Shown here: piece by piece, positions 1 to 33,680 of the stretch
How the letters are laid out: the number at the start of each line of letters is the position of its first letter
How positions within the stretch are numbered: position 1 is the first letter of the stretch
Origin: Symbiobacterium sp.
GTDB taxonomy: Bacteria; Bacillota; Sulfobacillia; UBA995; UBA9673
DNA length: 33,680 bases
Assembly (NCBI GenBank): GCA_020725405.1
Contig: DYFB01000002.1
Span: 1-33,680 of the forward strand
Direction of reading: 5' to 3'
Translations under genes and position numbers: made by a program
Notes under the pieces: generated by a model
Seen by the model: only the letters and a program-made list of their open reading frames with translations
Told to the model about the DNA's origin: nothing
Databases searched by the model: none

Positions 1-876
1 CGAGATCTCGTCCGGTGAGGCCGGCACGAGAGGCGAGCGGACCCGCGACGAGGAGAGGCGGCCCATCATCTTCAGCCCCTCCTTCACCCGAACGCACCAG
101 TTGGACTTGGGGGGAACGGAGAAGACAGCCTCGGTGATAGGCCACAGGCGATCGTGAATCCGGCGCGCGCGGGCGTAGTCGCCTTGCTTGCAGGCGTCGT
201 AGAGCTCGCAGATGAGAGCGGGCGTCAACGCGGCGTAGACGACGAGGGTCCCGTCACAGCCCGTCAGATAGGTGTGCATCAGGTGCTCGTCGTTGGCGCT
301 GAGGACGGCGAAGTCGGGATGGCGCGCCTTGAGCGTCCGGAAGGCTCTCTCGTAGGCGAGAACCTCCCAACTGGCCTCTTTCACTCCGACGACATTCTCC
401 ATGCCGGCGATCTCCGATAGTGTCTCGAGATCATAGGCGGCGTTCCCCATCCAGGGCGCGTACTGGAAGACGATGATGGGGATGCCGGCCCGGCCTACCT
501 CCTCGAAGAACATCCGGACCGCGCCCGGTGCCCGGCCGATGAGCCAGGCCGCGGGCGGGCAAAGGAGAATGGCGTCGGCTCCCGCGTCCTTCGCGTCTCT
601 GGCCAGGAGCACCGCCTCGGGCGCCGACTGGGCCGAGACCCCCGCGACGACCCTGGCCCGACCGCGGGCGACGGCCACCACCTGCCTGAGGACCTGAACC
701 CGTTCCTCGCGCGTCAAGGCGTCGACTTCACCGGCGTGGGCGTTCGGCACGACCCCGGCGATACCCGGGCAGGAAAGGACGTCCTCGATGTGGGCCTTCA
801 GGGCGCCGAGATCAAGGCGACCCTCCTCGTCGAACGGCGTCACCGTCGCGGCCAGCACACTGCCGATTGCCGTCAT
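1..876 (-). CDS. DapA-family (dihydrodipicolinate synthase/N-acetylneuraminate lyase superfamily) aldolase, C-terminus cut by window edge
   Basis: The frame stays open from an ATG at 876 to base 1, giving 292 residues; the family is usually about 290-310, so only a short tail is missing. The TIM-barrel aldolase signature is clear: the N-terminal ATVTPF strand, a Schiff-base lysine at about residue 166 in GVKEAS, and a tyrosine at about 139 in FQYAP. The canonical DHDPS GTTGE loop is replaced by NAHAGE and the usual arginine after the tyrosine is absent. It is therefore probably not the lysine-biosynthesis enzyme but a pyruvate-dependent aldolase or hydro-lyase on another 2-oxoacid. A GGGAGTGAT ribosome site precedes the ATG. 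The DUF362 gene lies 141 bases upstream on the same strand, so it is probably the last visible gene of the operon that starts with the GntR regulator. Substrate unknown. Confidence 0.87.
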   Translation of the reverse strand, partial: MTAIGSVLAATVTPFDEEGRLDLGALKAHIEDVLSCPGIAGVVPNAHAGEVDALTREERVQVLRQVVAVARGRARVVAGVSAQSAPEAVLLARDAKDAGADAILLCPPAAWLIGRAPGAVRMFFEEVGRAGIPIIVFQYAPWMGNAAYDLETLSEIAGMENVVGVKEASWEVLAYERAFRTLKARHPDFAVLSANDEHLMHTYLTGCDGTLVVYAALTPALICELYDACKQGDYARARRIHDRLWPITEAVFSVPPKSNWCVRVKEGLKMMGRLSSSRVRSPLVPASPDEIS

Positions 877-953
877 GGCTATCACTCCCTGTCTGTTCCT
901 GCTCCATACCTGCGCTTATTCTAAGCAACCCCGGCCCACGCGCCCGCCGGCCC

Positions 954-999
954 GCTGCCACAAGCCGTTCGACGCCGGCCGGCTGCCACTAGCCGTTCG
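954..999. repeat. two 18-bp direct repeats, 28-bp period
   Basis: GCTGCCACAAGCCGTTCG at 954-971 recurs at 982-999 with one mismatch. It lies in the 141-base gap between the DapA-family gene and the DUF362 gene. A 13-base inverted repeat (GCTTA-TTC-TAAGC) sits nearby at 914-926. No function is evident; a regulatory or mRNA-structure role is possible. Confidence 0.5.
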
Positions 1000-1017
1000 C
1001 CCCTGCCGGCGGCCCGG

Positions 1018-2271
1018 CTACCTGATCGGCTTCAGCGGCGCCGCGTGGCCGGTGATCCAGCCCTTATCGCGGAGGTGCCGGAAGGCCGTGGCCTCGGCGT
1101 ACCACTCCAACGGCGGGCAGCCCGGGACGCGCACAATCTTCATGTCTTTCTTGGCGCGCTGGGCGGAGCCAGGCATGAGCCGGCGGCTGAGGAGGTAGCC
1201 CATCCCGGCCCGGATGCCGCAGTTGCCCACCAGCCAGACCTCGTCAGCGTTAAGGACGTCCTCAGCGATGGCCAGGGGTTCGCGGCCGAAGATGCAGGCG
1301 TACTTCACGTCAGGTTCGACCTCAATGGGGATGGCCTTCACCCGGGGCTTGCAGCCCGGGCACACGCCACCCACGTAGCTCTGGACGTTGGGGGCGGGGT
1401 GGACCGCGCTGAGAACCGGGCGGGCGAAGTAGGTCTTGACCGCATCGATGGAGCGCCCGACCACCCTGATGCACTGGAGGTCGGCGCAGCCGAGCCCCTG
1501 CTTGGCGGCGATCTGAGTCGAGGCCGGTTCCATCGGGTCGCAGCCCATGATTGCGGCGCAAACGGCGTCGACGGCCACGATATCGCTTCCACCAACGATC
1601 AGGTCGCTCCTGACCGCGTCGCCAGCGTGCGGCCCGTAGCCCTCCATCGCCACCGACCCGTCGACGATGTGCAGGGCGGGCTTGACGACCTTGGCGATGT
1701 CGCAGAGAAGGTAGGCGAGGTCGAATTCACGGTGGAGGAGCTTCCTGTGCTCGAAGGGGATGCAGCCCAGCAGGTTCTTGATGGCCAGGGTGAGGTTCAT
1801 GATAAAGCTGGTCTTCATCTTGGGCACATTGATGATTGTGTCGGCCTCGAGTACGGAGCGCGGGAGGGAAACGGTCCTGACGGCCACCGCACCGGGTACC
1901 TTCACTATCTCCCGGGGTTCGGCGTCGAAGAACGTGACCTCTCCGCCCTTCTGCCTGACAACGTCCTCGACCCCCGTGAACCTGAAGGCGTCTTCGGCCT
2001 TCACGCCCCAGACGGGGGCCTCCCCTACCACGACGCTCCTGGCCCCGCGCCTCAGCAGCTCTTCGACCAGAGCTCCGATGACCAGGGGGTTGGTGGTTTC
2101 CGGGCTGACCGAGTGGGGGACGGGGAGGGCCAGATTGGGCTTGAGCAGAACCCTACCCATCCGGCTGAAGTCAAGTCCGGCCTCGGCCAGAAGGTCCAGG
2201 CACTCGCGCACGGCCCGCTCCGCGTCGGCTTCCCTGACAATCGCGACGACACTCTGCTTGTCTCTAGTCAC
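1018..2271 (-). CDS. DUF362 domain-containing protein (putative iron-sulfur protein)
   Basis: This 417-residue protein matches the DUF362 family in its overall pattern. It opens with a VVAIVREADAERAV segment, followed by the LLKPNLALP stretch, VVGEAPVWG, and an INVPKMKTSFIMNLTLAIKN core. The C-terminal part carries a CPGCKP cysteine pair and further cysteines (ACIFGREP, VGNCGIRAG, VPGCPPLEW) that could bind metal or an Fe-S cluster. The GTG start at 2271 is preceded by AGGAGGTGA, which lies inside the end of metF; the two genes overlap by 8 bases, so they are probably translationally coupled. DUF362 proteins are poorly characterised, and many are ferredoxin-like or linked to anaerobic catabolism. 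Its place behind metV-metF suggests a role in the same one-carbon or redox process, but this is inference. Confidence 0.85.
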   Translation of the reverse strand: MTRDKQSVVAIVREADAERAVRECLDLLAEAGLDFSRMGRVLLKPNLALPVPHSVSPETTNPLVIGALVEELLRRGARSVVVGEAPVWGVKAEDAFRFTGVEDVVRQKGGEVTFFDAEPREIVKVPGAVAVRTVSLPRSVLEADTIINVPKMKTSFIMNLTLAIKNLLGCIPFEHRKLLHREFDLAYLLCDIAKVVKPALHIVDGSVAMEGYGPHAGDAVRSDLIVGGSDIVAVDAVCAAIMGCDPMEPASTQIAAKQGLGCADLQCIRVVGRSIDAVKTYFARPVLSAVHPAPNVQSYVGGVCPGCKPRVKAIPIEVEPDVKYACIFGREPLAIAEDVLNADEVWLVGNCGIRAGMGYLLSRRLMPGSAQRAKKDMKIVRVPGCPPLEWYAEATAFRHLRDKGWITGHAAPLKPIR

Positions 2272-3181
2272 CGGAGGTCACCTCCTCGTCGGACTCGGCC
2301 CGGGCGGTGGGCGCCAGGCCGGCCCCCTGCAGAGCCTCCGGGATCAGCTCTTCCCAACCGAAGGCCATGAAGTGCAGCCCCTGGACCAAATCGGCCAGGT
2401 CCCGCACTGTCTCCGAAGCGATGGCGAGCGACTCCCTCCGGACGTCGGCGGCGGTCTCGAGCCGCCTCAGCATCGATTCAGGCACCCGGGTTCCCCTGGC
2501 GATGGACTCCAGGCGACGGGCCATTCCGGCCGACTTGAGGAACACGACTCCAAGCAGGATGGGCACACCCAGGCGCCCGGCCCGCTTGAGGAAAGAGCGG
2601 GCCCGCCCGGCGTCGAAGACCGCCTGGCTCTGGAAGAACTGGGCGCCCGCGCTGATCTTCTTCTCCATCTTGAACAGCTCGAGTTCGGGGTCTTGGGGAT
2701 CGAGGTTGCACGCCGCTCCCTTGAAGAAGGTGGGCGCCCCCTGAAGGTCCCCGCCCGCCAGGTCGGTCCCCCGCTCGAGGCAACTGGCCGCGCTCAGCAG
2801 GAGCGGCGCATCGAGGTCGAATACCGGCCGGGCCTGGGGGTGGTCGCCGAGCGCCGTGTGATCACCGGTCAGGGCCAAGATGTTCTCGATGCCCAGGGCG
2901 TGGGCGCCGAGAAGGTCCGACTGCAGGGCGATGCGGTTGCGGTCTCGGCAGGTCACTTGGAGAATCGGCTCGATCCCCGAGCGGAGGAGCAGCGCGCAGC
3001 CCGCGAGGGAGCTCATCCGCATCACCGAACCCTGCTGGTCGGTGACGTTGGCGGCATGGGCGTAGCCCTTGGACTCCACACCCTTGCTGATGAAGCGCTT
3101 GACGTCCGACCCTTTGGGGGGCTGGAGTTCCACTGTTATGGCGTACTCTCGGCGCGCCAGTCGTTGTCTCAGAGTCGTCAT
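2264..3181 (-). CDS. metF: methylenetetrahydrofolate reductase, MetF family
   Basis: The 305-residue product is an MTHFR-type TIM barrel. It has an early VELQPPKG segment whose Glu18 matches the conserved catalytic glutamate, the NILALTGDH motif, and FFQSQAVFD (family FF-TQ--FD). It interconverts 5,10-methylene-THF and 5-methyl-THF using FAD. The ATG at 3181 is chosen because it overlaps the stop of the upstream metV gene as ATGA and begins the conserved domain; the reading frame extends further upstream only as an overlap with metV. The metV-metF pairing is typical of acetogens and other anaerobes, where MetF works in complex with the zinc/Fe-S protein MetV. Here the pair sits behind a symporter and an HMGL-like gene, which hints at catabolic oxidation of methyl-THF rather than methionine synthesis. 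That direction is inferred. Confidence 0.9.
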   Translation of the reverse strand: MTTLRQRLARREYAITVELQPPKGSDVKRFISKGVESKGYAHAANVTDQQGSVMRMSSLAGCALLLRSGIEPILQVTCRDRNRIALQSDLLGAHALGIENILALTGDHTALGDHPQARPVFDLDAPLLLSAASCLERGTDLAGGDLQGAPTFFKGAACNLDPQDPELELFKMEKKISAGAQFFQSQAVFDAGRARSFLKRAGRLGVPILLGVVFLKSAGMARRLESIARGTRVPESMLRRLETAADVRRESLAIASETVRDLADLVQGLHFMAFGWEELIPEALQGAGLAPTARAESDEEVTSGD

Positions 3182-3864
3182 CGGCCCGACTCGCCTCCTC
3201 GCAGCGCCGCGATGGCGGTGAGCAGCTCCTCGGAGGGCCGGCGCCGCGAGTGGTCGGCCGCCGGGATGAGGGCCTTGAGGCTGTCCAGCCTCCCTGAAGC
3301 CCTGAGCCGCTCGACAATCCGGGCCCAGCCGCACGAGAGGAGTTCCGGATTGACCTCGCAGCGGCCGTCCACGGAGCCACCGCACGGCCCGTTGCGGAGT
3401 CCCTTGGCGCAGGCGGTCACGGGACAGATGCCAGCGGTGAGCCCGAGCAGGCACTCGCCGCACTCGGCGCAGGACTCGAAGGCCCAGGCCTGACCTACCC
3501 GGCCTCCAGGCGAGAAGGTGTCAAGGGCCGGGACGACCGGCTTGTCGACAAGGCCGGCCACCACCTGCACTCCCACGCCGCAGGCAACCACCAGCACGGC
3601 GTCGGCCCTGGCGAGCTCCGGCGCCAGGCGGTCGAGCCAGAGGCGGTCGTGCGTGGCCTCGCAGGCGAGGTCGATCAGGGCCTCCGCCACGACGGTCCGC
3701 CCGAGTTCGGCCAGGGTCTGCTGGTAACGGTAGAGCCCTTCGACTCCGCCGTTGCCGAAGCAGTTCTCACAACCGTTGCAGCCCAGGACGAACACGCTAG
3801 GACGCTCCTCGAGAAGCGCCGACAGCTCGTCAAGCGGTTTCGGGCGGGTGAACATCAGGGGCAT
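3178..3864 (-). CDS. metV: methylenetetrahydrofolate reductase C-terminal-domain protein (MetV-like)
   Basis: This 228-residue cysteine-rich protein matches the MTHFR C-terminal family (MetV). The N-terminal half has VLGCNGCENCFGNGG (Cys29, 32, 35) followed by a Rossmann-like segment with LVVACGVG. The C-terminal half has a second cluster (Cys132, 135, 138, 147, 152, 161, 169) ending in LRNGPCGG. In the acetogen MetFV complex this subunit binds metal/Fe-S and supports MetF electron transfer. The ATG at 3864 follows a GGGAGGGAT ribosome site, and the gene overlaps metF by ATGA, so the two subunits should be made in equal amounts. A GC-rich hairpin (3881-3911) sits immediately 5' of the ribosome site. 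Confidence 0.85.
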   Translation of the reverse strand: MPLMFTRPKPLDELSALLEERPSVFVLGCNGCENCFGNGGVEGLYRYQQTLAELGRTVVAEALIDLACEATHDRLWLDRLAPELARADAVLVVACGVGVQVVAGLVDKPVVPALDTFSPGGRVGQAWAFESCAECGECLLGLTAGICPVTACAKGLRNGPCGGSVDGRCEVNPELLSCGWARIVERLRASGRLDSLKALIPAADHSRRRPSEELLTAIAALRGGESGR

Positions 3865-3880
3865 CGTGATCCCTCCCAGG

Positions 3881-3911
3881 GGGGGGCCCTAGCGCGGGGC
3901 CGGGGCCCCCC
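3881..3911 (-). promoter_or_regulatory. GC-only stem-loop between symporter gene and metV
   Basis: Perfect 9-bp arms GGGGGGCCC (3881-3889) and GGGCCCCCC (3903-3911) enclose a 13-base loop. There is no T-tract, so it is not a classical intrinsic terminator. In the minus-strand transcript it ends just before the metV ribosome site (complement of CCCTCCC at 3871-3877). It could therefore act as an RNA-stability or expression-tuning element between the symporter and the enzyme genes. Role inferred. Confidence 0.45.
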
Positions 3912-3972
3912 GACACTGCAGCACAACCCTTGACCAGGCGGCCTAGGCGGCGCGTTCGCCGCTCGGCGCTCC

Positions 3973-5439
3973 CTAGTCGGCTGCGCTCACCGACACGTCC
4001 CGCTTGACGCTGAGCGACTTGGAGGTCGCCAGACTCACCAGCCAAGTAGCGAGCAGGGCGGCCGGGAAGGCGAAGAACGCCTCCCGGACGGCGGGGTAAT
4101 ACGGGGAGTAGAGCATCCAGCCGACCGAACCCAGGCAGCCGGTGACCATGCCCGCCAGGCCGCCCCAGTGGGTGGTGCCCCTCCAGTAGAGCGTGAGGAG
4201 CAGGGAGGCCGCGAAGCTCATGCCCAGGGTGCCGAAGGCGAACATGGCGAAGTAGAGGATGCTCTTGATCTTGATCGCCCCGATGATGAAGGCGATGATG
4301 ACCGTGCCCACGGTGACGACCCGGCCGATGGCCAGGTCCTTACCCTCGGGCAGGTCGGGCACGAAGATCCGCCTGATGATGTTCTGGGTGATGGCACCGG
4401 TTATGAGCATCACGAAGGAGTCGACGCTCGACATGATCGCCGCCAGGACGGCCGCCATCATAATGCCGGCTATCACCGGGTTGAGGTAGGTCACGGCCCA
4501 GGTCGCAAAGGCCTGTTCGGGGTTGCCGATGGTGGGGAGAACCACCCTGAGGCAGAGGCCGATGATGACGGGGCAGGTCATCCGAGCGGTCTCCAGGAAA
4601 ACGTTGATGACCATGGCCGCGCTCAGGCCCTTCTCGCTCTTGATCGACATGAACCGGGTCACGATGCCCGGGAAGCCGAAGTAGGAACTGGCGATGGCGA
4701 AGTAGCCCAGGACGAACATCGCCAGGACGTAGCCCGTCTTCCCGCCCGTCCAGGTGAGGAGGACCGGGTTGATGTCCTTAAGCTGGGTCACGAGAGCACC
4801 CCAGCCGCCGATATGACCGAGAAGGACTATGGGGGTGAAGAAGAGGGCCAGAAGCACGATCAGTCCCTGGAACGTGTCGGTCCAGACGACCGAACGATAG
4901 CCCCCGAGGAAGCAGTAAAGCAGCATGCCGAAGGAGACGATGGCGATGGCCGTGACGTAGTTGAGCTTGAAGGCCGCCTCCATCGTGATGCCGGCCGCGA
5001 CGACGTTGGTCCCGATGTAGGCCAGGTGCAGAATGATGATAATGAGGCTGCCGACGATCCTGATCAGGTGATACGGGTCACCCAGCCGCTGGGCGAGGAA
5101 GTCGTCGACGGTGAGGCCCCCGACCTGCTGCGACTGGCGCCTGAGGAGCGGAGCCACGAAGCGGTAGGAGAGAAGGGCCATCAGGGGCAGGGTGAGAGCG
5201 TACCACAGGGCGGAGATGCCCATCAGGTAGCCGGCGGCCACCCAGCCGGTGAAGACCCAACCGGTAGCGCCGGTGTTCACCGCGCTGAAGGCGGTGGCCA
5301 GGGGGCTCACCTGACGGCCGGCGAGCAGGTAGTCCTCGAGGTTCTTGTCCTGCTTCTTGATGTAAACTTTGAAAGCATGGACGAACATGACGGCGAGGTA
5401 GATAAAGAACACTAGGAGCATTATCTGGTGGTTGCTCAC
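3973..5439 (-). CDS. sodium:solute symporter (SSS/PutP family)
   Basis: A 488-residue, highly hydrophobic protein with about 13 predicted membrane segments. It carries SSS hallmarks: LEDYLLAGRQVSPLATAFSA near the first helices, NTGATGWVFTGWVAAGYL, and the LGGYRSVVWTDTFQG sequence between TM5 and TM6. It should import a small organic solute with Na+ at the cytoplasmic membrane. The family covers proline, pantothenate, carboxylates and sugars, and I cannot assign the substrate. The GTG at 5439 is preceded by GGGGTGAT. Just upstream (5464-5562) is a tiny membrane-peptide gene, an arrangement known for some SSS transporters with small accessory subunits. The flanking HMGL-like and MetVF genes suggest the solute feeds the pathway encoded by this operon. 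Confidence 0.9.
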   Translation of the reverse strand: MSNHQIMLLVFFIYLAVMFVHAFKVYIKKQDKNLEDYLLAGRQVSPLATAFSAVNTGATGWVFTGWVAAGYLMGISALWYALTLPLMALLSYRFVAPLLRRQSQQVGGLTVDDFLAQRLGDPYHLIRIVGSLIIIILHLAYIGTNVVAAGITMEAAFKLNYVTAIAIVSFGMLLYCFLGGYRSVVWTDTFQGLIVLLALFFTPIVLLGHIGGWGALVTQLKDINPVLLTWTGGKTGYVLAMFVLGYFAIASSYFGFPGIVTRFMSIKSEKGLSAAMVINVFLETARMTCPVIIGLCLRVVLPTIGNPEQAFATWAVTYLNPVIAGIMMAAVLAAIMSSVDSFVMLITGAITQNIIRRIFVPDLPEGKDLAIGRVVTVGTVIIAFIIGAIKIKSILYFAMFAFGTLGMSFAASLLLTLYWRGTTHWGGLAGMVTGCLGSVGWMLYSPYYPAVREAFFAFPAALLATWLVSLATSKSLSVKRDVSVSAAD

Positions 5440-5463
5440 TTGTTCATCACCCCGTTTCGGCGA

Positions 5464-5562
5464 TTACCCTCTGCCCACGCGCGTATCGCGGGCGTAGAAA
5501 ACCAGTGACAGCAAGAACGGGCACATGACCAGGAACATCAGAACCTTGCTGCCGAAGTCCAA
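5464..5562 (-). CDS. 32-residue single-span membrane peptide, probable symporter accessory protein
   Basis: A TTG at 5562 opens a 33-codon frame ending in TAA at 5464. A very strong ribosome site (AGGAGGGGAG) stands 4 bases before the TTG. The product begins MDFGSKVLMFLVM and continues CPFLLSLVF, then YARDTRVGRG: one hydrophobic helix of about 17 residues followed by a basic tail. It lies 24 bases before the symporter gene and 30 bases after the HMGL-like gene, all on the same strand. Small peptides encoded immediately upstream of SSS symporters are known in bacteria and are annotated as small accessory subunits. Ribosome site, hydropathy and position together support a real gene; the function is inferred from position. 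Confidence 0.72.
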   Translation of the reverse strand: MDFGSKVLMFLVMCPFLLSLVFYARDTRVGRG

Positions 5563-5592
5563 CGTACTCCCCTCCTCTCGTACTCCTGCCGG

Positions 5593-6858
5593 TCATCGAC
5601 TGGCTATCACCCTAGATGCTTTGCTTGGTGAAACCCCACGACTCCGACCGAAGCCGAGCTCCTCGACCAACCGGATGAACTCGCCCGGCTCGATCAGGCC
5701 CTTGCGCTCGTAGCCGCGGTCCTTGATCCGCGAGAGAAGCACCTGCCGCTCGTCCTCGGTAAGGTCGAGCCCCAGGCGCCGGCACCAGATATCGACATTG
5801 GCCAGACCGCTCATCTTGCCGAGGAGCACTTCGACTCCCGGATGACCGACCAGCTCGGGCCGGTAGGGGAAGAGCTCCGTCAGGTCCTCCTCGCCGCATT
5901 GCTCGTACCAGCCGGCGATGATACCGGAAGTGATGTCGAAGATGCGGTCGCCGACCACGCTGCGGTTGGTCGGCACGCGGTGAGGGGCCACCTGCTGGAC
6001 GTAGCGGGAGATGGAGTGGAATTTGGTGGTGTCGATGCCGAGGTCCACGCCGTAAAGAGTGAGAAGGGCCAGCGTCAGGTCCTCGTACGGAGTGTTGCCG
6101 GCCCTCTCGCCGATGGCCGAGACCGTCGTGTGGGCCACCTCGGCGCCGGCGGCCAGAGCCATGATGGTGTTGGCCACCGAGAGCCGGAAGTCGTCATGGA
6201 AATGGACCTCCAGGGGCTTGTTGATTCGCTCCTTGATCCGCCTGACATAACTGCCCACCGCGTGGGGACCCAGGACCCCGAAGGTGTCGACCAGGGTGAC
6301 CGCATCGGCGTGTCCGTGACGGATGACCTGCTCGAAGAGGTTGATGACCCAATCGATATCGGCCCGTGAGGAGTCAATAGGGAAGAAGACGGTCCTGAGC
6401 CCCAGTTCGCCCGCCAGGGCTGAGGCCTCAATCGAGAGGTCCAAGGCCTTCTCAAGCGACCACCCGTAGGCCTTCTGGACGATGTGCTCGCTGGCGGGTA
6501 TTTCGATGGTCACGCCGCTGGCGCCGACATCGGCGGCTTTCCGGATGTCTTCAACGATGCAGCGGGCGAAGGCAAAGACCTCAATGTGCTGGCCCACGCG
6601 TCTGACGATTTCGCGCAGGGCCGCCTCGTCTTCGGGGTGAACGGCCGGCATCCCGGCTTCCAGGCGATGGACGCCGGCCTCGGCCAGCATCTCGGCCAGG
6701 CGGATTTTCTCGTCCTTCTTGAAGGAGACGCCGGCCTGCTGCTCGCCATCCCGCAGGGAGACATCGTGAAGCATGATCTTCGGGGGAAAGGTGAGAGCCA
6801 CGTCTGAACATCTGTTCCAAGGGCTCGTGAACCAGTCCCGCGTCTTGTGCCCCGTCAT
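5593..6858 (-). CDS. HMGL-like / isopropylmalate-homocitrate synthase family enzyme
   Basis: This 421-residue protein has the DRE-TIM metallolyase fold. It shows MLHDVSLRDGEQQAGVSF (the DxSLRDGEQ motif, residues about 30-45), metal-ligand histidines in EVHFHDDFRLSVANT, and the GERAGNTPYEDL motif. The length fits the catalytic barrel plus a short linker, without the LeuA allosteric domain. Members condense acetyl-CoA with 2-oxoacids or cleave such products; candidates include homocitrate, citramalate or Re-citrate synthase and HMG-CoA lyase-like activities. ATG 6858 is preferred over a start 25 codons upstream because GGAGG precedes it by 8 bases. It lies between the GntR gene (61 bases upstream) and a transporter, which points to catabolism rather than leucine synthesis. 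Exact substrate unresolved. Confidence 0.82.
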   Translation of the reverse strand: MTGHKTRDWFTSPWNRCSDVALTFPPKIMLHDVSLRDGEQQAGVSFKKDEKIRLAEMLAEAGVHRLEAGMPAVHPEDEAALREIVRRVGQHIEVFAFARCIVEDIRKAADVGASGVTIEIPASEHIVQKAYGWSLEKALDLSIEASALAGELGLRTVFFPIDSSRADIDWVINLFEQVIRHGHADAVTLVDTFGVLGPHAVGSYVRRIKERINKPLEVHFHDDFRLSVANTIMALAAGAEVAHTTVSAIGERAGNTPYEDLTLALLTLYGVDLGIDTTKFHSISRYVQQVAPHRVPTNRSVVGDRIFDITSGIIAGWYEQCGEEDLTELFPYRPELVGHPGVEVLLGKMSGLANVDIWCRRLGLDLTEDERQVLLSRIKDRGYERKGLIEPGEFIRLVEELGFGRSRGVSPSKASRVIASR

Positions 6859-6919
6859 GAGTCGGTCCTCCAATACCTCACGAGCGCTGTTGTCTTGAGC
6901 GATGGTCTCACGGAGCGGC

Positions 6920-7651
6920 TCACAAGCCCTCAACCCTGGCGACGGAAGACGCGGCGATGCGGAGAGCCGCGGTCCGGACGCGGTCGATGTGCTCGCCCAT
7001 CACCGCCGCCGCAAAGGCATGGTCGCGCCTGGCTATGGCTTCCGCTATCCGCTCATGGTCACCGGCAACCTGGGCCCGGATCCCAGGCAGGTTGATGGTC
7101 AGTTCCCGGCTCTCTCGGAGAAGGTTGCTGATGCTGGCCATCATGGTCCTCAGCACCGGGTTGGCCGCCGCCTCGATGACCAGGGAGTGCAGCTCGAGGT
7201 CGAGTTCCAGGAACCGCTCCGCGTCATCGATAGCCTCCAGGGCTTTGGCTGCGCACTCGCGCATCCGGCTCACCTGCTCCTCGCTGGCTCGCTTGGCGGC
7301 CAGCGAGGCGGTGGAGACTTCCAGGAAGCGCCGGGCCTCGAACAGGTCGCTCAGGGTGATTCCCCCCACTGAGAGCAGAACGTCGTACGCATCGACAAGA
7401 GTCTCCTCGTCAACGACCCGCACGTAGGTGCCGTCGCCGTGGCGGACTTCGAGGATGCGGAGGAGCTGGAGCGCCCGGAGCGCCTCCCTTATCACCGGCC
7501 GGCCGACGCCCATCTGGGCGGCGAGGTCCCGTTCGGAGGGAAGCTTGTCCCCAGCTTTGAGCTGGCCGTTCTTGATGGCGACAGTAATCTGGCGGATGAC
7601 CTTGTGAGCTAAGAGGTCTCGGGTGATGGGGTCGAACTGGACCGCCTTCAC
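6920..7651 (-). CDS. FadR-family (GntR superfamily) transcriptional regulator
   Basis: A 243-residue regulator with an N-terminal winged helix-turn-helix at about residues 12-78, containing the GntR signature LPSERDLAAQMGVGRPVIRE. It is followed by an all-helical FCD ligand domain (about 95-230) with the acidic and histidine residues typical of metal/carboxylate-binding FadR members. The GTG start at 7651 is set by AAGGAGGAGG seven bases before it; longer in-frame extensions run into a GC-rich repetitive intergenic region and lack a ribosome site. A near-perfect palindrome with the FadR-type TGGT-N3-ACCA core lies 23-52 bases upstream, so autoregulation is likely. Control of the downstream minus-strand operon and of the divergent glcDF-like genes is also likely. 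Ligand unknown; FadR-type proteins commonly sense 2-hydroxyacids, 2-oxoacids or other carboxylates. Confidence 0.92.
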   Translation of the reverse strand: MKAVQFDPITRDLLAHKVIRQITVAIKNGQLKAGDKLPSERDLAAQMGVGRPVIREALRALQLLRILEVRHGDGTYVRVVDEETLVDAYDVLLSVGGITLSDLFEARRFLEVSTASLAAKRASEEQVSRMRECAAKALEAIDDAERFLELDLELHSLVIEAAANPVLRTMMASISNLLRESRELTINLPGIRAQVAGDHERIAEAIARRDHAFAAAVMGEHIDRVRTAALRIAASSVARVEGL

Positions 7652-7673
7652 GAATAGGCCTCCTCCTTGCCTT

Positions 7674-7703
7674 ATATGGTCACTGGTCTTACCAGTGCCA
7701 TAT
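7674..7703. promoter_or_regulatory. FadR-type GntR operator palindrome
   Basis: The core CACTGGT-CTT-ACCAGTG (7681-7697) is a perfect 7+3+7 inverted repeat containing TGGT-N3-ACCA, the consensus recognised by many FadR-subfamily regulators. Flanking ATATGG/CCATAT extends the symmetry to 30 bases with one extra T on the left. It sits just ahead of the GntR ribosome site and between two divergent transcription units, which suits autoregulation and control of both sides. Confidence 0.8.
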
Positions 7704-7771
7704 CTTTCGGGCCAACCGGCGGGAATCCTTCTGGCCGTGGAGAAATCCTCCGCGAGGAGCAGGCCGGTGCG

Positions 7772-7836
7772 GGCCGGCGTGACCGACCGGCGTGACCGAC
7801 CGGCGTAACCGATCGGCGTGACCGATCGGCGCAACT
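7772..7836. repeat. five tandem 13-bp repeats
   Basis: Units start at 7772, 7785, 7798, 7811 and 7824 and follow GRYCGGCGTRACC; the last unit is the most diverged. The array is noncoding, between the FadR-type operator and the glcD-like start. It could be a multi-site protein-binding array or a product of replication slippage. Confidence 0.8.
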
Positions 7837-7959
7837 GACCACCGGTGATCGACCGCCACGGCCCGCCCGCGACGTGCGGGGCCCGCCCGCGACGCCGCGG
7901 GGGCGGGACCTGGGGGGCGAAACCTGCCGGCGCGACCCAAGGGGAGGCGGGACCTCGGG

Positions 7960-9387
7960 ATGGGCCCGAATCTGCCAAAGTTCATCGACGCACTCAAGAA
8001 GGCCCTCGGACCGGACGAGGTGATTACCGCCAGGGAGGATCTCCTCTGCTACTCCTACGACGCCACCCCCGACCTTCCCCGGGTGGTGCCGGTGGCGGTG
8101 GTCACGCCCTCGGCCACGGCCGAGGTCCAGGAAGTCGTCCGCCTGGCGGGCCGTTACGGGGTCCCCGTCTATCCCCGGGGAGCCGGCACGAACCTGAGCG
8201 GCGGCTCGATCCCCACGGTTCCCGGCCTCGTCCTTTCCACCCTGAAGATGAACCGCATCCTCGAAGTGGACCCCGACAACCTCCTGGCCGTCGTCCAGCC
8301 GGGGGTGGTCATCGACCGCCTGAACGAGACTGTCGCCCCCCATGGGCTCACTTACCCGCCTGATCCGGGCACGGTGGCCACGGCGACCATCGGGGGCAGT
8401 GTCGCCGAGTGCTCCGGGGGCCTCCGGGGCCTCAAGTACGGGGTGACCCGCGATTACGTGATGGGCCTCGAGGTGGTCCTGGCCGACGGGCGGGTAGCCC
8501 GCTTCGGAGGGCGGACGGTAAAGAACGTCACCGCCTACGATCTGGTCCGCCTTTTCACCGGCTCCGAGGGCACCCTGGGCATCATCACCGAGGCCACCGT
8601 GCGGCTCATCCCGGCTCCCGCGGCCAGGAAGACCCTCCTGGCCGCCTTCTCCACTCTCACCGGAGCCGGCGACGCCGTACGCCTTATCGTGCGGTCCCGC
8701 GTTGTTCCGGCCACTCTGGAGATCATGGACCGGGTGACCATCGAGACGGTCGAGAGCTACGCCAGGGCGGGCCTCCCCGTGGGGGCCGAGGCCGTGCTTC
8801 TCATCGAGGTCGACGGGGTGCCCGAAGCTGTGGAGCGCGAGGCCGAGACGGTCGCCGGCATCGTCCGGCGGTGCGGCGGAGAGCTCCGGACCGCGGCCGA
8901 TGACCACGAGCGGGAGCAGCTCTGGGCCGCCAGGCGGGCCGCCCTGCCGGCCCTGGCCAGGGTCTCCCCCACCACCATCCTCGAGGACGCCACGGTTCCC
9001 CGGAGCCGGCTCACCGACATGCTCCTGGCCCTGCACGGTATCGCCGAGGAATACGACCTGACCATAGGAACCTTCGGTCACGCCGGTGACGGCAACCTGC
9101 ACCCGACCATCCTCACCGACGCCCGCGACCAGGAGGAGATGGAGAGAGTGCGGCTGGCCGTCGGGGCCATCTTCCGCGCGGCGCTTTCGCTCGGGGGGAC
9201 CCTCACCGGGGAGCACGGCATCGGCCTGGCCAAGAAGCGGTTCCTGCCGCTCGAGATGGGCGAGGAAGGGGTCTGGGTGGTACGGGCCATCAAGCGGGCT
9301 CTCGACCCCCGTGACCTGCTCAATCCCGGGAAGCTCATCCCCGCTGCTCCGGCGGCCGGCGCCGACGGGGAAGTGGATCCCGGTTGA
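7960..9387 (+). CDS. glcD: FAD-linked 2-hydroxyacid dehydrogenase, glycolate oxidase subunit GlcD-like
   Basis: This 475-residue flavoprotein has a PCMH-type FAD-binding domain with YPRGAGTNLSGG (residues 71-82) and DPGTVATATIGGSVAECSGG. The C-terminal FAD-oxidase domain has FGHAGDGNLHPTI and EHGIGLAKK and ends at LDPRDLLNPGKL, all typical of GlcD and D-lactate dehydrogenases. It oxidises glycolate, D-lactate or a related 2-hydroxyacid and passes electrons to the Fe-S partner encoded next, with which it overlaps by TTGA. No GlcE-like second flavin subunit follows. The start codon sits behind a modest GGGAGGCGGG site. The adjacent FadR-type operator suggests substrate-responsive control. Glycolate and D-lactate cannot be distinguished from sequence alone. 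Confidence 0.9.
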   Translation: MGPNLPKFIDALKKALGPDEVITAREDLLCYSYDATPDLPRVVPVAVVTPSATAEVQEVVRLAGRYGVPVYPRGAGTNLSGGSIPTVPGLVLSTLKMNRILEVDPDNLLAVVQPGVVIDRLNETVAPHGLTYPPDPGTVATATIGGSVAECSGGLRGLKYGVTRDYVMGLEVVLADGRVARFGGRTVKNVTAYDLVRLFTGSEGTLGIITEATVRLIPAPAARKTLLAAFSTLTGAGDAVRLIVRSRVVPATLEIMDRVTIETVESYARAGLPVGAEAVLLIEVDGVPEAVEREAETVAGIVRRCGGELRTAADDHEREQLWAARRAALPALARVSPTTILEDATVPRSRLTDMLLALHGIAEEYDLTIGTFGHAGDGNLHPTILTDARDQEEMERVRLAVGAIFRAALSLGGTLTGEHGIGLAKKRFLPLEMGEEGVWVVRAIKRALDPRDLLNPGKLIPAAPAAGADGEVDPG

Positions 9388-10766
9388 ACCATCCGGCGCT
9401 CGCGGCGGTCGCCGAGGACATCGCCAGGTGCATGCGCTGCGGGAACTGCCAGGCGGTCTGTCCGCTCTATAGCGTCACTCTGAGGGAGTCGATGGTGGCC
9501 CGGGGTAAGGTCCACCTCGGCGAGGCCCTGCTCCGGGGTGACGTGGAAGCCTCCCGGGTGCTCGCCGACCGTTTCGACGCCTGCCTCACGTGCCTCGCCT
9601 GCGCGGCCAACTGCCCCTGCGGCGTCCGGGTCGACCGGATCGTCCTGGCCGCCCGGGCCGTGATGGCCGATTCCGGTCTCCTACCCCTGCCCAAGCGGGC
9701 CGCCTGCGCCGTGATGCCGAACCGCCCGCTGCTCCACGCGGGAGCCAGGCTCCTGTCACGCGTCCAAGGGCTGGTCTTCAGGCGACGGGAGCTCGGGATG
9801 TCGCCCCGCTTTCCCGTGGGCCTCGGGATGCGGCGCGTCGTCCCGTCCCTCCCGCGGGCCGGATTCCGTGAGCTCTCAAGCGAAGTTACCCCGGCTTCCC
9901 CGCCGGCTCCCGGCCGCCCCGGTCCGAGCCAGGGCGGGGCCGCCCCGTCCCCCGCCCCGGCCCGTGCCCCGTCCCCCGCCCCGGCCCGTGCCCCGGCCCC
10001 CGCCCCGGCCCATGCGGAAGGTCGTATCGTCGCGCTCTTCACCGGCTGCCTCGCCGATTACGTCTATCCCGACGTCGCCCTGGGGGCCGTGCGCGTCCTA
10101 TCGGCCAACGGGGAGACGGTGGTGGCCCCGCGTGGCCAGCACTGCTGCGGGTATCCCATCATCGCCGCGGGAAAGCTGGATCTCGCCCGGGAAATGGCCC
10201 GCTCTCACGTCCGCCTGTTCAGCGGCTTGGATGTTGCGGCGGTCATCACCCTGTGCGGGACCTGTGGCGAGGCTTTCATCCACCACTATCCCGAGCTCCT
10301 GGCACAGGACCGCGAGCTCGGCCCGGCCGCAGCCGCCCTGGCCTCACGCGCCCACGACATAAGCCGCTACCTCCATTCGGTCAGCTCGCTGAACCCCGCG
10401 CTTCTCGGACCGCTCGACCTCGCCGTGACCTACCATCAGCCGTGCCATCTCGGGAGGGGCCTGGGAGTCGAGCGCGAACCGGTCGACCTGCTCCGGGCTG
10501 TCCCCGGGATAACCTTCATCGCCCTGAGACACCCGGACAGGTGCTGTGGGGGTTCGGGAGCCTTCGCCTTCGGACACTATGACCTCGCCGACAAGGTCCG
10601 GCGGCAGAAGCTGGCCGACGCGGCCGAAACCCGGGCCGACGTAATCGTCACTGGCTGCGGTTCCTGCCGCATGCACCTCGAGGAAGGGCTCTCGCACACC
10701 GGCTCCGCTCAGAGGGTCCTTCACACCGTGGAGGTGCTGGCCAGCTCGGTATCCGCCGGCCGGTAG
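9384..10766 (+). CDS. glcF: glycolate oxidase iron-sulfur subunit GlcF-like (CCG-domain protein)
   Basis: The frame begins with a TTG overlapping the glcD stop (TTGA) and encodes 460 residues. Two 4Fe-4S motifs stand at the N-terminus: CMRCGNCQAVCP (Cys16, 19, 22, 26) and CLTCLACAANCP (Cys67, 70, 73, 77). The C-terminal half has two cysteine-rich CCG domains, with HCCGYPI and later CCGGSGAF, as in GlcF, LutA and HdrB. The middle (about 170-210) is an unusual Pro/Ala-rich linker built on a tandem DNA repeat. The protein should take electrons from the GlcD-like flavoprotein toward quinone or another carrier. An internal ATG at codon 17 would destroy the first cluster, so the TTG start is preferred. 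Confidence 0.87.
   Translation: MNHPALAAVAEDIARCMRCGNCQAVCPLYSVTLRESMVARGKVHLGEALLRGDVEASRVLADRFDACLTCLACAANCPCGVRVDRIVLAARAVMADSGLLPLPKRAACAVMPNRPLLHAGARLLSRVQGLVFRRRELGMSPRFPVGLGMRRVVPSLPRAGFRELSSEVTPASPPAPGRPGPSQGGAAPSPAPARAPSPAPARAPAPAPAHAEGRIVALFTGCLADYVYPDVALGAVRVLSANGETVVAPRGQHCCGYPIIAAGKLDLAREMARSHVRLFSGLDVAAVITLCGTCGEAFIHHYPELLAQDRELGPAAAALASRAHDISRYLHSVSSLNPALLGPLDLAVTYHQPCHLGRGLGVEREPVDLLRAVPGITFIALRHPDRCCGGSGAFAFGHYDLADKVRRQKLADAAETRADVIVTGCGSCRMHLEEGLSHTGSAQRVLHTVEVLASSVSAGR
9942..10013 (+). repeat. three tandem 24-bp repeats inside glcF linker
   Basis: Units begin at 9942, 9966 and 9990; the first two are identical and the third has a few changes. They encode an eight-residue Ala/Pro motif, APSPAPAR-like, three times over. 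The repeat lengthens the linker between the ferredoxin part and the CCG domains without shifting the frame. Confidence 0.85.
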
Positions 10767-10820
10767 GGGAAAAGATGTCGCCGGCCCTCAGGAGGCGTTC
10801 CCGCGGTTCAGCGCGGATTG

Positions 10821-11612
10821 TCACCGAGAGCCTCCCGGGGGGAGGATGACCTCGACGCCCTCGACCACGAAGCAGCGCCCGACGAGGCGCTCCTCCACGC
10901 GCATCGGCTGGCCTTCCTCGCCGCGCTCCAGGGCCGCGAAGGCTCCCTCGAGGGCCCTGATGAGGGTCTCGAGGAGCGACGGAGGACACGGGGACGGGCC
11001 GTGGCCCGGCATGACCCCGGTAAGGCCGCCGGCCAGCCCGGCGAGGCGCCTCAGCGAGTCGAGGGCCGCCGCGGGGTCAGCGTCGACCCCGCCGAGGGGG
11101 ATGGCTCCGGAAACGGCCGCATCCCCCGTGAAGAGCAGTCCCCTCTCCTCCTCGAAGAGGGAGATGCTCCCCGGGGAGTGCCCCGGGGTGTGAACGACCC
11201 GCAGGCTCCGGCCCCCGAGGTCGATGACGGCCCCGTCGGAGACGAGCTCCTTCGGCCGGCGGGGTCTCAGCTGGGCCATGCCGGGAAGCATGATGGGCAG
11301 GCGAGGCCGGAGGAGGTCCTCGGCCTCCGCCGGGTGGATGCGGATGTCAGGGAAGTCCACGTTCCCGCCGACATGGTCCCAGTGGGCGTGGCTGTTGACC
11401 ACCGTGACCGGCCCCCGGGTCAGGCGCCGGACCCGGGCCCAGATGTCGCCGAGCCCCGTCCCGGTATCGAAGAGCAGGGCCCGCTTCTCCCCGACGATGA
11501 GATGGGCGTTGATGGTCGGCATGGCCAGTCTCGGATCGAGTCGACTGAGGGACTCCGAGATGAGGTGGACCCCGTCCCCGAGGTCACTGACCGTGAACCA
11601 ATCCGGCTTCAC
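10821..11612 (-). CDS. metallo-beta-lactamase-fold hydrolase
   Basis: A 263-residue MBL-fold protein. It has the metal-binding motif NSHAHWDHVGG (HxHxDH), VVHTPGHSPGSISLF supplying a further His, LLFTGDA with the bridging Asp, and a late PGHGP histidine, so a dinuclear metal site is expected. Family members include glyoxalase II-like thioesterases, lactonases and other hydrolases; the substrate cannot be read from this sequence. The GTG at 11612 is preceded by AGGAGG at seven bases. It follows the VWA gene by 42 bases on the same strand and ends facing glcF, making it the last gene of the hut-moxR unit. Confidence 0.88.
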   Translation of the reverse strand: MKPDWFTVSDLGDGVHLISESLSRLDPRLAMPTINAHLIVGEKRALLFDTGTGLGDIWARVRRLTRGPVTVVNSHAHWDHVGGNVDFPDIRIHPAEAEDLLRPRLPIMLPGMAQLRPRRPKELVSDGAVIDLGGRSLRVVHTPGHSPGSISLFEEERGLLFTGDAAVSGAIPLGGVDADPAAALDSLRRLAGLAGGLTGVMPGHGPSPCPPSLLETLIRALEGAFAALERGEEGQPMRVEERLVGRCFVVEGVEVILPPGGSR

Positions 11613-11654
11613 TGCCCGGCCTCCTCTCGATGCGCCGCGCGGCCGGGACCGGCC

Positions 11655-13076
11655 TCACCCCCGCAGCGGGCCGCCCGGCGTTCCGCGCAGCATGACCTCG
11701 TGCAGAATACGCTCAAGATGCTGGACGGTGGAGCACTCGTACATGCGGGCCACGCCCCGGAAGGCGGCCACGGTCGGCACGCGCTCCCACTCCGCCGCCG
11801 GCACGGGGTTGAGCCAGAGGATATCGCGGACCCTCGACCCGGCCTCGGCCAGTCGACCGACCGCCTCGTCCACGGCGAGGGTCTTCGTGTCGCTGAGGAC
11901 CAGGACCACGGTCGACGGGGTCAGCAGCTCCTCATGGTCGCGGAAGAGCGTCCTCAGGGCCTGCCCGAGGTTCGTCCCCCGGCCCCACTGCCGCGTTCCT
12001 CCCATGAGCCAGCGCATGGTCTCCCGGAAGCCGGACCCGGATGTCAGCCGGTCGGTGACCCGCTCGAGGTCCTCGGAGAAGATGAAGACCTCCACCCTCC
12101 CGGCCGGGCCGGTAAGCCCGTAGAGGAACATGGTCACGAAGGCCGCGTAGCGGGCCATGGACCCGGAGACGTCGTTGACGAGGAGAAGCCGCGGCTTCCG
12201 AACCTTCTTCGAGCGGTGGCTCAGGCGGAACGGAACGCCGCCTGTCCCGATGTTCTTCCGGATGGTCCGGCGGATATCGATGGCCGGCCTTCGCCGGCTC
12301 AGGCGGTAGCGGCGGGAGAGCATCGTCGCCAGCCGGCGGGAGAGGCGGCGGATGAGGGCCTCGACCTGTGGGAGCTGGGCCTCGTCGACCGACTCGAGGT
12401 CGACGAAGCGGAGGCCCTCCTCCTTCTCGGCCAGGGTGAGGCACGCCTCGCTGAGACAGGCGTCGAGGCTCTCGTCCCCGAGCGGGACGGGCTCCCGGTG
12501 GGGCCGGCCGGCCGACAGGGGCGACCGGTCCTCGAGGTACCGGCGGACGACCCGGTCGACGATGGCCTCGAGGCTCGGCTGCCGCCGGCCGTCCTCCGCG
12601 GCCCGATCGAGGAAGCGGCGTATCCGCTGCCGCTCCTCCTCGGACAGGCCGGCGTAGGTTCGACGGTGCCTCTCCTCGAGGGAGAGGGGCCTGTCGCCGA
12701 GACGCAGGTCCTGCGCGGCCCGATCGGAGCCCTCGCGGGCGGCGGCCGCCCGCTGGGCGTGACGGGCTATCTGCCGTCGGCGCTCCTCCGGAGGGACGAA
12801 GAACGCGTCGAAGAGGGCCGAGTAGAGGGGAACGTCGGAGAGGTCCTTCACCAGGACGGCCTGGAGGGCCGTCTTGACCTGCGCCCGGTCGGAGAGGCCG
12901 ACAACCCGGAGGGCGGCCACTGCGTCCATGACCTCGGCGGTCGACACGCCCACCCCCAGGTGCCGGAGAAGGGAGGCGAAGGCGACCAGGCTTCCCTCGA
13001 AACCGCGGCCGGCGATGAGGGGAACGGCCCGGCTCCCGGCGGGACCTGCCCCGAAGGCCCGACCGTGACCGGTCAC
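11655..13076 (-). CDS. CoxE-like VWA-domain protein
   Basis: The 473-residue product has a charged helical N-terminal half and a C-terminal von Willebrand factor A domain. The VWA domain starts at LLLVNDVSGSM with an intact MIDAS DxSxS (Asp302, Ser304, Ser306). The order and length match CoxE/YehP-type VWA proteins that partner MoxR ATPases; in carboxydotrophs CoxD/CoxE help mature the Mo-Cu CO dehydrogenase. It starts at GTG 13076, overlapping the MoxR stop as GTGA, so the two are translationally coupled. No CO dehydrogenase or other molybdenum hydroxylase subunit is in this window. The target of the pair is therefore unknown, and its position at the end of a histidine-degradation operon is unusual. 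Confidence 0.85.
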   Translation of the reverse strand: MTGHGRAFGAGPAGSRAVPLIAGRGFEGSLVAFASLLRHLGVGVSTAEVMDAVAALRVVGLSDRAQVKTALQAVLVKDLSDVPLYSALFDAFFVPPEERRRQIARHAQRAAAAREGSDRAAQDLRLGDRPLSLEERHRRTYAGLSEEERQRIRRFLDRAAEDGRRQPSLEAIVDRVVRRYLEDRSPLSAGRPHREPVPLGDESLDACLSEACLTLAEKEEGLRFVDLESVDEAQLPQVEALIRRLSRRLATMLSRRYRLSRRRPAIDIRRTIRKNIGTGGVPFRLSHRSKKVRKPRLLLVNDVSGSMARYAAFVTMFLYGLTGPAGRVEVFIFSEDLERVTDRLTSGSGFRETMRWLMGGTRQWGRGTNLGQALRTLFRDHEELLTPSTVVLVLSDTKTLAVDEAVGRLAEAGSRVRDILWLNPVPAAEWERVPTVAAFRGVARMYECSTVQHLERILHEVMLRGTPGGPLRG

Positions 13077-14074
13077 GGGGCGGGCGGCTCCCCGTGGGCC
13101 GCGAGCCTCAGGGCGTCAGCCTCGGCCGGGTCCGCGTAGAGCTCCAGGTCGTCCTTATGCTTGAGGATGACGTTGAGCGTGCGGGCGAGAGCCTCGCCGT
13201 CAAGCTCGGTCCAGTTGAGGGCGACGAGGGTCCGGGCCCAGTCGATGCTTTCGGCCACGGACGGCTTCTTCCGGACCCGCTCGTTCGCCCGCACCTGGCG
13301 CACGGCCAGGACGACCTGGCGGGCGAGTTCCTCCCTGAGACCGGGCACCTTGTTCCGGAGAATGCGGAGCTCCTTCTCGGCGTCGGGGAAATCGATGTAG
13401 AGGAGGAGACAGCGGCGCTTGAGGGCGTCGGACAGCTCCCGCGAGCGGTTCGAGGTCAGGACGACCATGGGCGTGTGCCGGGCGACGACCGTCCCCAGCT
13501 CTGGAATCGTCACCTGGAACTCCGAGAGGATCTCGAAGAGGAACGCCTCGAACTCGTCGTCCGTCCGGTCTATCTCGTCGATGAGGAGGACCGCGCGCCG
13601 CCGGCTGCGGAGGGCCCGGAGGAGAGGGCGCTCGAGCAGGAATTCCTCTGAGAAGACCTCGGCCTCGAGGTCGGAGACGGCCGGAACGGCCGTCGGGCCG
13701 GGGGCGCCGTCGAGGTCGCCGGAGCGGCCGGAGCTGCCGGAGCCGACGCCGGCCTCGCCGTCCCGCGGGCGGCCCGCCCCCGCCCCCCAGGCCTGGATGC
13801 GGAGGAGCTGCTTCTGGTAGTTCCACTCGTAGAGAGCCTTGTTCTCGTCGAGCCCCTCGTAGCACTGCAGCCGGACGAGCGGAGCGTCGAAGACGCGGCT
13901 CAGGACCTTGGCTATCTCGGTCTTACCCACCCCCGGCTGGCCCTCGACAAGGAGAGGCTTTCCGAGGGCGATGGAAACGTAGACCGGGACGATGATCTCG
14001 TCGCCGCAGACGTAGCCGTCGGCGGCGAAGGCTTCCCGGAGAGCCGGAAGGGTGAGACTCTCGACCGTCAGCAC
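13073..14074 (-). CDS. MoxR-family AAA+ ATPase (CoxD-like)
   Basis: A 333-residue AAA+ protein. Walker A is GQPGVGKT (45-52), followed by the MoxR-typical LQCYEGLDENKALYEWNY; Walker B is VLLIDEID (about 162-169), and sensor 1 is VLTSN. The pattern is that of CoxD-like MoxR proteins paired with VWA partners as metal-cofactor insertion or chaperone machines. Between QLLRIQA and FSEEFLLERPLL there is a Gly/Ser/Pro-rich insertion of about 37 residues (97-133). The GTG at 14074 is preferred because GGAGG lies seven bases before it and it overlaps the hutI stop by 7 bases. Upstream in-frame codons are antisense-like extension within hutI. Confidence 0.87.
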   Translation of the reverse strand: MLTVESLTLPALREAFAADGYVCGDEIIVPVYVSIALGKPLLVEGQPGVGKTEIAKVLSRVFDAPLVRLQCYEGLDENKALYEWNYQKQLLRIQAWGAGAGRPRDGEAGVGSGSSGRSGDLDGAPGPTAVPAVSDLEAEVFSEEFLLERPLLRALRSRRRAVLLIDEIDRTDDEFEAFLFEILSEFQVTIPELGTVVARHTPMVVLTSNRSRELSDALKRRCLLLYIDFPDAEKELRILRNKVPGLREELARQVVLAVRQVRANERVRKKPSVAESIDWARTLVALNWTELDGEALARTLNVILKHKDDLELYADPAEADALRLAAHGEPPAP

Positions 14075-15375
14075 TCCTCTCCCTCCCTCTCCCGCCGGCC
14101 GCCGGCCGGCGGCCGGGTCCGGGGCCGCGGCTCCCGCTCCAGGACCACTCGCCCGCCCTTTATGACCTTCTCCACCAGATTCTCGCCGAAACGGTAGGCG
14201 AGGTGCCGGTAGGACGGGCAGTCCCAGACGACGAGGTCGGCCGCCTTCCCCGGCTCCAGACTCCCGAGCTTCCCGGCTCGTCCGAGCGCCCGGGCCCCGC
14301 CGATAGTCACGGCCCGGAGGGCCTCGGCCGGCGTCAGCCCGGCCTCCAGGCAGCCGATGGTCATGACCAGGGGCAGGGAGACGGCGGTCGAGCTCCCGGG
14401 GTTGAAGTCCGTGGCCAGGGCGACCTCGGCCCCGAGGTCGAGGATGGCCCGGCCGGAGGTCGGCTCGGGTAGGCGGAGGAAGAAGGCCGTCGCCGGGAGG
14501 ACCACGGCCACGACGCCCGCGGCGGCCATGGCCCGGAGACCGGCCTCGGTGCTCTTCTCGAGGTGGTCGGCGGAGACCGCCCCCATCTCGGCGGCGAGCT
14601 CGGCCCCCCCTGAGGGGGCGAACTCGTCGGCGTGGACCTTCGGCCGGAGCCCGTGCCTTGCCCCCGCCTCGAGGACCCTCGCGCACTCCCGGACCCCGAA
14701 GACGCCCTCCTCGCAGAAGACGTCGACGAACTCGGCCAGGCCCTCGGCGGCCACCCGGGGGACCATCTCCTCGACGATGAGGTCGACGTAGGCTCCGGTC
14801 CGGCCCTCGAACTCGGGCGGGACGGCGTGGGCCCCGAGAAAGGTCGACACGACGTCCACCGGGTGCGCGGCCGCGAGCTCCCGCGCCACCCGGAGGCACT
14901 TGAGTTCCGTCTCCGGGTCAAGTCCGTAGCCGCTCTTGGCCTCCACGGTGGTCGTCCCCACCGAGAGGAAAGCTTCGAGGCGCCGCAGGCCGAGGTCGAA
15001 GAGCTCCTCCTCCGAAGCCCGGCGCGTGGCCCGGACCGTGCTGAGGATGCCGCCGCCCCGGCGGAGGATGTCCATGTAGCCGAGGCCCTGGAGGCGCAGT
15101 TCGAACTCCTCGTCCCGCCAGCCGCCGAAGACGAGATGGGTGTGGCAATCGACGAGGCCGGGCGTGACCACCTTCCCGGCGGCCTCGACCCGGACGCATC
15201 CGGGAAGGGCCTCGACCTGGGCCTGGACCTCGGCCGCCGACCCGACGGCCACGATGCAGCCAGCCGAGCAGGCCACCAGGCCGCCGGGGATGACGCCGAG
15301 GTCGGGACCGGACCCGGCCACCGTGACGACCTGGGCGGCCGGACCGACGAGAAGATCGACGGCCGGGCGGCTCAT
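14068..15375 (-). CDS. hutI: imidazolonepropionase
   Basis: The 435-residue amidohydrolase carries all the HutI hallmarks in order: PGLVDCHTHLVFGGWRDEEFELR, EAKSGYGLD, FLGAHAVPPEF, the metal-ligand HADEF, SADHLEKST, and ATDFNPGSS. It hydrolyses 4-imidazolone-5-propionate to N-formimidoyl-L-glutamate in the cytoplasm, the third step of histidine degradation. The Arg/Pro-rich tail after RVVLERE is longer than usual and overlaps the moxR start. The ATG at 15375 overlaps the ftcD stop as ATGA. It is the only hutI in the window, so it would have to serve all three urocanase paralogues if they feed one pathway. Confidence 0.95.
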   Translation of the reverse strand: MSRPAVDLLVGPAAQVVTVAGSGPDLGVIPGGLVACSAGCIVAVGSAAEVQAQVEALPGCVRVEAAGKVVTPGLVDCHTHLVFGGWRDEEFELRLQGLGYMDILRRGGGILSTVRATRRASEEELFDLGLRRLEAFLSVGTTTVEAKSGYGLDPETELKCLRVARELAAAHPVDVVSTFLGAHAVPPEFEGRTGAYVDLIVEEMVPRVAAEGLAEFVDVFCEEGVFGVRECARVLEAGARHGLRPKVHADEFAPSGGAELAAEMGAVSADHLEKSTEAGLRAMAAAGVVAVVLPATAFFLRLPEPTSGRAILDLGAEVALATDFNPGSSTAVSLPLVMTIGCLEAGLTPAEALRAVTIGGARALGRAGKLGSLEPGKAADLVVWDCPSYRHLAYRFGENLVEKVIKGGRVVLEREPRPRTRPPAGGRREREGEEC

Positions 15376-16310
15376 TCCGCCCCCCCTCCTCTCTCCTCGA
15401 GGAGGAGGGCGAGAAGCCGGGCCTCCAGGACCTGCTCGGCCTTCAGCCCGGGCATCCGCAGGTAGTGACGGACGGCGTCGAGAAGGGCCTCCAGGGTGAC
15501 CAGGCCGATTATCTCGCTCTCGGCGACCTCCACCCCCCGGGCCTCGGCCTCGCGCCGGACGGCCTCGAAGGCGACCTGGACCGGGGTCACGTCGGTGTCG
15601 GTCAGGTTCATTGAGACCTGGACGCGCCGCCGTTCCTTCATCTCGATCCCCGCAGCCATGATGCCAGGTAGGCCGCCGGACGACGTCCGGACCTTGCGGG
15701 CGATGGCGTCGGCGAGAGTCTTCTCTTCGGTGGCAAGGTCCACGTTGTAGGCGAGGAGCGGCTTTCTCGCCCCGACGATGGTGGCCCCGGCGGTGGGGTG
15801 CAGCCGGGGCGGTCCGAAGTCGGGCCGGCGCTCGGGCCGCCCTATCTCCACCTTCAAGGCTTCGTACTGGCCCTTCCGGATGGCGCCGAGGCTCCGCCTC
15901 TCGGGCAGGGCCGCGGCCTCTCCGTAAAGGTAGACGGGGATCTCCAGCTCGCGGGCTATCCGCTCACCGACCCGGCGGGCGAGGTCCACACACCGGCTCA
16001 TGTCCAGGCCGCGCACGGGGATGAAGGGGATGACGTCGGCCGCCCCGACGCGCGGGTGCCCGCCCTGGTGCCTCTCCATGTCGATGAGGCCGGCCGCGGT
16101 CCTGACGCCCCGGAAGACGGCCTCGGCCACCGCGTCCGGAGAGCCCACCAGGGTCAGGACGCAGCGGTTGTGGTCGGCGTCGAGACTGACATCGAGGAGA
16201 GCGGCCCCGGCCACCCCCTGCATCGAGGCGGCGATGGCCTCGACGACCGCGGGGCGGCGCCCCTCGCTGAAGTTGGGCACGCACTCGACTATCTCCACAG
16301 CGTTGGCCAA
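15372..16310 (-). CDS. ftcD: glutamate formimidoyltransferase
   Basis: A 312-residue stand-alone formimidoyltransferase with the N-terminal CVPNFSEGR motif, LDADHNRCVLTLVG, and the catalytic region MERHQGGHPRVGAADVIPF. It moves the formimino group of N-formimidoyl-glutamate onto tetrahydrofolate, releasing glutamate. The TTG at 16310 is chosen because AGGAGG stands seven bases upstream; a GTG four codons later is an alternative. No cyclodeaminase domain is fused, so conversion of 5-formimino-THF needs an FchA encoded elsewhere. Coupled by ATGA to hutI. It places one-carbon units on folate, the pool that the metVF operon at the left of the window also uses. Confidence 0.93.
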   Translation of the reverse strand: MANAVEIVECVPNFSEGRRPAVVEAIAASMQGVAGAALLDVSLDADHNRCVLTLVGSPDAVAEAVFRGVRTAAGLIDMERHQGGHPRVGAADVIPFIPVRGLDMSRCVDLARRVGERIARELEIPVYLYGEAAALPERRSLGAIRKGQYEALKVEIGRPERRPDFGPPRLHPTAGATIVGARKPLLAYNVDLATEEKTLADAIARKVRTSSGGLPGIMAAGIEMKERRRVQVSMNLTDTDVTPVQVAFEAVRREAEARGVEVAESEIIGLVTLEALLDAVRHYLRMPGLKAEQVLEARLLALLLEERGGGAE

Positions 16311-16428
16311 CGAAACACCTCCTCTCGCCAGACCGGGAGCCAGCCGGTCGCGGGGCCGGGTCCGGCCCTCCGACCGGCGCCGGCCCTGCGGCCGGCATCT
16401 ATTCCGCGGCCGGCGTCGCGCCGCCGGC

Positions 16429-17463
16429 TCACGGGCCGGCCAGGAAGCGCACCAGGGCCAGGGCGGCCAGGCGGGCCGTCCTCTCCGACGGGTCGTAGGG
16501 TGGGGCGACCTCGACCAGATCGAGGGCCACCACCCTCTCATCCCGCAGTCCGGAAACCAGGGCCAGGAACTCCGAAGCGGTGAGCCCTCCGAAGTGGATG
16601 GCCCCCGTCCCCGGAGCTTCGGTCACGTCGACCACGTCGATGTCGATGGTCACGTAGAGACCGTGAACGCCGGGCTCGCCAGCGGGGGCGCCGGCCACGA
16701 ACTCCAGGGCCTCCCGGGCCGCCTCGGCCGGGCCGCGGCGGCGGATGTCGGCCGCGGTCCAGTACCGGAGGTTCTCCCGCCTGACGAACTCCCACTGCTC
16801 CCGGCGGACGAAACCTCGCTGCCCGAGCCAGGCCATGCGGCCGAGGCCGACAGAAGGCAGCTCGGAGACAAGCCGGGCCGTCGTCCCGTGGAAGTGCCGC
16901 CCGTAAATGGCGTTGTCCGACCCGAGGTCGAAGTGCCCGTCCACGTGGACGTAGCCCAGCCGGACCTCCTCGGGCCGGAGGCCCAAGCGGTCGGCCAGGC
17001 CGGCGACGACCCCCCGGACAGTGGGGTAAGTCACGTAGTGGTCGCCCCCGAGGACCAGGGGGACGGCCCCCCGGCCGGCGAGTCGCCGGAGCGCGTCCTC
17101 TACGCTGGCCGCGGTGCGCTCCGGGCTGGACGGGTAGACGCTCACGTCCCCGTAGTCGGCCAGGCCGCCAGCCGCCGGGGCCGACCCGGCGCCTACCCCC
17201 GGGTCGAACCTCTCCCCTGTCTCGAGGTCGACCATGACCGGATCAGGCGAGCTCGACGCGTAGTAGTGCAGGTGCAGCGAGGAATACCTGATGGCGTGCG
17301 GCCCGAAGCGGGCTCCCGGCCTCGATCCGCAACCCCCGTCGAAGGGGACGCCGACGACGACCCGCAGCCCCTCGACCACCTCGTCGAGCGAGACGGCCGG
17401 CGACCTGAGGAACGTCGCCAGCCCGGCGTAGGCCGGGAGCACCCGATCGTCCTGCTTGTACAT
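16429..17463 (-). CDS. ureohydrolase (formimidoylglutamase HutG / agmatinase family)
   Basis: The 344-residue product is an arginase-fold enzyme with all six manganese ligands recognisable: the His of LGGDHYVTYP, the Asp-His-Asp of HVDGHFDLG, and the Asp pair of TIDIDVVD followed by APGTGAIHFGG. It begins with the GVPFDGGCGSRPGARFGP pattern of agmatinase-type members. Between hutU and ftcD the likeliest job is formimidoylglutamate hydrolysis to glutamate and formamide (HutG), but another guanidino or formimino substrate is possible, so no symbol is given. The ATG at 17463 follows an AGAGGTAG site. The gap to ftcD is 118 bases of GC-rich, partly repetitive sequence. Confidence 0.85.
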   Translation of the reverse strand: MYKQDDRVLPAYAGLATFLRSPAVSLDEVVEGLRVVVGVPFDGGCGSRPGARFGPHAIRYSSLHLHYYASSSPDPVMVDLETGERFDPGVGAGSAPAAGGLADYGDVSVYPSSPERTAASVEDALRRLAGRGAVPLVLGGDHYVTYPTVRGVVAGLADRLGLRPEEVRLGYVHVDGHFDLGSDNAIYGRHFHGTTARLVSELPSVGLGRMAWLGQRGFVRREQWEFVRRENLRYWTAADIRRRGPAEAAREALEFVAGAPAGEPGVHGLYVTIDIDVVDVTEAPGTGAIHFGGLTASEFLALVSGLRDERVVALDLVEVAPPYDPSERTARLAALALVRFLAGP

Positions 17464-17543
17464 GCTCTACCTCTTTTCCGGTGAGTCAGGGGCGCCGGCC
17501 CCGCATCAGGCGGCCGCGCCGCCACCCCCCCGCCTGCAGCGGC

Positions 17544-19196
17544 TCACTTCTCTATGGGTATCCTGAGCCCGTGCTCCTTTGCGGTCTCTATGGCCAGCTC
17601 GTAGCCGGCGTCCACGTGACGGTAGACGCCCGTCCCCGGGTCGGTCCTGAGGACGCGTCCCAGCCGCTCCGCGGCCTCGTCGGTCCCGTCGGCCACGACG
17701 ACCATGCCGGCGTGGATGGAGTAGCCGATGCCGACGCCGCCGCCGTGATGCACCGACACCCAACTCGCCCCGGCCGCCGTGTTGACGAGGGCGTTCAGGA
17801 TGGGCCAGTCGGCGATGGCGTCGCTTCCGTCGCGCATGCCCTCGGTCTCGCGGTTCGGCGAGGCGACCGAGCCGGCGTCGAGGTGATCCCGGCCGATGAC
17901 GATGGGGGCCTTGAGCTCGCCCTTCCTAACCATCTCGTTGAAAAGGAGGCCGATGCGGTCGCGCTCGCCGTAGCCGAGCCAGCAGATGCGCGCCGGGAGG
18001 CCCTGGAACTTGATCCTCTCCCGGGCCACCTTGAGCCAGCGGCCGAGGGCTTCGTTCTCGGGGAAGGTCCTGAGGACGGCCTCGTCGGTGCGGTAGATGT
18101 CCTCGGGGTCGCCCGAGAGGGCCACCCAGCGGAACGGTCCCTTCCCCTGGCAGAAGAGAGGTCTGATGTAGGCCGGGACGAAGCCGGGGAAGTCGAAAGC
18201 CTCCTTGACTCCGGCCTCGAGGGCCTGCTGGCGGATGTTGTTCCCGTAGTCGAAGACCACGCTCCCCTTGGCCTGGAAGTCGAGCATGGCCCGGACGTGG
18301 ATGGCGATGGACTCCCGGGCCCGGGCAACGTACTCCTTGGGCGAGGTCCGGCGGAGCTCGGCGGCCTCCTCCAGGCTGAGCCCGGCCGGAATGTAACCGT
18401 TGAGCGGGTCGTGAGCCGACGTCTGGTCCGTGACCACGTCGGGAATAATCCCCCTGAGCAGGAGCTGCTGGTGGGTCTCAGCGGCGTTTCCGAGGAGGGC
18501 CACGGACCTCGCCTGGCCCTTCTCCTTTGCCTCCATGACCAGGCTGACCGCCTCGTCGAGGTCGGCGGTCATCATGTCGCAGTAGCCGGTCTCGATACGC
18601 CGCTTGATACGGCTCTCATCGACCTCCACGGCCAGCACGGCCGCGCCGGCGATGGTCGCCGCCAGAGGCTGGGCTCCTCCCATGCCGCCGAGGCCGGCCG
18701 TGAGGACCAGGCGACCGGCCAGACTGGGACCGCCGAAGTGCTGGCGGGCGAGTTCAGCCAGGGTCTCGTACGTGCCCTGGATGATCCCCTGGCTCCCGAT
18801 GTATATCCAGCTCCCGGCGGTCATCTGGCCGTACATGATGAGCCCCTTCGCCTCGAGCTCCCAGAAATGGTCCCAGTTCGCCCAGGCCGGAACGAGCAGG
18901 GAGTTGGCGATGAGGACGCGCGGGGCCATCCGGTGGGTCCTGAACACGGCCACCGGCTTCCCTGACTGGACGAGAAGGGTTTCGTCGTTTTCCAGCTCCC
19001 GCAGGGTGCGGACGATGGCCTCGAACGCCTCCCAGTTGCGCGCGGCCTTGCCGCGGCCGCCGTAGACGACAAGGTCCTCGGGACGCTCCGCCACCTCGGG
19101 GTCGAGGTTGTTGTGGAGCATCCTCAGGGCGGCCTCCTGCTGCCACCCCTTGCACGAGATCTCGGCGCCCCGCGGGGCTCTCAACACTCTACTCAC
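17544..19196 (-). CDS. hutU: urocanate hydratase, canonical copy (HutU1)
   Basis: The 550-residue product has the full urocanase signature: [13 protein letters not shown] near residue 45, [14 protein letters not shown], the NAD+-binding [12 protein letters not shown] (about 168-179), and [10 protein letters not shown] with the essential active-site cysteine at 405. It continues with [29 protein letters not shown] and [14 protein letters not shown]. It converts urocanate to 4-imidazolone-5-propionate using tightly bound NAD+. The GTG at 19196 lies eight bases after AGGAGG. It heads the operon with hutG-like, ftcD and hutI, and with its textbook motifs it is the best candidate for the true urocanase among the three paralogues here. 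No hutH is present in the window. Confidence 0.95.
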
Positions 19197-19531
19197 GTCG
19201 CGGACCTCCTATTGTGGGCTCGTGTCCTCTCCGGGCTCGGGGCCGGCGGCAGGCCGCGACCGGGTCCGCCGCCGCTCGGAGTCTGGACCTCCGGCGCCGG
19301 GGACCGGGGAGGCCAGGACGGCATCCGGGATGAGCGCCATCGTCTGGACCTCCGGCGCCGGGGGACCGGACCTCCGGCCGGCCCGGGTCGGACGTCACCC
19401 GGCCTGATTCCTTCCCACAGGAAGGACACCCTTGTTAAACCTAGTTCCGCTTAACTACTAACACTCTAGCCTAACCTACCCACGGGCGGCGGTCGCCCTG
19501 CCGCGGGTCGCCCTGCTCCCCGACCGGCAGC
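19197..19531. other. intergenic region upstream of hutU1
   Basis: Most of these 335 bases are GC-rich and I see no gene. They hold two copies of a 22-bp repeat (19281-19302 and 19342-19363), a small hairpin CCTTCC-CACA-GGAAGG (19410-19425), and an AT-richer island at about 19430-19475. The island is the likeliest place for the hutU1 operon promoter, but no good -35/-10 pair can be named. The gap separates the DMT transporter's operon from the hut operon. Confidence 0.6.
19281..19363. repeat. two 22-bp direct repeats upstream of hutU1
   Basis: The same 22 bases, starting GTCTGGACCTCC and containing the palindrome CCGGCGCCGG, occur at 19281-19302 and 19342-19363 with a 61-base period. Similarity continues a few bases further with one inserted G. 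The location in the presumed 5' region of the hut operon makes a regulator site possible. Confidence 0.75.
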
Positions 19532-20482
19532 CTACCCTCCCGGCGGCGGGCCCGCGGCGGCCCCCGTCGGCCGTCCGGCCCTGGAACGCGCGGAGTCCCG
19601 GCGCAGGTCCCCGGCCTGGAGAATGAGAACCCCGCCGATGACGGCCACCCCGCCGAGCCACTGCAGGGTCTCCAGCCGCTCCCCGAGGAAGACCCAGGCC
19701 AGTGCGGCCCCGACCACCGGCTCGACGGAAGCGGTTATGCTGGCCCGGGAGGCCTCGATGTAGACCATGGCCCGAGTGAAGACGGCATAGGCCAGGAGAG
19801 TCGGAAAGAGGGCCACCAGGAAGAGGCCGCCCCAGACCTCGGGCGGCATCCGCGCCACGGCGCCGAGGTCGCCGAGACGGCTCCCGAGCAGGAGCAGCGA
19901 GCCGAACCCGAAGCCCCAGAGAACGACGGTCCAGGAGTTGTAGCGGCGGATGGCCGTCTTCCCGATGATGCTGTAGAGGGCCATGGCCAGGGCCGAGCCG
20001 AGCCCGCTCAGGACCCCTTTCAGGTTGAAGAGGAGGGCCCCGCGGTCGTAGGCCTGGACGACGAGAACGCACCCGGCGAGGGTGACGAACAGCGCAGTGA
20101 CCTTCACCGCATCCAGCCTTTCTCCGAGAAGGGCCGCCGCGAGCCCGGTGACGAAGGCCGGGTAGGTGTACATCAGGATGACGGCCATGGTCCCGGTCGT
20201 GTACTTGAAGGCGTAGAAGTAAAGGGCGTAGTTCAGGGCCACGCAGCTTCCGTAGCCCAGGAAGAGCGGGATGTCCCCGGCCTCCAGGGTGATGAGCCGC
20301 CGGTTCACGACCGCGAGGACCCCGCCGAGCATGATGAAGGCCATGGCCGCCCTCACGCCGACCATCGTCACGGGGTCCACTCCCGTGGCCACGAGAAGCT
20401 TACCCAGCACGACCAGAAGGGCCCACAGGCACCCGGCCAGAACGGCCAGGGCGTAGCCTACGAGCCTCCGCCCCTCAGGCAT
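19532..20482 (-). CDS. DMT-superfamily transporter (EamA family)
   Basis: A 316-residue protein with ten hydrophobic segments arranged as two EamA repeats. The first begins YALAVLAGCLWALLVVLGK; the second repeat begins about residue 150 and contains the conserved ASITASVEPVVGAALAWVFLGE element. The C-terminus is a short Arg/Gly/Pro tail. Family members export amino acids and other metabolites at the cytoplasmic membrane. ATG 20482 lies 14 bases after the hutU2 stop, so it is the last gene of the liv-caiB-acd-hutU2 unit. An export role, for example of an excess amino acid or a pathway by-product, is possible; direction and substrate cannot be read from sequence. Confidence 0.9.
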   Translation of the reverse strand: MPEGRRLVGYALAVLAGCLWALLVVLGKLLVATGVDPVTMVGVRAAMAFIMLGGVLAVVNRRLITLEAGDIPLFLGYGSCVALNYALYFYAFKYTTGTMAVILMYTYPAFVTGLAAALLGERLDAVKVTALFVTLAGCVLVVQAYDRGALLFNLKGVLSGLGSALAMALYSIIGKTAIRRYNSWTVVLWGFGFGSLLLLGSRLGDLGAVARMPPEVWGGLFLVALFPTLLAYAVFTRAMVYIEASRASITASVEPVVGAALAWVFLGERLETLQWLGGVAVIGGVLILQAGDLRRDSARSRAGRPTGAAAGPPPGG

Positions 20483-20496
20483 AGCGCACCTCCCAT

Positions 20497-22131
20497 CTAC
20501 TCGAGAAGGAGCTGTTCGCGCCTGGCGAGCTCCACGGCATCCTCATAGCCCGCGTCGGCGTGGCGCAGGACCCCGATACCCGTGTCCGACATCAGGACCC
20601 GCCGGATGCGGTCGTCCGAGGCCGGGTCCCCGTCGGCGATCAGCGTCACTCCGGCCGAAATCGACCCGCCCATCCCGCTCCCGGCCCCCTGATGGATGGC
20701 CACGAGATCGGCGCCGGCGCTGGCGTTGAGAAGGGCGTTCAGGAGCGGCCAGTCGGCGACGGCGTCGCTGCCGTCCCGCATGTTCTCGGTCTCCCGGGTG
20801 GGCTGGGCCACGGCTCCCGTATCAAGGTGGTCCCGGGTCATGGCCACCGGACCGGAGAGGCGGCCCTCCCGGACCAGCCGGTTGATCATCACCCCGGCCT
20901 CGGCCCGCGGGCCGTACCCGAGCCAGCAGGTCCGGCAGGGTAGGCCGCGGACGTGCGGGACGCGCCCGGCGAGTCCGAGCCAGCGAACCATGTTCGCGTC
21001 GTCCGGGAACATCCGGATGAGCTCCCGGTCGATAGCCTCGATGTCGGCCGGGTCGCCCGAGAGGGCCACCCAGCGGAAGGGCCCCCGCCCGACGCAGAAG
21101 CTCGGCCTGGCGAAGAGCTGGACGAAACCCTTGATGCGGAAGGCGTCGGCCACGCCGGCCGCCCTGGCCTGCCCGCGGATGTTGTTACCGTACTCGAAGG
21201 CGATGGCCCCCTTGGACTGGAACTCGAGCATCGCCCGAACGTGGAGGGCGATGGTCTCCATCGAGCGCCTGATGTACTCCTGGGGGTCGGTCCGCCGGAG
21301 CTCGTCGGCTTCCTGGAGGCTGAGCCCGGCGGGGTAGTAGCCGTTGAGGGCGTCGTGGGCGGAGGTCTGGTCGGTAACCACGTCGGGGACGATACCCTTC
21401 AGGGCCAGGAGGTTAGAGACCTCCGCTCCGTTGGCGACCAGGGCCACCGACAGGGCCTCCCCGCGCTCCTTGGCCTGGAGAGCCATGTGCAGGGCTTCGT
21501 CCACGTCGTGGGTCATGCGGTCGACGAGCCCGGCCTCGAGGCGCCGGCGGGTCTTCTCCTCGTCGACCTCGCAGATGATGACCACGCCCCCGTTCCAGGT
21601 GACCCCGAGAGGCTGGGCGCTCCCCATGCCCCCGAGGCCGGAGGTGAGGACGAGCCGGCCCTTCAGGCTGCCGCCGTAGTGCAGGCGGGCGCACTCGGCG
21701 AAATTCTCGAAGGTCCCCTGCATGATGCCCTGGGTCCCGATGTAGGCCCACGAACCGGCCGTGTACTGGCCGTACATCATGAGCCCCCGGGCCTCGAGGT
21801 CCCAGAAGGTCTCCCAGTTGGCCCAATTGCCGACGAGGTTGGCGTTGGCCATGACCACAAGCGGCGTCTCCCGGTTGGTGCGGAAGACGCCGATGGGCTT
21901 GCCGGACTGGACGGCCAGGGTCTGGTCCTCCTCCAGAACCTTCAGGCTGGCCACGATGCGGTCGAAAGCCTCCCAGTTGCGGGCGGCCTTCCCCGTCGCG
22001 GCGTAGATGACGAGCTCCTCCGGCTTCTCCCCGTTCTCGACCGTGTTCTCGAGCATGCGGAGCAGGCCTTCCTGGCGCCACCCCTTGCAGCGCAGGGTGG
22101 GGCCCCGCATTGCCTTGACTTGCCTGGGCAA
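20497..22131 (-). CDS. urocanate hydratase paralogue (HutU2)
   Basis: The 544-residue product is full-length urocanase family, with NAD+-binding SGLGGMGSAQPLG (about 164-176), GQYTAGSWAYIGTQG, RDHLDTGAVAQPTRETENM, and a cysteine at 402 equivalent to the catalytic one. Its cysteine motif is RGLPCRTCWLGYG instead of FQGLPxRICW. HHGGGVG is changed to HQGAGSG, the following SIHAG to SISAG, and YGGxGKAARNW to YAATGKAARNW. The TTG at 22131 is preceded by GGGAGG at eight bases. It follows the acyl-CoA dehydrogenase gene by 13 bases, in an operon with a CoA-transferase and an ABC importer. It is probably a working hydratase with altered specificity for a urocanate-like substrate, or a second urocanase; no symbol is given because the substrate is uncertain. 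Confidence 0.9.
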   Translation of the reverse strand: MPRQVKAMRGPTLRCKGWRQEGLLRMLENTVENGEKPEELVIYAATGKAARNWEAFDRIVASLKVLEEDQTLAVQSGKPIGVFRTNRETPLVVMANANLVGNWANWETFWDLEARGLMMYGQYTAGSWAYIGTQGIMQGTFENFAECARLHYGGSLKGRLVLTSGLGGMGSAQPLGVTWNGGVVIICEVDEEKTRRRLEAGLVDRMTHDVDEALHMALQAKERGEALSVALVANGAEVSNLLALKGIVPDVVTDQTSAHDALNGYYPAGLSLQEADELRRTDPQEYIRRSMETIALHVRAMLEFQSKGAIAFEYGNNIRGQARAAGVADAFRIKGFVQLFARPSFCVGRGPFRWVALSGDPADIEAIDRELIRMFPDDANMVRWLGLAGRVPHVRGLPCRTCWLGYGPRAEAGVMINRLVREGRLSGPVAMTRDHLDTGAVAQPTRETENMRDGSDAVADWPLLNALLNASAGADLVAIHQGAGSGMGGSISAGVTLIADGDPASDDRIRRVLMSDTGIGVLRHADAGYEDAVELARREQLLLE

Positions 22132-22144
22132 TCGAGTCGCCTCC

Positions 22145-23284
22145 CTACCCTCTGGTCAGCTGGTTCGCGATGACGATCCGCTGGATCTGGGACGTCCCCT
22201 CGAATATCTCGAGGATGCGGGCGTCGCGGAAGTACCTCTCGACGGCGTAGTCCTTCATGTAGCCGTAGCCGCCGTGGATCTGGACGGCGCGGTGGGCCGC
22301 CCTCATCGCCACTTCCGAGGCGTAGAGCTTGGCCATGGAGGCTTCCTTGCTTATCCGGCCCGGGCGGTCCTTGAGCCAGGCGGCCCGGTAGACGAGAAGG
22401 CGGGCCGCGTCTATCTCGGTGGCCATGTCGGCGAGCATCTCCCGGAGGACGGGCTGGGTGATGATGGGCTTGCCGAACTGGACCCGCTCGGCCGCGTACT
22501 TCAGCGCGGCGTCGAGACTCGCCCTGGCCATCCCCACGGCCATGGCCGCCACCTCGACGCGGGCCCGGTCGAGGATGGTCATCACCAGCCTATAGCCCTC
22601 GCCCTCCTCGCCGAGGCGGTTTTCCGCCGGGACCTCGCAATCCTCGAAGACGAGCTCCCAGGTGCAGGCCGACCTGATGCCCATCTTGTTCTCCTTGGTC
22701 CCCACCCGGAAACCGGGGGCGCCCCGGTCGACGATGAAGACCGTCAGCCCCCGGGTCCCCTCCCCCCTCTCCGTCCTGGCGCAGAGGGTGATATAGTCGG
22801 CCACTCCGCCGTTGGTGATGAAGTGCTTGACGCCGCTTACGATATAGCGGTCGCCCTTGCGGACCGCCGTGGTCGAGAGGGAGCCGAGGTCCGACCCGGC
22901 TCCCGGCTCGGTGAGGGCGAAGGCGGCGAGCTTCTCGCCGGCCGCGGCCGGGCGCAGGTACCTCTCTTTCTGCTGATCGGTGCCGGCAAGGTTCACCCCG
23001 TCCGACCCGAGATAGTGGGCCCCGAGTATCGACCCCATGGCCGCGCAGGCGTAGGAGATCTCCTCCATGGCCAGCATGTGGCTTATCGAGTCGGCCCCGA
23101 TGCCCCCCCACTCCTCCGGGTAGGAGATGCCCATCAGTCCGGCCTCGCCGAGCTTCCTCACGATGTCGAGCGGGAACTCCCCGCTCTCGTCCCTCTCGGC
23201 CGCGCCCGGGAGGAGCTCCCGGACGGCGAACGACTTGGCCAGTCGGGCTATGCTGAGCTGCTCGTCGGTGAAGGAGAAATCCAC
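22145..23284 (-). CDS. acyl-CoA dehydrogenase
   Basis: A 379-residue flavoprotein with the standard three-part fold. The N-terminal helical part includes SYPEEWGGIGAD. The middle beta domain has FALTEPGAGSDLGSL and KHFITNGGVADY. The C-terminal helices have QIHGGYGYMKDYAVERYFRDARILEIFEGTSQIQ, where the Glu at about 362 (FEGTSQIQ) is the catalytic base position of short-chain and butyryl-CoA-type enzymes. It should introduce a 2,3-double bond into an acyl-CoA and pass electrons to electron-transfer flavoprotein. The GTG at 23284 follows GGGGGGAT. It sits between a CaiB/BaiF CoA-transferase and a urocanase paralogue. This resembles the CaiA/CaiB pairing and suggests the acyl group is an imidazole-propionyl type, which is inference. 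Confidence 0.93.
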   Translation of the reverse strand: MDFSFTDEQLSIARLAKSFAVRELLPGAAERDESGEFPLDIVRKLGEAGLMGISYPEEWGGIGADSISHMLAMEEISYACAAMGSILGAHYLGSDGVNLAGTDQQKERYLRPAAAGEKLAAFALTEPGAGSDLGSLSTTAVRKGDRYIVSGVKHFITNGGVADYITLCARTERGEGTRGLTVFIVDRGAPGFRVGTKENKMGIRSACTWELVFEDCEVPAENRLGEEGEGYRLVMTILDRARVEVAAMAVGMARASLDAALKYAAERVQFGKPIITQPVLREMLADMATEIDAARLLVYRAAWLKDRPGRISKEASMAKLYASEVAMRAAHRAVQIHGGYGYMKDYAVERYFRDARILEIFEGTSQIQRIVIANQLTRG

Positions 23285-23317
23285 GGCTATCCCCCCAAGA
23301 AAGTGTTGACCAGACCC

Positions 23318-24508
23318 CTAAATCACGCGCTCCCGCTCGAGGGCGTCTATCTGCGACTCCTTCAAGCCGAGCAGGGTCGTGAGAACCTCCCTCGTGTGCT
23401 CCCCGAGGAGGGGGGAGGGACCCCGGACCCGGCCCGGGGTGTGGGAGAAGAGCACCGGCTGGCCGACGACCGGGACCCGACCTGCCTTGGGGTGGTCGAC
23501 CTCGCGGACGAGGCCCCGGGCGGCCACGTGCTCGTCGGCCAGGACCTCGGCCACGGAGAGGATCGGCGAGGCGGGGATTGAGTAGCCGTCGAGAACGGCG
23601 ACTATCTCGGCCACCGGCCGGCCGTCTATCCACTCCTCGATGAGTCGCTTGAGCTCCGGCTCGTGCTGGGTGCGGAGCTCGTCGGTCAGGAACCGGGGGT
23701 CGCGAGCCAGCTCCGGGCGCCCCATCGCCTCGGCCAGCCGGGCGAACATATCGTCGTTGGCCACGGCGATGATGACGTAACCGTCACCGGCCCGGAAGCT
23801 GTCGAAAGGGGTGCTGATGGGGTGCCGGTTTCCGACCCGCCCCGGGACCACACCCCCGTAGTTGCAGATGGCCGTGGCCGTCACTAGCAGCGAGAACACG
23901 CTCTCCATCATGGAGACGTCGATATGCTGGCCCATACCGGTGCGCTCCCGGGCGTAGAGGGCGGTCACTATCCCCCAGGCCGCGTAGAGCGCGGCGGTCA
24001 GGTCCCCGATCGACTCCCCGGCCCGGGTCGGAGGGCTGTCGGGGTAGCCGGTGACGCTCATCAGACCGCCCATGGCCTGGGCCACGATGTCGTAAGCCGG
24101 CCGGCCGGCGTAAGGCCCCCACTGCCCGAACCCGGAGATGGAGGCGAGGATGATGCGGGGGTTGACCCGCGAGAGCTCCGGGTAGCCGAGGCCGAGCCGT
24201 TCCAGCACCCCCGGCTTGAAGTTCTCGACGACCACGTCCGACCTGCCGACCAGCTTCTTGAAAAGGGCCACGGCCCGGGGGTCCTTGAGGTTGAGGGTGA
24301 TGCTCTTCTTCCCGCGGTTCAGGGAGATGAAGTAGCCGCTCTCCCCGTTCTTGAACGGGGCGAAGTGGCGTGAGTCGTCGCCTCGCCCGGGCTGCTCGAC
24401 CTTTATCACCTCGGCGCCCATGTCCGCGAGGAGCGCGGTGCAGAAGGGACCGGCGAGCACCCGCGAGAGGTCGAGGACCCGGATGCCGCTGAGCGCAGGA
24501 GTCGCCAC
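23318..24508 (-). CDS. CaiB/BaiF family (class III) CoA-transferase
   Basis: The 396-residue product begins GIRVLDLSRVLAGPFCTALLADMGAEVIKVEQP, the classic family III signature, and continues with FISLNRGKKSITLNL, VVENFKPGVLERLGLGY and YDIVAQAMGGLMSVTG. In the segment that carries the catalytic carboxylate (GQHIDVSMxxSV) the residue is Glu rather than the Asp of formyl-CoA transferase. Such a Glu occurs in parts of this family. It should exchange CoA between carboxylic acids, so it could charge an incoming acid using the CoA ester of the product. The GTG at 24508 lies 61 bases after livF, and the acyl-CoA dehydrogenase gene follows 33 bases later. Confidence 0.92.
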   Translation of the reverse strand: MATPALSGIRVLDLSRVLAGPFCTALLADMGAEVIKVEQPGRGDDSRHFAPFKNGESGYFISLNRGKKSITLNLKDPRAVALFKKLVGRSDVVVENFKPGVLERLGLGYPELSRVNPRIILASISGFGQWGPYAGRPAYDIVAQAMGGLMSVTGYPDSPPTRAGESIGDLTAALYAAWGIVTALYARERTGMGQHIDVSMMESVFSLLVTATAICNYGGVVPGRVGNRHPISTPFDSFRAGDGYVIIAVANDDMFARLAEAMGRPELARDPRFLTDELRTQHEPELKRLIEEWIDGRPVAEIVAVLDGYSIPASPILSVAEVLADEHVAARGLVREVDHPKAGRVPVVGQPVLFSHTPGRVRGPSPLLGEHTREVLTTLLGLKESQIDALERERVI

Positions 24509-24569
24509 AGACTGAGCCTCCTCCAGGCGGGGGACCGGTCAGCCCCCCGGACACGACCTCGGGGGCCGT

Positions 24570-25283
24570 CTAGCCCCCCAGGTACGATTTCTTGACCTCC
24601 GGGTTCGCCCGGAGCTCGGCCGCCGTGCCCTCCAGCACGAGGCGACCGGACGACAGGACGTACCCGCGGTCGGCTATCTCCAGAGCCTTCCTGGCGTTCT
24701 GCTCGACGAGGAAGATGGTCACACCCTCCCGGTGGAGGGTCTCGACGGCCCGGAAGACCTCGTCCACCAGGATGGGAGCCAGGCCGAGGGATATCTCGTC
24801 GACGAGCAGAAGCTTCGGCCGGGCGACCAGGGCCCGGGCGATGGCCAGCATCTGCTGCTGGCCGCCGCTGAGGGTCCGGCCGATCTGACCGGCGCGCTCC
24901 CTCAGGATGGGGAACATGGCGTAGGCCTTCTCGAGGTCGGCGGCCACGCCGTCCCGGTCGGTCCGGGCGTAGGCTCCGATACGCAGGTTCTCGAGGACGG
25001 TCAGCTCCGGGAAGATCCGCCGCCCTTCGGGGATCATCACTACCCCCATCCTCGACCGGACCCACGGCCTCAGGCCCGCCACATCCCGTCCCTGATAGCG
25101 GATAGAGCCCTGGGTGGGCCGGTGGAGGCCCATCACGGTCCGGAGGATGGTCGTCTTCCCGGCGCCGTTGGCCCCGACCAGGGTGACAAGCTCGCCTTCC
25201 CCGACCGTCAGGGAGACGCCGCTGACGGCCACTGAGTGGCCGTAGTGCACGGTGAGGTTCTCGATATCAAGCACGGTCTTCAC
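24570..25283 (-). CDS. livF: branched-chain amino acid-type ABC transporter ATP-binding protein (LivF)
   Basis: This 237-residue ATPase has Walker A GANGAGKTT, the LivF-typical IPEGRRIFPELTVLENL, the signature LSGGQQQM, Walker B LLLVDEISLGLAP, and the C-terminal SYLGG. It pairs with LivG to power an importer. The GTG at 25283 (MKTVLDIENLTVHYG) is preferred, with GGAGG close upstream; a GTG three codons later is possible, and a TTG at 25313 would lengthen it without family support. It overlaps the end of livG by 17 bases. The Liv label reflects the family; the cargo need not be a branched-chain amino acid, as relatives carry many amino acids and carboxylates. Confidence 0.93.
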   Translation of the reverse strand: MKTVLDIENLTVHYGHSVAVSGVSLTVGEGELVTLVGANGAGKTTILRTVMGLHRPTQGSIRYQGRDVAGLRPWVRSRMGVVMIPEGRRIFPELTVLENLRIGAYARTDRDGVAADLEKAYAMFPILRERAGQIGRTLSGGQQQMLAIARALVARPKLLLVDEISLGLAPILVDEVFRAVETLHREGVTIFLVEQNARKALEIADRGYVLSSGRLVLEGTAAELRANPEVKKSYLGG

Positions 25284-26034
25284 CCGCCTCCCCCCGGCCC
25301 AGGTAGGCCTCAATGACCACCGGGTCGCGCTGGATGGCCTCGGGCGACCCTTCGGCGATCTTCTCGCCGTGGTCGAGGACGGCGACCCGGTCGGCGACCC
25401 CCATGGCCACGTACATGTTGTGCTCGACCAGGACGACGGTGACGCCGGAGTCCTTCAGGCGGCGGATGAGGGCGGCTAGCTCCAGAGCCTCGTGATGGGT
25501 GAGCCCGGCGCAGGGCTCGTCGAGCAGGAGGAGCGTCGGGTCCATGGCCATGGCCCGGGCCAGCTCAAGGCGCCGCTGGTCCCCGTAGGCCAGAGTGCCG
25601 GCCGTGAGCCCGGCGCTGTCCTTGAGCCCCACGGCCGCGAGGAGCTCCTTGGCCCTCTCGACCTCGGCCGGGCGCCTGGCGCCGCCGACCAGACCCCGGG
25701 GGTCGATGTCGCCGCGGCCGAAGCCGAGGACGACGTTGTCAAGGACGGTGAGCTGCTTGAAGAGCCGGGTTATCTGGAAGGTCCGAGCCACGCCCAGCCG
25801 GGCTATCCGGTGGGTCGTCAGGCCGTGGAGCGGGCGGCCGGCGAGGTAGATCTCGCCCTCGTCCGGCCGGTAGACCCCGGAGATGACGTTGAACAGGGTC
25901 GTCTTCCCGGCCCCGTTCGGGCCGATGACCGCGAAAATCTCTTCCCGGCCGACCTCCAGGGTGACGGCCTTCAAAGCCGTGAGGCCGCCGAAAGCCTTGG
26001 TCACGCTGCGAACGGTGAAGATGGTGTCAGCCAC
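25267..26034 (-). CDS. livG: branched-chain amino acid-type ABC transporter ATP-binding protein (LivG)
   Basis: A 255-residue ATPase with Walker A GPNGAGKTTLFN, the LivG-specific THRIARLGVARTFQ segment, the non-standard signature LAYGDQRRLELARAM found in this subfamily, Walker B LLLLDEPCAGL and the H-loop VLVEHNM. It forms the nucleotide-binding heterodimer with LivF. The GTG at 26034 overlaps the livM stop by 8 bases, indicating translational coupling. The order livK-H-M-G-F is the classical one. Confidence 0.94.
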   Translation of the reverse strand: MADTIFTVRSVTKAFGGLTALKAVTLEVGREEIFAVIGPNGAGKTTLFNVISGVYRPDEGEIYLAGRPLHGLTTHRIARLGVARTFQITRLFKQLTVLDNVVLGFGRGDIDPRGLVGGARRPAEVERAKELLAAVGLKDSAGLTAGTLAYGDQRRLELARAMAMDPTLLLLDEPCAGLTHHEALELAALIRRLKDSGVTVVLVEHNMYVAMGVADRVAVLDHGEKIAEGSPEAIQRDPVVIEAYLGRGEAGEDRA

Positions 26035-26935
26035 CCTGGTTCACCCTCCCCCTCGCGCGTGCGGCCAGCCGCAGCTCCCGCCCGGCGAAGGCGCTCCCCA
26101 TTCCGAGGAGGCCCGAGGGCTGGAAGAGCATGAGCAGGACCAGAAGGCTGCCGTAGACGAGCATGCGGTAATCCTGGATGAACCGCAGGAGCTCCGGGGC
26201 GGAGGCCAGGACCACGGCCCCGACGACCGGCCCCCAGAGCGTGCCCGCCCCGCCCAGGACGACCATGCACATGATGGTGATGGACACGGGGAAGGCGAAG
26301 TCGTACGGGCTGATGAAGGTCATGAAGTGGGCGTAGAGACTCCCGGCGAGACCGGCAAGGGACGTCCCGAGGACGAAGGCGATGATCTTCAGCCTCGTCA
26401 CGTCCAGCCCGAGACAGCGCGCGGCGATCTCGTCCTCCCGCACGGCCGTGACCATGAGGCCGAGCCGTGAGCGGGAGAAGACCCAACACAGGGCCATGAC
26501 CAGAGCCACCACGGCCAGGACCAGCACCAGGTACTGGGGCTTCTGCAGGTTGTAGCCGAAGAGGGTCGGGCGGGGGATGCCGCCGAGGCCCAGAGCCCGG
26601 CCGAAGAAGGTGAAGTAGAGGAAGACCGATACGACCACGAAGTTGACGCCGATGGTCGTGATGGCCAGGAAGTCGTCCCTGACCCGAAGGCTTATCACCC
26701 CGAGGGCGAGCCCGACGACGGCCGTGATCAGAATGGCCAGCGGCAGGGCCGCCCAGAAGGACAGGCCGGCCTTCGTGGTCAGGAGAGCCGAGGCGTAGGC
26801 CCCGATGCCGAAGAAGGCCGCGTGGCCGAGGTTCGGCTGGCCGGCGTAGCCGGTGATGATGTTGAGCCCCGAGGCCAGGATGATGTAGATGCAGGTCATG
26901 GTCACGACGGTGACCAGGTAGAGTGAACTGATCAC
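26027..26935 (-). CDS. livM: branched-chain amino acid-type ABC transporter permease (LivM)
   Basis: The 302-residue membrane protein has about eight to ten hydrophobic spans and the family motifs GYAGQPNLGHAAFFGIGAY near residue 30, LRVRDDFLAITTIG, and AVREDEIAARCLGLDVTRLKI, the coupling-helix segment contacting the ATPases. It ends with the LMLFQPSGLLGMG element. The GTG at 26935 starts one base after the livH stop. Together with LivH it forms the membrane channel of the importer. Confidence 0.94.
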   Translation of the reverse strand: MISSLYLVTVVTMTCIYIILASGLNIITGYAGQPNLGHAAFFGIGAYASALLTTKAGLSFWAALPLAILITAVVGLALGVISLRVRDDFLAITTIGVNFVVVSVFLYFTFFGRALGLGGIPRPTLFGYNLQKPQYLVLVLAVVALVMALCWVFSRSRLGLMVTAVREDEIAARCLGLDVTRLKIIAFVLGTSLAGLAGSLYAHFMTFISPYDFAFPVSITIMCMVVLGGAGTLWGPVVGAVVLASAPELLRFIQDYRMLVYGSLLVLLMLFQPSGLLGMGSAFAGRELRLAARARGRVNQGG

Positions 26936-26936
26936 G

Positions 26937-27797
26937 CTAGCTCGCCCTCCCCAAAAGGCCGGTGGGTTTCACCAGCAGCATCAGGATCAGGACCAGGAAG
27001 GCTATCGCGTCGCGCGGCAGGAACGTCCCCACCCAGACCATCGTCAAGGTCTCGGCCAGGCCGAGGGCGAGCCCGGCGATGACCGTCCCCGGCACGCTGC
27101 CCATCCCGCCGAGGACGATGACCGCCAGGGCTTTGTAGGCCGGAACGCTGCCCATCGAGGGGTAGACCTGGTTGTAGTAGCCGCCGACCATGACCCCGGC
27201 CACGGCGGCGATGGCCGAGCCGATGACGAAGCACACCCCGATAATGACATCGGTGTTAATGCCGTGGGCGGCGGCCGTCTCTAGGTCCTGGGCCGACGCC
27301 CGCCAGGCCAGGCCCAGCCTGGTTCCCCTCATGAGCCACCACAGCCCGAGGAGAAGGCCGGCGGCCGCGGCCACGATGAAGAGCTGGTAGCCGGTCAGCC
27401 GCACCGCGGCGGTCTCGAACCCGGCGGCCCTGATCGTGACCGGAAGAGACTTAATGTAAGGTCCCATAACGAGACGGTAAAGGTCTTCGAGAAACATGAA
27501 CGCCCCTATGCTGATGATGAGCGGGACCAGCGGCGGCCGGCCCAGGACGGGGCGGTAGAGGAAGCGGTACATAATCAGCCCGGCGAGACTGCACACCACC
27601 GCCGCCGAGACGATAGCCAGGGCCAGGCTCCCTGTCGGGAGGTAGACCAGGACCCCGACGTAGGCTCCGAGCACAAAGACCCCGGCGTGGGCCACGTGCA
27701 GGATACGCAGGACGCCGTAGACCAGGGTGAGTCCCAGGGCGACGAGCGCATAGAGGCTTCCCAGGACCACACCGTTGGCGATCTGCTGGACGACCAA
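26937..27797 (-). CDS. livH: branched-chain amino acid-type ABC transporter permease (LivH)
   Basis: A 286-residue permease beginning VVQQIANGVVLGSLYALVALGLTLVYG, the conserved LivH opening, and containing GINTDVIIGVCFVIGSAIAAVAGVMVG and VLGGMGSVPGTVIAGLALG near the C-terminus. The TTG at 27797 is the only plausible start next to the strong AAGGAGG site, although the spacing of 11 bases is long. A 148-base gap with a strong hairpin separates it from livK, which probably lets the binding protein be made in excess over the membrane subunits. Confidence 0.93.
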   Translation of the reverse strand: MVVQQIANGVVLGSLYALVALGLTLVYGVLRILHVAHAGVFVLGAYVGVLVYLPTGSLALAIVSAAVVCSLAGLIMYRFLYRPVLGRPPLVPLIISIGAFMFLEDLYRLVMGPYIKSLPVTIRAAGFETAAVRLTGYQLFIVAAAAGLLLGLWWLMRGTRLGLAWRASAQDLETAAAHGINTDVIIGVCFVIGSAIAAVAGVMVGGYYNQVYPSMGSVPAYKALAVIVLGGMGSVPGTVIAGLALGLAETLTMVWVGTFLPRDAIAFLVLILMLLVKPTGLLGRAS

Positions 27798-27844
27798 GAG
27801 CTATCCGGCCTCCTTTCTTGCTTGCCGCGACCGGGTGAAGGGAG

Positions 27845-27887
27845 CGGGGCCCGCTCCGGCAGGGGACAGTTGTGGTAGCGGGCCCCG
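27845..27887 (-). terminator. stem-loop between livK and livH, probable partial terminator or mRNA stabiliser
   Basis: Perfect 11-bp arms CGGGGCCCGCT (27845-27855) and AGCGGGCCCCG (27877-27887) enclose a 21-base loop. There is no T-tract, so full termination is doubtful. The position directly after the binding-protein gene is where many ABC operons carry an attenuating or 3'-protecting hairpin. Confidence 0.6.
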
Positions 27888-27945
27888 TCCCGCCAAGCGC
27901 TGAGCGGCCGCTGGGACCGTCAGCACACCTACGTCAAGGCTCGTT

Positions 27946-29121
27946 TCAGTTCGGAGGAGTGATGATGGCCGGATCGTCGACAACGGAGAAGAAGTGGAAC
28001 GCACCGTCGCGGACAATCTGGACCTGGACCGGCTTGATCACTTCTCCCGAAGGCGTGAAGGCCTGGATGACGCCGGTGACGCCCTCGAAGTTGGTGAGCC
28101 CGGCAATCGCGTCGCGGATGGCCTGGGGCTCGAACCCTCCGACGCGCATCGCCTCGCAGACGATGAGGATGGCGTCGTAGGTGGAAGCCGCGACCATGTC
28201 GGCCGGCACGTTGAACCGGCTCTCGTAGGCCTGCAGGAACTCCTGAGCGATAGGCCGCATGTCGTCGCGGTTGAGGTTGGTCGTGATGATGATGCCCTCC
28301 GTCGCGGCCCCGCCGAGCTCCAGGAACTTGGGCGAGTCCATGCCTTCCATGCCGAGGATCTGGCAGGTGAGGCCAACGGTCTGGGCTCCCAGGGCGATGG
28401 CCGCGCCCTCGGCGTAGTAGCCCGTCGCGTAGAGCAGGTCTGGGTTAAGGCCCTTTATCTTGGTTAGCAGGGCCGAGAAGTCTTTCTCCCCGTACGGGTA
28501 GGCGTCGATCGAGAGAACCTTCACACCCCGGGCCTCGACAGTCTGCTTGAAGGTCTCGCCGAGGATGCGCCCGAAGTCGGTGTCGACCATGAGAATGGAG
28601 ACCTTCTTGGCCCCGAGGTCCCGGACCGCCACCTCGGCGGCGGCCAGACCCTGGACCGTGCCGACGAAGCTGTTGCGGAAGCAGAAATCGCCGGCGGCCG
28701 TGATGTCCGGATGGACCGCGTAGCCGGCGACCAGGGGTATCTTCGCCTCCTGGGCGATGGGCGCGACCGCGCGGGTCGGCGTGCTGTAGGAACCGCTGAC
28801 GATGGCCACGACCCCGTCGCGCTCGATCATCTGGTGGGCGACGGCCACGGCCTGGGCGCTGGAGAATTGGTCGTCGTAGGTCAGGAGCTCAACCTTCACG
28901 CCGTTGATACCGCCCGCGTTGTTCACCTTTTCGACAGCCAGGATGGCCGCGTTGGTGGCCGCCGCGCCGTCAGCCGCGGCCGGCCCAGTTATGGGGGCGA
29001 AGACGCCTATCTTGACGACCTGGGGCTCCTTTGGCTTGCAGCCGGCGAAGCTGAAAGCCAAGGCCACGATGAGAAGGCCGGCGAGTAGAGCGTTCACCCA
29101 CTTCCCCCTGTAAGCTGACAC
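27946..29121 (-). CDS. livK: ABC transporter substrate-binding lipoprotein (LivK family)
   Basis: The 391-residue product has a lipoprotein signal peptide: basic RGK, a hydrophobic stretch, then SFAGC with the lipidated cysteine at 28. The mature part is a type I periplasmic-binding fold of the Leu/Ile/Val family: VVKIGVFAPITGPAAADG, VELLTYDDQFSSAQAVAVAHQMI, VVAIVSGSYSTPTRAVAPIAQE, and a LLYATGYYAEGA hinge region. It captures the substrate outside the membrane for LivHMGF. The GTG at 29121 follows GGGAGG at nine bases. Being the first gene of a run that includes a CoA-transferase, an acyl-CoA dehydrogenase and HutU2, its ligand is probably the compound those enzymes degrade. The ligand itself cannot be read from sequence. 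Confidence 0.93.
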   Translation of the reverse strand: MSAYRGKWVNALLAGLLIVALAFSFAGCKPKEPQVVKIGVFAPITGPAAADGAAATNAAILAVEKVNNAGGINGVKVELLTYDDQFSSAQAVAVAHQMIERDGVVAIVSGSYSTPTRAVAPIAQEAKIPLVAGYAVHPDITAAGDFCFRNSFVGTVQGLAAAEVAVRDLGAKKVSILMVDTDFGRILGETFKQTVEARGVKVLSIDAYPYGEKDFSALLTKIKGLNPDLLYATGYYAEGAAIALGAQTVGLTCQILGMEGMDSPKFLELGGAATEGIIITTNLNRDDMRPIAQEFLQAYESRFNVPADMVAASTYDAILIVCEAMRVGGFEPQAIRDAIAGLTNFEGVTGVIQAFTPSGEVIKPVQVQIVRDGAFHFFSVVDDPAIITPPN

Positions 29122-29544
29122 GAGGCAAAACCTCCCAATTAGAAGCTCTGACGTTGCGGAAGCACCCGTCCCGCCCCTCGCCGGCGGCCGGATCTCACCA
29201 CCTCCTCGCTCCGGATAGAGGGCCCGTCGCAGCGACCCCTGCCGGGAGACGTGCGCCTGGCGCGGAGCCGGGGACTCCGGGTCCAGACTTCACCCGGCCG
29301 CCGGAGGCGTCCTTTGACAGGGCTTTAGAGTATTTTGACTATTCTTTGTGACTCATAGGTCGACGCTCGGAGATTCGAGGCTGGGATGAGGGAGAAGGAA
29401 GGCCGTGGAGGCTTGCAGCCCAGGCTCTTCGCTCGACCGGTACAAAGCGAATCCGCATTCTTAAAGATAGTCCTATATGGCAGGTTAGAGCTTATCCTTA
29501 ACGAAGAAAGGGCGATAGAAGCCACGGTTCGGAGGGATAGGCTC
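29122..29544. other. divergent intergenic region between livK and hutU3
   Basis: These 423 bases separate the two divergent units, and I see no gene. The part next to livK is GC-rich. From about 29310 the base composition becomes clearly more AT-rich, with two islands (29310-29360 and 29440-29520) that should hold the divergent promoters. The open frame that extends hutU3 upstream to 29386 runs through the second island and is not supported by family similarity or by a ribosome site. Confidence 0.6.
29314..29342 (+). promoter_or_regulatory. candidate sigma-70-type promoter for hutU3
   Basis: A consensus -35 TTGACA (29314-29319) is followed after 17 bases by GACTAT (29337-29342), a poor -10 match. 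It would give a leader of about 200 bases before the hutU3 start. The AT-rich island nearer the gene is an alternative location. Confidence 0.35.
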
Positions 29545-31209
29545 GTGACGCTAAGCCAGTCAGCAGCCCGAGCGCCGCGAGGGACGGACCTCTCATGCCA
29601 GGGGTGGGAGCAGGAAGGCCTGCTCCGGATGATGATGAACTGCCTTGACCCCGAGGTGGCCGAGAACCCGCACGACCTCATCGTCTACGGGGGGACGGGC
29701 AAGGCCGCCCGCAGTTGGGAGGCCTTCGAGGCCATCGCCGCGAGCCTGAGGGAGCTCGGCCCCGCCGAGACCCTCCTCATCCAGTCGGGTAAGCCGGTGG
29801 GCGTCCTGGCCACGGCCCCCCAGTCCCCGCGCGTCGTCATGTCAACAGCCATGCTCGTTCCCAAGTGGGCGACCTGGAACATCTTCCGGGAGCTCGAGGA
29901 TCTCGGCCTCACCTGCTTCGGCCAGTCGACGGCCGCGTCCTGGTCCTACATCGGAGCCCAGGGCATCCTCCAGAGCACGGCCGAGGTCTTCTCCGAGGTG
30001 GCCCGGCGTTACTTCGGCGGCACGCTCCGGGGACGACTGGTCGTCACCGCCGGCCTCGGCGGCATGGGCGCGGCCCAGCCGCTCGCCGTCACTCTGAACG
30101 GCGGCGTCGCCCTGGTCGTCGAGGTCGACGAGGGGCGCATCCGGCGCCGCTTGGCCTCGAACTACTGCGACATGATGGTCCGCGACCTGGGCCAGGCCCT
30201 CAGCCTGGCCGGCGAGGCTCTGACGTCCGGCCAGTCGCGGTCCATCGCCCTCCTTGGGAACGCGGCCGACATCCTGCCGGCCCTCCTGGAGCGCGACGTC
30301 GTCCCCGACGTCGTCACCGACCAGACCTCAGCCCATGACATGCTCTTCGGCTACATTCCCAACGGCATGCCCTACGCCGAAGCCCTGGAGCTCCGTCGCA
30401 CCGACCCGGAGGCCTACAAGGCGGCCGCCCTGGACTCCATCTGCCGTCACGTCCGGGCCATGCTCGAGATGTTGGACCGCGGGGCGGTGGTCTTCGAGTA
30501 CGGGAACGGCATCCGCGACCAGGCCTTGAAGGCCGGGGTGGAGCGGGCCTTCGCCTTCCCCGGCTACGTGAACGGCTACCTCCAGCCCCTCTACTGCCAG
30601 GGACAGGGCGCCATCAGGTGGATAGCCCTCTCGGGCGACCCCGGGGACATCTACGCCATCGACGAGGCCCTCTCGCGGAGGTTCGCCGCTGACGCGAACC
30701 TCGTCCGCTGGCTGGAGTTCGTCCAATCGCGCGTGGCCTTCCAGGGTCTGCCCGCCCGAGCCTGCTGGCTCACGTACGAGCAGCGGCAGGAGCTCGGCGT
30801 CCTGGTCAACGAGATGGTCCGGAAGGGGACCCTCTCCGCCCCGGTGGCCATCACCCGCGACCTCTCCCACACCGGAGCGGAGGCCTCGCCCTACCGCGAG
30901 ACCGAGGGCATGCCCGACGGAAGCGACACCGTTGCAGACTGGCCAGTCCTCAACGCCCTCCTCAACGCGGCCTGCGGGGCGAGCATGGTCTGCGTGAACC
31001 ACGGCCCGGGCGTGGGCATCGGCAACTCCATCCACGCGGGCTACTCCGTCATCGCCGACGGATCGGAGCTCGCCGGCGCGAAGCTCCGGAGCGTCCTTGC
31101 CGCCGACTGCGCCTTCAGTGTCGTCCGCTTCGCCGACGCCGGGTCCCGGCCGGCCGTCCGGAAGGCCATAGAGCTGGGGCTCAAGGTGCCACTCCTGCCA
31201 CGTGGCTAG
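29545..31209 (+). CDS. urocanate hydratase paralogue (HutU3)
   Basis: The GTG at 29545, nine bases after GGAGG, gives 554 residues aligned from end to end with urocanase; the frame is open for 53 more codons upstream without family similarity. NAD+-binding AGLGGMGAAQPLA (about 169-181) and the cysteine motif FQGLPARACW (Cys407) are kept. Other near-invariant stretches have changed: [17 protein letters not shown] is [27 protein letters not shown] is STAASWSYIG, HHGGGVG is NHGPGVG, and GTGVxRHADAGY is AFSVVRFADAGS. Several positions expected around the substrate pocket therefore differ, while the cofactor site looks intact, so a changed substrate or lost activity must be considered. It is co-directional with the AraC-type regulator gene that begins 16 bases later. 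Confidence 0.88.
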   Translation: MTLSQSAARAPRGTDLSCQGWEQEGLLRMMMNCLDPEVAENPHDLIVYGGTGKAARSWEAFEAIAASLRELGPAETLLIQSGKPVGVLATAPQSPRVVMSTAMLVPKWATWNIFRELEDLGLTCFGQSTAASWSYIGAQGILQSTAEVFSEVARRYFGGTLRGRLVVTAGLGGMGAAQPLAVTLNGGVALVVEVDEGRIRRRLASNYCDMMVRDLGQALSLAGEALTSGQSRSIALLGNAADILPALLERDVVPDVVTDQTSAHDMLFGYIPNGMPYAEALELRRTDPEAYKAAALDSICRHVRAMLEMLDRGAVVFEYGNGIRDQALKAGVERAFAFPGYVNGYLQPLYCQGQGAIRWIALSGDPGDIYAIDEALSRRFAADANLVRWLEFVQSRVAFQGLPARACWLTYEQRQELGVLVNEMVRKGTLSAPVAITRDLSHTGAEASPYRETEGMPDGSDTVADWPVLNALLNAACGASMVCVNHGPGVGIGNSIHAGYSVIADGSELAGAKLRSVLAADCAFSVVRFADAGSRPAVRKAIELGLKVPLLPRG

Positions 31210-31224
31210 AGCGGGGTGATCCAC

Positions 31225-32835
31225 TTGCGGCTGGCCATAGTCGATGCGGAAGAGCTCGAACGCGCCGCGGTCAAGTGGATGCTCAAGCACGGCCCGGTCC
31301 CGGCCAGGGTGGTCCTCGAGAGCGACAGCGTCCAAGCCCTGACGGGCGGAGGCGGCGCACCGAGGCTCGACGCTCTCCTCATCGACCCCGAACACGTCCG
31401 GCCCGAAGGGAGCGCCGGGTCCGCCGGCTACGATCTGGTGAGGAGCCTCGCCGCGACGCTCCCCGAGACCCTGGTGGTCGTGATGGGCTACTCGCGCACG
31501 GCCTCCCACGTGGTGGGGGCCGTGCGGGCGGGAGCCTTCGACTATCTGGCCAAGCCCGTGTCCCAGGACGATCTCGTGGAGTGCCTCAGGCGCGTGGAGG
31601 CGGCCTGCTCCGGCCCGCGAGGCGCCGGGAGCCCGTGGACCGATTCCCAGGCCTACTCCCAGGGCGAGCTCCTCTACGACCTCCTCTTCGGGAACATCGA
31701 CAACCTCAAGGAGGTCTGGCGGAGAAGCCGGGTGGCCGGTCTCAAGGAGCTCCCCAACGCGGTCATGGTCGTGGCCATCGACAACTTCGTGACCGCCGCG
31801 GCCGACCGGAGCGAGGCTTGGAAGAGGTCCCTGCGCCGGAGCATCCTCGAGGTCATCCGGCAGACCCTGGAGGAGGTCGACCCGGCTCCGCAGGCCTTCG
31901 TCATCGGCGAAGACCGGGTGGCCGTTCTGGTCCGGGTGTCGGCCGAGCCCGGGGCCAAGGAGCATCTCCTCAAGCTGGCCTCGCAGATCCGGGACGCGGT
32001 CCAGGGGTCCTCGACCGTAACCGTTTCGGTCGGCATCGGGAACCCCCACGCCGACCCGACCAACCTCCACGTCTCCTTCCAAGAGGCCCAGAAGGCGCTC
32101 GGGCGCAAGTTCTTCCTCGGCGAGAACGTCGTCGTCCACGTCGACGAGGTCTCCTCCACAGAAACCGAGGGCCGCTTCGTCTCGGCCCGGGACCCCCTGC
32201 CCTCCCTGATCGCCCGCGTCCGGGCCAAGGATCGGGAAGGCGCCATCCGCATCCTGGACGACGTCCTCGAGGACCTCGTGGCCACGACCAGGTCGGCCCA
32301 GGCCGTGAAGTTCGCCGCGGCCGATATTCTCCTCGCCCTCGTCCGGGTCGTCTTCGAGAGCGGGACCTACTCGGCCGAGGCCCTCGACCAGAGCGCCGAT
32401 TGGCTCCAGGCCGCCCTCAAGGCCGGCGGCGCCGGCGAGCTGAGGCAGATAATGGGCGGCGCCATCGCCAGCATCGTCGACTCGGTCGACCCCGGCAGCG
32501 AGAGCTCCCGCCTCACCGTCCTGCGGCGGGTCCTCGACCACATCAACGAGAACTACGGGCGCGAGCTCACCCTGACCGAGGTGGCCCGGACCGTCTGGCT
32601 GAGCCCGGCCTACCTCAGCCATCTCTTCTCCAAGGAGCTCGGAATGGGCTTCGTCGAGTACCTGACCAGGGTCCGCGTCGAACGGGCCCAGACCCTTCTC
32701 GTCGGAACCTCCCTCAGCATCGGGGACATCGCCAGCGAGGTCGGCTACCGCGACGCGAGCTACTTCAGCCGGGTCTTCAAGGCCGCCACCGGCCTCTCCC
32801 CGACCCAGTACCGCCTGCAGAGCCTGAAGCTCTAA
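31225..32835 (+). CDS. response regulator with REC, CdaR-like GGDEF-type middle and AraC-type DNA-binding domain
   Basis: The 536-residue protein starts with a receiver domain: acidic Asp7/Glu9, phospho-acceptor-position Asp54 in ALLIDPE, and Lys110 in DYLAKPV. The middle (about 140-320) resembles the degenerate GGDEF-like domain of CdaR/YesN regulators, with VTVSVGIGNPHADPTNLHVSFQEAQKAL. The C-terminus is an AraC/XylS double helix-turn-helix (INENYGRELTLTEVA through GYRDASYFSRVFK). The TTG at 31225 is chosen over a GTG at 31216 because GGGGTGATC, nearly the full anti-Shine-Dalgarno complement, ends just before it. It lies 15 bases after hutU3 and probably controls hutU3 and the divergent liv operon. 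No sensor kinase is encoded in the window, so its signal is unknown. Confidence 0.87.
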   Translation: MRLAIVDAEELERAAVKWMLKHGPVPARVVLESDSVQALTGGGGAPRLDALLIDPEHVRPEGSAGSAGYDLVRSLAATLPETLVVVMGYSRTASHVVGAVRAGAFDYLAKPVSQDDLVECLRRVEAACSGPRGAGSPWTDSQAYSQGELLYDLLFGNIDNLKEVWRRSRVAGLKELPNAVMVVAIDNFVTAAADRSEAWKRSLRRSILEVIRQTLEEVDPAPQAFVIGEDRVAVLVRVSAEPGAKEHLLKLASQIRDAVQGSSTVTVSVGIGNPHADPTNLHVSFQEAQKALGRKFFLGENVVVHVDEVSSTETEGRFVSARDPLPSLIARVRAKDREGAIRILDDVLEDLVATTRSAQAVKFAAADILLALVRVVFESGTYSAEALDQSADWLQAALKAGGAGELRQIMGGAIASIVDSVDPGSESSRLTVLRRVLDHINENYGRELTLTEVARTVWLSPAYLSHLFSKELGMGFVEYLTRVRVERAQTLLVGTSLSIGDIASEVGYRDASYFSRVFKAATGLSPTQYRLQSLKL

Positions 32836-32996
32836 GGGCGCGGAGGTTTCTCATTCTGGTGTAAGTAATCCTGATGCCTCGGCAACCGTTCTTGTCCCCT
32901 GGGGCGCCCATCTGCTACCATCAGATTCGGGTCTCGGACCACGAGACGCGGGAGCCTTTTCGGCCGGGAGACCCCCCGGAAGACTCTGCAGCCGGC

Positions 32997-33014
32997 CGGC
33001 CCCGGTCGGGGCCG
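32997..33014. promoter_or_regulatory. GC hairpin upstream of yjbQ
   Basis: CGGCCCCG (32997-33004) and CGGGGCCG (33007-33014) form a tight stem in the 198-base gap after the regulator gene, just before the yjbQ ribosome site. There is no T-tract. The rest of the gap (32836-33033) holds no supportable gene. The hairpin may be incidental to the high GC content. Confidence 0.3.
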
Positions 33015-33033
33015 CCGGGCCCGGAGGTCGGCG

Positions 33034-33492
33034 ATGAGCGGCGAGACGTGGCGCGTCAGCCAGGCCGAGTTCGACGTCAGAACGGGAAAGCGGCGCGCTT
33101 TCGTGGACATCACCCCGCAGGTGTCCGAGGCCGTGCGGGTCTCGGGGATCGAGACCGGTGTCTGCCACGTCTTCGTCCAGCACACCACGGCCGGGGTGAC
33201 GGTCAACGAGAACGCCGACCCCTCGGTGGCCCTGGATATCCTCCGCCGCCTGGAGACCCTCGCGCCCGACGACGCCCCCTACACTCACGGCGAGGGGAAC
33301 TCGCCGGCCCACGTCATGGCCTCTCTCGTCGGATCCTCGGCGATTCTGCCCGTGACGGGCGGAAGCCTGGCCCTCGGACGGTGGCAGGGCGTCTTTCTGG
33401 CTGAGTTCGACGGACCCCGACCGAGGCGGGTCCGGGTCACGGTGAGCGGGGAGGGGCGCGCGATGATGGAAGAGAAGGGGCGCGGACGATGA
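33034..33492 (+). CDS. yjbQ: YjbQ family protein (UPF0047)
   Basis: The 152-residue product has the hallmark stretches of the YjbQ/UPF0047 family: [42 protein letters not shown], and [16 protein letters not shown]. The family is a small beta-rich fold with conserved histidines that may bind metal. Some members show weak thiamine-phosphate synthase activity in genetic tests, but the cellular role is unsettled. The ATG is six bases after GGAGG, and its stop overlaps the sirtuin start as ATGA. It is unrelated in function to the urocanase cluster as far as can be seen. Confidence 0.93.
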
Positions 33493-33680
33493 CGAGAGAG
33501 GCGGAAGGGGCCGATATCCTCGCCGCCCTCGTCGAGCGCTGCCGGCCGGTGGTGGTCCTGACCGGGGCCGGGGTGTCGACCGAGAGCGGCATACCCGACT
33601 TCCGAAGCCCGGGCACCGGGCTCTGGACCTACGTCGACCCCATGCGGGACCTCTCGGCCACGGCCCTGAAGACCCGCCCC
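33489..33680 (+). CDS. NAD-dependent protein deacylase (sirtuin), C-terminus cut by window edge
   Basis: Only the first 64 codons are in the window. They contain the sirtuin NAD+-binding opening [20 protein letters not shown] followed by [10 protein letters not shown], where the Ala-Gly-Val and Asp-Phe-Arg elements contact NAD+. Sirtuins remove acetyl or other acyl groups from protein lysines using NAD+. The ATG overlaps the yjbQ stop as ATGA, so the two genes are translationally coupled. The catalytic histidine and the zinc cysteines lie beyond the edge and cannot be checked. Confidence 0.92.

Follow-up and report, generated by a model that had tools for sequence, protein, structure and literature searches.

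What compound passes through a gene run that joins an importer, a CoA-transferase, an acyl-CoA dehydrogenase and a diverged urocanase ahead of histidine-degradation genes, and in which direction is it converted? The run extends from 29121 to 19532 on the minus strand of the window, by which we mean the whole stretch of 33,680 nucleotides analysed here. It consists of livKHMGF, caiB, an acyl-CoA dehydrogenase (ACD) gene, hutU2 and eamA, and lies upstream of hutU1-arginase-ftcD-hutI. The locus is real and unusual, and the function that an earlier note had read from it is partly supported. Judged from its sequence, it may be a histidine-pathway import and degradation unit with an inserted imidazole-acid CoA loop, for which the reductive direction is counted first; we propose this tentatively, at somewhat less than an even chance. 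We infer both the substrate and the direction of the loop.

All nine open reading frames lie on the minus strand where they were first placed, and their family names match the profile results. They encode the importer substrate-binding protein LivK (27946..29121), the permeases LivH (26937..27797) and LivM (26027..26935), the ATPases LivG (25267..26034) and LivF (24570..25313), a CaiB/BaiF family III CoA-transferase (23318..24508), a short-chain-type ACD (22145..23284), the diverged urocanase HutU2 (20497..22131) and an EamA/DMT-family transporter (19532..20482). The Liv proteins and the EamA/DMT-family protein, a possible exporter, were assigned by family match, and the actual start of LivF is probably an in-frame GTG near 25283. 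GC3 of the nine frames is 0.88-0.93. Their intergenic distances of -47 to +148 bp and the purine-rich Shine-Dalgarno-like stretch ahead of most starts are as expected for a single operon. A promoter scan of the locus returned no sites, and terminator-like sites occurred there at chance level only. After a 335-bp gap the same strand continues with HutU1 (17544..19196), a canonical urocanase by tree and by TIGR01228 score (992 bits), followed by an arginase-superfamily ureohydrolase (16429..17463), the glutamate formimidoyltransferase FtcD (15372..16541; family match, domain beginning at about residue 83 of the frame) and the imidazolonepropionase HutI (14068..15375; family match). The ureohydrolase had been labelled HutG; this identity is unsure because the curated cut-off is missed (110 vs 229 bits), and the agmatinase cut-off is missed as well.

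Divergent from livK, on the plus strand, are two genes that the earlier note had overlooked: a third urocanase, HutU3 (29386..31209), with altered substrate-side residues, and an AraC-type regulator (31216..32835) with a GGDEF-like and a weak receiver domain. The three urocanases of the window are the only ones in the host genome. HutU3, like HutU2, passes the TIGR01228 cut-off despite differences at key positions. It adjoins AraC in genomes G001, G032, G048 and G035, the regulator has a similar make-up in relatives, and the two genes are neighbours wherever both are visible in a genome. HutU3 might serve as a sensor for the regulator.

The claim of a CoA-transferase and ACD pair is supported, in that both proteins keep their catalytic residues. 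CaiB belongs to family III by its CoA_transf_3 domain (PF02515, 469 bits), and its catalytic Asp169 aligns with the Asp of human SUGCT. The ACD is assigned to its family by three acyl-CoA dehydrogenase domains and catalytic Glu362. Affiliation with named enzymes is looser. The best curated matches of CaiB are succinyl-CoA:mesaconate and succinate-glutarate transferases, all below cut-off, and the ACD, which is butyryl-CoA-dehydrogenase-like, scores 453 vs 640 bits against its top curated family, the acryloyl-CoA reductase AcrC (NF042972). CarC, a subunit of the caffeyl-CoA reductase complex, is among its PDB matches. The carnitine pair models are also missed (CaiA 207 vs 540 bits, CaiB 140 vs 413 bits). 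The substrates of CaiB's nearest named families are dicarboxylates (succinate, mesaconate, glutarate). Neither etf nor a CoA ligase gene is found among the nine genes of the operon; ETF pairs occur elsewhere in the genome, on contigs C68 and C97, the latter with ACD-EtfAB and an HpaB-family gene. The top CaiB relative from outside the family lies in G032, in the order ACD-EtfB-EtfA-CaiB.

Conservation of this pair is narrow. Orthologues of caiB occur in 2 of 154 class genomes, and the second, G001 (locus L122), represents another genus. Identities to G001 are 73% for LivK, 81% for LivH, 78% for LivM, 73% for LivG, 82% for CaiB and 78% for the ACD over 293 aa. There, too, LivKHMGF-CaiB-ACD stands with divergent HutU3-AraC, and dN/dS between the window and G001 is ~0.14 for both caiB and acd, which indicates purifying selection on the two genes. 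Because the arrangement recurs and dN/dS is this low, the locus is more than a chance assembly. The linkage of caiB and acd to hutU2 is borne out only in part: caiB-acd-liv-hutU3-araC is kept in one other genus, where the contig ends inside acd, but 152 of the 154 class genomes have no caiB orthologue. No caiB-acd-hutU neighbourhood was found among the 80 closest urocanase loci, and within the class G001 is the sole second caiB-acd case. The ACDs beside HutU in genus g33 (G033, G051, G063) were rejected as orthologues; as they are ~50% identical and those genomes have closer ACDs, these pairs are at best an independent association.

The importer has a wider hut association, as the earlier note had supposed: hut-linked Liv relatives are found in several families of the class. 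In G032, G048 and G058, hutU is directly adjoined by the closest relatives fetched for each of the five Liv subunits, and LivK is 44-55% identical to the hut-linked LivK of these genomes and of G025, where the order is HutU-HutI-FtcD-AraC-LivKHMGF. G058 has LivKHMGF-HutU-arginase-HutI, the order of the window, without CaiB-ACD-HutU2-EamA. Retrieval of the hut-linked Liv loci started from urocanase, so this argument has a built-in selection bias. With Liv relatives beside hutU, the caiB-acd-hutU2-eamA block appears to be an insertion in an ancestral hut unit, and a histidine-pathway compound is probably what the importer transports.

As a rival to an imidazole-acid loop, the substrate of CaiB and the ACD could be some common dicarboxylic or short acyl acid, for example from fermentation of Hut-derived glutamate, and the two genes could be placed here for co-regulation only, with HutU2 a redundant or specialised urocanase. 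The transferase and dehydrogenase affinities described above would fit this, as would the further fermentation-type genes of the genome, such as those on C97. However, the block sits between a hut transporter and HutU2/HutU1, a second genus keeps caiB-acd together with Liv and HutU3-AraC, and the cut-offs of the named families are all missed. We regard this explanation as unlikely, although it is the strongest of the alternatives.

In the imidazole-acid loop that we favour, Liv would take up an acid of the imidazole-acrylate or imidazole-propionate type. The CaiB-type transferase would shuttle CoA between the saturated and the unsaturated acid, so that no ATP would be spent, and the ACD would interconvert the two thioesters with ETF supplied from elsewhere in the genome. 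HutU2 would hydrate the unsaturated acid, be it urocanate itself or a relative substituted at position 2 or on N, while HutU1, HutI and FtcD would carry out the ordinary conversion of urocanate to glutamate. Run reductively, the loop would use the urocanate-type acid as an electron sink, the imidazolepropionate-type acid perhaps leaving via EamA; together with the Hut-to-glutamate branch this would amount to a Stickland-like split.

The energy metabolism of the host informs the direction. A search that covered haem-copper (COX1) and bd oxidases found neither oxidase in the genome, which is 95% complete, so that such absences are not absolute. Acetyl-CoA synthase (CdhC/ACS), the marker used for the Wood-Ljungdahl test, is present. 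On these two grounds the host is probably a Wood-Ljungdahl anaerobe. Reduction of urocanate to imidazolepropionate, both as CoA esters, which the earlier note gave as its alternative, is no less likely than oxidation, and we rate it slightly ahead because the genome provides no terminal oxidase that could take electrons near the crotonyl-CoA or caffeyl-CoA potential.

The oxidative direction was the one first proposed: imidazolepropionate, or a thio or N-methyl analogue, would be imported, charged with CoA and desaturated to the urocanyl level, after which HutU2 would hydrate it. The importer and a hydratase do share an operon with CaiB and the ACD, and HutU2, non-redundant with HutU1, inclines to the thiourocanate hydratases. 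In addition, the thiourocanate hydratase cluster of Paracoccus aminophilus pAMI4 adjoins a CoA-transferase and two ACDs, although the one that was aligned is only ~27% like the window ACD. This direction is nevertheless doubtful and, as a full account, improbable, since the ACD step has no apparent electron acceptor in a genome with acetyl-CoA synthase and neither oxidase found, and none of the genes for thiohydantoin processing (amidohydrolase, N-carbamoyl hydrolase, DUF917) lies near the locus. The single DUF917 gene of the genome was rejected as a member of a thiohydantoin cluster; it lies elsewhere, beside an AroM-like ORF.

HutU2 itself contains all three Pfam urocanase domains and scores 781 vs 375 bits against TIGR01228 (urocanate hydratase HutU). 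Its 59% identity and separate tree position rule out a simple duplicate of HutU1. In the maximum-likelihood tree it groups with thiourocanate hydratases (support 100/97), outside the thio clade proper (100/98), and an AU test did not strictly reject its grouping with canonical HutU (p 0.06). With thiourocanate hydratases it has in common the changes GG53-54 to AA and H501 to S, numbered on the P. putida chain, at positions that are otherwise near-invariant. It retains the canonical Q131, Y323, N326, C411, R455 and E456, which are mostly altered in those enzymes, and lacks the NF058530-typical pocket changes Q131G, Y323N, R455I and E456M. Its scores fall below the cut-offs for thiourocanate hydratase (NF058530, 700 vs 930 bits; PDB 7NED, 1014) and S-methyl thiourocanate hydratase (NF058531, 735 vs 880 bits), and we rejected it as a member proper of either family; no NF058531 member above cut-off was found in 399 phylum genomes. 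What stands of the suggested thio or N-methyl analogue is a non-orthologous paralogue with affinity to 2-thio-urocanate enzymes. That HutU2 belongs to the thiourocanate or S-methyl-thiourocanate hydratases and the operon serves ergothioneine-type compounds is very unlikely, for although the tree, the two shared changes and an Agrobacterium cluster that has LivKHMGF and a urocanase from the thio side of the tree speak for it, the missed cut-offs, the position outside the clade proper, the AU test and the canonical residues speak against it, as do the lack of a second HAL-family lyase in the genome and of desulfurase and hydantoinase steps in the locus.

The imidazole-acid loop, if correct, would place a urocanyl-CoA/imidazolepropionyl-CoA couple, run by the CaiB-type transferase and the ACD, in a hut operon, paired with a neofunctionalised HutU2 and a substrate-side-altered HutU3. 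It would represent UrdA-independent urocanate electron acceptance, as a histidine branch of Stickland-type metabolism, or the first gene-level route of imidazolepropionate breakdown, a claim that we consider plausible yet a little short of probable. A literature search found nothing relevant on CoA-dependent imidazolepropionate breakdown and no mention of "urocanyl-CoA". Imidazolepropionate, a product of microbial metabolism, has been linked to type 2 diabetes, with UrdA as its described source; the CoA-dependent pair would add another source or else provide the first gene-level sink known. It would also extend the CoA-loop design of caffeate, cinnamate and carnitine metabolism to histidine, and give functional anchors for urocanase paralogues that, like HutU2 and HutU3, are auto-annotated as plain urocanate hydratase.

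Several known systems resemble parts of the locus. Thiourocanate hydratase clusters differ in their thiohydantoin steps, missing in the window, and in that HutU2 is below the family cut-off with a mostly canonical pocket; they are alike in the tree side and several signature changes of HutU2, in the CoA-transferase and ACDs of the one Paracoccus cluster and in the LivKHMGF of the one Agrobacterium cluster. In the carnitine system, a CaiB-type transferase and a CaiA-type dehydrogenase interconvert saturated and unsaturated acyl-CoA, the same pairing as in the window, but the window proteins are far under the model cut-offs. Aromatic reductive Stickland metabolism uses the family III CoA-transferase FldA, an acyl-CoA dehydrogenase and EtfAB to convert an acrylate intermediate to an arylpropionate. 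The window would share the family III transferase, the ACD with ETF and the acrylate intermediate, whereas its histidine branch would use HutH, encoded on another contig, instead of a hydroxyacyl-CoA dehydratase, and its import operon is linked to hutU. In caffeate respiration (CarA-E; CarCDE), CoA is handed on by a transferase. Acetobacterium woodii, a Wood-Ljungdahl anaerobe, reduces this arylacrylate as a CoA thioester with an ACD-type reductase and ETF (PMC5861303). The match of the window ACD to CarC and the CdhC/ACS of the host are points of likeness; the differences are the operon without etf or CoA ligase, the presumed imidazole substrate and the linked importer and urocanases. The reductive histidine pathway through HutH and UrdA converts urocanate to imidazolepropionate as an electron sink (PMC13320830, PMC7921117), and anaerobes with both this branch and the Hut-to-glutamate branch, using UrdA, have been described (PMC13320830). 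The overall chemistry equals that of the reductive reading of the window, but UrdA is a flavin enzyme that acts on free urocanate, whereas the window would follow a CoA-thioester route. The CoA-loop design itself is already known; its proposed variant in a hut operon would be new.

All nine genes that the earlier note had placed in one run were found on the minus strand: EamA (19532-20482), the diverged urocanase HutU2 (20497-22131), the acyl-CoA dehydrogenase ACD (22145-23284), the family III CoA-transferase CaiB (23318-24508), and LivF, LivG, LivM, LivH and LivK (24570-29121). Intergenic gaps range from -47 to +148 bp, and start regions are purine-rich for most genes. Missing from that gene list were the third urocanase, HutU3 (29386-31209), and an AraC-type regulator (31216-32835), both on the plus strand and transcribed away from livK. 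Genes for the canonical urocanase HutU1, an arginase-superfamily protein, FtcD and HutI begin 335 bp past the run, also on the minus strand; HutI and FtcD are the neighbors claimed earlier, but HutG is uncertain, as the arginase-superfamily protein falls below the HutG and agmatinase cut-offs. A genome-wide search found three host urocanases, all in the window, and one histidine ammonia-lyase, on a different contig. Elsewhere in the window, a MoxR ATPase and VWA pair (11655-14068, minus) lies directly downstream of hutI, with MadB/MadC model matches below cut-off, and an isopropylmalate/homocitrate-synthase-like gene with a GntR regulator is divergent from a GlcD/GlcF-type oxidase pair (5593-10766).

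HutU1 is canonical in trees and scores 992 bits on the HutU model; HutU2 scores 781. HutU2 does not reach the cut-offs of the S-methyl-thiourocanate hydratase (735 bits, cut-off 880) or thiourocanate hydratase models (700 bits, cut-off 930). In a tree enlarged with PDB 7NED, which is above the thiourocanate hydratase cut-off, and plasmid-borne relatives, HutU2 groups with these additions (support 100/97), outside the thio clade proper (100/98), and in an AU test grouping with canonical HutU falls just short of rejection (p 0.06). In P. putida chain numbering, HutU2 and thiourocanate hydratases have in common GG53-54 to AA and H501 to S, at positions otherwise ~99% invariant. HutU2 retains Q131, Y323, N326, C411, R455 and E456, and its changes M132 to Y and S452 to Q are unique or almost so. 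From the urocanase family annotation, we take GG53-54 and Q131 to be NAD+ contacts. The description that fits HutU2 best is that of a thiourocanate hydratase stem relative whose pocket is mostly canonical. A second HutU2-like urocanase (G042, L118 6223-7977; 48%), beside HutI and FtcD, also has M132 to Y, on a very long branch.

CaiB and ACD retain their catalytic residues (Asp169 and Glu362), and both fall below the cut-off of every curated subfamily tested, including CoA-loop subfamilies. CaiB comes closest to succinyl-CoA:mesaconate and succinate-glutarate transferases, ACD to acryloyl-CoA reductase. The top PDB match of ACD is 5OL2, the butyryl-CoA dehydrogenase of a Bcd-Etf complex; the caffeyl-CoA reductase subunit 6FAH is also among the matches.

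A CaiB orthologue occurs in only 2 of 154 class genomes, the host and G001, from another genus of the family. There, ACD-CaiB-LivFGMHK and divergent HutU3-AraC are 59-82% identical to the window (dN/dS ~0.14 for each of caiB and acd); the contig stops within acd, and the position where hutU2 would show lies beyond its end. Outside the family, CaiB's closest relative is found in G032, within an ACD-EtfB-EtfA-CaiB cluster. In other families, a Liv transporter of the same class adjoins hutU without CaiB or ACD: Liv-HutU-HutU3-like (G032, G048 and G069, with AraC next in the first two), LivKHMGF-HutU-arginase-HutI (G058) and HutU-HutI-FtcD-AraC-LivKHMGF (G025), all collected via urocanase, so that closer Liv systems may exist elsewhere in those genomes. 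The window order therefore looks like an insertion of caiB-acd-hutU2-eamA into an ancestral hut transport unit. In G035 (L116 5738-6217), a 125-residue piece of HutU lies between LivF and the HutU3-type gene, apparently what is left of a displaced hutU.

In three species of one genus (G033, G051, G063; L165, L167, L166), an ACD (~50% identity) directly follows HutU, away from other hut genes; a PrpR_N/sigma-54 regulator is next in G063. On Paracoccus aminophilus pAMI4 (L194/L201), CoA-transferases (one at 48%), two distant ACDs, MaoC and SDR genes adjoin a thiourocanate hydratase-amidohydrolase-DUF917 cluster. Both are suggestive recurrences rather than orthologous systems. On Agrobacterium pAtAF1_95 (L195), LivKHMGF, a molybdopterin S/N-oxide reductase, GST and DUF917 surround a thio-side urocanase.

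HutU3 retains GG53-54, Q131, Y323 and C411. In both genera of the family it carries the substrate-side changes H444 to L, D446 to H and H489 to N, at positions invariant among the canonical and thio enzymes examined. HutU3-type genes adjoin an AraC/GGDEF-like regulator wherever both are visible, in five class genomes (window 29386-31209; L122 7092-8810; L115 8543-10168; L119 1271-2944; L116 7835-9505). HutU3 may have an altered substrate or a sensing role, and the HutU3 type may be an enzyme turned sensor. The 9-mer GGTCCAGAC, picked by eye, has four copies in the window against 0.58 expected (19281-19289, 19342-19350, 29280-29288, 4879-4887), three of them within two spacers, upstream of hutU1 and livK-hutU3; it is absent from the G001 contig.

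The earlier note proposed imidazolepropionate oxidation, with urocanate reduction as the alternative. The host is probably a Wood-Ljungdahl anaerobe, because its genome (95% complete) gave no match to haem-copper or bd oxidases and encodes the acetyl-CoA synthase family CdhC. In keeping with this are DUF362, MetF-type methylenetetrahydrofolate reductase and short cysteine-rich MetV-like genes (1018-3864, minus). ETF pairs are on contigs other than the window's. Saturated/unsaturated acyl-CoA couples lie at ~-10 mV (crotonyl-CoA) and ~-30 mV (caffeyl-CoA) (PMC5861303), and would therefore serve such an anaerobe better as electron sink than source; anaerobes with UrdA are known to split histidine between glutamate and imidazolepropionate (PMC13320830). 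For these reasons, reduction of a urocanate-type CoA ester is rated a little more likely than the oxidation of its imidazolepropionate-type counterpart.

The earlier note's observation is upheld and extended, and its interpretation finds partial support: the operon's link to histidine-side-chain compounds is good, and a loop in which CaiB and ACD interconvert saturated and unsaturated imidazole acids as CoA thioesters is chemically sound; its substrate and direction we infer. No mention of urocanyl-CoA was found in the literature searched. Although its enzymes reach no curated CoA-loop subfamily tested, the system would work like the caffeate and aromatic-Stickland CoA loops.
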